Source: an uncultured Pelagibacteraceae bacterium (GTDB taxonomy: Bacteria > Pseudomonadota > Alphaproteobacteria > Pelagibacterales > Pelagibacteraceae). From it: 64,000 nt of DNA. Below are positions 1-64,000 of the stretch, in pieces. A model generated the notes under the pieces. The model was not told the DNA's origin. It was given only the letters and a program-made list of their open reading frames with translations, and searched no databases. The position numbers and the translations under genes were made by a program. Location: positions 186,001 to 250,000 of the forward strand of contig CACCOB010000002.1 of NCBI GenBank assembly GCA_902547535.1, given 5' to 3'. Position 1 is the stretch's first letter. Each line of letters opens with the position of its first letter.

Positions 1-1082
1 TAGTTCAGTTAACTGAAACGCCAGGCACTATTGTTTTTTATGTAATAATAGGAATTGCTGGAGTTGCTTTGTTGCTTTATCTTTTAGCTGTCCACAGGAA
101 TGCTTCAACAATTACTTTTGCAGTTGTGGTTGTAATAATGGTGGCTGGTTTAATTTTTGATCCAGAAGACAAAGAAAAAGATTTAATAAAAGATACTGAA
201 CAAATTACATTGCAGTCAAATCAGATTAGCAGTATTGAAACATCATCGCCTCAATATTTTAGTTTAGAAAAAATAAATTATTTTCCAAATATTACTGAGG
301 GGACTATTATTTCTGGAACTACTTATAGTATAATTTATTTAGCAGGAGTTGTATTGTTAGCTTCACTTATTGTTGTTTCTATGTTACCTCAATTTAGTCC
401 TCGAACTAAATCAACCGCAATGTTATTTTTTCTAGCAGCATTATCTTTAATAGTATTGAAAGGTGTTTCCTATAATAATTTGATAGAAAGTACTGAAAGT
501 AGTTTCTTTGGTATTCAGGGATATGGTGTAATATTAGCAATACTGCTACTATTTGTTATAACTGCACCATTTGCACATTCAAGAATAAAAAATTTAACTA
601 ATGTTTATATATTTGGTTTTGGTGTTCTTGCAATTATTGCTACTTATTTTATTGGTGGAAATACATTTATTCCTGATGATCCATCTCTTTATCAGCCTAG
701 AATAATTAGTGAATTAAATATCGGAGATCTAAGTCAAGTTAAGTATGAAGGTACTAAAAGGTTTTTTTACAATACTTTTACTTCTGGATATTCTCAAGTA
801 GCTTTTAGCATTTTAGCTGTATTTTTACTTCAGTATTTCTTATTTCTAAATATGAACCATAAAGCAAGTTACAAAAGATTTGCTCCTTATATGTACATAG
901 TCATATTCGCGGCAGGACTTTGGTCTGCAATTTTTTATTCTATTGGATACTCATTTTATAAAATTTTAGCAGTATTTATTATTGGTGTACCTATTACTCC
1001 TTTAGTATGGCAATTTATGACCATTTACAGAGAGAAAAACGCTCGTGATAAAAAATTAAGTCAATGGGAAGAGGTAAAGTAA
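1..1082 (+). CDS. Multi-TM membrane protein, 5'-truncated by the window
   Basis: The ORF track starts at a TTG at 69, but the frame stays open to base 3 (VQLTETPGTIVFYVIIGIAGVALLLYLL...), so the gene begins before the window; many hydrophobic segments; abuts the permease at 1083. Confidence 0.75.
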   Translation, partial: VQLTETPGTIVFYVIIGIAGVALLLYLLAVHRNASTITFAVVVVIMVAGLIFDPEDKEKDLIKDTEQITLQSNQISSIETSSPQYFSLEKINYFPNITEGTIISGTTYSIIYLAGVVLLASLIVVSMLPQFSPRTKSTAMLFFLAALSLIVLKGVSYNNLIESTESSFFGIQGYGVILAILLLFVITAPFAHSRIKNLTNVYIFGFGVLAIIATYFIGGNTFIPDDPSLYQPRIISELNIGDLSQVKYEGTKRFFYNTFTSGYSQVAFSILAVFLLQYFLFLNMNHKASYKRFAPYMYIVIFAAGLWSAIFYSIGYSFYKILAVFIIGVPITPLVWQFMTIYREKNARDKKLSQWEEVK

Positions 1083-2483
1083 ATGAGAAGGTCTGCTTTT
1101 TTATTCTTTAAAGGTCTAGGTCTACTTTTTGCTATCCTTTGCGGTATAGGAACCGCAGTACTTGGTTGGTTTGATGGAGCCGATTGGATGAATATTGTAA
1201 CTTACTCCCTAGCAGTGACTGGATTAATTTTATGGGGTTGGTATCATTTTTCTGTTAGATGGATTGATGAACAATTAAAGCAAAATATTTTTACTAAATT
1301 TCCTAAAGAAGAAAAACAAATTGAAGAAGAGGATGAAGAAAATTTCTTTTTTAAAAATATAAGAGAACATAAATGGAAGACTACTGCTTTTCTGGGTATA
1401 ATTCTTATTTTTATATTTGTATCATTTATAGCTGATGGTTTCTTTTCAGGAAGAACATTAGTTTCATTTTTAATTTTCTTAGCATTTGTAATCTTCATGG
1501 GTGTAATAAGCAGATATATCAAAGGTACAAAAAGTGTATTTACCGGAATATCAGTTCTAATTGGTTTATTCATCATTGGTTCATTAACAATTCCTGGTTT
1601 CTTGACATTGTTAAATATGAAATCAATGTTAGTCTTTGCTGCCTTCTTAGGCTTGGCAACTGTAGGACAAACATTCGTAGCTTTATTAGGTGGTTTAGAT
1701 TTATCAATACCTTTTGTTATTGGATCATCAAATGTTGCTTTAATGTCATTAATATCTAAAGGTGTGCCTCCTTGGTTGGCTTGTTTAGCTGTATTAATAC
1801 TTGGCTTGTTAATAGGTTTGGTTAATGGAATATTAAGTTTTAGACTTCAAGGACAAGCATTAATTTTAACTTTAGGAGTTGGATTTTTTGTTAAAGGTGG
1901 AGTTCAAATACTTGTTGCCATGGGAACTTTTTCAGCTGGAACAGTTTTTGGAGTAGTGCCTCAATGGATGATAAATTTAGCAGCTATGAATGGTAAAACT
2001 ATTGGTTTACCAATACCTCCAGTAATTATTATTTGGATTGTTGCAAGTATAATAATTATTGTAGCTCTAAGATTAACTAAATGGGGAAGACATTTATATG
2101 CTTTAGGTGGAAGTCGATTATCCTCATCAAGATTATCAATTTCGGAGAGAGGTTATTGGATTGGAGCTTATGTAATAAGTGGATTTTTTGCTTCTTTAAC
2201 AGGAATACTTCTTCTTGGCTGGAGTGGAGGGGGTTTTATAGGAGCTGGAGATATATATTTATTTACAACTTTGGCAGCTGTTGTAATTGGAGGAACATCT
2301 TTATTAGGAGGTTATGGAGGATATGGATTAAGTGTAATTGGAGTATTAATATTACAGATTATAACTACAGTGCTAATTGGATGGGGTTTAAGTTGGGAAG
2401 CTCAACAATTCATTCTGGGATTATTAATTATTCCAATGGTGGCTCTTTACGCTAGGTCACCTCACATTAGAAGCCAAATATAA
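1083..2483 (+). CDS. ABC transporter permease, RbsC/BPD_transp_2 family
   Basis: Many TM segments and RbsC-like stretches (FVALLGGLDLSIPFVIG, VNGILSFRLQGQALILTLG, AAVVIGGTSLLGGYGG). Confidence 0.85.
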   Translation: MRRSAFLFFKGLGLLFAILCGIGTAVLGWFDGADWMNIVTYSLAVTGLILWGWYHFSVRWIDEQLKQNIFTKFPKEEKQIEEEDEENFFFKNIREHKWKTTAFLGIILIFIFVSFIADGFFSGRTLVSFLIFLAFVIFMGVISRYIKGTKSVFTGISVLIGLFIIGSLTIPGFLTLLNMKSMLVFAAFLGLATVGQTFVALLGGLDLSIPFVIGSSNVALMSLISKGVPPWLACLAVLILGLLIGLVNGILSFRLQGQALILTLGVGFFVKGGVQILVAMGTFSAGTVFGVVPQWMINLAAMNGKTIGLPIPPVIIIWIVASIIIIVALRLTKWGRHLYALGGSRLSSSRLSISERGYWIGAYVISGFFASLTGILLLGWSGGGFIGAGDIYLFTTLAAVVIGGTSLLGGYGGYGLSVIGVLILQIITTVLIGWGLSWEAQQFILGLLIIPMVALYARSPHIRSQI

Positions 2484-2494
2484 AGGGGGAATTT

Positions 2495-3217
2495 ATGACT
2501 AAATTAAATTGTGATATGGGAGAAAGTTTTGGAATTTATAGAGCAGGAAATGATGAGGAAATAATGCCTTTAATTGATGTGGCTAACGTTGCTTGTGGTT
2601 TTCATGCATCAGACCCAAATCATATGAGAAAAACTGTGGAATTAGCAAAAAAACATAATGTAAAAGTTGGCGCACATCCATCATTTCCTGACTTGCAAGG
2701 TTTCGGAAGAAGAGAAATGAAAATGCCAAAATTAGATTTAAAAAACAATATTATGTATCAAGTTGGAGCCCTGAAAGCATTTTTAGATGAAATGGAGATG
2801 CCATTAAATCATATAAAACCTCATGGAGCTCTTTATGTTATGGCATCTAAAGATGAAGAAATAGCAAGAGCAATTGCTGATGCCGTTGCACCTTTTAATG
2901 TAGGTATATTCGGTATGGCACACACTGTTCACGAAAAGGTTTATAAACACGAAAGAGGATTAAATTTTATTGCAGAGTTTTATGCTGATCTTGATTACGA
3001 TGAAACTGGTAAATTAGTATTAGCAAAAGGAAAAAATTCACTTTATGATAGTGATCTTGCTGCTGAAAGAACTTTAAAAGCTATAAGGGAAAAAAAAGTT
3101 ACAACTACCTCAGGTACAGACATTGATGTAGGTTGTGATATTATTTGTGTACATTCTGATACTCCAAATGCTGTTGAAATAATTACAAAGCTTAAAAATG
3201 CAATTAAAAATCAATGA
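2495..3217 (+). CDS. pxpA: LamB/YcsF family protein, 5-oxoprolinase subunit A
   Basis: MTKLNCDMGESFG...NVACGFHASDP...VGAHPSFPDLQGFGRR...HIKPHGALY is diagnostic for LamB/YcsF. Confidence 0.93.
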   Translation: MTKLNCDMGESFGIYRAGNDEEIMPLIDVANVACGFHASDPNHMRKTVELAKKHNVKVGAHPSFPDLQGFGRREMKMPKLDLKNNIMYQVGALKAFLDEMEMPLNHIKPHGALYVMASKDEEIARAIADAVAPFNVGIFGMAHTVHEKVYKHERGLNFIAEFYADLDYDETGKLVLAKGKNSLYDSDLAAERTLKAIREKKVTTTSGTDIDVGCDIICVHSDTPNAVEIITKLKNAIKNQ

Positions 3218-5703
3218 AGAAAATTTTAATTGCGAATAGAGGAGAAATAGCTTGTAGAATAATTGAAAGTTGTAAAAAGCTTAATTTGCATACAATAGCA
3301 GTATACTCAGATGCAGATAAAAAAGGTAAACACGTGCGAATTGCAGATGAAGCTGTTCATATTGGAGAGTCGAAAGCCCAAGAAAGTTATTTATCAACAA
3401 GAAAAATAATTAATGCAGCGCTAAGTTCAAAAGCTGATGCAATTCATCCAGGTTATGGTTTTTTATCTGAAAATTCAGAATTTGCTCAAAACGTTATGGA
3501 CTCGGGAATTACTTGGGTAGGTCCAAAACCAAATAATATAACATCAATGGGAAATAAAGATATTGCAAGAGAACTTGCAATAAAAAGTAATCTACCGATT
3601 TGCCCTGGTCTTAAAAATGACGAAATAGAATCAAGTGATTTAGAAAAAAAATGTATGGAAATAGGTTATCCAATATTAATAAAAGCAAGTGCTGGGGGTG
3701 GTGGTATTGGTATGCAAATTGTAAATAACTTCAATGAACTTAAAACTGCAGTTGATAAAACAAAAAATCTAGCCAAAAAAGCTTTTGGTAATAGTGATAT
3801 CTTCCTTGAAAAATTTATAAGAAATTCAAGACATATAGAAATCCAAATATTTGGTTATGGAGAAAGAAATTCGGTTCATTTCTACGAACGAGACTGTTCA
3901 ATTCAAAGAAGATTTCAAAAAATAATTGAAGAGAGCCCTGCACCAAAAGTTGATCAATCTATTATCAATGAAATGGCACAAATGTCTGTAAAATTTGCAT
4001 CAGACCAAAAATATGAGGGGGCTGGTACAATTGAATTTATTTACGATATTGATCAAAAGAAATTTTATTTTCTTGAAATGAATACTAGAATTCAAGTTGA
4101 ACACCCGGTGACAGAGGAAATAACTGGTATTGATCTGGTAGAATTACAATTAAAATATGCTTTAAATCTTGATACTAGCCAAGTTTTACAATCCAAAATT
4201 TCTAAAAATGGGAATACAATGGAATGTAGACTTTATGCGGAGGATCCCAAAAAAAACTTTTTACCCTCACCAGGAAAAATTTCTAAATTACGATTTCCTG
4301 GAGTTTCTAAAGATATAAGAATTGATATTGGCGTAGGTGAAGGAGATGAAATTTCTTTTTACTATGATCCGATGATAGCAAAAATTATTTGTAAAGGAAA
4401 TTCTAGAACAGACGTAATTAGAAAAATGACTGATTTTCTTCAAAGTATGCAAATTGAGGGAATAAAAACAAATAAAGAATTTCTAATTGAAGTTTTAAAA
4501 AATAATTCTTTTAATGATGCTAAATTCAATACAAAATTTATTGAAAACAACCTATCAATTTTTACAAAATATGAGGATAAAAAAGAAATAAAAGAAGAAA
4601 TAGTTAAACATATTAAAACAGAAGAAAAAAAGGAAATTAAAAAAGAAAAATCAGAAAATAAAAACTATACTGAAAAAGATGTTAAAGCTTTTGAAAATAT
4701 TATTTCAAAAGCACCAAAAAAATCAAACGGACAAAACTATTCTGAAAAAGACTTAAAAGCGTTTGAAAATATTGTTTCTCCAAAAAAAGAAGTTAAAGAA
4801 ATTTCAGAAACTAAGATTAATAATGTTCCTGGAAAAATATATGATACCCCAAAGTTTTTGCCTGCTGGAGATAAATATATGCTAATAGAATTTGGAAATG
4901 TAATGAACTTAGAGCTTAATTTTACAGCGCAAAATTTAGCTAAAGCGATTAAAGACCATAAAATTATAGGTGTGTATGAAACATCTCCATGCTTTGCGTC
5001 TATGATAGTTCACTACGAACCTGAAGAAATTAAATTTCATGAATTAAAAAAAGAATTATTGAACCTTATTGAGTCTCTCGGGCCTACTGATGACATAGAA
5101 ATAAATAGTAGAGTATTTTCTTTTCCAACTGTTTACTTAGATAAATGGACACAAGAATGCATTGAAGATTACTCCAAAAAAATTGCGAAAAAAAAGCCGG
5201 ATCCAGAACTTATTGTAGAACTAAATGATTTAGAAAGCACTGAACAATTTGTAAGAGTTCACTCATCAACAGAATATTGGGTTGCTGCAATTGGATTTTG
5301 GCCTGGCTTACCATTTATGATGGCGTTAGACCCACGATGTAAATTAACAGTTCCTAAATATAATCCTCCAAGGACATGGACACCTAAAGGTACAGTAGGA
5401 ATGGGAGGTGCTTCTACTTGTATATATCCCGATAGATTGCCTGGTGGTTATCAAATCTTTGGAATAATTCCTGTTCCTATTTGGGATACAAAAAAAAGTT
5501 TTCCAGTTTTTGAAAATAATATTTGTTTATTTCAACCTGGTGATAGAGTTAAATTTGTTCCAACAAGTTATGAAGAGTTTGATCATGTATATAATAAAAT
5601 AGAAGATGGGTCTTATGACTACAATATTGTTGATTATCAAAAATTTTCTGTGAAGAATTATAAAAAATGGTTAACTACGATAGATTCAAATAAGAGATTT
5701 TAA
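3214..5703 (+). CDS. Fusion: biotin carboxylase (N) plus PxpB/KipI-type carboxyltransferase subunit 1 (C)
   Basis: N-term MKKILIANRGEIACRII, ASAGGGGIGM, FLEMNTRIQVEHPVTE (biotin carboxylase); C-term YWVAAIGFWPGLPFMMALDP...PKGTVGMGGASTCIYPDRLPGGYQIFG (AHS1). Confidence 0.92.
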   Translation: MKKILIANRGEIACRIIESCKKLNLHTIAVYSDADKKGKHVRIADEAVHIGESKAQESYLSTRKIINAALSSKADAIHPGYGFLSENSEFAQNVMDSGITWVGPKPNNITSMGNKDIARELAIKSNLPICPGLKNDEIESSDLEKKCMEIGYPILIKASAGGGGIGMQIVNNFNELKTAVDKTKNLAKKAFGNSDIFLEKFIRNSRHIEIQIFGYGERNSVHFYERDCSIQRRFQKIIEESPAPKVDQSIINEMAQMSVKFASDQKYEGAGTIEFIYDIDQKKFYFLEMNTRIQVEHPVTEEITGIDLVELQLKYALNLDTSQVLQSKISKNGNTMECRLYAEDPKKNFLPSPGKISKLRFPGVSKDIRIDIGVGEGDEISFYYDPMIAKIICKGNSRTDVIRKMTDFLQSMQIEGIKTNKEFLIEVLKNNSFNDAKFNTKFIENNLSIFTKYEDKKEIKEEIVKHIKTEEKKEIKKEKSENKNYTEKDVKAFENIISKAPKKSNGQNYSEKDLKAFENIVSPKKEVKEISETKINNVPGKIYDTPKFLPAGDKYMLIEFGNVMNLELNFTAQNLAKAIKDHKIIGVYETSPCFASMIVHYEPEEIKFHELKKELLNLIESLGPTDDIEINSRVFSFPTVYLDKWTQECIEDYSKKIAKKKPDPELIVELNDLESTEQFVRVHSSTEYWVAAIGFWPGLPFMMALDPRCKLTVPKYNPPRTWTPKGTVGMGGASTCIYPDRLPGGYQIFGIIPVPIWDTKKSFPVFENNICLFQPGDRVKFVPTSYEEFDHVYNKIEDGSYDYNIVDYQKFSVKNYKKWLTTIDSNKRF

Positions 5704-5705
5704 CT

Positions 5706-6830
5706 ATGATTAAAGTAATTAAAAAAGGTTTAGAAACTTCAGTTCAAGATTATCCAGGAAGAATAGGAACTTTAAATCAAGGGTTTCCTCCATCAGGTCC
5801 TATGGATAGTTGGTCATTTAGACTTGCGAACGTTCTAGTACAAAATGATCCTGGTGCACCAGCTTTAGAATGTCAGTTTATGGGTCCAAGCCTGAAATTT
5901 GAAAATAATGCAATTATCGCAATTACTGGGGCAAATATGGATCCAAAGATTGACGGAAAACCAATACCTCTTTGGGAAAGTATTAAGGTAGAAAAGGACC
6001 AAATATTAGAAATGAGTTTTGCGACTATAGGAGCAAGATCCTATATTGCTTTTTCAGGAGGTATCGATAGCAAGCCTTGGCTTGGATCAAGATCTACTTT
6101 TCATAAAGCTGGTGTCGGAGGTATGGACGGAAAAGCTATCCAGGATGGTCAAGAAATTAAAATTAATAAATCAAAATCAGAGATTGGAAGAAAAATTAAA
6201 AATGAATTTATTCCTAAATTTTCAAAAGATAAAACATGGGAAGTAGAAGTAGTAAAAGGACCAAACGATGATTGGATAGATGATAATGGTCATAAAATGT
6301 TTTTAAATACGAATTGGAAACTACAATCTAAAAGCGATAGAACAGGATATAGATTAGAAGGTCCCAATTGGACATTCACTGAAAAAGCAACCAATAAAGG
6401 TTTAGAACACGGATCCGAACCATCAAATATTATAGACCAAGGATATCCTATTGGTGCAATTAATATTGCTGGTCAAACTCCAATTATTTTAGTTAACGAT
6501 GGACCTAGTATGGGAGGATTTATAGTACCGTATACAGTTCCATCAGCTGCTTTTTGGAAATTAGGACAAGCAAAACCTGGTGACATATTAAAGTTTAAAG
6601 AAATACCACTCGAGAAAGCTCAAGAGATGAGATTAGAGCAAACTCTCATTTGTAGTGAAAAAAGTATAGCTAAATCTGACCAAAACTTTCTAAATGAAAA
6701 CAAAAAATCTAATATTAATGTTGATAAAATAAAAATTGTTGATTTTGATAAGATAAATAGAGATAAAAAAATTAGAGAAAAAATTATTGAAAATAAAGGA
6801 ATTAAAGACATCAAGGTAAAATATTTTTAA
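5706..6830 (+). CDS. pxpC: 5-oxoprolinase subunit C / KipA-type biotin-dependent carboxyltransferase
   Basis: GLETSVQDYPGRIGTLNQGFPPSGPMDSWSFRLANVLVQND, IAITGANMDP, DGPSMGGFIVPYTVPSAAFWKLGQAKPGD (AHS2); Lys-rich C-terminal tail. Confidence 0.92.
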   Translation: MIKVIKKGLETSVQDYPGRIGTLNQGFPPSGPMDSWSFRLANVLVQNDPGAPALECQFMGPSLKFENNAIIAITGANMDPKIDGKPIPLWESIKVEKDQILEMSFATIGARSYIAFSGGIDSKPWLGSRSTFHKAGVGGMDGKAIQDGQEIKINKSKSEIGRKIKNEFIPKFSKDKTWEVEVVKGPNDDWIDDNGHKMFLNTNWKLQSKSDRTGYRLEGPNWTFTEKATNKGLEHGSEPSNIIDQGYPIGAINIAGQTPIILVNDGPSMGGFIVPYTVPSAAFWKLGQAKPGDILKFKEIPLEKAQEMRLEQTLICSEKSIAKSDQNFLNENKKSNINVDKIKIVDFDKINRDKKIREKIIENKGIKDIKVKYF

Positions 6831-6845
6831 ATTAAATCGAAAATT

Positions 6846-7064
6846 ATGACTACAGAAGTTAAAACAACAGTCCCTGGAAATATATGGAAAGTGTTGGTTC
6901 AAGAAGGAGATGAAGTTAAAAAAGATGATACTTTATTTATTATGGAGGTTATGAAGACCGAGGTACATCATAGTTCACCTGTTGATGGCAAAGTAGTCCA
7001 GGTTAATATTCATAACGATCAAGAGGCAGTTGAGCCTGGAATAGTAGCAATAGTTATTGAATAA
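6846..7064 (+). CDS. Stand-alone biotin carboxyl carrier protein (biotinyl domain)
   Basis: 72 aa, VPGNIWKVLVQEGDEVKKDDTLFIMEVMKTEVHHSSPVDGKV; target Lys in EVMKTE. Confidence 0.88.
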   Translation: MTTEVKTTVPGNIWKVLVQEGDEVKKDDTLFIMEVMKTEVHHSSPVDGKVVQVNIHNDQEAVEPGIVAIVIE

Positions 7065-7068
7065 TATT

Positions 7069-7278
7069 ATGAATCAAGATCAAAAATTTATTACACAGTA
7101 TCTAAAAACAATTGTTGAACTTTCAGATGAAACAGGAATGTCAAAAAAAGAAACTAAGACAATTTTGGATATTAGCTTATCAAACCAAAACCCAAAATTA
7201 ATTAATTTTAAGAAACTTAAAACAGAGATTAAAACATTTATCACAATAAATATTTTCTCTCTAATATGTAAGTTGTAA
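7069..7278 (+). CDS. Small hypothetical protein
   Basis: Track start 7057 is a TTG; the ATG at 7069 (MNQDQKFITQYLK...) is likelier. Fits the operon spacing. Confidence 0.5.
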   Translation: MNQDQKFITQYLKTIVELSDETGMSKKETKTILDISLSNQNPKLINFKKLKTEIKTFITINIFSLICKL

Positions 7279-7282
7279 ATCA

Positions 7283-7885
7283 GTGAAAAAGCTTATTCTC
7301 TATAACGGCCCAAACTCACCATTTGGCAGAAAAACAAAAATTGTTGCCCTGATCCATGATATTCCAATAGAGGAGAAAATTATAAAAGTTCAAGAATCTG
7401 AATTTTTAGATACTTTTAACCCTTTAAGAAAAATTCCAACTCTAGTTATTAATGAAAATCAAACAATCGTTGATAGTGACAATATTTGTTTATTTTTTGA
7501 CTCAATATCTCAAAAAAAAACTTTATTTGACAAAAAAAATTACTGGGAAATAATGACCATTATTTCTTTAGCAAATGGTTTAATGGAAGCAGGTCTAGAA
7601 AGAAGAATGGAAATAATTAGACCCTCAAATGAACAAAGTAAATCTTTCATTGATAAGCAAGAAATTAGAATTTTTAGAACAATTAAATGGCTTGAAAATC
7701 AATGGAAAAGGCACATAAACGATGATTTATCAATGGATCAAATAGCGGTTGCTTGTGCTCTAGAATATACAAAATTTAGATTCACTGACAAATGGACTAA
7801 AGATTGCGTAATTTTGGATAAATGGTTGAAAATTTTTAACCAAAAAGATTTTATGAAAAATACTATTCCAAAAGAGAGTGTTTAA
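7283..7885 (+). CDS. Glutathione S-transferase-like protein
   Basis: LILYNGPNSPFGRKTKIVALIHDIPIEEKI...NPLRKIPTLVINENQTIVDSDNI is a GST thioredoxin-fold pattern; GTG start. Confidence 0.8.
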   Translation: MKKLILYNGPNSPFGRKTKIVALIHDIPIEEKIIKVQESEFLDTFNPLRKIPTLVINENQTIVDSDNICLFFDSISQKKTLFDKKNYWEIMTIISLANGLMEAGLERRMEIIRPSNEQSKSFIDKQEIRIFRTIKWLENQWKRHINDDLSMDQIAVACALEYTKFRFTDKWTKDCVILDKWLKIFNQKDFMKNTIPKESV

Positions 7886-8722
7886 TTAATCGTAATAAAA
7901 CATTGGAGCTTTTTTCCAATCTAACCAACTAACAGGATCGTGACCCCAAACTACTTTAGCATTATGATCTTTTGCTACCTTTCTTAATTTTTTAACAGAG
8001 TCAGCAGCGTCAGAAGCAGATGCTACAAGGCCTGGCAAACATTTATCACACCAATGATCTCCTGTGTAACAAGCATCTCCAGTAAGCAGCATGTGTCCAG
8101 TTTTTGGAAGATTTACTAGAACAGATGAATGACCTGGAGTATGACCAGGAGTAAATATTATTTTTATAACTCCATCGCCATAGACATCATAAAAATCTGT
8201 TTTTTTACCTTGTAAAAATTTCCATCTTATATTTGGTTTATCAAAATCTGCTCTTATATATGCTGGTTGAGAAAACCAGTCAGGGTTAAAAGCATAATCA
8301 TATTCTAATCTTTGAGTTATATGGGTAGCATTTGGAAAGTGTCCAATCGCTCCTGAGTGATCTAAATGTAAATGAGTTTGTATAGCATACTTTACGTCCT
8401 CAGGATTTGTATTTACAGTTTTGACTACCTCTTTACACCATTCAGAAACTTTCATAACTGGATCATAAGCCTCTACTACATCTCCCCAATGTTTATGTTT
8501 ATCTAGTGCTGCTTCAATTGGCATTCCACCATCAATAATAACATCTCCTTGAGGGTGTTTAATTAAAAACCATGGAACAGGAATTTCGTATGGTTCTTCA
8601 CTTTGATTCATTTTTATAAATTTTAATTTAGTTTTTATTGTACCTGTTTGAAACATATAAAGTTTAATTCCATTGTTAAACTTTGTAGTATTTTCAAAAA
8701 TATCTTCTTTTTTATTTTCCAT
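7886..8722 (-). CDS. MBL-fold metallohydrolase, AHL-lactonase-like
   Basis: HLHLDHSGAIGHFPNATH, TPGHTPGHSSVLVNLP, LTGDACYTGDHW metal-binding motifs. Confidence 0.85.
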   Translation of the reverse strand: MENKKEDIFENTTKFNNGIKLYMFQTGTIKTKLKFIKMNQSEEPYEIPVPWFLIKHPQGDVIIDGGMPIEAALDKHKHWGDVVEAYDPVMKVSEWCKEVVKTVNTNPEDVKYAIQTHLHLDHSGAIGHFPNATHITQRLEYDYAFNPDWFSQPAYIRADFDKPNIRWKFLQGKKTDFYDVYGDGVIKIIFTPGHTPGHSSVLVNLPKTGHMLLTGDACYTGDHWCDKCLPGLVASASDAADSVKKLRKVAKDHNAKVVWGHDPVSWLDWKKAPMFYYD

Positions 8723-8730
8723 AATTTAAT

Positions 8731-9903
8731 TTACCAAGCTGACTCGTAAATGTTAAGCGCATCTTTTTCTGTTACTTCTCTAGGATTATTTACCAATAAA
8801 CGTGTTTGCTTCATTGCATCTTTTGCCATTTTTATGCATGCTTCTTTTGGTATATTCACTTCTCTTAATTTCTGGGGAAGGCCTAATTTTTTTGATAAAC
8901 TTTCAATTCTATCTATAAATTCTGAGCACACTGCTTGATTTCCTTGATTAATATTTATGTCTGGGAAAACATATGGAGCTAGTTCGGCATAGTCTTTTGT
9001 TGCTTTATTATCAGCACTATTAAACCTCAAAACATAAGGAAGGACTAATGAATTTGAAAGTCCATGAGAAACATGAAAAGTTCCACCAATTGGGTATGCA
9101 AGAGCATGAACGGCTGCAACTGGAGAATTCGCAAATGATTTCCCTGCTAACATTGCTCCAATTAGCATATTTCCTCTTGCCTCTATATTAGATCCATGAA
9201 ATACAGCTTTTTCGATTGATCCTCCTAAAAGTTTTAATGCTTCTATTGATAACATTTTTGAAATTGGGTTATTATTTTTATTTGCTGAGGCGTAACCTTC
9301 TATTGCATGTACCATGGCATCAATACCTGTTGCTGCTGTTGTATGTGCAGGAAGACCTATAGTTAAATCTGGATCTAAAATTGCTACATCAGGTAAAATT
9401 ATTGGTGAGGAAACTCCTTTTTTTTCTTCTTCTCCAACAGTGATTATAGATATTGGAGTTACCTCTGAACCTGTGCCTGCAGTAGTAGGGACTAAAACCA
9501 ATGGCAATCTAGGACCTTTAGCATTTGAAACACCCCAAATTTCTTCTATATTTTCATCAGATCCTAAAATTAAAGATGTTAATTTAGCAACATCCATTGA
9601 AGAACCTCCTCCAAAACCTATAACTCCCGTTGCATTCATTTTTTTTCCAATTTCTATAGAATTCAAAAGTGTTTTTAGTGATGGATCGGCTTCAACATCT
9701 TCAAATATTTCTACTTTTGAGGAAAACTTTTTTAATTCGTTTAAAGTTGGTTCTGTAAGTTTTAATGACATCAAATCCTTGTCAGTGATAAATAATATAT
9801 TTGATCCCAAAATTTTACAAATCTCCTCTGAGGAACTTACCGACATACCACTGCCAAATCTTATTCCTGATGTTGTATTAAATGTAAAATTATTTAAATT
9901 CAT
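8731..9903 (-). CDS. Iron-containing alcohol dehydrogenase
   Basis: GVIGFGGGSSMDVAKLTSLI, LVLVPTTAGTGSEVTPISI, DAMVHAIEGYAS, VSHGLSNSLVLPYVLRFN. Confidence 0.9.
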   Translation of the reverse strand: MNLNNFTFNTTSGIRFGSGMSVSSSEEICKILGSNILFITDKDLMSLKLTEPTLNELKKFSSKVEIFEDVEADPSLKTLLNSIEIGKKMNATGVIGFGGGSSMDVAKLTSLILGSDENIEEIWGVSNAKGPRLPLVLVPTTAGTGSEVTPISIITVGEEEKKGVSSPIILPDVAILDPDLTIGLPAHTTAATGIDAMVHAIEGYASANKNNNPISKMLSIEALKLLGGSIEKAVFHGSNIEARGNMLIGAMLAGKSFANSPVAAVHALAYPIGGTFHVSHGLSNSLVLPYVLRFNSADNKATKDYAELAPYVFPDININQGNQAVCSEFIDRIESLSKKLGLPQKLREVNIPKEACIKMAKDAMKQTRLLVNNPREVTEKDALNIYESAW

Positions 9904-9909
9904 ATTTAT

Positions 9910-11976
9910 TTATACAAAAAAGACGTAAAAAATTATTGTTAATATAGCTATACCAATTAATATTAAAATCCACCCGTATCCTGTACCTAATTTATCTATG
10001 TAGTTTAGTTCTCCTGAAACTTCATCTGGTTGTTTATGCAGGTCATTTGTTTGAATAGGTCGATTAGGCAAAGTTGATAAGTCCATTTTACTTGCCAGAA
10101 ACCAAATAAGCCCTATTCCAAAGAACCACCAAATTAATTGATATCCCCAAATAGAGGGTATTTTTAATATCCATGCTTCGTAACCGCCCCCTGGATCTCC
10201 AAAAAAATTATTACCAAGAACTTGACCAGGGCCTGCTCCAAAAAATAACCATATAAGTGCTATAACATATGCAAACGATCTCAATTTTGTTCTACTTGGA
10301 TGAAGTCCCATGTGATCATTTAAAAAATCATGAAATTTTTGCCGATGCTCTCTATCCATGTCAATTTTTGTTAATGCTGAAAATGCAGAGACTGAAAAAC
10401 AAATAAAAACATTAAATATTAATCCCCACACACCTGAGTGTATAGTTAATGGCCATCTTCCCCAAGGTAGTCTATTGCCTGAAATTTGTTGACCAATAGT
10501 TTCTGTCAAAATTACAATTATTATTCCAATTATTAATCCAGAAATTGCTGCTCCTCTTGTTATCCAAGGAAACCAAACTAACCCTAATAAAACTATTAAA
10601 AATTGAAATGCTATTGAAATTGATATTCCACTAAAAATTACCATCGCTGGTTTTGCAAATGTTGCTAAATAAAGTGAAGCTAAAAAAATTAACATTGTTA
10701 TTAAACGAACTGCCACAAGTTCATTTTTCCAAGTTATATTTTTATTTACATAAGTTTTGTAAAGATCTCTGGTAATTATACTTCCTGAGGTCATTAAAAA
10801 AGCTGCTGATGTTGATTGTATAGCAGCAATAACACCTACAGCTAGTAATCCAGTTAACCATAATGCGCTGTTATCCATCAAATTAATTATATTATAAATT
10901 AATAAAGTATGATCTTTTTGTGACAACTCTGGGAGCACTGTATTTATTGATAAACCACTATTATTAATTTCAGAATTAGCTCCTAATAAACTTGCTCCTA
11001 TTCCTTGGTAAGTTGAAAAAATAAATAATATAAACCCTATTGCTACAGCAGAACCCCAAACTTGATAATATGAAAAAACTTTTGGATGTTTTGCTGAATA
11101 ACTCCACATAGAAAAAGATGGAGATAAAACAACTCCCATAAAAGATAGTGTAAAAGTAAAAATCATCATAGCTGTCCATGGTCCACCAACTGCAGAGTTT
11201 TTTCCTAAACCGCCAACCCATTGTATTACTCCTGGTAAAGCAAAATATCCATTATAGTCTCCTCCTCCGTATCCGTTTGTATTTCCCCAATTACTTATTG
11301 ATGAACTAGCCAATTTAGAAAGCGCTTCTCCAAAAATTTCGAAGTTTCCAACAAAATAATATATTATTAAACCAAGAATTATTACGGTAATAAAGTAAAG
11401 CCAAGATTGAACAACTCCAACACTTACAACTGATTTAAATCCACCTCTGGTAACATAAAATAGAACTATTGTAGAGATTACCCACATACCTAAATCTCTA
11501 GAAATATATCCATCTGATAATACATTTACTAAAAATCCTGTAGCACCAAAAAAAACTGCTAGTAAAGGAATAGCTACAAAAAAAGTGACCAAGACGGTTA
11601 TTATTCTTAAAGTATCACTTTTATAATAATCAAAATACATTTCTCCAGGGGTTATGTATCCAAACTTTCTACTTAACATCCATTGTCTTTTAAAAAAAAA
11701 CAAACTTCCTAAAGGAACTGTTATTGCAATAAACGCAGTACCAACATACTGGAATCCATCATTAAAAATTAAGCTTGATTGAGAAATAATTGTAAGTCCA
11801 GCAAAAGTGGCTGCTGTTGCAGCAAAGAAAAAAACCCAAGAAGAAACTTTTTTATCAGCTAAATAATATTTATCTGGACTTTCAGAATTAAATTTAGATC
11901 CCCTTACACCCCAAAAAAAACAAAAGGCTGCATATAATAAAATGAATAAGAATAACCAAACTGATTTTTCCGACAT
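9910..11976 (-). CDS. Sodium:solute symporter family protein
   Basis: 688 aa, many TM helices; DKYYLADKKVSSWVFFFAATAATFAGLTIISQSSLIF and ASTSAAFLMTSG-type SSS features. Confidence 0.85.
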   Translation of the reverse strand: MSEKSVWLFLFILLYAAFCFFWGVRGSKFNSESPDKYYLADKKVSSWVFFFAATAATFAGLTIISQSSLIFNDGFQYVGTAFIAITVPLGSLFFFKRQWMLSRKFGYITPGEMYFDYYKSDTLRIITVLVTFFVAIPLLAVFFGATGFLVNVLSDGYISRDLGMWVISTIVLFYVTRGGFKSVVSVGVVQSWLYFITVIILGLIIYYFVGNFEIFGEALSKLASSSISNWGNTNGYGGGDYNGYFALPGVIQWVGGLGKNSAVGGPWTAMMIFTFTLSFMGVVLSPSFSMWSYSAKHPKVFSYYQVWGSAVAIGFILFIFSTYQGIGASLLGANSEINNSGLSINTVLPELSQKDHTLLIYNIINLMDNSALWLTGLLAVGVIAAIQSTSAAFLMTSGSIITRDLYKTYVNKNITWKNELVAVRLITMLIFLASLYLATFAKPAMVIFSGISISIAFQFLIVLLGLVWFPWITRGAAISGLIIGIIIVILTETIGQQISGNRLPWGRWPLTIHSGVWGLIFNVFICFSVSAFSALTKIDMDREHRQKFHDFLNDHMGLHPSRTKLRSFAYVIALIWLFFGAGPGQVLGNNFFGDPGGGYEAWILKIPSIWGYQLIWWFFGIGLIWFLASKMDLSTLPNRPIQTNDLHKQPDEVSGELNYIDKLGTGYGWILILIGIAILTIIFYVFFV

Positions 11977-11980
11977 AACA

Positions 11981-12259
11981 TTAATCTAACATTTCAACTT
12001 CGATAAAGGAGTAAGGAAAATTGTTGTTATTAAAAACATTATGCTCAACTCCTTTATCTCTATAGTAGGCCACACCCTTAGAAAGTTTAGATATTGTTTC
12101 TTTATTTTCCTTATCTATAATTTTCAGTTCACCATCTAGCATTGGAACTACTACATAATTATACTGATGTATGTGCTGACCGGTACTATCTCCTACTTCA
12201 AATGACCATTCAGTTACAATCACCTTATCATTTTTTACTAGAACTTTTGAGTTAGCCAT
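11981..12259 (-). CDS. Small cupin-domain protein
   Basis: 92 aa; EVGDSTGQHIHQYNYVVVPMLDGEL...KGVEHNVFNNN cupin pattern. Confidence 0.75.
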   Translation of the reverse strand: MANSKVLVKNDKVIVTEWSFEVGDSTGQHIHQYNYVVVPMLDGELKIIDKENKETISKLSKGVAYYRDKGVEHNVFNNNNFPYSFIEVEMLD

Positions 12260-12280
12260 ATCTTAATTCCTTTTTAATAA

Positions 12281-12649
12281 TTAAGTACATCTTCTTGGTG
12301 CTGACTCTCCTTTTTCTTTTTTTATTCTTTCAGCTTCGTTTTGAGCTTCTTCAATTGATGAAAAAGCTTTATCCTCAAATATTATAAATGGTTTTGCTCT
12401 ATCAGCGTTTAATTGAGCTACACACCATTCCTTTCCTGGTTTAGTACACATCACCATATAAGCTCCAGGAATAGGACCATATCGTCTATTATTTAGTGTA
12501 AACAAACATTTGGCTAGTTCGTTTAGTTTATCTTGATCTAAACTTCCTAAAGCATTTTTTTCTAGCTGATTTAATGGAGTTTTATCATCTGAACCTAAAA
12601 TACTTTTTCCTCCTGTGCCTTCAGGTCTTGTAAATTGATGACCACTCAT
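12281..12649 (-). CDS. 122-aa protein resembling the DMFase small subunit (second copy)
   Basis: YMVMCTKPGKEWCVAQLNADRAKPFIIFEDKAFSSIEEAQNEAERIKK aligns with YVTICKKDFEDYRIGIVTGVRGQPVEILDESFSSEEACEHAIFLKR of 15011-15430 with one indel. Confidence 0.55.
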   Translation of the reverse strand: MSGHQFTRPEGTGGKSILGSDDKTPLNQLEKNALGSLDQDKLNELAKCLFTLNNRRYGPIPGAYMVMCTKPGKEWCVAQLNADRAKPFIIFEDKAFSSIEEAQNEAERIKKEKGESAPRRCT

Positions 12650-15006
12650 TAAGGCAAAGGTCCTTCTTTTAAAAATCCTCTAATTGCATTTTCAAGAATT
12701 TTTGAAACATTATTATTATAATTATTGTAAGATAAACTTCCGCACCAAGAAAGAGAACCAGGAGCAAACAATGCTCCATCATTTGGAGTTTTATAATAAA
12801 TCATATCAGCTCTTACCATTGGGTTTTCAGTACCGCCTCCATAATAACCTCTCACTGTAAAATGAATTTCTTCGTTTACTTGCATCATAAGATTTGTGTG
12901 GTTTTCTGATCTTGCTAATAAATATGCATTATGTGGAGTTCCAAATTCTAAATCATATCTATCAAGCTCAAGTCCTGCTGCTCCACCACCTACTAGACCA
13001 AAATCTCCAATAACCTCATCTTCTCCTACACCATCAAATATCCATGAACATTCTGGTCTTTTACTATCAGGTGTTCTTTTATAATACGAACTAACATCAA
13101 ATCCATAAGCTGTAAAAGTTAGTCCACAAACTTTTGAAGGTATTCTTCCTCTTGCTCTCCACATACCGCCATACTTACCGTCAAATGCATTGTTGTACTC
13201 TCCAGGATTTGCAGTCCAAGCTCTTGTTCCTGCCTCTCCTTTTCTAACCTCAATAATATTTGGATTATCTGGATGATATTCACTTATCCAATAAAAACCA
13301 TCTGATCCTAAATAAATCCATCTTCCACCATTTAATTGATACTGTTCATAAGCTGCTAACATTTTTTCAGAGCTATATTCAGGGTGTGATCCAGTAAGAA
13401 CACATCTATATCGATTTAATAATTCTACTCCTTCTAAATGTAAATCTTCATCTGTAACAACATCAAAATCAAAATTTTTTTCTTCTAACCAATCTGTTAA
13501 ATGTAAATCAGCATTCAATTGCCAAAGGGAAGGTGATAACCAATGTCTATACTTTGGTCTCATGTTTAGTATTGGTCTTAACCTTGATGAAATAGCAACA
13601 CCACTTCCATCAGAATGTAATGAATAAGTTGATAAACCATATTCTCTATGCTCATTAAGATATAAATCTGAAGCAGCTAAGACTGGAACTTTTCCAGCTA
13701 ATAACTGCGCAACAACTGAGTTTGTTCCTAAATTATCATTTGAATAAGCTATATAACTATTTGTTGGTAACACAAATAATAGATTCGAAGTGGCTTTTCC
13801 TTTTGGTGGTTTAATTACAAAAGGTATGAAATCTTCAGTCTCAGCTGTCTCTTCTCCATTGATTCTCAATCTAGCTGCATACACTCCACTTCTAATTAAA
13901 TCTGGAACTTTATATGTAAAATCTACATCCCATCTAGCATCATCGATGTCATCATCATGAAAATGTATAGCTCCATATTCTTCTGGTTTGTGATGAAATA
14001 CCATCTCATCAGCAGTCCAATTGTAACCAGTCATGCCACGACAAGGTAAATTAATTATAAATCCATTTAAATGATTGGATGTTTTGTCAATTATATGTGT
14101 AGATGCTATGTTTTTTGTAATATTGGCATGAAAATCCCAAGCACCAATTACTTCTGATCTCAATTCAGATGTACAATCTGTAAAACCTCTAGCTAACGAT
14201 TCAATATCTGATTTTGATAAAGCTTTTTTACTCAATCTAGGTCTATCGATTTTTCCATTATATGTCATAGTTTGTTCTGGTAGTTCTATAGGTGTCAATG
14301 CTTCTTTATAATGACCACCGTGTATATGTCTTCCTGATCTGTCATTTAATGTACACGCTGCCATCAAGAAAGGAGCATCGTTTGCTCTTGGTTTTAAATT
14401 GCTTATAGTTTCTACGTGTGATGTAGTCTCATCCGCAGGATGAAGTAATGACATTCCTAACCCACCATTTGTTGGAGTAACACAAGGTTCTTGATAAAGT
14501 TTTAACTTTCCCGTCTCAGCATCGTAAGTGGCTGCAACTAAATACCAAACTTTTCTCAATAATTTTTTTTCACTTGAGAGAGCTGAAATTTGTCCACCAC
14601 CATCTCCTATGGAAACAGAAAGACATCCATTCTCATCAATAAAAAGACCATACCCACTTTTTGTTTTTTGATTCCATTTTGTTAAAATTCCTTGTCTTCC
14701 TTTATCAGGTGTTGTCGGAAAAATATAAGCTTGAAGAGTAAAACTAGAAGTATTTAATCTATCGTCCTGAGGTACAATTAAATATGAGCCACCATGTATC
14801 CTCTGATTTCTTCCTTGATAAGTCTTGTTACATTCTGCTCCAATTTCTTCATCTTTATAACCTGGTCCTTCAGGATTAGTATCTCCATGAATTAGTCGAA
14901 CAATTTGAACTTCATAATTTTCATTTTTCTCTGCATTTACATAAAACTTTATTTCCTCACCAGGAAATGCAGTATATTTATCGCTATAGCCGGTAATTCT
15001 TAACAT
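12649..15006 (-). CDS. N,N-dimethylformamidase-like large subunit
   Basis: 785 aa; MLRITGYSDKYTAFPGEEIKFYVN, LamG-like region (LNTSSFTLQAYIFPTTP), LFVLPTNSYIAYSNDN, LHSDGSGVAISSRLRP, VLTGSHPEYSSEKM match the DMFase large-subunit layout. Confidence 0.85.
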   Translation of the reverse strand: MLRITGYSDKYTAFPGEEIKFYVNAEKNENYEVQIVRLIHGDTNPEGPGYKDEEIGAECNKTYQGRNQRIHGGSYLIVPQDDRLNTSSFTLQAYIFPTTPDKGRQGILTKWNQKTKSGYGLFIDENGCLSVSIGDGGGQISALSSEKKLLRKVWYLVAATYDAETGKLKLYQEPCVTPTNGGLGMSLLHPADETTSHVETISNLKPRANDAPFLMAACTLNDRSGRHIHGGHYKEALTPIELPEQTMTYNGKIDRPRLSKKALSKSDIESLARGFTDCTSELRSEVIGAWDFHANITKNIASTHIIDKTSNHLNGFIINLPCRGMTGYNWTADEMVFHHKPEEYGAIHFHDDDIDDARWDVDFTYKVPDLIRSGVYAARLRINGEETAETEDFIPFVIKPPKGKATSNLLFVLPTNSYIAYSNDNLGTNSVVAQLLAGKVPVLAASDLYLNEHREYGLSTYSLHSDGSGVAISSRLRPILNMRPKYRHWLSPSLWQLNADLHLTDWLEEKNFDFDVVTDEDLHLEGVELLNRYRCVLTGSHPEYSSEKMLAAYEQYQLNGGRWIYLGSDGFYWISEYHPDNPNIIEVRKGEAGTRAWTANPGEYNNAFDGKYGGMWRARGRIPSKVCGLTFTAYGFDVSSYYKRTPDSKRPECSWIFDGVGEDEVIGDFGLVGGGAAGLELDRYDLEFGTPHNAYLLARSENHTNLMMQVNEEIHFTVRGYYGGGTENPMVRADMIYYKTPNDGALFAPGSLSWCGSLSYNNYNNNVSKILENAIRGFLKEGPLP

Positions 15007-15010
15007 TTAA

Positions 15011-15430
15011 TTATCCACCATGTCTTTCTAATAAATCTAAAATTCTTTTTAAAAATATTGCGTGCTCGCATGCCTCTTCTGAAGAAAATGACTCGTCTAA
15101 AATTTCTACTGGTTGACCTCTTACTCCTGTTACAATGCCAATTCTATAATCTTCAAAATCTTTTTTACATATAGTTACATATTTTTTTACTGCCATTGGC
15201 TGTCTTCTTAATTTATCTACAACTATTTGAAGTTCTTTGCTGTGTTCAACCATTGGCTGACCTTTATGTGGTTGAGGTGCTTTACCAACAGGACAGGCTC
15301 TATGTTCTTCTATTAATTTATTTCTCATTTTCTCGTCTCTCAATAAAGGTAAAACATATTTTTCAGTTATAAAATCATCAGTACTTGTATGTCCTAGATT
15401 AAGCTGTACACCTGTTTTATCTTTTTCCAT
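15011..15430 (-). CDS. N,N-dimethylformamidase-like small subunit
   Basis: 139 aa directly upstream of the large subunit; KKYVTICKKDFEDYRIGIVTG...FSSEEACEHAIFLKRILDLLE resembles the remembered C-terminal half of DMFase small subunits. Confidence 0.7.
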   Translation of the reverse strand: MEKDKTGVQLNLGHTSTDDFITEKYVLPLLRDEKMRNKLIEEHRACPVGKAPQPHKGQPMVEHSKELQIVVDKLRRQPMAVKKYVTICKKDFEDYRIGIVTGVRGQPVEILDESFSSEEACEHAIFLKRILDLLERHGG

Positions 15431-15450
15431 TAAATCTCCTTTGTAATAAA

Positions 15451-16320
15451 TTACTTATTAGTCCTTTCTTGAATTATTTTTAATGCTTCTATTAAATAAA
15501 CTCTAAACACTTCATGATTTTCACTCATCGGAAAATGTCCTATGTCTGGCATTTCTATATAAACACCTCCTTTAATCTGTCTTGCGGTATTTTCAGTTGC
15601 TTCGGGAGGAGTTAGATAGTCATAAGTTCCTGTTAACATAATCACGGGACATTTGTACCCATCAATATTTTGCAATTCGCTTCGTAAATCATGATCCACT
15701 GAGTAAAAATATAAGTCTCCTTTAAAGGCTTCTGAACCTTGGGTATAATAATGCCACGTTAGCCATCTATCCTTTTCAGGCGATTGAGGCGCCATAAGAT
15801 CCCAAGTTCCACTAGCACATACTTGTGCCGCATTTGCATGAGGATGTCTCCACCAATCTAAATAAAAACCTGGGGCATAATCTGCAGCTTCCACTGGTAT
15901 AACTGCTCTAAATTTATTTGGGTGCCTTAAAGCTAATTGTAAAGCAACATTTCCACCAAATGAGGAGCCCATAAATATAGGATTTTGTAAACCCAAAGCA
16001 TCACATAACTTAACAATAAAATTACAATAATGCTCGGCAGTTAATTTGTATTCTTCTTTCCACCACTCTTTATTATGTGGTGGATCTGATTTTCCATGAC
16101 GTGGTAAATCGTATGCGATTACATTATAATTTTTTGTTATTTCTGGATCTTCTAATAATCCTCTCCATTGATGATTGTGACAGCCAGCTGTATGTTGACA
16201 AATCAAAGGTATTCCTTTTCCATTTTGAAGATAAAAAACTTTATATTCGCATTCATCTACTTCGATTGTAACGTATCTACCAACTACATCGTGATGTTTA
16301 ACCATTAACAATTCCTCCAA
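15451..16320 (-). CDS. Alpha/beta hydrolase
   Basis: VIAYDLPRHGKSD, nucleophile elbow FMGSSFGGNVALQLALRHP, late His region IGHFPMSE. Confidence 0.88.
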   Translation of the reverse strand: MEELLMVKHHDVVGRYVTIEVDECEYKVFYLQNGKGIPLICQHTAGCHNHQWRGLLEDPEITKNYNVIAYDLPRHGKSDPPHNKEWWKEEYKLTAEHYCNFIVKLCDALGLQNPIFMGSSFGGNVALQLALRHPNKFRAVIPVEAADYAPGFYLDWWRHPHANAAQVCASGTWDLMAPQSPEKDRWLTWHYYTQGSEAFKGDLYFYSVDHDLRSELQNIDGYKCPVIMLTGTYDYLTPPEATENTARQIKGGVYIEMPDIGHFPMSENHEVFRVYLIEALKIIQERTNK

Positions 16321-16333
16321 ATAATTTTAAACA

Positions 16334-16723
16334 TTAGACTGGTACTCCAGTTTTTCTTAAGAGTTCAAATTGAACAGTAAAATTTCGTAAGTTTTTCATA
16401 AGAACTAAATGATTACCCTCTATCTTTAGATCTCTTAAAAAACTTGCTGACCATATACCGTGATACATAGGCTTAGGCATCGGTTGACCAAATTCCTTCC
16501 ACGTATTTGCTGAAGCTCTTAAAGCAAAGTCATAAGGGTCCAATGGAGAAGGATTTATATTTATATTTTTTACTTTACCATCGTGCATTTCGATAATTAT
16601 TTTTGCTTTTTCCATATCAAACATAAATGAACAAGTATAATACTTAGCCATTGCCCCAATAGTCTCGTCACTATTAGTTAACTCCTTGTATTTCTTTGCC
16701 CAATTTTCTAATTCTGCACTCAT
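16334..16723 (-). CDS. Small protein, possible SCP2-like fold
   Basis: 129 aa; MFDMEKAKIIIEMHDGKV...PYDFALRASANTWKEFG...DLKIEGNHLVLMKNLRN weakly resembles SCP2 proteins. Confidence 0.45.
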   Translation of the reverse strand: MSAELENWAKKYKELTNSDETIGAMAKYYTCSFMFDMEKAKIIIEMHDGKVKNININPSPLDPYDFALRASANTWKEFGQPMPKPMYHGIWSASFLRDLKIEGNHLVLMKNLRNFTVQFELLRKTGVPV

Positions 16724-16739
16724 ATTTTTTATTCTTTAT

Positions 16740-18719
16740 TTATTTTTTTGGAACTTTTTCTCCTTTAGAATCTGACACAACATTTTCTCCAAAGTTCATA
16801 TGATAATCTTTTTTGGGATTACCATAATCACCAAGTATGTTTCTTATGTTGCTTATTTCTCCAGGATGCATTCCAATTTCTTTTAGAAGGCTATCTAAAA
16901 ATGGTTGGTGCGCTCTATATCTTAATGCTGAACTAACAACATTGTCTGCTAAATTACCCGAGCTTTTGCCTGAACCATCTTTTCCACCTCCAGGTCCTCC
17001 GGTTCCACTTGTTCCACTAAAACCTGGTAAACCATTAACATCAACAATTTTGATATCACCAATATTTGCCATTGGTTTAACGCTTTCTCTAATTATAGAT
17101 TCTATTTTTTCAGCTAATTTGTTTCTCAATGCACTTCTTCTACTTGCATCGCTTCTAACATTTTCAGCCATATTTAATGCTTCTTTACCAGCTGCATCAA
17201 TTTCATATCTTAGTTTTGCTGCCATAGTTGCATACTTATCTTGCTCTGCTTTGGATGCCGCTGAAATAACATCAACTTGCTTCATACCTTCAGCTTTTTC
17301 GATATATCTCATTGAATTTGCTTTTTCTTCAGCTTCGACAGCTTTTGCTCTGGTATTTTGCTCTTCAGCTTTAGATTTTAAAACTTCTTTAGATTTCTCA
17401 ATAATTTCCAGCTCTTTTTGGTGTTCTTCTAGCTGAATTTTTTTTGCTTTTTCAATATCTAAAGTTCTAACTTCTTTTTCTGATTCTATTCGATGAGCAT
17501 CAATATTCTTTTGTTGCTCAATTTTCGCATTTTTAACTTGTTGTTCTGCAATAATTTGTGCTTCTTCTGACTCTCTTTGTTTATCTGATTGCTCTTTAAC
17601 AATTTCTGCTTTTTCTTGAGCTCTTTTTGTATCAACTAATCTTTGCTTCTCTAGTCTTGCATACTCACTTTCTTTATCTAAATTTAGAATTTTTATTTCC
17701 GTATCTAAATTTTTCTGTCTAATATCCAGTGCTGCATCTTGTTCAAGTGCATTTTGCTCTTTTCGTCTTTTTTCTATTTCTTCTATTAATCTTGTTTCTG
17801 TCAGTTTTCTTTCAACTTCAATAACTTGATTTTGCGAGATTTTTGCGACTTCAATGGCTTCTTGACTTTGAATTTCAGCCTCTTCTGCTTCTCTTTCTTT
17901 CTCAGCTTTTTGTCTTATAGTTTCTGTTCTTTCATTTGCTTTTTGTATAGCAATTTCTCTTTCCTGTTGGTACCTAGAGAATTCCTCATTTTTTTTAATT
18001 TCTAATTCTTTTTGAACAGTTTCTAGATTTTTATTTTCAATAGAAATTTTAGTATCTTGAGTGATATCATTTCTCTTTTTCTTTCTATTTTCGATTTGTT
18101 CAGTTAATTGAGTTAAACCTTGCGAATCGAATGTGTTAGCAGGGTTAAATTGTTCTATTGGTGTTTGATCTAAAGAAATTATCGATACTGTTTCTAATGC
18201 TAATCCAGTATGCCCGATAGACTCATCTGCTATTTTTCTTACCTCTTTTACAAAAGATCCTCGATTTTCTTGTATTTCGTCCAAAGTCATTTTTGCTGCA
18301 ACTTCTCCTAAGGCATCTGCAAATCTTCCTTGCACTACCTCTCTAAGGTGCTCGGGATCTAAAGTTCTATTACCTAGAGTTTGTGCAGCTGTTGAGACAG
18401 CTTTTGGGTCTGGCGGAACTTTAGTAAAAAATTCAGTTACAAGCTCAGCTCTCATTCTATCTTTCGTTATTAAAGATTTTTCTCCACCTCTTTTTATCGT
18501 AATACTCAATGTACGCATTCCAACTTGGGTAATATTATGAATAATAGGCAAGACAAAAGCTCCTCCAGATATTACAACTTTTTCACCAAGCATTCCTGTT
18601 CTTACAAACGAAACTTCTTTTGACGATCTTCTATATAGCCAGTGCAATAAATATACAATTATTGCTATTGCTAAGGCCAATAAAATTATTGCTGCTATTA
18701 TATCTGCTCCTTTTGCCAT
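16740..18719 (-). CDS. Flotillin-like SPFH/band-7 protein
   Basis: N-terminal TM; FVRTGMLGEKVVISGGAFVLPIIHNITQVGMRTLSI; AAQTLGNRTLDPEHLREVVQGRFADALGEVAAKMTLDEIQENRGSF; long E/K/Q coiled coil. Confidence 0.93.
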   Translation of the reverse strand: MAKGADIIAAIILLALAIAIIVYLLHWLYRRSSKEVSFVRTGMLGEKVVISGGAFVLPIIHNITQVGMRTLSITIKRGGEKSLITKDRMRAELVTEFFTKVPPDPKAVSTAAQTLGNRTLDPEHLREVVQGRFADALGEVAAKMTLDEIQENRGSFVKEVRKIADESIGHTGLALETVSIISLDQTPIEQFNPANTFDSQGLTQLTEQIENRKKKRNDITQDTKISIENKNLETVQKELEIKKNEEFSRYQQEREIAIQKANERTETIRQKAEKEREAEEAEIQSQEAIEVAKISQNQVIEVERKLTETRLIEEIEKRRKEQNALEQDAALDIRQKNLDTEIKILNLDKESEYARLEKQRLVDTKRAQEKAEIVKEQSDKQRESEEAQIIAEQQVKNAKIEQQKNIDAHRIESEKEVRTLDIEKAKKIQLEEHQKELEIIEKSKEVLKSKAEEQNTRAKAVEAEEKANSMRYIEKAEGMKQVDVISAASKAEQDKYATMAAKLRYEIDAAGKEALNMAENVRSDASRRSALRNKLAEKIESIIRESVKPMANIGDIKIVDVNGLPGFSGTSGTGGPGGGKDGSGKSSGNLADNVVSSALRYRAHQPFLDSLLKEIGMHPGEISNIRNILGDYGNPKKDYHMNFGENVVSDSKGEKVPKK

Positions 18720-18732
18720 AAGTTAAACCTCC

Positions 18733-19437
18733 CTATTGAACTCCTTTGTTTTTTGTATCTTGAATTGCTGCACTATAAATAATCATTCCAAAAATTATTT
18801 TATTTAAAAAGTCAGCTAGATTGTAAATTACGTTAAGACTATTGATGTTTGCTCCCCCTGCGAGATGCTCAATAAAATAACCGATATGATAAATTGAAAA
18901 CCCAATTGTAATTATAAGTCTATTGGCAAAGAAAGCCATTTGAACATTTTCATTGTTGCATGATGCGTTTCCTCTTCCAGCATCACCCATGTAAAGTTCA
19001 CCAATTATATATAACCAGCCTACTATTCCAACTAAGAAACCAAGTGTTACACTCATGTAACCATATGCACCTAAAAGCTGAGCAATAACCCATACTAAGG
19101 TTCCTACTAATAGCCTCCAAAACATTCCTCTTTTTACTTCAGACACTGAATTTAACATTACGTAGAATGTTAAAATTGTTAACGGAAAGGTTAACAGCCA
19201 ATCGATGTATCTTAATTGTGTTGGAGCCTGTCCATTCAAAACCCATAAATTTTTTGCATAGAAATAATGAATGGATGACATCAATGCAATAACACCTACA
19301 AGCGTCATTACTGTTCCCCAACGATTTGATAACCTTCGTCTCTCTAAAAAGAAAAAAATTGCAGCGCCTATCATCGCTACAGATATTAGCCAGAAAGAAC
19401 CTCCAACTACATCCTGTGGTAATAATAGCTTATTCAT
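18733..19437 (-). CDS. Microbial (proteorhodopsin-like) rhodopsin with a non-canonical helix C motif
   Basis: Helix C LRYIDWLLTFPLTILTFYVML; helix G NVIYNLADFLNKIIFGMII with retinal Lys213; IHYFYAKNLW retains the conserved His. Confidence 0.93.
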   Translation of the reverse strand: MNKLLLPQDVVGGSFWLISVAMIGAAIFFFLERRRLSNRWGTVMTLVGVIALMSSIHYFYAKNLWVLNGQAPTQLRYIDWLLTFPLTILTFYVMLNSVSEVKRGMFWRLLVGTLVWVIAQLLGAYGYMSVTLGFLVGIVGWLYIIGELYMGDAGRGNASCNNENVQMAFFANRLIITIGFSIYHIGYFIEHLAGGANINSLNVIYNLADFLNKIIFGMIIYSAAIQDTKNKGVQ

Positions 19438-19654
19438 TTATATAGAAACACATCCTTTTTTAAAAATACTATTTAAATCAACACTTTCTTTTAAATCAAT
19501 AAATTAATTCTTATTTTTTTTATAAATAAAATTTAATGGTTTATTATTTGATAAAATAAGAAATTATACAATCAGTAGTAGAAAAAATTTTTTTTTCTCA
19601 ATCTTTTCGAAATGTAGTTCGCCAAAAAAAATGTAGTATGAATTTATCGATTCT

Positions 19655-20293
19655 ATGATGTCAAAAGTAATAACAATCTCTCAACAAAAAGGGGGAACCG
19701 GAAAGACTACGCTAGCAGTTCATTTAGCTCTTTCATTTATTAAGCACTATAATTTTAAAGTAGGCATCATTGATACCGATCCTCAAGGAAGTTTAGGAAA
19801 ATGGTATATGGTCCGTTCAGAAAATAATATTTCTGATGAAAATTTAACATTTAAAACAGCAAGTCTTTGGGGAGCTCAGTATGAGTCAAAAAATTTAAAA
19901 AAAGATCATGATATAATTATAATTGATACACCACCAAAAATTGAGTCAGATGCAAGACCATCTATAGAGGCTTCAGATTTGGTTTTAATACCAATGACAC
20001 CTTCTCATGTTGATTTTTGGGCGACTGAACCGATCATAGATATTGCAAAAAAAGCAAACAAAAAAATCATGATTCAAATAAATAGAGGAAATCAAAGGTC
20101 AAAACTTATTTCTAAAACAAATGAGTATATTGCTGGTATAAATGTGCCTGCAACAAATACTATTATTGGTCATAGACAAATTTACGCGGCATCAATGGGA
20201 GAGGGTAGAACCGCTATTGAAAAACAAAAAAAAGGAAATGCAGCAGAAGAAATTAAAAAAGTATCTGATCAAATTCTTACAGAGTTGCAATAA
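19655..20293 (+). CDS. ParA/MinD-family ATPase (orphan)
   Basis: MSKVITISQQKGGTGKTTLAVHLA deviant Walker A; IIDTDPQGSLGKWY; IIIDTPPKIESDARP. Confidence 0.9.
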   Translation: MMSKVITISQQKGGTGKTTLAVHLALSFIKHYNFKVGIIDTDPQGSLGKWYMVRSENNISDENLTFKTASLWGAQYESKNLKKDHDIIIIDTPPKIESDARPSIEASDLVLIPMTPSHVDFWATEPIIDIAKKANKKIMIQINRGNQRSKLISKTNEYIAGINVPATNTIIGHRQIYAASMGEGRTAIEKQKKGNAAEEIKKVSDQILTELQ

Positions 20294-20358
20294 TACAAAA
20301 TTATTTTTCTTAAAGTTGCTCTAATTAATCAAATTTTATATAAGGTTCCAGTATAATT

Positions 20359-22581
20359 ATGAAAATTAGTAAAGTAGTTGTAATTGGTTCTGGAACAATG
20401 GGTAGTGGAATAGCTGCTCAATTATGTAATGCAAATGTTCCAGTAACATTACTAGATCTAACAACAGAAATATCTGAGAAAGCTAGAGAAAGAATCCTAA
20501 AATCTAGACCTCCTTTATTAATTGATAAATCAAAAATCAATAATATTAATGTTGGCAACATAAATGATAACTTTAATGTTGTTGGCGAGGCTGACTGGAT
20601 TGTTGAAGCTGTTGTAGAAAGAATTGATATTAAACATAATATTTATGAAAAAATTTTTAAAGAAAGAAAAAAAGGCTCAATTGTATCCTCAAATACATCT
20701 TCTATTCCAATTAAAGTTCTTTCAGAAAAACTATCAGATGATGAAAAAAAAGATTTTTGTATAACTCACTTCTTTAATCCAGTTAGATATATGGATTTAT
20801 TAGAAATAGTAAAAAATGAAAATAATGATTTAGATCAGATAAACTCACTAAAAAGTTTTTGTGAAAAAGATTTAGGAAAAGGAACTTTAATTTGTAACGA
20901 TACGCCAGGCTTCTTAGGGAATAGGATAGGTGTCTATGCCATGCAAGTAGCAATGACAGAAGCATTCAAAATGAAACTAACAATTGAGGAAGCGGATGCA
21001 GTTTTTGGTAGACCAATGGGCATACCAAAAACAGGTGTTTTTGGACTTTATGATTTGATTGGTATTGACTTAATGGCCGATGTTTTAAAAAGTTTTATAA
21101 AGGAACTTCCCGAGTCAGATGATTTTCAAGTTGTTGCCAAAGAAATACCACTTGTAAAAAAACTTATCGAAACTGGTTACACAGGAAGAAAAGGCAAAGG
21201 TGGATTTTATAGAATGAATAAAACTGATGGTAAAAAAGTTCTCGAAGGTATCAATTTAGAAACTGGTGAATATTCAATATCACAAAAATTTAATCTAGGG
21301 TCAGAAAAGATGGATATTGTGAGCTTAATCAATAGAAAAGATAAATACGGAGAATATGCCTGGTCTGTAATCTCAAGAATTATCAAATATGCATCTTCAT
21401 TGGTTCCAGGGATAACTGACAAATTTAATGATATCGATGAAGCAATGAGACTAGGTTTTAACTGGTCTAAAGGACCTTTTGAAATGCTGAAAGAAATTGG
21501 AGTAAAAAATTTCTTTGAGAGAATAGATGCTTTTGAAAATAATAAGTTTCTTGAGGATTTATCGAAAAGTAAGGATGAAAACTTTTATGGAGAAAGACAA
21601 CAATATACAGAACTCGAGACACTTGGAAAAATAAAACCTATAGCAATAAAGTTAGATAAAAATAATTCAGCAGAAATCTATAGATTTAATGACTTTAACA
21701 TAGTTGAATTTACTACAAAAGCAAATGCATTAGATTATGACTCAATGGATAGTTTAAAAAATGCAACTGATAAACCACTTATAATTATAAATGAGGCAAT
21801 GCAGTTTTCCGCTGGAGTAAACTTATCTTATACAATGAATTTTGCAGATAAAGGTGATTTTAAGTCTATCGAGAAGTTTGTTAAATATTTCCAAGAAACC
21901 TGCAAACATTTAAAGTATTCGAAATTTCCTGTTGTGGCAGCTCCATCTGGTTTAGCATTAGGTGGCGGTTTTGAAGTTTTATGTCAAAGTAATTTTGTAG
22001 CTTCTCATACAAATATTGTTGTAGGTCTAGTAGAAACAATGGTTGGATTAATCCCAGCTGGTGGTGGATGTAAGGAAATGCTTTGGAGATGGTCTCAAAC
22101 AGAGGAAGCCAAGAATGACCCCGATTATGCAGCTCTAAAAGTATTTGATATTATTGGTTACGCAAAAACCGCAACGTCTCCAATTGAAGCTGAACCATTA
22201 AAATACTTAAGACCAGAGGATAAAAAAATAATGAGTAGAAATAGTTTATTATCAGTTTCAAAAGAAATTATTAAAAATAACAATGATTTTACTCCTCCAA
22301 CTGAGTGTACTTTTAAACTTTCAGGAAAAAATGTTTACGAAAAAATGTTAAGAATATTAGAAAAATTATACAATGAAAAAATTATTCTTGATCATGGTAT
22401 GGAAGTTGGAAAAGAGTTGGCCAGAGTTTTAAGTGGTGGTGATACTACATTAGAAAATACTTTATCAGAGGATGATTTATACAAATTAGAATTAGATGCT
22501 TTTATGAGGTTAATAGAGACAGAAAAAACTCAAGATAGAATTAAACATACATTGAAAACTGGTAAACCTTTGGTAAACTAG
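20359..22581 (+). CDS. 3-hydroxyacyl-CoA dehydrogenase / enoyl-CoA hydratase multifunctional protein
   Basis: VVIGSGTMGSGIAAQLCNANVPVTLLDL, CITHFFNPVRYMDLLEIV, NDTPGFLGNRIG; C-terminal crotonase-like VAAPSGLALGGGFEVLCQ, ETMVGLIPAGGG. Confidence 0.9.
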   Translation: MKISKVVVIGSGTMGSGIAAQLCNANVPVTLLDLTTEISEKARERILKSRPPLLIDKSKINNINVGNINDNFNVVGEADWIVEAVVERIDIKHNIYEKIFKERKKGSIVSSNTSSIPIKVLSEKLSDDEKKDFCITHFFNPVRYMDLLEIVKNENNDLDQINSLKSFCEKDLGKGTLICNDTPGFLGNRIGVYAMQVAMTEAFKMKLTIEEADAVFGRPMGIPKTGVFGLYDLIGIDLMADVLKSFIKELPESDDFQVVAKEIPLVKKLIETGYTGRKGKGGFYRMNKTDGKKVLEGINLETGEYSISQKFNLGSEKMDIVSLINRKDKYGEYAWSVISRIIKYASSLVPGITDKFNDIDEAMRLGFNWSKGPFEMLKEIGVKNFFERIDAFENNKFLEDLSKSKDENFYGERQQYTELETLGKIKPIAIKLDKNNSAEIYRFNDFNIVEFTTKANALDYDSMDSLKNATDKPLIIINEAMQFSAGVNLSYTMNFADKGDFKSIEKFVKYFQETCKHLKYSKFPVVAAPSGLALGGGFEVLCQSNFVASHTNIVVGLVETMVGLIPAGGGCKEMLWRWSQTEEAKNDPDYAALKVFDIIGYAKTATSPIEAEPLKYLRPEDKKIMSRNSLLSVSKEIIKNNNDFTPPTECTFKLSGKNVYEKMLRILEKLYNEKIILDHGMEVGKELARVLSGGDTTLENTLSEDDLYKLELDAFMRLIETEKTQDRIKHTLKTGKPLVN

Positions 22582-22585
22582 CATT

Positions 22586-22807
22586 ATGGCAAATAGACCA
22601 ACAAAAAAACAAGTAGATAACGCTGAAAAGATTTTAATATCTTGGAAGAAAAAAATGCCCTTTTATTATGCTGCAGCTATTATAATTGCTTTAATAATAA
22701 TTCTATTTTCCTCAAATTCGAATAAAGAGCTTTCTATGTATCAAAAAAATATCAATGATTTTAAAAAAGCAGCTGAATTTATTCATAGAAATAGCTCGAA
22801 AAATTGA
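22586..22807 (+). CDS. Small single-TM hypothetical protein
   Basis: 73 aa with one TM (MPFYYAAAIIIALIIILFSS); stop overlaps the next start. Confidence 0.65.
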   Translation: MANRPTKKQVDNAEKILISWKKKMPFYYAAAIIIALIIILFSSNSNKELSMYQKNINDFKKAAEFIHRNSSKN

Positions 22808-23760
22808 AAGATAAAAATAAAAAACCAATCCAACCAGTAAGTGGAACAAAGGTACCCAGATACGCAGGACCATCGACGTTTGCTAGATTACCTGAATTAA
22901 GAGATGTGGAAAGTTGTGACGTAGCGATAGTGGGAGTTCCATTTGACTCAGGAACAAGTTATAGACCTGGTGCAAGGTTTGGTCCACAGAGCATTCGACA
23001 GGCCTCAAGACACTTAAGAACTAATTACCATCCAAGTTATGATGTTGAACCTTTCAAAGTGCAACAAGTTGCAGACGCGGGTGATATTGCTTGTAATCCA
23101 TTTAATATTGATGAGGCTATTAAACAAATTGAGGTAGGTGCAACAGATTTATTAAATAAAGTAGGAGGAATTATAAGTCTTGGTGGAGATCACACAATAG
23201 CAGTTCCTTTACTCAGAGCAGCAAATAAAAAAAATAAAGGACCGGTGTCTTTGGTTCATTTTGATGCACATTTGGATACTTGGGACACTTATTTTGGAGC
23301 ACCATATACTCATGGAACTCCTTTTAGAAGAGCACGTGAGGAAAATTTATTTTTAGATGATGCTTCCATGCATGTTGGGATACGAGGTCCACTATATAGC
23401 AGAGATGACATAAAGAATGATGAGAGTTTTGGTTTTAAAATAATTCATTGTGATGAATTTCAAACAGAAGGAATAGATAAAATTGCAGAAAGAATAAAAA
23501 AAAGAGTTGGAGATAATGCTTTGTATTTATCTATTGATATAGACGTATTGGATCCTGCATTTGCTCCAGGAACAGGAACACCTGAAATTGCAGGGATGAC
23601 AACAAGAGAAATGGTAAATGTTTTAAGGGGATTGTCAGGTTTAAATTTAATTTCCGCAGATGTTGTAGAAGTTGCACCAGCATATGATCACGCCGAAGTT
23701 ACTTCTCTTGCAGCTGCTACGATTGTTTATGAATTGACAAATTTATTTGCAAAATCATAA
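22804..23760 (+). CDS. speB: Agmatinase/ureohydrolase family
   Basis: VGVPFDSGTSYRPGARFGPQSIRQ, SLGGDHTIAVPLLRA, VHFDAHLDTWD, LSIDIDVLDPAFAPGTGTPE Mn-binding motifs; TTG start. Confidence 0.85.
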   Translation: MKDKNKKPIQPVSGTKVPRYAGPSTFARLPELRDVESCDVAIVGVPFDSGTSYRPGARFGPQSIRQASRHLRTNYHPSYDVEPFKVQQVADAGDIACNPFNIDEAIKQIEVGATDLLNKVGGIISLGGDHTIAVPLLRAANKKNKGPVSLVHFDAHLDTWDTYFGAPYTHGTPFRRAREENLFLDDASMHVGIRGPLYSRDDIKNDESFGFKIIHCDEFQTEGIDKIAERIKKRVGDNALYLSIDIDVLDPAFAPGTGTPEIAGMTTREMVNVLRGLSGLNLISADVVEVAPAYDHAEVTSLAAATIVYELTNLFAKS

Positions 23761-23780
23761 ATAAAGGATAATTTGCGCGC

Positions 23781-25214
23781 ATGATTGAAAAGAAAAATTT
23801 TTATATTAATGGTTCATGGGTTGCACCAAAAAATCAAAAAAATATCCAAGTAATTAATCCTGCGACTGAAAAAAGTTGTGCAGTAATTTCTTTAGGAGGC
23901 AAAGAGGATATTAATGATGCAGTATTAGCAGCTAAAGAGGCTTTTAAAACCTGGGGATATTCTTCAAAACAAGAGAGAATTGAATTATTGGAAAACTTTT
24001 ATGTGCTTTATAAAAAAAGATGGAACGATATTACTGAGGCAATTATTCAAGAAATGGGTGCACCAAAAGATTTTGCCTCAAAACTTCAAACAGGAACTGG
24101 CGCTAGTCATACAAAATCATTTATTCGATATTTAAAAGAGTTTGAGTTTGAAAAACCACTTGGAGAACATGCTAAAAATCAAAGATTAATATATGAACCA
24201 AAGGGTGTTTGTGCATTAATTACTCCTTGGAACTGGCCTATAAATCAAGTTACTTTAAAAGTTATTCCTGCATTAGCATCTGGCTGTACTATGATTTTAA
24301 AACCTTCAGAGTTAGCACCATTATCTGCAATGATTATTGCGGAATTAATTGATGAAGCAAAGTTTCCAAAAGGTGTATTTAATTTAGTAAATGGAGACGG
24401 TGCAACTACCGGTGATGCATTAACAAGCCACCCTGATGTAAATATGATTTCATTTACTGGCTCTACAAGAGCGGGAGCATTAATTTCACAAAATGCAGCC
24501 AAAGATTTTAAAAGGGTAAGTTTAGAGTTAGGGGGAAAAGGTGCAAATATCATATTTAAAGATGCTGATACAGAAGCTATCGAGAGAGGTGCTTTTAGAT
24601 GTTTTAGAAATTCTGGGCAATCCTGCAATGCACCTACAAGAATGTTAGTTGAAAAACCAATTTATGACGATGCTATTGAAAGGCTAAAAAAGTATGCAAA
24701 TGAATTTAAAGTAGATGATCCAAATAAAGAAGGTGAACATATAGGCCCTGTAATTTCAGAACTACAATTTGATAAAATTCAAGGTTTAATCCAAAAGGGA
24801 ATAGATGAAGGGGCAAAATTAATTGCTGGCGGCCCAGGAAAACCTGAAGGATTAAAAGATGGTTATTATGTAAAACCCACAGTATTTGCAGATGTTAATA
24901 ATGATATGGAAATCGCAAGAACAGAAATTTTTGGTCCAGTCTTATCTGTAATTCCATTTGAAACTGAAGAAGAGGCTATTCAAATTGCAAATGATACTGA
25001 TTATGGATTAACAAATTATATTCAAACTCAAGATAATGACAAGGTACAAAGAGTTGCAAGAAAACTTAGATCAGGAATGGTAGATGTTAATGGAGCAGGT
25101 ATTGCAGTTGATGCACCATTTGGAGGATTTAAACATTCAGGGATTGGAAGAGAGGCTGGAAAAGAAGGTTTGCTTGAATTTTTAGAAGTTAAATCTGTCG
25201 GTGGTTGGAATTAA
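23781..25214 (+). CDS. NAD(P)-dependent aldehyde dehydrogenase
   Basis: LITPWNWPINQVTLKVIPALASGCTMILKPSE, SFTGSTRAGALIS, SLELGGKGANIIF, RNSGQSCNAPTRMLVE. Confidence 0.95.
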   Translation: MIEKKNFYINGSWVAPKNQKNIQVINPATEKSCAVISLGGKEDINDAVLAAKEAFKTWGYSSKQERIELLENFYVLYKKRWNDITEAIIQEMGAPKDFASKLQTGTGASHTKSFIRYLKEFEFEKPLGEHAKNQRLIYEPKGVCALITPWNWPINQVTLKVIPALASGCTMILKPSELAPLSAMIIAELIDEAKFPKGVFNLVNGDGATTGDALTSHPDVNMISFTGSTRAGALISQNAAKDFKRVSLELGGKGANIIFKDADTEAIERGAFRCFRNSGQSCNAPTRMLVEKPIYDDAIERLKKYANEFKVDDPNKEGEHIGPVISELQFDKIQGLIQKGIDEGAKLIAGGPGKPEGLKDGYYVKPTVFADVNNDMEIARTEIFGPVLSVIPFETEEEAIQIANDTDYGLTNYIQTQDNDKVQRVARKLRSGMVDVNGAGIAVDAPFGGFKHSGIGREAGKEGLLEFLEVKSVGGWN

Positions 25215-26401
25215 TTCAAAGACTTATTTTTTACACCATCTAAAAAACTAATACATTTTTTTATTTCAGAAAGTTTTATAAACTCATCAATCTTATGCGC
25301 TTGCTTAATTGATCCTGGACCACACACAACTGTACTTATTCCTATTTCTTGAAATAACCCTGCTTCGGTTCCAAAAGAGACTACCTCTCTAGAATTATCT
25401 CCAGTTATGCTTGATACAAATTCACATGCCTCAGAATTTGAAATTCTATCAAAACCGGTTATTTCACCAATGATATGTTTCTTTATAATGGATTTTGGAT
25501 ATATCTTTTTCATTTCCGGCAAAAGAGTCTCGTTTGTAAATTTATCTATTTCATGATTTAAAAAAATTCCATCTTCTTTCACGACAGGTCTTGTTTCCCA
25601 GTTTACATGACATTTGTCAGCAATTACATTATGAGCAATTCCACCAAATATTCCACCAACTTGCAAAGTTGAATATGGAGGATCAAAGATAGAGTCTTTT
25701 AATTCTCTTTCTTTCAATTTTTCTTTTAATTCGAGAAGTTTATTTACATATCTTGCAGCAAATTCAACTGCACTTACACCTTTGTCTGGTTCCGAACTAT
25801 GTCCAGCAAGACCTTCAAAATAGGTTGTATATTCATAGCATCCTTTATGTGCATCAATAATTTTCATATTTGTTGGTTCACCAACAATACAAATACAATC
25901 TTTAATGCCTCTTTTTTTCAGTTCTTTAATCAAAATTGGTGCACCTTTGCATGCTGTTTCTTCATCAAAAGTGAATGAAAAATGAATATCTCTATCCAAA
26001 TTTGATGAAGAGAAAATTGGTGCGTAAGCCAATGCACATGCAATAAAACCTTTCATATCACACGACCCTCTGCCAAACAATTTATCTTCCTTGATTGTTG
26101 CATCAAAAGGATCTGTTGCCCAACCTTCTGAAACTGGAACAACATCTGTGTGTCCAGATAAAATAATTGGTTTTTTATTACTTTTTTTTTTTGCTTTTAA
26201 AGTTGAGAAAAGATTTACTCTTTTTTTTTCCTCATCATAAGTTTTAAAAGAACTAGCTCCTAAAGAATTTAATATATCATTACAATAATCTATAAGTTGG
26301 TTATTATCTTCACCAGATACTGTTTTAAATGCAATTAGATCTTTGAGAATTCTTATCGAATTATTATATATATCTTCTAAATTATTTCCTGTACTCATCA
26401 A
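25211..26401 (-). CDS. argE: Acetylornithine deacetylase / M20 peptidase
   Basis: ILSGHTDVVPVSEGWATDPFDATIKEDKLFGRGSCDMKGFIACAL; TFDEETACKGAP. Confidence 0.88.
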   Translation of the reverse strand: MMSTGNNLEDIYNNSIRILKDLIAFKTVSGEDNNQLIDYCNDILNSLGASSFKTYDEEKKRVNLFSTLKAKKKSNKKPIILSGHTDVVPVSEGWATDPFDATIKEDKLFGRGSCDMKGFIACALAYAPIFSSSNLDRDIHFSFTFDEETACKGAPILIKELKKRGIKDCICIVGEPTNMKIIDAHKGCYEYTTYFEGLAGHSSEPDKGVSAVEFAARYVNKLLELKEKLKERELKDSIFDPPYSTLQVGGIFGGIAHNVIADKCHVNWETRPVVKEDGIFLNHEIDKFTNETLLPEMKKIYPKSIIKKHIIGEITGFDRISNSEACEFVSSITGDNSREVVSFGTEAGLFQEIGISTVVCGPGSIKQAHKIDEFIKLSEIKKCISFLDGVKNKSLN

Positions 26402-26423
26402 TTATTAATTATATATTAAATTT

Positions 26424-26765
26424 ATGAAAGAACAAATAACATACGATACATACGACAAAGTAGACATTAGGGTAGGAACAGTAATATCAGTAAAAAAAAA
26501 TGAAAAAGCTAGAAAACCATCACTAGTTGTTGAAGTAGATTTTGGAAAAGAAATAGGGGTTAAACAATCATCTGCACAGATAACTCATTATTACAATGAA
26601 GAAAACTTAGTTGGAAAACAAGTTATAGGAGTTTGTAATTTTCCTGAAAAAAATATAGCAGGTGTTGTTTCTCAAGTTTTAATTCTTGGCTCTATTGATA
26701 AGGAAGGAAAAGTTGTACTTGTTCATCCATCTCAAAAAGTTGAAAATGGTTTGCCTGTAGCATAG
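26424..26765 (+). CDS. csaA: CsaA-type tRNA-binding domain protein
   Basis: YDKVDIRVGTVISVKKNEKARKPSLVVEVDFGKEIGVKQSSAQITHYY. Confidence 0.88.
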   Translation: MKEQITYDTYDKVDIRVGTVISVKKNEKARKPSLVVEVDFGKEIGVKQSSAQITHYYNEENLVGKQVIGVCNFPEKNIAGVVSQVLILGSIDKEGKVVLVHPSQKVENGLPVA

Positions 26766-26767
26766 TA

Positions 26768-27358
26768 ATGCATCCTGAATTGCTGTCTCTCTGTTTATTT
26801 ATGTTTGTGACAAGCTGTTCGCCTGGACCAAATAATATTGTAGCGTCACATTCAGGATTTAATCATGGGTTTAAAAAAACAATTCCTTTAATGTTAGGCG
26901 TGATTTTTGGTTTTACATTCATGTTGGCAGTTATAAATTTTGGCTTAATAAATATTTTTAAGCTTTATCCTATAATTCAAAAAGGTTTAATATTTACTGG
27001 TACAGCATTTTTAATTTATTTGTCATACAAGATATCATTCTCGAAATCTTCAGAGGAAAATGAAAAATTAAGACCTGTAAACTTTATGGAAACTTTTCTT
27101 TATCAATTTTTAAATCCAAAAGGTGTGATAGTTGCAATTATTGCAGTTTCAACATATGTAGAATCAGGTAGTAATTTCATTTCTTATTCAATTTGGTTAT
27201 TAGGTATTGCTTTCGTATTTGCAGTTATTAGTATTATTTTTTGGACAATAATTGGAAAATTTATGAGGAAATTCGCGACAAATGAGAAATTTATTAAATG
27301 GTTTAATTATGTTATGTCGGCACTCTTACTAAGCTGTATAGCAACTTTTTATTACTAG
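26768..27358 (+). CDS. LysE/RhtB family exporter
   Basis: SCSPGPNNIVASHSGFNHGFKKTIPLMLGVIFGF; several TM helices. Confidence 0.88.
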   Translation: MHPELLSLCLFMFVTSCSPGPNNIVASHSGFNHGFKKTIPLMLGVIFGFTFMLAVINFGLINIFKLYPIIQKGLIFTGTAFLIYLSYKISFSKSSEENEKLRPVNFMETFLYQFLNPKGVIVAIIAVSTYVESGSNFISYSIWLLGIAFVFAVISIIFWTIIGKFMRKFATNEKFIKWFNYVMSALLLSCIATFYY

Positions 27359-27362
27359 TATT

Positions 27363-30038
27363 ATGAAGCCTGGAAATCAAAATTCGTTCAATTCTTTAAA
27401 AGAACTAAATATAAATGGGAAAAACTATACTATTTATTCTTTAAAAGAAGCTGAAAAAAATGGTTTAGAAGGCATTAATAAATTACCAAAATCAATTAAA
27501 GTTTTACTTGAGAATCTTCTAAGGTATGAGGATAATATCACTGTAAATAAACAACAAATATTATCAATTAAAGATTGGTTAAATACAAAAAAATCAAAAA
27601 CCGAAATTGCATATAGACCCGCGAGAGTACTTTTGCAAGACTATACTGGTATACCAGCTGTTGCTGACCTTGCTGCAATGAGAGATACAGTCAAAGAAAA
27701 AAACAAGGATCCAAATAAAATTAATCCTCTTTCTTCAGTAGATTTGGTAATAGATCATTCTGTTCAAGTGGATAAATTTGCTACAAAGAGTTCATTAAAA
27801 GAAAATGTTGATATCGAATTTGATAGAAACTTCGAAAGATACTCTTTTTTAAAGTGGGGGCAGCAAGCTTTTGATAATTTTAGGATTGTTCCACCTGGAA
27901 CTGGAATTTGTCACCAAGTAAATTTAGAATACTTATCAAAAGTAGTTTGGAATGAAAGGTTTGAAGAAAAAGAATACTTATTTCCTGATACACTAGTTGG
28001 AACTGATAGTCATACGACAATGGTTAATGGTTTATCAGTTCTTGGTTGGGGAGTAGGAGGAATTGAAGCAGAAGCAGGGATGCTAGGTCAACCAATATCT
28101 ATGTTGATACCGGAGGTCATCGGATTTGAAATGAAAAATAAACTTCCCGAAGGTACAACTGCGACTGATCTTGTGTTAACAGTCGTAAAAATGTTAAGAG
28201 ATAAGGGTGTTGTTGGAAAATTTGTAGAATTTTATGGTGAAGGACTTAAAAATTTAACACTCGCTGATAGAGCAACTATTGCGAACATGGCACCTGAGTA
28301 TGGAGCAACATGTGGGTTTTTTCCAATAGATGAAGAAACTTTAAGGTACTTAGAATTTTCTGGAAGATCTAAAGAAACTATTCAGATTGTAGAGCAATAT
28401 GCTAAAGAACAAAATTTATGGGCAAGTGATGATGTTGTTTTTACTGATACTTTATCTCTAGATATGTCTACAGTAGTTCCAACAATTTCTGGACCAAAAA
28501 GACCGCAAGATAAGGTTCTATTAACAAATGCTTCTAAAAATTTTATAAAAGTTTTTGAAAATGTATGTAAAAAAACTGATCCAACAGTAGCAAAAGTTAA
28601 AGACACAGATTTTGAGATAAAAGATGGAGATATATTAATAGCAGCTATAACATCATGTACGAATACCTCTAATCCAAATGTGTTAATTGGTGCAGGACTG
28701 TTAGCCAAAAATGCAATTGAAAAAGGTTTAACTGTTAAACCTTGGGTTAAAACTTCATTAGCACCTGGATCACAAGTTGTTACTGACTATTTAGATAAAG
28801 CTGGTTTAAGCAAATATTTAGATGAATTAGGTTTTAATTTAGTTGGTTATGGTTGCACTACTTGTATTGGTAACTCTGGACCTTTGCCAGATAATATTAC
28901 TGATGCTGTTAAAGAAAATAATTTATACGCTGTTTCAGTTTTATCTGGAAATAGAAACTTTGAAGGAAGGATTTCTCCTTTAGTAAAAGCAAACTATTTA
29001 GCTTCACCTCCTCTTGTAGTAGCTTACGCAATTGCTGGGTCTATGAGAGTGGATTTGTATAAAGACTCATTAGGCAAAGATAACAAAGGACATGATGTTT
29101 ACTTAAAAGACATTTGGCCTTCTAATAAAGAAATAGAGTACATTCTTAAAGAGTCTTTAAACCCAGAAATGTTTGTGAACAGATATTCAAATGTCTCTGA
29201 AGGAACAGAGCAATGGCAAAAAATTAAAGTAGATAAAGGAAGTATATATAATTGGGAAGAAAATTCTACTTATGTAAAAAAACCACCATTCTTTGAAAAT
29301 CTACCAGATGAACCAGAGGGGTTTAAGGAAATAAAAGATGCAAGACCGTTACTAATTTTAGGGGATATGGTAACAACAGACCATATATCTCCAGCTGGAA
29401 GTATTCAAAAAGAGAGCCCAACAGGAAATTACTTTATGACGCATCAAATTTTGCCAAAGGATTATAATTCCTATGGTGCAAGAAGAGGAAATCACGAAGT
29501 AATGATGAGAGGAACATTTGCAAACATTAGAATTAAAAATGAAATGGCTCCAGGTACAGAGGGAGGTTTCACTAAATTATATCCTGAAGAAAAAGTAATG
29601 CCTATTTATGATGCTGTTGTTGAATATAAAAAAAGAGGAACCGATTTAGTAGTATTTGGCGGAAAAGAATATGGAACAGGTTCCTCAAGAGATTGGGCAG
29701 CAAAGGGAACAAAACTATTAGGTGTAAAAGCTGTAATTGCAGAAAGTTTTGAAAGAATACACAGATCTAATCTTATAGGAATGGGAGTTTTGCCTTTGCA
29801 GTTTGTAGAAAACATGAATAGACAGATTTTAAACTTAAAAGGGTCAGAATTAATCTCAGTATTAGGTCTTGAGAAAGGAATTAACCCAGGCGATCATTTA
29901 GAAGTTGAGATTAAATATGTAACAGGTGACATTAAAAAAATTAAAATATTGTGCAGAATAGACACTAAAAATGAATTAGAATACTATAAGAACGGTGGCA
30001 TTCTACAATACGTTCTAAGGAATATGATTAATGGATGA
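27363..30038 (+). CDS. acnA: Aconitate hydratase
   Basis: VLLQDYTGIPAVADLAAMRD, TDSHTTMVNGLSVLGWGVGGIEAEA, ITSCTNTSNPNV, YGCTTCIGNSGPL, GGKEYGTGSSRDWAAKGT. Confidence 0.97.
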   Translation: MKPGNQNSFNSLKELNINGKNYTIYSLKEAEKNGLEGINKLPKSIKVLLENLLRYEDNITVNKQQILSIKDWLNTKKSKTEIAYRPARVLLQDYTGIPAVADLAAMRDTVKEKNKDPNKINPLSSVDLVIDHSVQVDKFATKSSLKENVDIEFDRNFERYSFLKWGQQAFDNFRIVPPGTGICHQVNLEYLSKVVWNERFEEKEYLFPDTLVGTDSHTTMVNGLSVLGWGVGGIEAEAGMLGQPISMLIPEVIGFEMKNKLPEGTTATDLVLTVVKMLRDKGVVGKFVEFYGEGLKNLTLADRATIANMAPEYGATCGFFPIDEETLRYLEFSGRSKETIQIVEQYAKEQNLWASDDVVFTDTLSLDMSTVVPTISGPKRPQDKVLLTNASKNFIKVFENVCKKTDPTVAKVKDTDFEIKDGDILIAAITSCTNTSNPNVLIGAGLLAKNAIEKGLTVKPWVKTSLAPGSQVVTDYLDKAGLSKYLDELGFNLVGYGCTTCIGNSGPLPDNITDAVKENNLYAVSVLSGNRNFEGRISPLVKANYLASPPLVVAYAIAGSMRVDLYKDSLGKDNKGHDVYLKDIWPSNKEIEYILKESLNPEMFVNRYSNVSEGTEQWQKIKVDKGSIYNWEENSTYVKKPPFFENLPDEPEGFKEIKDARPLLILGDMVTTDHISPAGSIQKESPTGNYFMTHQILPKDYNSYGARRGNHEVMMRGTFANIRIKNEMAPGTEGGFTKLYPEEKVMPIYDAVVEYKKRGTDLVVFGGKEYGTGSSRDWAAKGTKLLGVKAVIAESFERIHRSNLIGMGVLPLQFVENMNRQILNLKGSELISVLGLEKGINPGDHLEVEIKYVTGDIKKIKILCRIDTKNELEYYKNGGILQYVLRNMING

Positions 30039-30675
30039 AGAAATAGAAATTATTAATACAAATACAAGAGTTGAAAAATTAAAAAACTTTTTAATATCAA
30101 AAAGAAAACAATTAATAATTTTGTTAATATTAATTATTTTAATATTGATCAGTTTTTTTGGTTATCAAGAGTTCAAGTCTAGCAGTAAAGAAAAGTTAGC
30201 AAATAAATTCAATTTAATTGTTACAAATTTTGAGGCGGGCAAAAAAGATAATATAAATAATAAATTGATAGAAATCATAAATGCTAAAGACAAAACCTAT
30301 TCTCCATTAGCTTTCTTTTTCTTATTAGATAATGATTTAATAACGTCTAGTGATGAAATAAATTCATATTTTGATCTTCTTATAAATGATGTGTCTCTTG
30401 AGAAAGAAATTAAAAACCTAACCATATACAAAAAAGCTCTATTTAATTCAGACTTTGCAAAAGAAAATGAATTGTTAAATATACTTAACCCAGTAATAAA
30501 ATCAGACAGTCTTTGGAAACCACAAGCATTATATCTTATGGCTGAGTTTTATTTATCAAAAAACCAAAAACAGAAATCAAAAGAATTCTTTAATCAAATT
30601 GTAGAAATGGAAAATGTTAGTCCAAAAGTTAAATTAGAAGTCCAAAAAAGGTTACGATCAGATTTCAGTGAATAA
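30031..30675 (+). CDS. Membrane-anchored TPR-like (YfgM-type) protein
   Basis: One N-terminal TM then a helical repeat-like region; followed by a BamB-like gene. Confidence 0.6.
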   Translation: MDEEIEIINTNTRVEKLKNFLISKRKQLIILLILIILILISFFGYQEFKSSSKEKLANKFNLIVTNFEAGKKDNINNKLIEIINAKDKTYSPLAFFFLLDNDLITSSDEINSYFDLLINDVSLEKEIKNLTIYKKALFNSDFAKENELLNILNPVIKSDSLWKPQALYLMAEFYLSKNQKQKSKEFFNQIVEMENVSPKVKLEVQKRLRSDFSE

Positions 30676-31939
30676 AGCTATTAAGTATATAATTATTTTA
30701 ATATTTTTATCAAATTGTAGTTTTTCAAAAAAGGACGCAGCAGATAATGATAAATTAATAGATATTTTTAAAAAAAATGAGCCCATTGAAAAAGAATTTA
30801 ATAAACAATTAAAGATTAAGAAGTTAAATATTTTTAAAATAAAACCTTTTCAAAAAAATAACAGTAATAGTAATGGAAATATTAATTTTGACTCTAATTT
30901 TGATAAATTTTTAACATACAAAATAAACAAAATTAAAAAATTTGACTCAAATCAGCCTGAATTATTTTTTACAGAAAACGAAAATGTTATTTTTTTTAAT
31001 GGAAAAGGTTCGATTATCAAGTTAAGCGAAGATCTTAAGAAAATATGGGAGATTAATAATTATAGTAAGAAAGAAAAGAAACTTAATCCTATTTTATATT
31101 TTGCTCAAGCTGGCAAAAATTTGATTGTAAATGATAATTTGTCAAAAATGTATTCAATTGATTTAAATGACGGAAGAGTTGTTTGGTCAAAATATAGTTC
31201 GTCATCTTTTAATTCTGATATCAAAGTATATAAAGATAAATTTTTAACAATAGATTTCGATAATATTATTAGAGCCATATCCATTAAGGATGGAAAGGAA
31301 TTATGGAATTTTAAAACAGACAATTCTTTTATAAAATCACAAAAAAAACTCTCAATAATTTTAAAGGATGAAATTGTTTTTTTTATAAATAATTTAGGAG
31401 ATGTAACAGCCCTTGATGTAAATAACGGAAGTTTAGTTTGGCAAACACCAACACAAAGTAGTTTAATATATCAAGACGCATTTAGCTTAGAAAATTCAGA
31501 CTTGGTTTTTGAAAATAATACAATTTATTTTTCAAATAACAAAAATGAGTTTTTTGCAATAGATGCAAGAACAGGAATAATTAAATGGACGCAATCGATA
31601 AATTCGAGTTTAAGACCAACTATAATCGAAAGTTTAATCTTCACAGTTTCCAATGAAGGTTACCTTTTTGTTATAGATGATAGAACTGGCAATATTTTAA
31701 GAATTACTGATATCTTAACAAATTTTAATAATAGAAGTGATATAAAACCAACAGGATTTATACATGGAAAATATAAGATATTTGTCTCATTAAATAATGG
31801 ACGATTATTGACAATTAATTCAATAACTGGCTTACAAGAAAAGATTACAAAAATACACGGTTCAAAAATTTCAAGACCCTATGTATTTAATAACAATATG
31901 TATTTTATAAAAGACAATGCAATAGCCAGAACAAACTGA
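30668..31939 (+). CDS. bamB: BamB-like PQQ-type beta-propeller lipoprotein
   Basis: Signal with Cys (IIILIFLSNCSFSK); repeated DLNDGRVVWS, SIKDGKELWNF, DVNNGSLVWQT, DARTGIIKWTQ propeller motifs. Confidence 0.82.
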   Translation: MNKAIKYIIILIFLSNCSFSKKDAADNDKLIDIFKKNEPIEKEFNKQLKIKKLNIFKIKPFQKNNSNSNGNINFDSNFDKFLTYKINKIKKFDSNQPELFFTENENVIFFNGKGSIIKLSEDLKKIWEINNYSKKEKKLNPILYFAQAGKNLIVNDNLSKMYSIDLNDGRVVWSKYSSSSFNSDIKVYKDKFLTIDFDNIIRAISIKDGKELWNFKTDNSFIKSQKKLSIILKDEIVFFINNLGDVTALDVNNGSLVWQTPTQSSLIYQDAFSLENSDLVFENNTIYFSNNKNEFFAIDARTGIIKWTQSINSSLRPTIIESLIFTVSNEGYLFVIDDRTGNILRITDILTNFNNRSDIKPTGFIHGKYKIFVSLNNGRLLTINSITGLQEKITKIHGSKISRPYVFNNNMYFIKDNAIARTN

Positions 31940-32367
31940 TGTTTTTAAAGATTTTAGAAAAACTTGGTAGAAAAAAAGTAGTATTTGACCGAGGTCCATC
32001 ACATCCAGAGTTTGAAAAAGCAAAGCCTTGGATGAACAGGTATTATGTTCTATTCAGACATAGACCAAAGTGGTTTCCGTTTAACATACTAATTCATGAA
32101 ATGTTAGACAATGATCATGGTGATGGAGTCCATAATCATTTATTTCCTTACATCACAATCATTTTAAGAGGAGGATATTGGGAAACATTAAAAACAGGAA
32201 AAGTGTGGCGAGCACCAGGATATATCGGATTTAGATCTGCTAATAATTTTCACAGAGTAGACTTAGAGCCAGGAACTAAACCAATGACTATTTTTTTAGC
32301 AGGCCCATATGGATTTAGAAAAGGACCAAGATCGGAATATGGAATAGATTTTAAAACAAAAAAATGA
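31939..32367 (+). CDS. Cupin-like protein
   Basis: HEMLDNDHGDGVHNHLFPYITIILRGGYWE...APGYIGFRSANNFHRV. Confidence 0.65.
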   Translation: MFLKILEKLGRKKVVFDRGPSHPEFEKAKPWMNRYYVLFRHRPKWFPFNILIHEMLDNDHGDGVHNHLFPYITIILRGGYWETLKTGKVWRAPGYIGFRSANNFHRVDLEPGTKPMTIFLAGPYGFRKGPRSEYGIDFKTKK

Positions 32368-33416
32368 GTTTGAAAAAATCTTATCTTAAACACTGTAAAG
32401 ATAAAGACTTAGAAATAAACGAAAATCAAATAGAAATAGTACAAAAATTAAGCGAATATTACAATTTTAACTTCAATCAATCATTTATTAAAAAATTATT
32501 CAAAGATAAAAAAAATAAATTAGGCTTTTATTTAGTTGGCGATGTAGGTGTAGGTAAAACTATGATTTTAAATTTTTTTTTTGAAAGTTTAAAAGAAAAA
32601 AAATCAAGATTACACTTTAATGAGTTTATGGTTGAATTTCACAATTTTATATTTGAAAATAAAAAGAAAGGAAATGACAATGGGTTAGAAAAATTTGTTA
32701 AAAACTTAAGTGACAAAACAAAAATATTATATTTTGATGAATTTCAAGTAACAAATATTGTTGATGCTATGATATTAGGTAAATTATTTGAAAGAATATT
32801 TAATGAAAATATAAAAGTTATTTTTTCTTCAAATACAAATATTAAAGATTTATATAAAAATGGATTACAGAGAGATCAATTCATCCCTTTTTTAAATATT
32901 TTAAAAAATAATTGCTCTGAATTAGAACTTGATATTGAAGAAGATTATAGAGCTACAAAAAATACAAATTTAAGTCGATTTTTGTCACCTATAGATAATT
33001 CATCTAATTTTAAGTTTAATAAATTTTTTAGAAAAGTTACAAAGAATAAAAAACAAACCACTAAGTCATTAGATGTGAAGGGGCGCAAATTAGTATTTGA
33101 AAACTTTCATGAGGGAGTCCTTAAGGTTTCTTTTGAAGAAATTTGTAATAGAAATCTTGGATCCGAAGACTACATTAAAATCGCGAATGAAAGCGATTTT
33201 ATTTTTATTGAAAATCTACCTAACTTTAGTGAAAGTAATTCTAACCAGCAACAAAGGTTTATTACTTTTATCGATATTGTGTATGAAAAAAAAATACCAT
33301 TGATGATCAAATCGGAAGTTGAATTAAATTCACTAGAATCCACTTATAGCATGAAAAAGCCTTTCAAAAGAACAGTTAGTCGATTGTATGAACTAACATC
33401 ACAAAACTTTAAATAA
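32364..33416 (+). CDS. zapE: AFG1-like ATPase ZapE
   Basis: GFYLVGDVGVGKTMILNFFFES Walker A; ILYFDEFQVTNIVDAMILGKLFE Walker B. Confidence 0.9.
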   Translation: MSLKKSYLKHCKDKDLEINENQIEIVQKLSEYYNFNFNQSFIKKLFKDKKNKLGFYLVGDVGVGKTMILNFFFESLKEKKSRLHFNEFMVEFHNFIFENKKKGNDNGLEKFVKNLSDKTKILYFDEFQVTNIVDAMILGKLFERIFNENIKVIFSSNTNIKDLYKNGLQRDQFIPFLNILKNNCSELELDIEEDYRATKNTNLSRFLSPIDNSSNFKFNKFFRKVTKNKKQTTKSLDVKGRKLVFENFHEGVLKVSFEEICNRNLGSEDYIKIANESDFIFIENLPNFSESNSNQQQRFITFIDIVYEKKIPLMIKSEVELNSLESTYSMKKPFKRTVSRLYELTSQNFK

Positions 33417-33419
33417 TGT

Positions 33420-33839
33420 ATGAAACAAGAATTTTACAATCTAGAAATTAATACAAATGGTCAAAAACTGTATGAGTTCACTGATGAAACAATTGAATGG
33501 ATTAATAATAATAAATTTAAAAATGGAATTATTAATCTGAGCATTCAACATACTAGTGCATCACTAATTATCCAAGAAAATGCTGACCCAGATGTACAAA
33601 AAGATTTAATTAATTTTTTTGATAAATTGGTACCCATGGACAAAAAGTTATATGTCCATACAACTGAGGGAAAAGATGATATGCCAGCCCACATTAAATC
33701 TGCATTAACCAATAATCAAATCTCCTTAAGTATAAAAGATAGCGAATTACTTCTAGGAACTTGGCAAGGTATATATTTGTTCGAACACAGGTTAGAGGCA
33801 ACAACAAGAACTGTAATTCATCATTTTATTGGAGACTAA
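33420..33839 (+). CDS. yjbQ: YjbQ family protein
   Basis: INLSIQHTSASLIIQENADPDVQKDL, LGTWQGIYLFEHR. Confidence 0.92.
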   Translation: MKQEFYNLEINTNGQKLYEFTDETIEWINNNKFKNGIINLSIQHTSASLIIQENADPDVQKDLINFFDKLVPMDKKLYVHTTEGKDDMPAHIKSALTNNQISLSIKDSELLLGTWQGIYLFEHRLEATTRTVIHHFIGD

Positions 33840-35260
33840 TTTTTTTTCTTAATTGATTGAAAAGCACTCAAAGCTTCAGCCCTAGCTTTTTCATGAATAA
33901 CAATTGGCATAGGGTAATCGGAGCCTATGATAGTATTTAATGCTTCTTGATATTTTCTTTCCATTTCCCAGGGCTTATGAATAAATTTTGTAGGTACTTT
34001 ATTTAGTTCAGGAACCCATTTTTTTACATATTCTCCTTGTTTATCAAATTTTTCACCCTGTAAAATAGGGTTAAAAATTCTAAAATATGGAGCAGCATCA
34101 GCACCACATCCTGCTACCCATTGCCATTGCGCAACATTATTTGCTTCATTAAAATCTAGTAGACAATTTCTGAAATGTTTTTCTCCTTCTTTCCAATTAA
34201 TTCTTAAATGTTTAACTAAAAAAGAGCCAACAACCATTCTAATTCGGTTATGCATCCAGCCAGTTTCATATAATTCTCTCATTCCAGCATCAACAATTGG
34301 ATAGCCTGTCATTCCTTTTTTCCATGCATTTAAAAATTTAGCATTATTAACCCATGGGAAATTATCAAATTCTTTTCTTAAATTTCCCTTTAGCATTTCT
34401 GGAAAGTAATTAATAAGACTATGTGAAAACTCTCTCCAACCAATCTCATTAGTATATTTTTTTACACTTACATTTTTAGACTTTAATTTTTTACATTTCT
34501 CCCAGATATCGCCAACGTTAATCTGTCCATTTCTAATATATGGAGAAAGTCTTGATGTTCCATTAATAGATGGAAAGTCACGATCTACACCATAATTAAG
34601 TATGCTTTTGTTGACAAAATTATCTAAATTTTCATGGGCTTTTTGCTCTGAAGGCTCCCAATATTTTTCAAATTTCTTATACCAATCAGATTTAGGTAAA
34701 ATATCTTCAGATTTTATTTGATTTTTGAACAATGTGTTTATCTTTTTGCACTTCTTAACTTTGATTATTTTATCAGGCAGTCTTTCTAAATAAAATTGCT
34801 CTGCATTTCTCCAAAAAGGACTGAAGACTTTAAAAGGTGTGCCATCATTTTTCGTAATTTTATTATATTCATTAAGTACATTTCCTTTAAAAAATTTAAA
34901 ATCAATATTCTTTTTTGAAAAATTAGCGCCAATTTTTTTATCTTTTTCTAATTCATTAGGTTCATAAACTTTATTCCAATAAACAGATATTTTACTATTA
35001 GATTTTATTTTAGAAAAAAAATGTATTTCATCATCTTTAATTATTTCCAGTCCAATGTTTAATTTTTTTAAATCAGATTTAAAATTTTCTAGGGATTTAC
35101 TTACCCACCATTTTTGAGCCTCTCTTCTACGGTCGAAAATATTACTATTAAAAATAAATACTGTGGTAACAACATCATGTTGATTTGTAGCATAAGTTAG
35201 CGCATCATTATTTTGTATTCGAAAATCATCTCTTATCCAAACGAGTGCTGTATTAGCCAT
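33836..35260 (-). CDS. phrB: Deoxyribodipyrimidine photolyase
   Basis: ALVWIRDDFRIQNNDAL; GYPIVDAGMRELYETGWMHNRIRMVVGSFLVKHL; QWQWVAGCGADAAPYFRIFNP. Confidence 0.95.
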   Translation of the reverse strand: MANTALVWIRDDFRIQNNDALTYATNQHDVVTTVFIFNSNIFDRRREAQKWWVSKSLENFKSDLKKLNIGLEIIKDDEIHFFSKIKSNSKISVYWNKVYEPNELEKDKKIGANFSKKNIDFKFFKGNVLNEYNKITKNDGTPFKVFSPFWRNAEQFYLERLPDKIIKVKKCKKINTLFKNQIKSEDILPKSDWYKKFEKYWEPSEQKAHENLDNFVNKSILNYGVDRDFPSINGTSRLSPYIRNGQINVGDIWEKCKKLKSKNVSVKKYTNEIGWREFSHSLINYFPEMLKGNLRKEFDNFPWVNNAKFLNAWKKGMTGYPIVDAGMRELYETGWMHNRIRMVVGSFLVKHLRINWKEGEKHFRNCLLDFNEANNVAQWQWVAGCGADAAPYFRIFNPILQGEKFDKQGEYVKKWVPELNKVPTKFIHKPWEMERKYQEALNTIIGSDYPMPIVIHEKARAEALSAFQSIKKKN

Positions 35261-36398
35261 TCGATAACTGTTCTGACCCTTTAGACAGAAGTTCGTTATA
35301 AAGTTTTAAATCTGTATCACCTTCACATCCAATTAATAAAACTTTCGAATTCATATCTAATTCAAGATCCTTTTTAATTTGTTCGTTATTACAACTAACA
35401 TTTATACTTATTAGAGCAGGTGCTGAGCATTCTCCTGCAACAATGTTATCGTCACCAAAGTATCCCTTAGCTAACATTGCAACTGATAATGGTATGTCAT
35501 CATCTGGAATACTCATACAATTATTTACAGAGTTTTTAAGAATTTGCCATGGGACTAATGATACATCTCCACATGACATTCCCCCCATAATGCTCTCTTT
35601 TTCTATTTCAACTCTAGTAAGTTTGCCTGCATCAATACTTTTTAAGACACAGTCTGCATTTTTTGGTTCAACAATAATAATTTTTGGAATTCTTTTAAAA
35701 TACCGGGCAACTCCCGCTATTACACCAGAGGCCATTCCTCCTACACCTGCCTGTAAAAATATATGTGTAATATATTGGTCAGTTTGTTTGGAGATTTCTT
35801 CAATCATGACTGAATATCCAGCCATGGTTAGTTTTGGCACTTTTTGATAATCTTCCCATGCAACATCTTGTACAATTTCCCAGCCATTTTTCTTAGATTG
35901 CTTTATGCATTCATCTAAAGAATTTTCGTAATTTCCCTTTACTCTTGTCACCTCTGCTCCAAGTTTTCGCATCTCGTCAGCTCTTGTTTCACTAACAAAT
36001 TCACTTATGAAAATTTTACATGCAATGCCTAGTCTTTTTGCTCCCCAGGCAACTGATTTTCCATGATTTCCTGCTGTTGCTGTAGCAACAACTACATCTT
36101 TTCTTCCAGCCGAAACTTCCGATACTGCATAAGCACCACCAAGAGCTTTAAAAGATTTGAGACCAAACCTTTTTGACTCATCTTTGTAAAAAATATTTTT
36201 AAGTCCAAGATTTTTTGAGAGCTTATCTAAATTAAGGAGAGGGGTGGGTTTATAAGTTTCCCAATTAGAAATTGTATTGTATGCTTTATCTATTGCACTT
36301 TTATCTAATACATTTAATATTTTCTCTCTACTAAATGAATAATTATTATTTTTGATAAAAGATGAAAATTTTTTAATATGACTATAGTCAATAGGCAT
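35253..36398 (-). CDS. ygeX: Diaminopropionate ammonia-lyase (PLP)
   Basis: NWETYKPTPLLNLDKLSKNLGLKNIFYKDESKRFGLKSFKALGGAYAV; TATAGNHGKSVAWGAKRLG. Confidence 0.88.
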   Translation of the reverse strand: MPIDYSHIKKFSSFIKNNNYSFSREKILNVLDKSAIDKAYNTISNWETYKPTPLLNLDKLSKNLGLKNIFYKDESKRFGLKSFKALGGAYAVSEVSAGRKDVVVATATAGNHGKSVAWGAKRLGIACKIFISEFVSETRADEMRKLGAEVTRVKGNYENSLDECIKQSKKNGWEIVQDVAWEDYQKVPKLTMAGYSVMIEEISKQTDQYITHIFLQAGVGGMASGVIAGVARYFKRIPKIIIVEPKNADCVLKSIDAGKLTRVEIEKESIMGGMSCGDVSLVPWQILKNSVNNCMSIPDDDIPLSVAMLAKGYFGDDNIVAGECSAPALISINVSCNNEQIKKDLELDMNSKVLLIGCEGDTDLKLYNELLSKGSEQLSNG

Positions 36399-36401
36399 AT
36401 T

Positions 36402-37727
36402 TTAACAATCTAAGGTATTCGATCTTTCCCACTTTGTAATAGGCTTGAGTTTATTAAAATTTTCTTTTGATTTGAAACTTTCAATTTCAGACTTTTTAAG
36501 TTTCATATAACTATTTAAAACATCTTTGCCAAAAGCATTTTTTAATACTGAATTTGAATTTAACATATCAAGCGAGTCTTCTAGAGTATTTGGTAATTTT
36601 TTTAGATTTGGATATTTTTCATGATCTGTATACATATTACAAAACAATGGTTTGCCTGGATTTATTTTTTTTCTGATACCGTTTATACCTGCTGCTAGAA
36701 TTCCAGCTTGTACCAAATATGGATTAGCTGATCCATCCATAAGTCTCAATTCAAACCTTCCAGGGTCAGGAACTCTTATCATGTGTGTCCGGTTATTTCC
36801 TGTGTAAGAGATGCTACTTGGAGACCAAGTTGCTCCTGATTTAGTAGGAGGTGCGTTTATCCTCCTATAACTATTTAACGTAGGATTAAAAAATGCAGAT
36901 AAAGATCCTGCGTTTTTAATTATACCACCTAAAAAATTGTAAGCTAGACTGCTAAGTCCGAGTTTATCATTTTTATCTAAAAATTTATTTTTTCTTTTAT
37001 CCCAAAGAGAAACATGAGTATGACACCCGTTACCAGTTAGATTTTCAAAAGGCTTGGGCATAAACGTAGCTCTAAGTCCATGTTTTTCAGCAATCGTTTT
37101 AACCATAAATTTAAAAAAAGTATGTCTATCTGCTGTAGTTAGGCAGTCTGAGTAATTCCAATTCATTTCAAACTGACCATTAGCATCTTCATGGTCATTT
37201 TGATAAGGGTTCCATCCCATCTCGATCATACAATCGCATATCTCTTTAATTAATTCGTATCTTCTCATTAGTGAAGATTGATCGTAGCATGGTTTAGATT
37301 GAGTATCTTTTGAGTCTGCAATTGTGTTGCCGTCAGCGGAGATTAAAAAATACTCACATTCCACACCAGATTTCATAATGAATCCTTCATTTTGCATTAG
37401 TTTTATTTGTTTTTTTAACATTATTCTTGGAGATGCATCCACTGGTTTGCCATCCATCCACAAGTCAGACGCTAACCATCCTACCTCTTTATTCCAAGGT
37501 AGTTGAATTAAACTATTTGGATCTGGAATTGCAAACATATCTGAGTCTGCCGGAGACATGTCTAACCAAGCAGCAAACCCTGCAAACCCAGCACCATTAG
37601 TTTGCATCTCTTTTATAGCTCTAGTTGGTACTAATTTTGATCTTAAAACTCCAAACAAATCTACAAAACTTATTAGAAAATATTTTATTTTTTTTATCTT
37701 TGCGATTTTATATAAGTTTTTTGCCAC
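36402..37727 (-). CDS. Glutamine synthetase type III-like (GlnT/GMAS family), copy 1
   Basis: NPYQNDHEDANGQFEMNWNY, ATFMPKPFENLTGNGCHTHVSLWD, RFELRLMDGSANPYL. Confidence 0.88.
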   Translation of the reverse strand: MAKNLYKIAKIKKIKYFLISFVDLFGVLRSKLVPTRAIKEMQTNGAGFAGFAAWLDMSPADSDMFAIPDPNSLIQLPWNKEVGWLASDLWMDGKPVDASPRIMLKKQIKLMQNEGFIMKSGVECEYFLISADGNTIADSKDTQSKPCYDQSSLMRRYELIKEICDCMIEMGWNPYQNDHEDANGQFEMNWNYSDCLTTADRHTFFKFMVKTIAEKHGLRATFMPKPFENLTGNGCHTHVSLWDKRKNKFLDKNDKLGLSSLAYNFLGGIIKNAGSLSAFFNPTLNSYRRINAPPTKSGATWSPSSISYTGNNRTHMIRVPDPGRFELRLMDGSANPYLVQAGILAAGINGIRKKINPGKPLFCNMYTDHEKYPNLKKLPNTLEDSLDMLNSNSVLKNAFGKDVLNSYMKLKKSEIESFKSKENFNKLKPITKWERSNTLDC

Positions 37728-37748
37728 CTAAAGTTTTTATCATATTTT

Positions 37749-37907
37749 TTATAAAAATGATAAAAAGAAATCTTTATAGTAAACAATATTAACAAAAATA
37801 ATTATCAAGATAGCTATAATTAGTCCATACTTTGCTTTTGGCCATGCTAATCTTGCCATTTTACTAGGTGTTTTATTTATTTGATTTTCTTTATCTTTTT
37901 CTTCCAT
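37749..37907 (-). CDS. 52-aa single-TM small protein (below the ORF-track cutoff)
   Basis: Read from the reverse complement: MEEKDKENQINKTPSKMARLAWPKAKYGLIIAILIIIFVNIVYYKDFFLSFL*; open ATG-TAA frame between two minus-strand genes. Confidence 0.55.
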   Translation of the reverse strand: MEEKDKENQINKTPSKMARLAWPKAKYGLIIAILIIIFVNIVYYKDFFLSFL

Positions 37908-37915
37908 GATTATTT

Positions 37916-37942
37916 AAGGGCGCATAATTATAATGCGCCCTT
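37916..37942 (-). promoter_or_regulatory. Intercistronic hairpin AAGGGCGCAT-N7-ATGCGCCCTT
   Basis: 10-bp perfect GC-containing stem in a very AT-rich region; no U-tract after it on the minus strand, so processing/attenuation is likelier than termination. Confidence 0.65.
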
Positions 37943-37954
37943 ATAAAGATTTAT

Positions 37955-38188
37955 TTAACCATCAGTTATATTGCTTTTCCAAGCATTTGAACTAGGTCTT
38001 CTTCTAGCAAGTTTTTCAAGTTTATCACTTTCTTGTCTAGAACTGATAACTGTCCAACCTATCCAGATTATAACTAGTATTATAACTAGGATCCCTTCAG
38101 ATCCTGCACCTGGAAAAATTGGACCAGCCACTCCATCTGCTTTGCTTGCAGCAGTTAAATGATCTATCCAATTATTTACTGTAGCCAT
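37955..38188 (-). CDS. 77-aa single-TM protein downstream of amtB
   Basis: GILVIILVIIWIGWTVIS TM segment; 11-bp spacer from amtB. Confidence 0.75.
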   Translation of the reverse strand: MATVNNWIDHLTAASKADGVAGPIFPGAGSEGILVIILVIIWIGWTVISSRQESDKLEKLARRRPSSNAWKSNITDG

Positions 38189-38199
38189 GTTTTCCTCCT

Positions 38200-39600
38200 T
38201 TAACTACTTGAAGAAGCAACAGCTTTTTCATCTTCTTTTGCTTCCTCCATTATTTGATAGTCCAATCCTGCTAACTCAACTTCTCTAGGAATTCTAAGTT
38301 TACCCATTCCATTAAGAACTTTAGCAATAATCCAACCAGGAATCATTCCAAGAACAAAGAACATTACTATTGCTCCAACAAACATTCCTAATGGATTTAT
38401 AGCAGCATAAGTAGATCCATCCCACATTTCACCAACACCATAACCTGACGAAGGATATCCATTGAGGACAAATCCACATATTACAAGACCGGCGAACCCT
38501 GCATACCCATGTACTGCAACAGCTCCGACTGCATCATCGATTTTAAATTTACGCTCAACCCAATAATGCATTTTATAAGCTATAACCACACCAATCATTC
38601 CTATAATCAATGATTGAATAGGATGGTATAAGTCATTACCTGCTGATGCACATATTATACCAGCTAGTCCACTTGAATATGTCCAAAAAGGATCACCTTT
38701 TGATATTACATATCCAGCTAACAATCCTCCAGATAATGACATTAAAAAGTTCATGGTGATACCACTTAATGTCGTTGGAGTTAGATATATATTTGTGGCG
38801 GTAAAGAAGGTTACACCTTCCATACCATACTCAGGTCCAAGGTCATAAATTGGAACATTACAAGCGGCATAAAATCCCCAAAAACCAGTATAAATTAAGA
38901 ATAATCCCACTGTTACTAACCAAGGGTTTCTTGGTCCTATATTTCTAGGCTCACCACTTGATGAAAATTTTCCAATTCTTGGTCCTAAGACAACGAGTAC
39001 ACCTAAAGCAAATCCACCTGCAACTGCGTGAATTACTCCTGAGGCATAAGCATCATGATAACCAAGTAGCTTCAACATCCATCCGTCGAAGTGCCATCCC
39101 CAAGATGCATCTATACTCCAGAAAACTGAACCAATAGCAATTGCCAAGATGCCGAATGCAAAAGTTGTAATTCTTTCTATTACCGCACCTGAAACAATTG
39201 AGGCTGCTGTCCATGAAAATAATAGGAATGCCGCCCAGAATACTCCCATTATATGATCATTCAAAGTAACCGCCATTAATTCATTAGTTGGATTGGCTAA
39301 ATCATTTCCACCAAAACCTCCACCTAGAACAAGGCCTGTACTTTCTGTCATTATGGAAGGAGCTAATCCAGGTCCTGTTGGAAAAGCCCAATAAATCCAC
39401 CAACCAAATAAAAACCAAGTAACTGTTACCAAAGGTATCAGCATTGTATTTTTCATTAGAGTATGTTGATGGTGTTTGTAACGCGAAGCGCCAACCTCAT
39501 ACATACAGAATCCTACGTGTATCAGAAACATTAATACTACTGTTGTCCAATAGTAAAATTCCGTAAATATGGTTTGTAACGCATCTAATTGACTAGTCAT
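38200..39600 (-). CDS. amtB: Ammonium transporter
   Basis: FWSIDASWGWHFDGWMLKLLGYHDAYASGVIHAVAGGFALGVLVVLGPRIG; AVHGYAGFAGLVICGF; many TM helices. Confidence 0.93.
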   Translation of the reverse strand: MTSQLDALQTIFTEFYYWTTVVLMFLIHVGFCMYEVGASRYKHHQHTLMKNTMLIPLVTVTWFLFGWWIYWAFPTGPGLAPSIMTESTGLVLGGGFGGNDLANPTNELMAVTLNDHIMGVFWAAFLLFSWTAASIVSGAVIERITTFAFGILAIAIGSVFWSIDASWGWHFDGWMLKLLGYHDAYASGVIHAVAGGFALGVLVVLGPRIGKFSSSGEPRNIGPRNPWLVTVGLFLIYTGFWGFYAACNVPIYDLGPEYGMEGVTFFTATNIYLTPTTLSGITMNFLMSLSGGLLAGYVISKGDPFWTYSSGLAGIICASAGNDLYHPIQSLIIGMIGVVIAYKMHYWVERKFKIDDAVGAVAVHGYAGFAGLVICGFVLNGYPSSGYGVGEMWDGSTYAAINPLGMFVGAIVMFFVLGMIPGWIIAKVLNGMGKLRIPREVELAGLDYQIMEEAKEDEKAVASSSS

Positions 39601-39732
39601 TTCAAACCTCCAATAGTTTTACATTATAGAAACTTTATTTAATGTGATGATGACATCAATAAATAATTATTAAGCATTTAAGCCAATAATTGAGACTAAA
39701 CAACTTGTAGTATATATAAATTTTTATTGATT

Positions 39733-40137
39733 CTAAAATTTTCTATAAGCTTTTTTAAGATCTACTAACGGATGATTTGGAGACATTTGAAATTTTACCA
39801 ATAATTCTCTTGCAATCATATCTCTATCTTGTTGGTTGTTTGGTAATTTAATTTTTTTAGGAATAGTTACCCAACCATTTGCGTTTCTATCAAACACTGC
39901 TGGTCTATCTTCTTCATATCCCATGTGAACATCTTCTAACCAATTTAAATCATCCCATCCCATTGCTTCGATATATTTTTTCAAGAATGGTGTAATTCTT
40001 GAGTAGTCCGGAAGTAGGTTTACATCATAACGATAGCCAATTGTTTGACCTATCATTTTTTCTCTAGCAGTCTCTTTTTTCTTACCTAATTGACCTTTAA
40101 TTTCTTTTTTTGCTTTCTTATTTTTCTTTTTAGGCAT
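39733..40137 (-). CDS. 134-aa protein linked to MgsC
   Basis: Lys-rich N-terminus then TIGYRYDVNLLPDYSRITPFLKKYIEAMGWDDLNWLEDVHMGYEEDRPAVF; 2-bp gap from the mgsC-like gene. Confidence 0.7.
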   Translation of the reverse strand: MPKKKNKKAKKEIKGQLGKKKETAREKMIGQTIGYRYDVNLLPDYSRITPFLKKYIEAMGWDDLNWLEDVHMGYEEDRPAVFDRNANGWVTIPKKIKLPNNQQDRDMIARELLVKFQMSPNHPLVDLKKAYRKF

Positions 40138-40139
40138 AA

Positions 40140-41534
40140 TTAAATTTTATGAAAATCATCAACTCCAACAGTATGATTTGTTCCAGAAAGTGGCACTTTT
40201 GCTAATGCAGAAGCTTCCATTGTTAAAGCCGCTAAATCTTCAGGTTCTAGCGAGTGAATATTAGTTTTACCACATGCTCTTGCTAATAATTGAGCTTCTA
40301 AAGTCATTGTGTGGAGGTAATTATAAACTCTTAAAGCTGCATCATCAGGATTTAATCTTTTTCTAAGTTTAGGATCCTGTGTTGCAACACCAACTGGACA
40401 ACGACCTGTGTGGCAGTGATAGCAGTGACCTGCTGGAACTCCCATCTCTTTCTCAAAATTAGACTCAGGAATTTCTTTATTACAATTTAATGCTATCATT
40501 GCTCCAGTTCCAATTGCAATTGCATCCGCACCTAAAGCAAGTGCTTTAGCCATGTCAGCACCATCTCTTACACCACCTGCATATATCAATGTTACTTTTC
40601 CAGTTTTACCAACATCATCGATTGCTCTTCTTGCTTCTCTAATAGCGGCTATCCCAGGAATACCTGTGTTTGCTGCTGCTATGTGAGGACCCGCACCTGT
40701 TGATCCTTCCATACCATCTAGGTAAATTGAGTCAGGATCACATTTTGCTGCCATACGCACATCATCATAAACTTTTGCTGCTCCAAGTTTCAATTGAATT
40801 GGAACTTTATTTTTTGTTAGTTCTCTTAGTTCTTGAACTTTTAATGCTAAATCGTCCGGACCTAACCAATCAGGGTGTCTAGCTGGAGATCTTTGATCAA
40901 TACCTGCGGGTAATGATCTCATTTCTGCTACTTGGTCAGTAACTTTTTGACCCATTAAGTGACCACCCATTCCAACTTTCTGACCTTGTCCAATAAAGAC
41001 TTCTATTCCATCTGCGAGTTGTGCATGATGTGGATTAAAACCATATCTTGATTGAATACATTGGTAATACCATTTTTCAGAATATCTTCTTTCATCTGGA
41101 ATCATTCCTCCTTCACCAGAACATGTTGCACTTCCTGCCATCGTAGCACCTCTAGCTAATGCAGTTTTGGCTTCATAGGATAAAGCTCCAAAACTCATAC
41201 CCGTGATGTAAACTGGAATATCAAGTTCAACTGGATTTTCACATCTTGGTCCTATAATAGTTTTAGTTTCACATTTTTCTCTGTAACCCTCGATTACAAA
41301 TCTTGTAAGTGTACCAGGTAAAAATACTAGATCATCAAATGTAGGAATTTTTTTCATTAGCGCCATACCACGCATTCTGTATCTACCTAGTTGCGCTTTT
41401 ATATGTATGTCGTCGATTACCTCTGGAGTAAATATTGAATTATAACCTAATAAACTTTTATTTCTTTTTGAAAATTCACTTTGACCATTGCCATTAGAAT
41501 GACCATTTGTTTTTCCATTTTTCTTTTTTGCCAT
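40140..41534 (-). CDS. mgsC: FMN-binding glutamate-synthase-like protein (N-methylglutamate synthase subunit C-like)
   Basis: YITGMSFGALSYEAKTALARGA, IYLDGMEGSTGAGP, CYHCHTGRCPVGVATQDPKLRKRL Fe-S cluster motif. Confidence 0.88.
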   Translation of the reverse strand: MAKKKNGKTNGHSNGNGQSEFSKRNKSLLGYNSIFTPEVIDDIHIKAQLGRYRMRGMALMKKIPTFDDLVFLPGTLTRFVIEGYREKCETKTIIGPRCENPVELDIPVYITGMSFGALSYEAKTALARGATMAGSATCSGEGGMIPDERRYSEKWYYQCIQSRYGFNPHHAQLADGIEVFIGQGQKVGMGGHLMGQKVTDQVAEMRSLPAGIDQRSPARHPDWLGPDDLALKVQELRELTKNKVPIQLKLGAAKVYDDVRMAAKCDPDSIYLDGMEGSTGAGPHIAAANTGIPGIAAIREARRAIDDVGKTGKVTLIYAGGVRDGADMAKALALGADAIAIGTGAMIALNCNKEIPESNFEKEMGVPAGHCYHCHTGRCPVGVATQDPKLRKRLNPDDAALRVYNYLHTMTLEAQLLARACGKTNIHSLEPEDLAALTMEASALAKVPLSGTNHTVGVDDFHKI

Positions 41535-42388
41535 TATATAGCTCCTTTTTTCTCAGTTGGTTCTAACGCGTCATAATTCCAAAGTTTTTTACCCGCAACG
41601 ACCTTAGTCATCTTAGAAACATCGAAATCTTCGCCAATCTCAGCCACTTTAAGTTTTCTTTTCAACCAATCTATATCACTTTTTGTCATAGGTGACTCAA
41701 TCGCATCACTTCCATATGATCCAATTTTCCCCCCAACATAGATTGTTCCATCATACATAGAGTCTCCAAGGTTTATACCTACATTACCTAAGACTACTAT
41801 TCTTCCTCTTTGCATCATAAATCCAGTAAAAGCGCCAGCATCACCACCAATTATTATTGTGCCACCTTTTTGGTCAATACCTGTTCTTGCACCAACACTT
41901 CCTTTGCAAATTAAATCTCCACCTCTTACTGCTGCTCCAAAACACGATCCTGCATTTTTTTCTATTACTACTTTTCCAGCCATCATATTTTCTGCACACG
42001 ACCATCCAACTCTTCCATTAACTCTTACCGTGGGACCATCTATAGAACCAACTCCAAAATAACCCAAACTTCCTTCAAAAATTAAGTTCAATTTATTTAA
42101 AATTCCAACACCTAAACTATGTTTTCCTTGAGGGTTTTTTATTACAATTGTTCCATATCCTTGACTCATCAATTCATCTATTTTTTTATTTGCTTCTTTG
42201 CAATCCATATCATTTACATCAAGCTCGGTTCTTTTATTAAAATCTACATCGTATGTTCCCCAGTAATAAAAGTTTTCTGCTTCATCTGGATTAAAAAACT
42301 TTTGTTGTGTTTTCCCTGTAAGAACCTCAGTGTGAAGTCCCATAGATTGAGCTTTAGTTTTTTTCTCAGTTGTTTTTAAATTTGCCAT
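41534..42388 (-). CDS. mgsB: GXGXG-domain protein (N-methylglutamate synthase subunit B-like)
   Basis: GRVGWSCAENMMAGKVVIEKNAGSCFGAAVRGGDLICKGSVGARTGIDQKGGTIIIGGDAG glutamate synthase alpha C-domain repeats. Confidence 0.88.
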   Translation of the reverse strand: MANLKTTEKKTKAQSMGLHTEVLTGKTQQKFFNPDEAENFYYWGTYDVDFNKRTELDVNDMDCKEANKKIDELMSQGYGTIVIKNPQGKHSLGVGILNKLNLIFEGSLGYFGVGSIDGPTVRVNGRVGWSCAENMMAGKVVIEKNAGSCFGAAVRGGDLICKGSVGARTGIDQKGGTIIIGGDAGAFTGFMMQRGRIVVLGNVGINLGDSMYDGTIYVGGKIGSYGSDAIESPMTKSDIDWLKRKLKVAEIGEDFDVSKMTKVVAGKKLWNYDALEPTEKKGAI

Positions 42389-43320
42389 ACTTTAACCTCT
42401 CCATCAAATGGATCATAAGTATCAATTTCTTGAGGAAGAACAGATCTGATTGCTATTTCTTCTGATCCCATCGCAACTAAATCATCTGACTCATATAAAA
42501 CTAATGGTTTTGCTGCCATAGTGTCTTTAGCCATTCCAAGTGAATTTTTTGTTGCAACAAAGTAAGTGAATACTCCATCAAGTCCAGATAAACTATCTTT
42601 CATACCTTCTTCAAGTGTAGCTCCATTTCTCATTTTTTCTGCTAAGTATACTGCAATTAATTCAGAGTCACACTCCGACATAAATCTCATTCCTTTATTT
42701 TCTAAAATTCTTCTATTATTCCAATAGTTAGTTAATTGACCATTATGCACGACTGAAACATCGCTAAAAGGGTAGCCCCAAAATGGGTGAGCAGATTTAA
42801 TGTCTACACCAGACTCTGTTGCCATTCTAGCATGTCCAATTGCGTGAGTGCCAACAAGATCTCCTAAATTGTATCTATCACAAACAGCTTTTGCGTTACC
42901 TAAATCTTTAATAACTTCTAGGGATTTTCCCATTGAAAGGATTTCAACTCCAGGAATGCTCTCTATTTTCTGAGAAAATTCAAGCAAATCTCCTTTATCA
43001 TAGTCAATCTCATATCTTAGAGAATAGGGTAGTGTTCTTTCTTCCTTAACAATCTTTGCTCCCATTTGAGAAAGATAACTATCTACAATTTTTTTTCTTT
43101 CATCATAAACTGATACATCCTCCATTACTGATGAACTACCTTCACCAACATTTTCACCAACCTTAAATCGCATAATAAAGTTTTGACCATCTGTATCTCC
43201 ATAAAGAGCATAACCAGTAGAATCTTCACCTCTATGCTTTAATGCTTGAAGCATTCCTTGAAGTTCTTGGCCAACGTTTGAAGATTTTCCTCTATGAATT
43301 AGTCCAGCAATTCCGCACAT
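42376..43320 (-). CDS. mgsA: Class II glutamine amidotransferase (N-methylglutamate synthase subunit A-like)
   Basis: MCGIAGLIHRGK N-terminal Cys nucleophile; HARMATESGVDIKSAHPFW; VVHNGQLTNYWNNRR. Confidence 0.88.
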   Translation of the reverse strand: MCGIAGLIHRGKSSNVGQELQGMLQALKHRGEDSTGYALYGDTDGQNFIMRFKVGENVGEGSSSVMEDVSVYDERKKIVDSYLSQMGAKIVKEERTLPYSLRYEIDYDKGDLLEFSQKIESIPGVEILSMGKSLEVIKDLGNAKAVCDRYNLGDLVGTHAIGHARMATESGVDIKSAHPFWGYPFSDVSVVHNGQLTNYWNNRRILENKGMRFMSECDSELIAVYLAEKMRNGATLEEGMKDSLSGLDGVFTYFVATKNSLGMAKDTMAAKPLVLYESDDLVAMGSEEIAIRSVLPQEIDTYDPFDGEVKVWQI

Positions 43321-43344
43321 TGTTTTATCTCCTATAATTTTTCC

Positions 43345-44814
43345 TTATGGTAAACAATCTAGATAAGTATCAAGATCCCATTGAGTTGTTGCACCAAGAA
43401 ATCTTTCCCACTCATCATTTTTATACCAGTGAAAGACTTTATACATTTCATCTGGCATTGCAGATTTGATCACTTCATCCTCAGCAAGTCTATCAAGAGC
43501 TTCTCCTAGACTTAAAGGTAATTTTTTTACATCCTTACCAGCTTTTTGAGCTTCATAGATGTTTCTAGATTCTGGTTTTGCTGGTTTCATTTTTTTTGTA
43601 ATACCTTCATCACATGCTTTGAGTAAAGCCGCACCAAGCAAATAAGGATTATGCATTGAGTCAACTGATCTATATTCAAATCTTCCTGGAGCAGAAACTC
43701 TTAACCCACATGTTCTATTTTGATATCCCCAGTCTGCATAAACTGGAGCCCAAAATCCTTGATCCCATAATCTTCTGTAAGAATTTACAGTTGATGATCC
43801 AAGAGCTGTTAAAGCAGGCAAGTGTTTCATAATACCAGCAATTGATTGTAGACCAATTTTTCCTGGCAACTGCATATCTTTTGTATCAGGCATAAATGTA
43901 TTAGTTCCACCTGAAACATAACTGAAGACTTCCTCAACACCTGGAAGCTTTTTGTTTCCTAACTTGTTAACTGAAACTTTTCCACCTTTCCATAAAGACA
44001 TGTTTGTATGGCAACCGCTAGCAGATACACCCATAAATGGTTTTGTCATAAAACAAGCTATTAGATTGTGCTCTCTAGCAACTTGAGCACATATTTGTCT
44101 ATATGTTGATAATCTATCAGCGTTTCTCAAGACATTATCGTATGTCCAATTAAGCTCTAATTGTCCTGGAGCATCCTCATGATCTCCTTGTATCATGTCT
44201 AGACCCATTGCCTTTGAATATTCAATTACTTTCATAAATACAGGTCTTAATGATTCAAATTGATCTATATGATAACAAAATGGTTTTGAAAAACCTTTTC
44301 CCGTTGGTGTGCCATCTTCATTTTTGGTTAACCACATCATTTCAGGCTCTGTTCCAACTCTTAATTCTAAACCATGCTTCTTTTTAAATTCGTCCATGAA
44401 AATTCTTAAATTTCCTCTGCAATCAGAAGTTAAATGACCTCCTGGATTTTTTCTCTCTTCTCTATTTCTAAAACATGTAACAAATACTCTTCCAACTCTT
44501 TTATCCCAAGGTAATTGAACAAATGTTTCTGGATCTGGAATTCCAACTAGTTCCATTGCTTCAGGTCCATAACCAATGTAATTGTTGTGCCTGTCTAAAA
44601 ATAAATTTGCTGTTGCTCCATAAACTAATTGAAAGCCTTTTTCTGCGGTTCTTTCCCAGTGATCAGCGGGTATCCCTTTTCCTACAACTCTACCTGTTAC
44701 TGAAATAAATTGATAATAAATATAAGTTATTCCCAATTCATTAATTTTTTCTCTAACTTTTTTTACTAACTTTGCTCTGCCTGGTTGATTTACATGTTTT
44801 TCTAGATCAGTCAT
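43345..44814 (-). CDS. Glutamine synthetase type III-like (GlnT / gamma-glutamylmethylamide synthetase-like), copy 2
   Basis: IQGDHEDAPGQLELNWTYDNVLRNADR, FMTKPFMGVSASGCHTNMSLWK, NSYRRLWDQGFWAPVY. Confidence 0.9.
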   Translation of the reverse strand: MTDLEKHVNQPGRAKLVKKVREKINELGITYIYYQFISVTGRVVGKGIPADHWERTAEKGFQLVYGATANLFLDRHNNYIGYGPEAMELVGIPDPETFVQLPWDKRVGRVFVTCFRNREERKNPGGHLTSDCRGNLRIFMDEFKKKHGLELRVGTEPEMMWLTKNEDGTPTGKGFSKPFCYHIDQFESLRPVFMKVIEYSKAMGLDMIQGDHEDAPGQLELNWTYDNVLRNADRLSTYRQICAQVAREHNLIACFMTKPFMGVSASGCHTNMSLWKGGKVSVNKLGNKKLPGVEEVFSYVSGGTNTFMPDTKDMQLPGKIGLQSIAGIMKHLPALTALGSSTVNSYRRLWDQGFWAPVYADWGYQNRTCGLRVSAPGRFEYRSVDSMHNPYLLGAALLKACDEGITKKMKPAKPESRNIYEAQKAGKDVKKLPLSLGEALDRLAEDEVIKSAMPDEMYKVFHWYKNDEWERFLGATTQWDLDTYLDCLP

Positions 44815-44880
44815 ATTCCCCCTAAGAATTTTTAGTCCAAAAAGTTAACTGAAAATAAAACATCTGTCTACTCAGATAAA

Positions 44881-46206
44881 TTAACTCCATGGAAACGGAC
44901 TATTAGACGTTGGATGAAGCTCTCCTTTCGCGTATCGATTGAATCTAAAAGGTTTCAATAATTCGCTTTCTTTCCCTAAAACTTCCTGCGCAACTAAATG
45001 ACCAACACCTAACATTTTATATCCATGATTGGCATCAGCAATCATGTAAACATTTTCAAAAAATCTGTCAAAAATTGGAAATGAGTCAGGAGTTAAACAT
45101 CCAAGGCCACCAGATGGTCCTTTTCTATACAGGTTTGATTTTCCAACAAATCTTTTTTGAATATGTGCTAATGCTGCTGTCCACATATCTGAAAACTTAT
45201 CTGTTGTTTGAAATTCAGGTGACTCAATTCCATAAGGATCAACATTAACTTGATCAAAATGTTTTTGTACTACATAAGGTGACGTACCTCCTTGCACACC
45301 CAATCCCTCTATATCAGGTTTGTAGTATATTCCCCAAAGTTCATCAGTTATTAATTTTCCATTCATATCTGAATAAAGAGGTGCATCTGTATCCACATGA
45401 ATTACTGGAGGAGCTTTACCATCGTTTGTTTTTAAATAATCGGCATCAACACCTAAAACTCCTTCTTGTAAAAACCAGTACTTCCACATATCCACTTCAT
45501 GCATCTTTCCATCTTTACCTTTTATTTCGGTAGTCTTTGGTAGTTCTAACATATTCCAAAAGTCTCTTACCCAGGGACCCGCACCTATTACTACTTGATC
45601 GCAATCTATTGTACCTTGGTCTGTTACAACACCCGTAATTGCATTACTGTTACTACCTCTTTTAAAACCAGTAACTTTTACACCTTTATGTACATTGACA
45701 CCGTTTGAATTTGCTTTTTTCTCAAGAGCTTTAATTGAGTCTTTATTGAAAGCATAACCACCTTTTTTTTCATGCAATACAGAGGTAATACCTTTTGCTT
45801 GCCAATCATCAAAAATACCTTTCATGTATTTCATGCAATCTTTTTCACCTTCAACGAATACAGATTCATAACCTATTGCTTTTTGTTGTTCATAAATACT
45901 AGCTACATCTTTATGCATAACTTCTGGTGAAATCTGCATGTAACCAACTGGATTATATTTAAAAGCTTTCGCATCACTTTCCCATATACTCACAGAATGG
46001 GCCATCAATTCTCTCATTGCAGGTTGGAAGTAATTATTTCTTACAACACCACAAGCAATTCCACTTGCGCCTGAAGCAGTATCTTTTTTCTCGAGCACAA
46101 CAACGTCGTTAGGATTTTTATATGTTTCAGATAATTTCCAAGCAGTACTTAGTCCGTGAATTCCTCCACCAACTATTACTACTTTAGCTTTTGTCGGCAA
46201 TAACAT
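44881..46206 (-). CDS. FAD-dependent oxidoreductase, sarcosine oxidase beta-like
   Basis: KVVIVGGGIHGLSTAWKLSETY, VVLEKKDTASGASGIACGVVRNNYFQPAMRELM, VIGAGPWVRDF, MIADANHGYKMLGVG. Confidence 0.88.
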   Translation of the reverse strand: MLLPTKAKVVIVGGGIHGLSTAWKLSETYKNPNDVVVLEKKDTASGASGIACGVVRNNYFQPAMRELMAHSVSIWESDAKAFKYNPVGYMQISPEVMHKDVASIYEQQKAIGYESVFVEGEKDCMKYMKGIFDDWQAKGITSVLHEKKGGYAFNKDSIKALEKKANSNGVNVHKGVKVTGFKRGSNSNAITGVVTDQGTIDCDQVVIGAGPWVRDFWNMLELPKTTEIKGKDGKMHEVDMWKYWFLQEGVLGVDADYLKTNDGKAPPVIHVDTDAPLYSDMNGKLITDELWGIYYKPDIEGLGVQGGTSPYVVQKHFDQVNVDPYGIESPEFQTTDKFSDMWTAALAHIQKRFVGKSNLYRKGPSGGLGCLTPDSFPIFDRFFENVYMIADANHGYKMLGVGHLVAQEVLGKESELLKPFRFNRYAKGELHPTSNSPFPWS

Positions 46207-46303
46207 AATGAAACATTATTTTTTGGAAGGGGTTAAATATATAATTTTTTTTATATATAAAATTTAGAAATAAAAAGTTATACAACCTTAATTTAACAAA
46301 CTA

Positions 46304-46654
46304 TTAAAAACTTAAATTTTTAAGAGTGGACAAATAATCGTTAAATTCCTCAATAAATGAGGCGCTTGGTTTGATATGTTTTTTCCTTTGGTCCTCTGAA
46401 GTTTTCTCTAAATAAAAAAACCCTTTTTCACACGCTTCATTAATAATTAAAGCAGATTTTGGTCGTGAAGTTTTAAATAATTTTGTTTTTAATTCTTCGA
46501 CAGATAAATTTTGTTTTAATTTAAATGCAGACATTACAAGCAGCATCATATGATAGTGTGAAGGTGATTTTCTAAAAAAGTAGTTACTAGAAGTATGAGA
46601 AAGCTTCATTTGATCTTCCCAAAATTCTAATAGATCTTTTGTTGATTTAGGCAT
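46304..46654 (-). CDS. MarR-like winged-helix protein
   Basis: SVEELKTKLFKTSRPKSALIINEACEKGFFYLEKTSEDQRKKHIKPSASFIEEFNDYLSTL resembles a wing followed by the MarR D-x-R-x-K segment; overlaps the upstream gene by 1 bp. Confidence 0.6.
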   Translation of the reverse strand: MPKSTKDLLEFWEDQMKLSHTSSNYFFRKSPSHYHMMLLVMSAFKLKQNLSVEELKTKLFKTSRPKSALIINEACEKGFFYLEKTSEDQRKKHIKPSASFIEEFNDYLSTLKNLSF

Positions 46655-48993
46655 TAAGATCTAACTTTAGTTTTCTTAGGATCGTAATGAGGAAATCCTA
46701 CAATTTTAGCTGGAATTCTTTTTTGATGACCATCTATTTTTCCAATTTCGACTTCATTTCCTATTTCTGAATGACCTATATCTATTCTGCATAAGGCAAT
46801 ATTTTTATTTAGTGTTGGTGAAATACACCCGCTTGTAATCACTCCAACTTGAGATCTTCCAATGTGTACACAATCACCATGGTTTGCTTGTTCTTTACCA
46901 ATCAATTCTAACCCAACTAATTTTTTTTGAGGGTTTTCTTTTCTCTTAACAAGGTTTTCTCTTCCTATGAAATCCTCCGTTTTAGATTTTAATGGTACAG
47001 AAAAACCAATCCCTGCTTCAAAGGGATCTTGTTGCCCGTCAAATTCATTACCAAATAATATTAAACCAGCTTCAATTCTTAAAAGATCTAAAGCAGCAAA
47101 ACCAGCAGGTATCAAACCTTCGTCTTTACCTGCTTCCATTACTTTATCCCAAACAGTTGGTGCATCGCTTGGGTGACACCAAATTTCAAAACCAAGTTCA
47201 CCAGTATAACCAGTCCTTGAAACAATCAATGGTATTCCATTTAATTCTTCTAATCTACAAATACTAAATCTAAACCATTCCAATTCAGATATAGAGGGCT
47301 GTGTAGGAGGTGTAAAAATTATTTTTTCTAAAATTTTTCTACTTTTTGGTCCTTGCAAAGATAGATTATTTATTTGGTCTGTAGAATTTTTTATATGAAC
47401 TTTATAATTTTTCTTTTTTGCTTGTTCTTTAAGCCATTCACCACCATACTCATCTCCACAAACCCATCTAAAACCATGATCACTAAGTTTTAATAAAGTA
47501 CCATCATCAAACATGGTACCATTTTCATAGCACATAGCTGAATAAACAATTTGGCCTACTGAAAGTTTTTTAACATTTCGAGTTAAAGTGTAATTCATTA
47601 ATTCTTCAGCATCAGGACCAAGAATTTCAAATTTTCTTAAAGAAGATAAATCAATTAAAACAGCTTTTTCTCTACAAGCATTATATTCGTTTATAACTCC
47701 ATGTTTTGTGTAATCATTTGGTAACCAAAAACCTCTAGCATCAACAAAGTTTCTAGTTAGTTTTGAAGTTCTTTCGTAAAACCCTGTGTTCCTTGTAAGT
47801 TTATTTTCTGAGTCTGTTTTCATTCTAAATCCATAAGATTTTGTAAATTCTTTACTTTTTTCATAAGTTCTAACAAAAATATCAGTAGGGTTCCATCCAT
47901 TACAGCTATCAATATCACTAGGACAAGCTGTTGTTCCACAGGTTAAATCTTTAAGTGCTTTAAAAATTACATAATCGCCTGGTCTGGCATAAGACTCGTC
48001 AGAGGTTACCGAGTTTAGTCCTCCAGCAGATGTATTAAAAAAAAGATTTATCGCTTGCCAACCTTTTTTTTTCTCTACTCCATATTTTTCCATAGAATCA
48101 TTTAAATTATCAGAACAATTTGCATGTCCAAAATATCCTGAGTCTTCATAATATTTTGAAGTACAGGCTAAGTTGAATGTATCGTGTATACCAACAGTAT
48201 CTCTTATCACTTCTATTAAAGGTTCATGATCAGTGTCATAAAATTTTGAATATAGCCCTGGACCAGGAAAAGTATGACCCATAAAAGTTCTAGTTGTTTG
48301 CCAATCAAGACCTCTCTCCAAACCTTTTTCTAATTTAGCTGTATCATAAGCAACAAAGTCCGAACACTGTCTTCCCGTTGGTGTTATAATTTGAATGTAA
48401 TCACCAGCTTTGACTTGATAGCCAGTTGCAGTTTTTCTATCAATATTTACTTCATGATCTGGATCATAAATTGGATCTGGTATTAATGAAAATTCTTTAT
48501 CATTATTTTTAATTTTAGCTCTTTTTATTATTATTGTTAAATCTGATGGTGGATTTTGATCATGAACAAGCATGTCATCTGCAGGCGCTGCAAACATGCA
48601 ATAACATTTATCTTTAGATTTTAAATTTATTTTTTCACCAGCTTTAGTATTTTTATCAAATAATATTGCTGACTTAGCTTTTTCAATTTTTAAATTTCTT
48701 TTGTTTAATTGAAGCAAAGCTTGCATAGAGCTTTCATCTTTATTAAAAAGTATTTTTTTTATTTCAGAAGAATTTTTATTTTCTTTTAAATTTAAAAGAC
48801 CTAATTCTGAGTTTCCATTTTTATCAAAAGAATTAATTTCGCAAATTTGATTTCCCTCATTATTAATTATTTGAATTTTATCATCAGGAAAAATTTGAAT
48901 TCCTGTAATTCCACCAGCATTGACAATATACCTTTCAACTCCAGGTGGTAATACATTTAAACCAGGTTCTTTTATAGCCAAACTAGTTTGCAT
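46654..48993 (-). CDS. DUF1989-GcvT (aminomethyltransferase-like) fusion
   Basis: DUF1989: YQVKAGDYIQIITPTGRQCSDFVAY...LACTSKYY; GcvT: CREKAVLIDLSSLRKFEILGPDAEELMNYTLTRNV...SRTGYTGELGFEIW...LRIEAGLILFGNE. Confidence 0.9.
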   Translation of the reverse strand: MQTSLAIKEPGLNVLPPGVERYIVNAGGITGIQIFPDDKIQIINNEGNQICEINSFDKNGNSELGLLNLKENKNSSEIKKILFNKDESSMQALLQLNKRNLKIEKAKSAILFDKNTKAGEKINLKSKDKCYCMFAAPADDMLVHDQNPPSDLTIIIKRAKIKNNDKEFSLIPDPIYDPDHEVNIDRKTATGYQVKAGDYIQIITPTGRQCSDFVAYDTAKLEKGLERGLDWQTTRTFMGHTFPGPGLYSKFYDTDHEPLIEVIRDTVGIHDTFNLACTSKYYEDSGYFGHANCSDNLNDSMEKYGVEKKKGWQAINLFFNTSAGGLNSVTSDESYARPGDYVIFKALKDLTCGTTACPSDIDSCNGWNPTDIFVRTYEKSKEFTKSYGFRMKTDSENKLTRNTGFYERTSKLTRNFVDARGFWLPNDYTKHGVINEYNACREKAVLIDLSSLRKFEILGPDAEELMNYTLTRNVKKLSVGQIVYSAMCYENGTMFDDGTLLKLSDHGFRWVCGDEYGGEWLKEQAKKKNYKVHIKNSTDQINNLSLQGPKSRKILEKIIFTPPTQPSISELEWFRFSICRLEELNGIPLIVSRTGYTGELGFEIWCHPSDAPTVWDKVMEAGKDEGLIPAGFAALDLLRIEAGLILFGNEFDGQQDPFEAGIGFSVPLKSKTEDFIGRENLVKRKENPQKKLVGLELIGKEQANHGDCVHIGRSQVGVITSGCISPTLNKNIALCRIDIGHSEIGNEVEIGKIDGHQKRIPAKIVGFPHYDPKKTKVRS

Positions 48994-49140
48994 AAATAAT
49001 TTAAATATGCCTAAACTATATTAAAGTATCAACAAATTTATATATAAATTGTATATATACATTTGTATCTATTTTGCTTATTGACTGTCACTTTAATAGA
49101 GAAGATAATTTGCTTCTTAATATTAAGGAAAGGGAAAATA

Positions 49141-50088
49141 ATGAGAAAAATAATATCTTTACTATCAGCTTTAGTAATTTCTCTTGTAAGTTTTGCAGGA
49201 ATTTCTAACGCAGCAGATAGTAAAAAACCGATTGTTATCCCAACTCATAACTGGTCAAGCCAAATAGTAATGGCATATGTTATTGGTGGAATTTTTGAAA
49301 GCATGGGTAACAATGTAAAATATGTAAATGCTGACTCACAGGCAGTATACGAGTCAATTAGAATTGGAGACGTAACTATATCTCACGAAGTGTGGGAGTC
49401 TGCTTTTGGTAAATCATTCACAACTGCTTTAGATAAAGGTGGTTTATTAGATATGGGTGATCACGAAGCAAGAACTCTTGAAGATATGGGTTATCCAAAC
49501 TGGGTTGTAGAAAAAGGCTTATGTCCAGGTCTACCTGATTGGACAGCTTTAAAAAATCCAGATTGTGCAAAAAACTTTACAACACCTGACTCTCCAGATG
49601 GAAAAGGAAGAATGTTGGAAGGACCACAAACTTGGCATGGAGATTTAATACCTCAAAGAGTTGATGCTCTTGGTTTAGGAGATCTATGGTGGGTGAAATT
49701 TGCTGGTAGTGCAGATGCATTATGGGCGGAATTAGCAGCAGCTAAAAAAGAAGGAAGAGGAACTATCATATTTAACTGGACGCCAAACTTTACAGATGGT
49801 GCTGGTTTTACTTTCATCGACTTTCCTCCATACACAGCTGGTTGTAGACCAGAAGATGGTGGAGATGGAAAATGTGGTTCTCCAGATGGTTATTTGAAAA
49901 AAGCAGCGCATGAAGATTTTCCAAAAACTCATCCTGCAGCAGCTAAGGCGTTTCAAAAACTTTCTTTCTCTACAAGTCAAATTGGTGCAATGGCAGCTTT
50001 AGTTGACGTTGACAAAATGACTCATGAAGATGCAGCTAAAAAATGGTTAGCTGACAACAAGAGTGTTTGGCAAGCTTTTACAAAATAA
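49141..50088 (+). CDS. proX: Glycine betaine/proline-type ABC substrate-binding protein
   Basis: Signal peptide MRKIISLLSALVISLVSFAGISNA begins at 49141 after a GGAAAGGG region; the track start at 49063 is probably too far upstream; OpuAC-like body. Confidence 0.9.
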   Translation: MRKIISLLSALVISLVSFAGISNAADSKKPIVIPTHNWSSQIVMAYVIGGIFESMGNNVKYVNADSQAVYESIRIGDVTISHEVWESAFGKSFTTALDKGGLLDMGDHEARTLEDMGYPNWVVEKGLCPGLPDWTALKNPDCAKNFTTPDSPDGKGRMLEGPQTWHGDLIPQRVDALGLGDLWWVKFAGSADALWAELAAAKKEGRGTIIFNWTPNFTDGAGFTFIDFPPYTAGCRPEDGGDGKCGSPDGYLKKAAHEDFPKTHPAAAKAFQKLSFSTSQIGAMAALVDVDKMTHEDAAKKWLADNKSVWQAFTK

Positions 50089-50109
50089 GCTTTAAAAACT
50101 AAAGATTAA

Positions 50110-50143
50110 ATCTCTCCCAACAATGTTGGGGGAGATTTTTTTT
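50110..50143 (+). terminator. Rho-independent terminator after proX
   Basis: ATCTCTCCCAAC-AAT-loop region-GTTGGGGGAGAT (one G:U) followed by an eight-T run. Confidence 0.88.
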
Positions 50144-50161
50144 AACAAAAACCAATGTGCT

Positions 50162-50623
50162 ATGATCAAATTATTTTATTTAATATTTTTTAGCTTTATT
50201 CTTATCAGTAATGCTTTTGCAAAAAATATTAATATAAATGAAGATCTTAATTTGGAATTTAATTGTAAATTAGAAAAAAAAATAATCAAAAACTCTGAAT
50301 ATAATTACAAAACGTTTTTAGCGGAAGAAGTTGATGAACAGAATTTAAATTCTTTAAAATTATATACTAATCAACCAAGTACTTTGATGGTAAATGGATT
50401 GTCTGATTTTTTCTCACAAAACTCAAATTTTGATGTGAAAATAGTAAATAAAGATGTAGTTTTATTTAAAGCATTTAATAAAGAAAAAAGTTATTCAGAA
50501 TCTGCGATAATTACTAGAAAAACTGGAGAATTAATTCACGAAATAACTAAGAACATTAACAGCGAAAATTCAGAAAAATATATAACTATTTATTATTGTA
50601 AAAATAAAACAAAAAATGCCTAA
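50162..50623 (+). CDS. Secreted hypothetical protein
   Basis: MIKLFYLIFFSFILISNAFAKN signal peptide; the track start at 50123 lies inside the terminator stem. Confidence 0.7.
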   Translation: MIKLFYLIFFSFILISNAFAKNININEDLNLEFNCKLEKKIIKNSEYNYKTFLAEEVDEQNLNSLKLYTNQPSTLMVNGLSDFFSQNSNFDVKIVNKDVVLFKAFNKEKSYSESAIITRKTGELIHEITKNINSENSEKYITIYYCKNKTKNA

Positions 50624-50657
50624 TTTTTTTTTTATAAATTATGTGTAAAATGAAATC

Positions 50658-51035
50658 ATGAAAAGAGTATTATTTTGTATCCTTTTTTACCTTTTAGCAA
50701 CGTCAATTGTCCAGGCAAGAAGTACTGGTTGTAAAGAAGGAAACTGTGAAAATGGGTATGGCAAATGGATTTACACAGACAAAACAACCTATGAAGGCGA
50801 GTGGGTTGCAACCAAAAAACATGGTCAAGGAGTAGAAACCTGGCCTAACGGATATATTTACAAAGGCGAATTTAAAAATAGTGAATGGAGCGGTATTGGA
50901 ACTTTATTTTTTCCCGATGGCTCTACTTACGAAGGAGAATGGTCCAAGGGATTTATGAATGGTAAAGGAACTTTTACCTGGTCTGATGGAAAACAAAAAA
51001 CTGGTATTTGGAAAAATGGAAAACTACAAGAGTAA
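50658..51035 (+). CDS. Secreted MORN-repeat protein
   Basis: YEGEWVATKKHGQGVETWPNGYIYKGEFKNSEWSGIGTLFFPDGSTYEGEWSKGFMNGKGTFTW. Confidence 0.92.
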   Translation: MKRVLFCILFYLLATSIVQARSTGCKEGNCENGYGKWIYTDKTTYEGEWVATKKHGQGVETWPNGYIYKGEFKNSEWSGIGTLFFPDGSTYEGEWSKGFMNGKGTFTWSDGKQKTGIWKNGKLQE

Positions 51036-51045
51036 TTTTAAGTAA

Positions 51046-51561
51046 ATGTCAGAACCTATCAAACAGTTTGGTGGCCTAATAGGAATTATGGTTATTATAT
51101 TTATAACTTTTTTTATCTTAAATAAAATGTTTGGTGAGGGTGATGAGTTGGTTGCTAAAATGAAAATAGAAGAAGAAAGAATTGCTCAAGAGAGAAAACT
51201 AAATAAATTAATCTCAAGTCTTCCATCAGGAATTCTAGTTTCTTTTGATGGTACAGATCATTTTAAATTATCAGATGAATTATATGAGGCGGTTTGCAAA
51301 GCAACAAAACTTATTCCTCAACGTGCAATTATGGGAGCAAATTTTTTAAACTTTAGAGCACATGAAATTTACACCATCAATGGTAATAAGATAGATGAAA
51401 CGTTTGTTAGATGGGATAAAGATAAAAAAAAGTGTTTTGCTGGTTTTGTAGTTAGTGGGAATAATGTTGGTGTAGATGAAACTATTTCTGTAAGTGGAGA
51501 AGCTTTAAGTTTTTTAAGTACAGGAATTGATACAAGAGTTTATTTTATAAAAAATTTTTAG
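51046..51561 (+). CDS. Hypothetical protein with N-terminal TM anchor
   Basis: FGGLIGIMVIIFITFFILNKMF TM then a soluble domain. Confidence 0.65.
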   Translation: MSEPIKQFGGLIGIMVIIFITFFILNKMFGEGDELVAKMKIEEERIAQERKLNKLISSLPSGILVSFDGTDHFKLSDELYEAVCKATKLIPQRAIMGANFLNFRAHEIYTINGNKIDETFVRWDKDKKKCFAGFVVSGNNVGVDETISVSGEALSFLSTGIDTRVYFIKNF

Positions 51562-51627
51562 GGAGGAAATTTAACAAATTTAAGCGATTTTATTTTATCT
51601 TAATTTCGTATAACCTTAATATAATTT

Positions 51628-52659
51628 ATGTCTGAACCAGTAATTAAATGTGAGTCTGTTTATAAGATATTTGGTGAAAATGCTGAAACTATGCTTAAAA
51701 AAGCGAATGGCAATGTAGATGCAAAAACTTTTCAAGAAAATGGATGCATAGTTGGGGTTAATAACGCTTCTTTTGAGGTATCTAAAGGAGAAATGTTAGT
51801 CGTAATGGGACTTTCAGGTTCAGGTAAGTCTACACTGTTAAGATGTATATCGAGATTAACAGACGCAACAGGTGGAAAAATCTTCATTGAAGGTCAAGAT
51901 CTATTAAATTTAAATAATAAAGAATTGATCGATCTTAGAAGAAATAAGATGGGAATGGTTTTTCAAAGTTTTGCGCTTCTTCCCCATAAAACAGTTGTCG
52001 AAAATATAGCTTTTCCTTTGCAAATTAAGGGTATTAATACGGGGGAGAGCATCAATAAAGCAATGGATATGGTCAAACTAGTTGGTCTTGATGGAAGAGA
52101 AAACTATTTTCCGCGAGAATTGTCTGGAGGACAACAACAGAGAGTAGGTATTGCTAGATCATTAGCAGTTGAGCCAGATATTTGGTTTTTAGATGAACCT
52201 TTTTCAGCGCTGGATCCGTTAATCCGAAAAGAGATGCAAGATGAATTTTTAAGACTACAAGAAAAGCTACAAAAAACAATTATGTTTATAACCCATGATT
52301 TTGATGAAGCTCTTAAACTTGCTGATCGAATTGCAATTATGAAAGATGGGATTATTGAACAATTAGATACTCCTGCAAATATAGTTTTAAACCCTGCAAC
52401 AGAATATGTAAGAAAATTTACTGAAGAAGTGCCAAGAGAAAAAGTTTTATTAATTAAAGATGTAATGGACTCTCCAACTACAGAAAATATAGGTGATTTA
52501 AAAGTTTTAAGAGACGAAATAATTGAAAATGTGGCAGAAAAAATATTAACACAAGAAAAGACTGTAGCTGTAATAGATAACAACAATAATATTGTCGGAT
52601 CTATTAATCCAACAAAAATTATTAATACAGTTTTTGGAGGAAGAAAAAATAGTAATTAA
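51628..52659 (+). CDS. proV: Glycine betaine ABC transporter ATPase
   Basis: VVMGLSGSGKSTLLRCISRL, ELSGGQQQRVGIARSLAVEPDIWFLDEPFSALDPLIR. Confidence 0.95.
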   Translation: MSEPVIKCESVYKIFGENAETMLKKANGNVDAKTFQENGCIVGVNNASFEVSKGEMLVVMGLSGSGKSTLLRCISRLTDATGGKIFIEGQDLLNLNNKELIDLRRNKMGMVFQSFALLPHKTVVENIAFPLQIKGINTGESINKAMDMVKLVGLDGRENYFPRELSGGQQQRVGIARSLAVEPDIWFLDEPFSALDPLIRKEMQDEFLRLQEKLQKTIMFITHDFDEALKLADRIAIMKDGIIEQLDTPANIVLNPATEYVRKFTEEVPREKVLLIKDVMDSPTTENIGDLKVLRDEIIENVAEKILTQEKTVAVIDNNNNIVGSINPTKIINTVFGGRKNSN

Positions 52660-52662
52660 ACT

Positions 52663-54816
52663 ATGGAAATTCTAAAAAAATATCCAAAATTATTTCAATG
52701 GTTATTTTTATTAATAGTATTTTTTGCTTTATGTTTTGCAATTGATGTACCTGAAACTTATAAATTTATTAGAGGGCAAGCTGAATTTGTAAAAGACCCC
52801 AATCAAAGCACCTTTGTTTTTTTAGGAAAAGAAGTGAGGTATTACGCTTTTGATGTTTTTTGGAGACTTCCTCCTTTACTTGGTTGGTTGCCAATTTGGA
52901 TAAATGACTCTTTATTCTTTCTTATGAATGATTGGATGCCAATGGAGTTTTGGAACGAAGATACTCAAGAATATAAAACTAGACCGTTAGTTTTACAAAT
53001 TACTAGAAACCTAACTGCCTTTATGACTTTTCTAATAGAATTAATTAGAGAGATTTTACTTGGTGGACTTGAAACTATCGTAGCATTTACAAGTTGGGAT
53101 TGGATTGATGCTAATCCTTGGGCAGAATTGCCTGGCTTACCATGGACTATTGTTGCTGCTGGTTCTGCAATACTTGCTTATAAGTTAGGTGGTAGAGGGT
53201 TGGCAATTTTTGCAGGTTTAGCAATGACTTATATTTCTATTTTTGGTCAGTGGAAACCATCAATGCAGACATTATCTTTTATTTTAGTTGCAGCACCACT
53301 ATCATTTATATTTGGATTAAGTCTTGGTATTGCTGCCTTTAAGAGTAAAAGAGTTGAAAAAGCTTTATATCCAATACTTTTAGTCATGCAAACAATGCCT
53401 CAGTACGCTGTGTTAGTTCCTGCTCTTGTACTTTTTGGAGTTGGGGATCATGCGGCAGTGATTATAACAATGATTGTAGCTGTACCTCCTATGATATTAT
53501 TGACCTTATTAGGATTAAGAGCTGTTCCACCGGAGGTTATTGAAGCTGGTAGAATGAGTGGATGCAATAATTGGCAACTAATGTTCAAAGTTTTAATTCC
53601 AACAGCAAGAAGAGATATTTTGATCGGAGTTAACCAAGTTATAATGGTTTGTTTTTCTATGGCTGTTATCTCCGCTTTTATTGGAGCAAAAGGTTTAGGG
53701 TTTAATTTATTGTTAGCATTAAATCAGTTAAATATTGGATTAGCTTTGGAAGCAGGACTTTGTATTAGTTTGATTGCAATTCTATTAGATAAAATGTCCT
53801 TAGCTTGGGCGAATAAACAAGTTGATTATTTTGGGAATCTAAATTTTTTCCAAAGGAATAAAAATTCATTATTTTTTGGACTAATAATGATTGTAGGAAT
53901 TGCGTTAGCGTATTTTGGATCTATTTATTTTAAAGGTGGATATAATTATTTATTTGAAGTTCCACATAATAAAGGGATATCAACTGCTGATTTTTGGAAC
54001 AAAGGAGTTGACTGGATATTCGATACATTTTTTGTTTACATAAAAGCATTTAATACTTGGTTAATTGTTGAAGTACTTCAGCCAATGAGAGCTTTATATT
54101 TAAGAATGCCAGCAATAGCTACAATAGTATTAGTAGTTGGAGCGGGATATTTGATTGGTGGCATAAGATCAGCTTTAGTAGTTTGTGGTTTGACTTTATT
54201 TATAGCATTAAGTCCTTGGTGGGATAGAGCTTTAGTAACAACTTATATGGCAACATTTGGCGTGATTGTATCATGTATTATTGGATTTACAGTTGGAACT
54301 TTGTGTTTTCAAAATAAACACTCTACAAAATTTATGTTAAACGTATGTGATATTTTTCAAACCTTTCCATCATTTGTATATTTAATTCCTGTAATGATGC
54401 TATTTGGTATAACTGATACTTCTGTTCTTATAGCGGTAATAGTTTATGCGACTATACCTGCAACGAGATATACAATAGAAGGACTTAGAAGTGTCCCGTC
54501 TGGTTTACATGATGCTGCAACGATGTCAGGGGTAACAAAATTTCAAAGATTATTTAAGATAGAGTTTCCTTTAGCATTCCCACATATGATGTTGGGACTT
54601 AATCAAACAATAGTTTTTGCTTTATTTATGGTGATTATAGGGGCATTTATAGGTACTGAGGATTTAGGACAATACATTTTAAAAGCTTTGTCTGACAAAA
54701 AAGGTGCGGGTATTGGATTAACATTAGGAATATGTGTTGCTTTCATAGGTTTAATTTTTGATAATTTAATAAGAACTTGGGTTGATAAAAGAAAAAAACA
54801 TTTGGGTATAGATTAA
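52663..54816 (+). CDS. proW: Glycine betaine ABC permease with two fused permease domains
   Basis: Two EAA-type regions: GLRAVPPEVIEAGRMSGCNNWQLMFKVLIPTARRDILIGVNQ and GLRSVPSGLHDAATMSGVTKFQRLFKIEFPLAFPHMMLGLNQ. Confidence 0.93.
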   Translation: MEILKKYPKLFQWLFLLIVFFALCFAIDVPETYKFIRGQAEFVKDPNQSTFVFLGKEVRYYAFDVFWRLPPLLGWLPIWINDSLFFLMNDWMPMEFWNEDTQEYKTRPLVLQITRNLTAFMTFLIELIREILLGGLETIVAFTSWDWIDANPWAELPGLPWTIVAAGSAILAYKLGGRGLAIFAGLAMTYISIFGQWKPSMQTLSFILVAAPLSFIFGLSLGIAAFKSKRVEKALYPILLVMQTMPQYAVLVPALVLFGVGDHAAVIITMIVAVPPMILLTLLGLRAVPPEVIEAGRMSGCNNWQLMFKVLIPTARRDILIGVNQVIMVCFSMAVISAFIGAKGLGFNLLLALNQLNIGLALEAGLCISLIAILLDKMSLAWANKQVDYFGNLNFFQRNKNSLFFGLIMIVGIALAYFGSIYFKGGYNYLFEVPHNKGISTADFWNKGVDWIFDTFFVYIKAFNTWLIVEVLQPMRALYLRMPAIATIVLVVGAGYLIGGIRSALVVCGLTLFIALSPWWDRALVTTYMATFGVIVSCIIGFTVGTLCFQNKHSTKFMLNVCDIFQTFPSFVYLIPVMMLFGITDTSVLIAVIVYATIPATRYTIEGLRSVPSGLHDAATMSGVTKFQRLFKIEFPLAFPHMMLGLNQTIVFALFMVIIGAFIGTEDLGQYILKALSDKKGAGIGLTLGICVAFIGLIFDNLIRTWVDKRKKHLGID

Positions 54817-54820
54817 ACTT

Positions 54821-56299
54821 GTGAAAAAGTTTCTTGTTGCTATTGACCAAGGCACAACATCTTCAAGAGCAATTTTATTTGATTTAAAAGGTAATATAAA
54901 ATTCACATCTCAATTCGAGTTTACTCAATATTTTCCAAAAAATGGATGGGTTGAGCATAATCCAAACGAAATTTGGGCTTCAACTATTAAAGCTTTAAAA
55001 AATGTAATTAGAAAAGCTTCAAATTTAAAAGGTAAAATATTAAGTATAGGAATCACAAATCAAAGAGAAACAACCATCCTGTGGAATAAAAAAACTGGCA
55101 AAGCAATTTATAATGCAATTGTTTGGCAAGATAGAAGAACACAAGAATATTGTGAAAAACTAAAAAAAAAAAAATATGAGAATACTTTTAGAAAAAAAAC
55201 TGGATTATTTATTGATCCATATTTTTCGGCTACAAAAGTTAAATGGATCTTAGAGAATGTAAAAATTTCAAAGAAACTTTTAAAATCTAATAATTTACTC
55301 TTTGGAACAGTAGACACTTATTTAATTTGGAAGTTAACTAATGGAAAGCATCATTTAACTGATGCAACAAATGCAAGTAGGACAATGTTATTTAATATTA
55401 ATAACAATAATTGGGACAAAGAAATTTTAAAAAAACTGAATATCCCAAAAAGCATTCTACCAGGTGTAAAAAATTCAGCAGATAATTTTGGAATAACAAA
55501 TAAAAAAATAGTTGGATATGAAATTCCTATATCTGCAGTTTTAGGTGATCAACAAGCTGCAGCTGTTGGTCAATCTTGTTTTGAAAAAGGCTCGATAAAA
55601 AGTACTTATGGAACAGGAGCGTTTGCCATAATGAATACAGGATCTAAAAAAATATTTTCAAAAAATAAATTATTAACTACAATTTGCTATAGATTAAATG
55701 GAAAAAATACTTTTGCTCTCGAAGGCTCTATTTTTATTGCTGGGGCAGGTGTTCAATGGTTAAGAGATAAGTTAAAGCTAATAAATAATGCTTGTGATAC
55801 TGAACAAATTGCTAAATCAAAAAAAAACAATGAAGGTATCTATGTTGTGCCAGCTTTTAGTGGGATGGGAGCCCCATATTGGAGACCTGATGCAAGAGGA
55901 ATAATTACAGGTTTAACTAGAGACAGTGATTGGAAAACTTTAGTGAGGGCAGTGATAGAGTCTGTAGCATATCAAAGCTATGATCTTTTTAATGCAATGA
56001 GAAAAGATGGATTGAAGCCAAATAAAATTAAAATTGATGGCGGAATGGTTGAAAATAATTGGTTTTCTCAATTTTTAGCAAATATTATCAATGTTAAAAC
56101 AGAAAGACCCAAAGTATTGGAGACCACAGCTCTTGGGGTTGCATTATTTGCTGGATACCAAATTGGTGTATTTAAATCATTAGATCAAATAAAGAGAATA
56201 TGGAAAAAAGATAAAATTTTCAAACCTAAATTTAGTTATATTGTTAGAAACAAATTGTTGAATGGGTGGAAGTTATCCGTCAAGAAAACTTTATTATAG
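54821..56299 (+). CDS. glpK: Glycerol kinase
   Basis: LVAIDQGTTSSRAILFDLKGNI, WVEHNPNEIW, GITNQRETTILWNKKTGKAIYNAIVWQDRRT; GTG start. Confidence 0.96.
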   Translation: MKKFLVAIDQGTTSSRAILFDLKGNIKFTSQFEFTQYFPKNGWVEHNPNEIWASTIKALKNVIRKASNLKGKILSIGITNQRETTILWNKKTGKAIYNAIVWQDRRTQEYCEKLKKKKYENTFRKKTGLFIDPYFSATKVKWILENVKISKKLLKSNNLLFGTVDTYLIWKLTNGKHHLTDATNASRTMLFNINNNNWDKEILKKLNIPKSILPGVKNSADNFGITNKKIVGYEIPISAVLGDQQAAAVGQSCFEKGSIKSTYGTGAFAIMNTGSKKIFSKNKLLTTICYRLNGKNTFALEGSIFIAGAGVQWLRDKLKLINNACDTEQIAKSKKNNEGIYVVPAFSGMGAPYWRPDARGIITGLTRDSDWKTLVRAVIESVAYQSYDLFNAMRKDGLKPNKIKIDGGMVENNWFSQFLANIINVKTERPKVLETTALGVALFAGYQIGVFKSLDQIKRIWKKDKIFKPKFSYIVRNKLLNGWKLSVKKTLL

Positions 56300-56307
56300 A
56301 AAATTTA

Positions 56308-57636
56308 TTATTTTAAAAACGTATCCATTGAGTCATCCATCGCAGATGCCCAAGGAGTATGGTGAATAGGGGCAATTGATCCAGTTACAGGTGATGAAAA
56401 AGATTTATTTCTGTAAGTAGAAATATCATCCATTTTATGATGTTCCCAATCCTTGAAATGTTTTCTTATTAATTCGAAATCAATTTTTGGATAATCTGAC
56501 ATTTCGTGAAGTTCTTTAGTATATTCAGTTTGAAAATCTATCATTTGATTAGGGTTTTCTAATTTTTCTTCCATAGAAACCCATTTAGAAATATCTTTTT
56601 CTATTTCACTATTATTTGGAATTTTTATTTTATTCATTATCACATCTCTCGCAAACCATGCTTGGCAATCAAACATATTAAAAGTATGAAATTGATCCTG
56701 CATACCTAGGTACATTAGCCTATGATTATCTTGCCACACAACTCCTTTGTATAATTTTGGTGGATATAATCTATTATGAGTTTTTAAACTCAGTTTTTCA
56801 TTTAAAAAAGGGAAATGATGCAAGTATCCTGTGCATAATATAATTACGTCCGCTTCTTGTTTTGTACCATCTTTGAAAATTGCTTTGCTACCCTCTAATC
56901 TATCTAAATAATAAACTTCTTTCATACCCGAAGGCCATTTAAAACCCATAGGGTTGTGTCTATAACCAATAGTTACACTTTTAGCTCCATATTTATTACA
57001 TTGTAGTGCAACATCTTCAGCTGAATAACTACTTCCAAGAACTATAACATTTTTATCTCTAAATTCTTCAGCATCTCTAAAATCATGAGAATGCATTATT
57101 CTTCCTGGAAAAGAACTCATACCTTTGTATTCAGGTATGAATGGAACTGAAAAATGTCCAGTTGAAACAACAACGTAATCAAATTTGTCGTGTAATATTT
57201 TATTATTAGTTTTATCTTGATAGCTAACTTCAAATTTATCAGAATTATAATTTACACTCTTTACACTTGTGCTAAATTTTATTTTGCTTTTAATATTTCC
57301 TTTGCTCACTCTTCCAATTATATAGTTATATAATACTTCTCTTGGTGGAAATGATGGAATGGGTTTTCCAAAATGCTCATCAAATGAATAATCTGCAAAC
57401 TCTAAACATTCTTTTGGTCCATTTGACCATAAATATCTATACATACTATTGGGGACAGGGTCACCATATTGATCAGAACCAGTTCTCCAACTGTAGTTCC
57501 ATAATCCTCCCCAATCATCCTGTTTTTCAAAACATACAATTTCTGGAACCTTTTCTCCATTTTTCTCAGCATGTTCGAAAGCTCTTAACATTGATAGTCC
57601 ACAAGGCCCCGCACCAATTATCGCTATTTTGTTCAT
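56308..57636 (-). CDS. tmm: Flavin-containing monooxygenase, trimethylamine monooxygenase-like
   Basis: IAIIGAGPCGLSMLRAFEHAEKNG, FEKQDDWGGLWNYSWRTGSDQYGDPVPNSMYRYLWSNGPKECLEFADY, NVIVLGSSYSAEDVALQC. Confidence 0.9.
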   Translation of the reverse strand: MNKIAIIGAGPCGLSMLRAFEHAEKNGEKVPEIVCFEKQDDWGGLWNYSWRTGSDQYGDPVPNSMYRYLWSNGPKECLEFADYSFDEHFGKPIPSFPPREVLYNYIIGRVSKGNIKSKIKFSTSVKSVNYNSDKFEVSYQDKTNNKILHDKFDYVVVSTGHFSVPFIPEYKGMSSFPGRIMHSHDFRDAEEFRDKNVIVLGSSYSAEDVALQCNKYGAKSVTIGYRHNPMGFKWPSGMKEVYYLDRLEGSKAIFKDGTKQEADVIILCTGYLHHFPFLNEKLSLKTHNRLYPPKLYKGVVWQDNHRLMYLGMQDQFHTFNMFDCQAWFARDVIMNKIKIPNNSEIEKDISKWVSMEEKLENPNQMIDFQTEYTKELHEMSDYPKIDFELIRKHFKDWEHHKMDDISTYRNKSFSSPVTGSIAPIHHTPWASAMDDSMDTFLK

Positions 57637-57748
57637 ATAAACTGTATAATTTTAAAAGTTATTTTATTAATAAAATTAAAAAAATAAAACTATTTTTTCT
57701 TTTAAATTACTTGTTAATAATAAATATTTAAATTTAGTTAATTTATTT

Positions 57749-58705
57749 ATGAAAAAAATTCTAATTATTGGAGGTGGGGCTATGGGCTCAGCCTTTTCTA
57801 TTCCTTGTTTAGATAATAATCACAAAGTATTTATAACAGAACCATACAGTCAAAGATTTATTAAAAATTTATCATCAAAAAATAAATTTCATTCAGCTTT
57901 AAAAATAAATCTTCCAAAAAAACTAAAATTTAAAAAATATTCCAATGAATTATTTTATGAAAAATATGATCTTGTAGTTATAGCGCTAAGCTTAACAGGT
58001 ATCGAATTTATTGCGAGTGAATTAAAAAAATTTAAAGTAAAATCTCCAATTTTAGTACTTACAAAAGGTCTTAAATATGAAAAGCAAAACAAAAAGATTT
58101 TGACTATTTCACAAACCCTTTTAAAAAGTTTCCCTAAATTAAATTTATCAGTTTTGAAAGGACCATGTTTAGCTAAAGAATTAGCTAGAAAATGCCAAAC
58201 AAGCGTGATCATCGCTAATAAAAATATTCAGATTGCAAAATTGTTAGGGAAAATGATTTCAACAAAATATTATTTGATTGAATATTCTAAAGATGTGGTT
58301 GGTGTTGAAATATGTTCTGCAATAAAAAATATTTATTCTATGATAATTGGTTCCGGTATGAGTTTGAATAAATCTTCAAGTTTGTTCCAAAAATCATTGT
58401 CAGAAATGAAATACATAACTAAACGTTTAAAAGGAAAAGAAGATACAGTTTTAAGTTTAGCAGGTGTTGGAGACTTGTATGTAAGCGCTGCAGGTGGAAG
58501 AAATAGTAAAATGGGAAGCTATTTAGGACAAGGTTTTACTTTCCAAAAAGCTAAAAAAAAGTTTATGGCAAATGATACTGTAGAAGGTGAACAACTTGTG
58601 AGAGAAATTGCGCCTTTTATTTTAAAAAAGTTTAATTCAAAAAAAATTCCTTTGATGTTTCAAATGATTAGATCAATTCTAAAAAATAAAAAATTCTTGA
58701 TTTAA
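57749..58705 (+). CDS. gpsA: Glycerol-3-phosphate dehydrogenase (NAD(P)+)
   Basis: ILIIGGGAMGSAFSIPCLDNNHKVFI, VLKGPCLAKELARKCQTSVI, LAGVGDLYVSAAGGRNSKMG. Confidence 0.93.
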   Translation: MKKILIIGGGAMGSAFSIPCLDNNHKVFITEPYSQRFIKNLSSKNKFHSALKINLPKKLKFKKYSNELFYEKYDLVVIALSLTGIEFIASELKKFKVKSPILVLTKGLKYEKQNKKILTISQTLLKSFPKLNLSVLKGPCLAKELARKCQTSVIIANKNIQIAKLLGKMISTKYYLIEYSKDVVGVEICSAIKNIYSMIIGSGMSLNKSSSLFQKSLSEMKYITKRLKGKEDTVLSLAGVGDLYVSAAGGRNSKMGSYLGQGFTFQKAKKKFMANDTVEGEQLVREIAPFILKKFNSKKIPLMFQMIRSILKNKKFLI

Positions 58706-58817
58706 AAAATATTATATTTGTTGACTTTTTGAGTTATAGAGACTTTTTATACCTATTGTCATTCATTTCTCTCGCTGATACATTTACTTTGTTAATCAAC
58801 GAAAAGAGGGGAAATCA

Positions 58818-60146
58818 ATGATTAAAAAAATAACAATAACTGTTTGCGCACTAATATTTTTTGTAACAAATATTAGTTTTGCAGACATTACTTTTTGGAC
58901 TACAGAAGTTCAACCAGCTAGAATGGCAAAACAAGAAGCTATGGCTAAGGATTTTGAGGCTAAAACTGGCATTAAGGTTGAAGTTATTCCTGTAGAAGAA
59001 AAAGATTTAGGAACAAGAGCAACAGCCGCAGCTGCAGCTGGTGATCTTCCAGATGTGATATACCACACTTTACAATATGTTTTACCTTGGGCTGAAGCTG
59101 GAATATTAGATGTAGATGCTAATAATGCAGTTGTTAAAGAACTTGGCAAAAAAACTTTTGCACCAGGCGCATTAAACATGGCTAAAAGTGGATCTAAAAT
59201 AGCAGCTGTTCCAGTTGATGGTTGGACACAGATGGTTGTGTACAGAAAAGATTTATTTGAAAAAGCAGGTCTTGAACCACCAACAAGTTATGAAAATATA
59301 ACTAAAGCAGTAGAAGCACTTTCAGGAGACGGAATGTTTGGTTTTGTTGCAGCTACTAAAACTGACGAAAATTTTATGAGTCAGGTTTTAGAACATGTTC
59401 TTTTAGCAAATGGAGTAAACGTTGTTAAAAAAGGTGGAGTAAAAAAACAAGGTAAAAAGTTAAAGGCAGCTTTAGAGTTTTATAAAGTAATTGCAAATGC
59501 AAGTCCTCCAGGAGAATTATATTGGAAACAATCTAGAGAATTGTACTTTGCTGGTAAAACTCCAATGATAATTTGGTCACCATTTATAATGGATGAACTT
59601 GCAGGCTTAAGAGACTCTGCGCCTCCAACAATAAATGACGATCCAACCTCAAGCGAACTAGCTTCGAAGACAGGTTTTATTACTAAGTTCAAAGGACCTA
59701 ATAATAATAAAGGAGCTGCTTGGGCTGATATAAGATATTTTGGTATAACAGCTGATGCAGATACTGAAGAAGCAAGTGCATTCATTAAATATTCAATGGA
59801 TGAGGGTTACACAAAAACCTTATCAATTGCACCTGAAGGTAAATTCCCTGTGAGAAGAGGAAACGCAAGTGATCCTGAAGCATTTACAAAAGCATGGAGT
59901 AAATTACCTGTAGGAGTTGATAGAAAAGCGCCTTTATCAGATTTATACTCTGAGGATGTTATTAATAACATTGTAGCTGGTTTAGACAAGGCTACTAGAT
60001 GGGGTGTTAAAGAAGGTGAACTCGCAAGAGCTTCTAAAATTATAAATAACAAGTTTATAAATAGAATAACTAGATTATACGTTGACGGGCAGATTGATAT
60101 TGATCAAGCAGTAGACATGATCAATCAAAAACTGGCTCAATTCTAG
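58818..60146 (+). CDS. Sugar/glycerol-derivative ABC substrate-binding protein
   Basis: Signal peptide MIKKITITVCALIFFVTNISFA; family-1 SBP pattern FWTTEVQPARMAKQEAMAKDFEAKTGIKVEVIPV, AAAAGDLPDVIY. Confidence 0.9.
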   Translation: MIKKITITVCALIFFVTNISFADITFWTTEVQPARMAKQEAMAKDFEAKTGIKVEVIPVEEKDLGTRATAAAAAGDLPDVIYHTLQYVLPWAEAGILDVDANNAVVKELGKKTFAPGALNMAKSGSKIAAVPVDGWTQMVVYRKDLFEKAGLEPPTSYENITKAVEALSGDGMFGFVAATKTDENFMSQVLEHVLLANGVNVVKKGGVKKQGKKLKAALEFYKVIANASPPGELYWKQSRELYFAGKTPMIIWSPFIMDELAGLRDSAPPTINDDPTSSELASKTGFITKFKGPNNNKGAAWADIRYFGITADADTEEASAFIKYSMDEGYTKTLSIAPEGKFPVRRGNASDPEAFTKAWSKLPVGVDRKAPLSDLYSEDVINNIVAGLDKATRWGVKEGELARASKIINNKFINRITRLYVDGQIDIDQAVDMINQKLAQF

Positions 60147-60162
60147 ATTATAAAATAAATTT

Positions 60163-60200
60163 TAATAAAAGCGGATAATGTGTATTATCCGCTTTTATTA
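60163..60200 (+). promoter_or_regulatory. 17-bp perfect hairpin between SBP and permease genes
   Basis: TAATAAAAGCGGATAAT-GTGT-ATTATCCGCTTTTATTA; last base is the A of the permease start ATG (60200). Confidence 0.85.
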
Positions 60201-61459
60201 TGAGCGATACACTTTCAAAAATAGAAAAGAGAACTGCTTATATTTTATTATTACCTGCAGTTATCCTTGTTTTTTCAATCATATTATTCCCTATATTTGC
60301 TAATGTTTGGATTAGTTTTAAGGAAGTAGGCCTTAAAGACATAAGAATTCCAGAACCTAGAGCAAAAAAAATAGTTAAATCGATTAAAGATAGCTCAGAT
60401 GAAATAAAGATAATTTATAAGTTAAGAAACAGTTCATTAATATTGGACATAAGAGATGTAAAATTTCAAGATAAAACCCCAAAGAATGTTGAACCTTTAA
60501 ATTTAGATGAAAGATGTCAATTTAAATCAAATATAATTAATTGTAATTTTGGAAATTGGAAAGCTAAATACAAAGAGAACTTTCAAATTATCTTAAAAAA
60601 TAAGGAGGGTAAAAAAATCAACAAAAAAGAAATTAAATCTTTTAAACCTAAATTATCGGGTAAATCAGACAATATTCTTTTAAATACCAATTTCACATTA
60701 AAAAATTTTAAAAAAGTTTTTTTTCAAAACGAATTTTTCGATCTGTTAATGACAACATTTTATTATACCTTTTTTGGGACAATAGGATCAATAGTATTTG
60801 GAATTTTAGCAGCTCAGCTTGTAAATCAAAAATTTTTTGGAAGAACATTTATGAGAAGTATTCTTCTTTTTCCTTACGTAGGACCTGTTGTTGCTTTAGC
60901 ATATACTTGGGAACTATTATTGGATCCTTATAGTGGTACTTTAAACAACCTTTTATTAAATTTTCAAGTTATCCAGGAGCCTTTAAATTTATTAGGTCAG
61001 AAATATTTAACAATTAATTTTTTTGGTTTTGATTTGAAATTAAGATTAGCGTTAACAACTGTTATAATTTTTGAAATTTGGCGATATTTTCCATTAGCAT
61101 TTTTGTTTATACTGGCTCGACTACAGGCTGTTCCAAAAGAACTATATGAGGCAGCAGATGTTGATGGGGCTGGACCACTTCAAAAATTTAAAAGTATAAC
61201 ACTTCCACAGATTACAGCTGTAATATCAATTTTGTTTATGATTAGATTTATTTGGAATTTTAATAAATTTGAAGATATTTTTTTACTTACTGGAGGAGCA
61301 TCTGGTACTAGAACATTACCAATCAATGTCTATGAGCAAGGTTTCACAATATCTGATATTGGAATGGGATCTGCTGTATCAATTGTTATAGTTTTGCTTC
61401 TTTTAATGTTTATGTTTATTTATTTTAGACTATTAGGAAGGCGAGCTGATGAAAATTAA
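60200..61459 (+). CDS. MalF-type sugar ABC permease with an N-terminal extracytoplasmic insertion
   Basis: TM1 ILLLPAVILVFSIILFPIFANVWISF; C-terminal EAA region ELYEAADVDGAGPLQKFKSITLPQI; about 125-residue hydrophilic insert. Confidence 0.9.
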   Translation: MSDTLSKIEKRTAYILLLPAVILVFSIILFPIFANVWISFKEVGLKDIRIPEPRAKKIVKSIKDSSDEIKIIYKLRNSSLILDIRDVKFQDKTPKNVEPLNLDERCQFKSNIINCNFGNWKAKYKENFQIILKNKEGKKINKKEIKSFKPKLSGKSDNILLNTNFTLKNFKKVFFQNEFFDLLMTTFYYTFFGTIGSIVFGILAAQLVNQKFFGRTFMRSILLFPYVGPVVALAYTWELLLDPYSGTLNNLLLNFQVIQEPLNLLGQKYLTINFFGFDLKLRLALTTVIIFEIWRYFPLAFLFILARLQAVPKELYEAADVDGAGPLQKFKSITLPQITAVISILFMIRFIWNFNKFEDIFLLTGGASGTRTLPINVYEQGFTISDIGMGSAVSIVIVLLLLMFMFIYFRLLGRRADEN

Positions 61460-62642
61460 AAGTTTAATATTATATTGTTTAATTTCATCTATTTTTTTAT
61501 TTTCCCTGGTATCTATTTGGAAAGTTTTATCAACATTGCAGGGAATAGAACTTAAAAATTTAAATTTTGTAATTATTTTAACTCTTGGAATTGCTATATC
61601 CTTAATAAATCTAATTATAGGAGACAAGTTTCATAAGGCTTTAAAGTCAATAATATTTGCAATTTTATTTACTTTTGTTGATGGATATTTAGTCCAATTG
61701 ATGCCTATTTGGTACAATGTTGGCATCTTTGGGATTTTAATCTTTTACTCTTTTAAAATTGATAAATATAATCAAAAAAATCTAGACCTCGATCACTCAT
61801 CTCAAACAGTGTTATTTGAATTTCTAACTCTTTTTGGGATTGTTTTATTTTCATTTGTAATTTTATTTCCATTTTACATGATGATAGTTACAAGCTTTAA
61901 AACACAAGCTGCACTGCTTATAAATCCTTTGGACTTTAGTATTAATTTTGCTCAAGATATTAAAGAACTGTTTAAATCTTACTTTGTCATATTTGATACT
62001 TATAAATTCGGAAGATATATACTTATCAGTACATTTGTATCAGTTGGTACAGTTATAATTACATTAATTTTTGCTATTCCAGCTGCATACGCAGTTGCAA
62101 GACTAAATTTTTTCGGAAAAAACTTTTTGTCTACTTCAATATTAATTATTTATATGTTTCCTGCTATAGTTTTAGTAATACCTTTGTATACTGTATTTAG
62201 TCAACTAGGGTTAAGAAATAATGTTGGTGGGCTTTTAATTGTATATACAGCAACTACTTTGCCAGTTGCGATATATATGCTTCAAGGATATTTCAAAAGT
62301 ATCCCTAAGGAATTGGAGGAAGCTGCTATTATGGATAAATTAAACTGGTTTGGAATTATTATAAAAATTATCTTACCATTAAGTATTCCTGCTATTTCCT
62401 CAGTTGCTCTTTATGTGTTTATGATCGCATGGAATGAATTCTTGTTTTCTTTAATGTTTCTAGATAATCCAAATTCATTTACTTTATCGAGAGCTATACA
62501 ATATTTGAGTGGTGATGCAGAAACTCCTAGACAATATCTAATGGCAGGATCAGTTGTAGTCACTATTCCAGTTTTATTTATTTTTGTTTATTTTGAAAAA
62601 TATTTAGTAAGTGGACTAACTGCTGGAAGTGTAAAGGGATAA
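61449..62642 (+). CDS. MalG-type sugar ABC permease
   Basis: MIVTSFKTQAALL; ELEEAAIMDKLNWFGIIIKIILPLSIPAISSVALYVFMIAWNEFLFSLMF. Confidence 0.92.
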   Translation: MKIKSLILYCLISSIFLFSLVSIWKVLSTLQGIELKNLNFVIILTLGIAISLINLIIGDKFHKALKSIIFAILFTFVDGYLVQLMPIWYNVGIFGILIFYSFKIDKYNQKNLDLDHSSQTVLFEFLTLFGIVLFSFVILFPFYMMIVTSFKTQAALLINPLDFSINFAQDIKELFKSYFVIFDTYKFGRYILISTFVSVGTVIITLIFAIPAAYAVARLNFFGKNFLSTSILIIYMFPAIVLVIPLYTVFSQLGLRNNVGGLLIVYTATTLPVAIYMLQGYFKSIPKELEEAAIMDKLNWFGIIIKIILPLSIPAISSVALYVFMIAWNEFLFSLMFLDNPNSFTLSRAIQYLSGDAETPRQYLMAGSVVVTIPVLFIFVYFEKYLVSGLTAGSVKG

Positions 62643-63913
62643 TGAATAATTTTATTAATTCAGCCAAAAAGGTCTTATTAAGCAATAAAAAAAATGGATA
62701 CACTTTACCAACAAATAATAAGTTATATCCAGCCCAATGGAATTGGGACTCAGGATTTATAGCTTTAGGTTATTCACATTTTAAACTTAAATATGCTTTA
62801 GATGAACTAAAGACACTTATAAAAGGTCAATGGAGAGATGGAATGATACCACATATATTATTTCATGATTTAAATACTAATTATTATCCAAACCATTCTG
62901 TTTGGGCCTGCGGAAATAAAATTCACTCATCTGGCATCACCCAACCTCCAATTTTAGCAATAATAATAAAATTAATTTTTGATAAATATAAAATTAAAAA
63001 AGAAAAAGCTGAATTTAAAAAAATTATTAAAGGTGTTTTAAAATATCACAAATGGTTCATTAAATTTAGAGACCCAAATAATTCAGGATTAGTCTCAATT
63101 TTACATCCATGGGAGAGTGGATATGATAATTCACCTCTATGGGATTATTCAATGAGTAAAGTAAAAATTCCAAAAAATTTGAAATATAAAAGAGGTGATA
63201 ACAAAGTGGTTAACCCTGAATACCGACCTCTAGATATAGATTATGATAGATATGTAACAATCAAAAATCATTTGAAAAAAAACAATTATAATCCAAACAA
63301 ACTTTTCAAAGCTTCATTATTTAATGTTGTTGATGTTGGATTTAATTCAATATTTTTGAGGGCAAATAAAGATCTTGTTAAACTATTAAAAATGTTTGAT
63401 TTGAAAAGTAATGAAATAGAAACGTATATTTCAAGATCTGAGAAAAAAATTGTTAAACTGTATAATAAAAAAAATAATAGTTTTATTAATATTGATTTGA
63501 AAAATAAAAAAAAAATAACTATCCCATCTATCACACATTATTTTATTTTATTTGCTGATTTAAGAGATAAAAAATTAAATAATAAAATTATCAAAAATTT
63601 AAAAAAACATAGCAATAAAGAAAAATATTTTTTTTCAAGTATAAAATCAGATCATCGAAAATTTGAAGAAAAAAGATATTGGCGAGGCCCAGTATGGATT
63701 AACTGTAACTGGATTATCTATCAAGGACTAAAAAATAAAGATATTAAATTTGCAAATCAAATCAAAAAGAAAACAATAAATCTTGTAAAACAAAAAGGTT
63801 TTAATGAATACTTTAGTTGCAAAACTGGAAAAGGATTCGGTGCAACCAACTTTTCATGGACAGCATCCTTATTTTTAGATTTAATTTTTGAAAATAAATA
63901 TGAGCAATTATAA
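62642..63913 (+). CDS. GH63-like (alpha/alpha)6 glycosidase, possibly gluco-/mannosylglycerate hydrolase-like
   Basis: PAQWNWDSGFIALGYSHF, WRDGMIPHILFH, HPWESGYDNSPLWD, YWRGPVWINCNWIIYQGL, FSCKTGKGFGATNFSWTASLFLDL. Confidence 0.8.
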   Translation: MNNFINSAKKVLLSNKKNGYTLPTNNKLYPAQWNWDSGFIALGYSHFKLKYALDELKTLIKGQWRDGMIPHILFHDLNTNYYPNHSVWACGNKIHSSGITQPPILAIIIKLIFDKYKIKKEKAEFKKIIKGVLKYHKWFIKFRDPNNSGLVSILHPWESGYDNSPLWDYSMSKVKIPKNLKYKRGDNKVVNPEYRPLDIDYDRYVTIKNHLKKNNYNPNKLFKASLFNVVDVGFNSIFLRANKDLVKLLKMFDLKSNEIETYISRSEKKIVKLYNKKNNSFINIDLKNKKKITIPSITHYFILFADLRDKKLNNKIIKNLKKHSNKEKYFFSSIKSDHRKFEEKRYWRGPVWINCNWIIYQGLKNKDIKFANQIKKKTINLVKQKGFNEYFSCKTGKGFGATNFSWTASLFLDLIFENKYEQL

Positions 63914-64000
63914 TTGGAATTATCCCACTACTATTTGGGTTGGCAAAGATAGAATAAAAGATCTTTATTTGGCGTGTTCAAATTTAAAAATTCAAAATCC
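63900..64000 (+). CDS. Fe-ADH-like protein, 3'-truncated
   Basis: ATG at 63900 overlaps the previous gene; MSNYNWNYPTTIWVGKDRIKDLYLACSNLKIQNP resembles an Fe-ADH N-terminus. Confidence 0.5.
   Translation, partial: MSNYNWNYPTTIWVGKDRIKDLYLACSNLKIQN

Follow-up and report, generated by a model that had tools for sequence, protein, structure and literature searches.

Flotillin-associated rhodopsins (FArhodopsins) were defined in Pelagibacterales, HIMB59 and Pseudothioglobus by Haro-Moreno et al. (2023, mSystems; PMC10308929) as second rhodopsins that adjoin a flotillin. The flotillin-associated rhodopsin (FAR) cluster described there consists of ten co-oriented genes with conserved border spacers of 219-236 nt and a rhodopsin-flotillin spacer of 16 nt, and its gene list includes an SCP2-like protein, a sodium symporter, an inner-membrane translocator, a dimethylformamidase (DMFase), hydrolases, an iron-containing alcohol dehydrogenase (Fe-ADH), PxpA and biotin-dependent carboxylases. 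Published reads, reported for AG-390-L03 only, connect rhodopsin with flotillin and cover no junction further downstream, and in AlphaFold models of FArhodopsins, residues clash with retinal (PMC10308929). What these proteins do in SAR11 and in other abundant planktonic groups has been a standing question since 2018, when DTT-T rhodopsins were described and those of SAR11, expressed in E. coli, gave neither a pH change nor pigmentation (Olson et al. 2018, PMC5864233).

The DMFase of Paracoccus has been characterised structurally and by mutation. Y399, Y440 and E521 are its iron ligands, H519 and E657 are essential, F693 restricts the pocket to small amides, and N547 has an oxyanion role, its substitution by alanine leaving the enzyme inactive (Arya et al. 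2020, PMC7686228). In Paracoccus aminophilus, enzymes of dimethylamine and N-methylglutamate metabolism operate alongside DMFase (PMC4543880).

We analysed a stretch of 64,000 nucleotides, hereafter the window, from a Pelagibacter genome of 1.28 Mb in 10 contigs. The features discussed below are as follows.

1-2483, plus strand: two ABC permease genes (BPD_transp_2), the second at 1083-2483
2495-6830, plus strand: PxpA, biotin carboxylase-PxpB fusion and PxpC genes, which belong to the wider FAR cluster
7886-8722, minus strand: AttM-family metallo-lactonase, 278 aa, HLHLDH motif
8731-9903, minus strand: Fe-ADH, 390 aa, PF00465 and PF25137
9910-11976, minus strand: SSS-family sodium/solute symporter, 688 aa, PF00474
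11981-12259, minus strand: cupin, 92 aa, PF07883, an optional member
12281-12649, minus strand: third DMFase-associated small protein (S2), 122 aa, 1-bp overlap with the large subunit
12649-15006, minus strand: DMFase large-subunit homologue, 785 aa, PF20254 at 307 bits, 6lvb_A at 647 bits
15011-15430, minus strand: DMFase small-subunit homologue (S1), 6lvb_B at E 1.3e-6
15451-16305, minus strand: alpha/beta hydrolase, 284 aa from ATG, PF00561, GSSFGG nucleophile motif
16334-16723, minus strand: SCP2-like small protein, 129 aa, PF02036 at E 0.028
16740-18719, minus strand: flotillin, 659 aa, PF15975 at 100.7 bits and PF01145 at 34.4 bits
18733-19437, minus strand: FArhodopsin, 234 aa, PF01036 at 97.8 bits
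19438-19654: spacer upstream of the rhodopsin, 217 bp, facing a divergent ParA gene

As a preliminary description of this DNA had stated, the minus strand between 19437 and 7886 carries eleven tightly packed and intact open reading frames, whose gaps as listed range between -1 and 21 bp. Its statement that every spacer is about 21 bp or less was accurate for the listed genes only: the listed TTG start of the alpha/beta hydrolase at 16320 was moved five codons to the ATG at 16305, because homologues begin there (284 aa in most relatives), and the gap between the SCP2-like gene and the hydrolase is therefore 28 bp rather than 13. Its family assignments held, although the SCP2-like protein falls below the Pfam gathering score for PF02036 (15.2 vs 21.3 bits) and the gene it had called an MBL hydrolase can be assigned more narrowly to the AttM family of lactonases (NCBIfam NF045700, 399.7 bits vs a cut-off of 390, with the HxHxDH motif). 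Of 15 orthologues of the SCP2-like protein, 9 matched PF02036 with an E value no higher than 5 (best E 0.006, still under the cut-off), and its AF2 model was poor (pLDDT 51.6). The first of the two permeases (774 aa) begins upstream of the window, and an ATPase and a binding protein lie just outside it. An Rfam search of the window gave zero matches; a promoter scan gave 48 promoter-like sites, compared to 60 expected, and the hexamers at 19664-19635 are at chance level.

The eleven-gene run is almost certainly a copy of the published FAR cluster. Rhodopsin and flotillin lie on one strand, 13 bp apart, the ten co-oriented genes are present together with the cupin, and the 217-nt spacer matches the border spacer of approximately 219 nt published for AG-390-L03. 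The rhodopsin carries a DTT motif with the retinal lysine retained (D79/T83/T90, K213) and lacks 22 alignment columns that the cell's own proteorhodopsin has, similar to the N-terminal deletion of about 23 aa that characterises FArhodopsins; that bona fide proteorhodopsin (G000:C1:219846-220493, 180.9 bits) has the DTE motif. Scanning genomes with the DMFase large subunit retrieved the Pelagibacterales single-cell genome AG-390-L03 itself along with dozens of other SAR11 single-cell genomes. From rhodopsin to lactonase, the gene order of AG-390-L03 is identical to that of the window, and it shares the DTT-T motif, a second, DTE rhodopsin, and PxpABC-like genes and an ABC permease close by; the window differs in its additional cupin and in its right-hand neighbours past ParA. 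The combination had been presented in the preliminary description as a candidate undescribed system without known precedent. However, the cluster was published in 2023 (PMC10308929), and the PDB chains closest to the window rhodopsin, 9r21 and 9r23, are named flotillin-associated rhodopsin. The FAR cluster as a system is thus already known, and what we add is a clade of three-protein DMFases together with links to methylamines and to Aminobacter.

The large subunit scored 647 bits against the Paracoccus DMFase (6lvb), compared to 445 bits against N-acetyl-beta-phenylalanine acylase (8huy). All three iron ligands are kept (Y421, Y461 and E543 for Y399, Y440 and E521), as are the essential His and Glu (H541 for H519, E680 for E657) and the specificity Phe (F716 for F693). 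The iron site, His and Glu were invariant over 76 relatives apart from one partial row. Phe693 was conserved in 24/24 FAR enzymes and in 11/11 enzymes of rhodopsin-less three-gene (triad) loci, compared to 4/41 others. In contrast, the Asn of DMFase at position 547 is replaced in the window by Asp (D569). This position is Asp in 18 of the 24 FAR enzymes (Asn in the other 6) and in 7 of the 11 triad enzymes, and Asn in all other enzymes that have a residue there. Because the alanine mutant of N547 is inactive, its replacement in the window and in most FAR enzymes raises the possibility that the chemistry or the substrate may differ from that of DMFase, and it is the clearest reason for doubt about the amide reading.

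In the trees, all FAR-linked large subunits form one clade that lies inside the rhodopsin-less three-gene DMFases. The Paracoccus DMFase groups with the FAR and triad clade (support 100/99), and the acylase lies far away; this grouping persisted after most long branches were removed, and the exact position of the Paracoccus enzyme, which is on a long branch, is less certain than the grouping itself. Tree position and Phe693 count against an acylase function. Taken together, the predicted substrate pocket and the tree favour a formamide-type amide as substrate. The amide use proposed earlier for this locus, still putative, is supported in kind by the conserved residues, the pocket and the tree, with D569 as a point against it.

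Wherever a FAR or triad locus is long enough to reveal it, S2 is encoded next to the large subunit, and both S1-L-S2 and L-S2-S1 orders occur (L, large subunit). It is a distant relative of S1 (hhalign probability 91.6%, E 8e-7). A search of its AF2 model (pLDDT 76.6) against the PDB gave no significant match, with a DMFase small subunit matched weakly (6lvv_B, probability 0.51, E 0.47). A profile search with S2 over 398 genomes of the phylum matched its own genome alone, and tblastn found no match in plasmids; diverged copies, placed after the large-subunit gene on two plasmids of Aminobacter, emerged via the large subunit.

The order of the cluster was found to recur in dozens of SAR11 genomes and, in rearranged form, in HIMB59, Thioglobus and contigs labelled Hyphomicrobiales and Chromatiales, and so the cluster is not a chance assembly. 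This agrees with the earlier view of one conserved cluster with a membrane scaffold, a transporter and a DMFase-type amidase. The SAR11 order is RHO-FLOT-SCP2-ABH-S1-L-S2-(cupin)-SSS-FeADH-lactonase (RHO, rhodopsin; FLOT, flotillin; ABH, alpha/beta hydrolase), the cupin being missing from AG-390-L03 and most SAR11 relatives. HIMB59-type clusters read permeases-RHO-FLOT-SCP2-ABH-SSS-S1-L-S2-cupin-lactonase, the Hyphomicrobiales and Chromatiales contigs (L067, L068) permeases-RHO-FLOT-SCP2-ABH-MBL-SSS-L-S2-S1, and Thioglobus-type clusters (L071, L072, L098) RHO-FLOT-L-S2-S1. An Oceanospirillaceae contig (L092), which begins inside flotillin, reads FLOT-SSS-L-S2-S1. In HIMB59 and further lineages, the rhodopsin has ABC permease genes beside it on the same strand. 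Flotillin was present in 9 of 397 genomes of the order. The most conserved protein of the cluster is the alpha/beta hydrolase, with 83-88% identity where flotillin has 48-57%; it exceeds the DMFase large subunit (76-81%) and, by a wide margin, the rhodopsin. This difference suggests that selection is strongest on the enzymes and not on the rhodopsin.

Several findings connect DMFase-family genes with methylamine use. The window itself contains a methylated-amine region at 36.4-57.6 kb, with GmaS, N-methylglutamate (NMG)-synthase-like genes, TMAO demethylase and TMA monooxygenase. NMG-synthase-like genes lie within approximately 10 kb of DMFase-family genes in four separate arrangements: one in a groundwater gammaproteobacterium (L105), two in family f158 at different DMFase loci (L130/L131 and L132/L149), and one in a FAR-less Pelagibacter (L011). 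If a 3.5-Mb genome is taken to hold two NMG copies, the probability of four such cases among 45-60 loci is 0.002-0.005. Outside SAR11 and HIMB59, an NMG-synthase-like gene (at least 48% identity) was found in 20/20 genomes bearing DMFase or FAR, compared to 33/189 class genomes. The co-occurrence tests take no account of relatedness or habitat, and the set of 20 genomes is a non-random sample; kinship, common habitat and the route by which the genomes were retrieved all inflate these figures, and we therefore treat them as leads. No NMG-synthase-like gene was seen in AG-390-L03, which is 93% complete. Inside SAR11 the gene was rejected as a FAR marker and is uninformative, because most Pelagibacter carry it with or without FAR.

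Our best explanation, to which we assign a probability of about 0.5 on the comparative sequence evidence, is that the cluster encodes a formamide-type hydrolase that feeds methylamine use and has two membrane partners, flotillin and a rhodopsin that does not pump. At its catalytic centre would be an iron-dependent amidohydrolase of the DMFase type, made up of three proteins (S1, the large subunit and S2). The ABC permeases, the SSS symporter or both would import the substrate, a small N-methylated formamide or similar amide, which would be cleaved at the Fe(III) site to formate and a methylamine. The methylamine would then enter the cell's N-methylglutamate-type pathway, and the formate would enter one-carbon metabolism. 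The hydrolase, lactonase and alcohol dehydrogenase may process a larger precursor or side products, and flotillin may serve as the scaffold for membrane-linked proteins of the cluster. The rhodopsin would be a non-pumping partner or sensor and not an energy source, its pumping motif having been lost and normal retinal binding probably lost as well. We also put forward, tentatively, a wider proposal: that FAR clusters are natural formamide-use modules, into which the three-protein DMFase was recruited once from rhodopsin-less three-gene ancestors and supplies methylamines and formate to bacteria that rank among the most abundant in the ocean, with the rhodopsin as a non-pumping membrane partner and the amide-processing machinery as the functional partner of flotillin.

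The preliminary description had proposed a light-energised module; on this model, a light-driven pump would power the sodium-coupled uptake of an amide and its hydrolysis. The retinal lysine and the helix-G aspartate are still present, and an SSS symporter lies inside the operon. However, Thr replaces the donor Glu of the proteorhodopsin DTE pumping motif, leaving DTT without a proton donor and with T87 at the tuning site. In an alignment with the cell's own proteorhodopsin, helix F carries F180 where the paralogue has Trp, and H184 where it has Pro; these two retinal-pocket changes occur in all SAR11-type copies examined, whereas Trp and Pro are kept in FArhodopsins of HIMB59, Thioglobus and other lineages. 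DTT-T rhodopsins in E. coli yielded no pigmented pellets (PMC5864233), the published models clash with retinal, and the genome already carries a DTE pump. Thus, the window rhodopsin is probably light-insensitive; the light-energised pump was rejected on motif, retinal pocket and published expression data, and we regard that model as highly improbable. A search for FArhodopsins in phages found none. The authors of the 2023 study proposed instead that rhodopsin-flotillin membrane microdomains support the regular proteorhodopsin in dim light, the enzymes being accessory passengers (PMC10308929). Flotillin always adjoins the rhodopsin, the published reads cover both genes, and a lipid connection is hinted at by the SCP2-like gene. 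Permeases-RHO-FLOT-SCP2-ABH also occurs without DMFase in two class relatives (L121, L122), an arrangement that counts against the formamide reading as well. On the other hand, conservation is higher in the hydrolase and the DMFase large subunit than in rhodopsin or flotillin, which would not be expected of passengers, and flotillin-DMFase also occurs without rhodopsin. We consider this proposal unlikely.

A further alternative concerns the substrate. The cluster could degrade a larger acylated or lactone compound, with the AttM-type lactonase opening the lactone, the Fe-ADH oxidising the alcohol and the DMFase-like enzyme acting as an acylase. Consistent with this, the lactonase exceeds the AttM equivalog cut-off, its nearest structure is an acyl-homoserine lactonase (9kho, 331.6 bits), the Fe-ADH gene adjoins it, and the DMFase family includes an acylase. 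That acylase, however, is far from the FAR enzymes in the tree and is without the specificity Phe. Fe-ADH was not found in HIMB59-type clusters, and neither lactonase nor Fe-ADH was found in Thioglobus clusters, which retain the DMFase triad. We judge this route quite unlikely, and somewhat less probable than the microdomain proposal. The lactonase, Fe-ADH and hydrolase do suggest that the natural substrate may exceed DMF in size. The lactonase and alcohol dehydrogenase are superfluous for formamide hydrolysis and in this respect count against the formamide reading.

If the DMFase reading holds, this would suggest that small formamides are a natural source of nitrogen and one-carbon units in the ocean. 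What is new is the evidence that the central enzyme is closely related to a formamide hydrolase known for degrading a solvent, and that it probably supplies methylamines. Two apparently unreported clues to FAR function are the third DMFase protein and the flotillin-DMFase cluster that lacks rhodopsin.

Among known systems, the Paracoccus DMFase DmfA1A2 (6lvb; PMC7686228) resembles the window enzyme in its adjacent large and small subunits, iron ligands, essential His and Glu and specificity Phe, and in belonging to a common clade. The window large subunit differs in having 43% identity to it and Asp in place of Asn547, and the window has a third small protein, none being annotated beside dmfA1-dmfA2 on Paracoccus pAMI2. 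The N-acetyl-(R)-beta-phenylalanine acylase (8huy) belongs to the same family and keeps the iron-site residues; it is only 34% identical to the Paracoccus DMFase, lacks the specificity Phe and is distant in the tree. The Agrobacterium AttM/BlcC system is similar in its lactonase, which the window protein matches above the equivalog cut-off, and in the adjoining Fe-ADH. In gamma-butyrolactone use by Agrobacterium, the lactonase opens the lactone and the resulting alcohol is oxidised. Unlike that system, the window operon is without succinate-semialdehyde dehydrogenase. Plasmid p1 of Aminobacter niigataensis DMFA1 differs from the window in having no rhodopsin and in carrying Tyr at the Phe693 position. 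The strain name suggests that DMFA1 degrades DMF; a literature search for the strain found no paper. Like the window, this plasmid carries flotillin-S1-L-S2, followed by an ABC transporter, and its large subunit is 55.6% identical to that of the window.

In nearly all flotillin-associated rhodopsin (FAR) clusters of SAR11, a divergent gene for a ParA-like ATPase adjoins the rhodopsin gene; in L065/L066 it lies downstream of the lactonase gene. In the window, the genes that follow the ParA-like ATPase gene differ from those of relatives. The window also contains a methylated-amine gene region (36402-57636), near which a photolyase/cryptochrome-family gene was observed (33836-35260). These features are as follows.

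19655-20293, ParA-like ATPase gene, divergent to the adjoining rhodopsin gene
40140-46206, MgsC-like gene (at 40140) and associated genes
within 36402-57636, GmaS (TIGR03105, above cut-off)
within 36402-57636, N-methylglutamate (NMG)-synthase-like genes
within 36402-57636, ammonium transporter gene
within 36402-57636, TMAO demethylase (above cut-off)
within 36402-57636, TMA monooxygenase (above cut-off)
within 36402-57636, betaine/choline-type ABC transporter

Other genomes also carry a second type, at approximately 50% identity, from which the group of the MgsC-like gene at 40140 is separate. This MgsC-like gene occurs together with genes for a GlnA-like protein and an FAD oxidase.

Dimethylformamidase (DMFase)-family genes were also found outside FAR clusters. 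In a Pelagibacter genome (G001, contig C35, locus L011), diverged genes for the large and small subunits directly adjoin GmaS and NMG-synthase genes, and no FAR-type DMFase was found in this genome. A DMFase-like pair on plasmid 2 of the haloarchaeon Halalkalicoccus jeotgali (L171; large subunit, 46%) retains the equivalent of Phe693, the specificity residue in Paracoccus numbering, and lies near a primary-amine oxidase gene.

Two clusters (L121 in genome G980 and L122 in G1066) consist of rhodopsin, flotillin, SCP2-like protein and hydrolase genes, with DMFase absent. Their rhodopsins retain the helix F Trp/Pro and have Val or Ile at the proton donor position.

One contig (L057), assigned to a MAG named Euryarchaeota archaeon, carries genes for the SCP2-like protein, alpha/beta hydrolase, small subunit homologue S1, DMFase, small protein S2 and sodium/solute symporter, 91% like their window counterpart; it is probably a misbinned SAR11 contig. 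FAR clusters were also observed on contigs labeled Hyphomicrobiales (L067) and Chromatiales (L068). As labeled, these contigs fall outside the three marine groups of the 2023 FAR paper.
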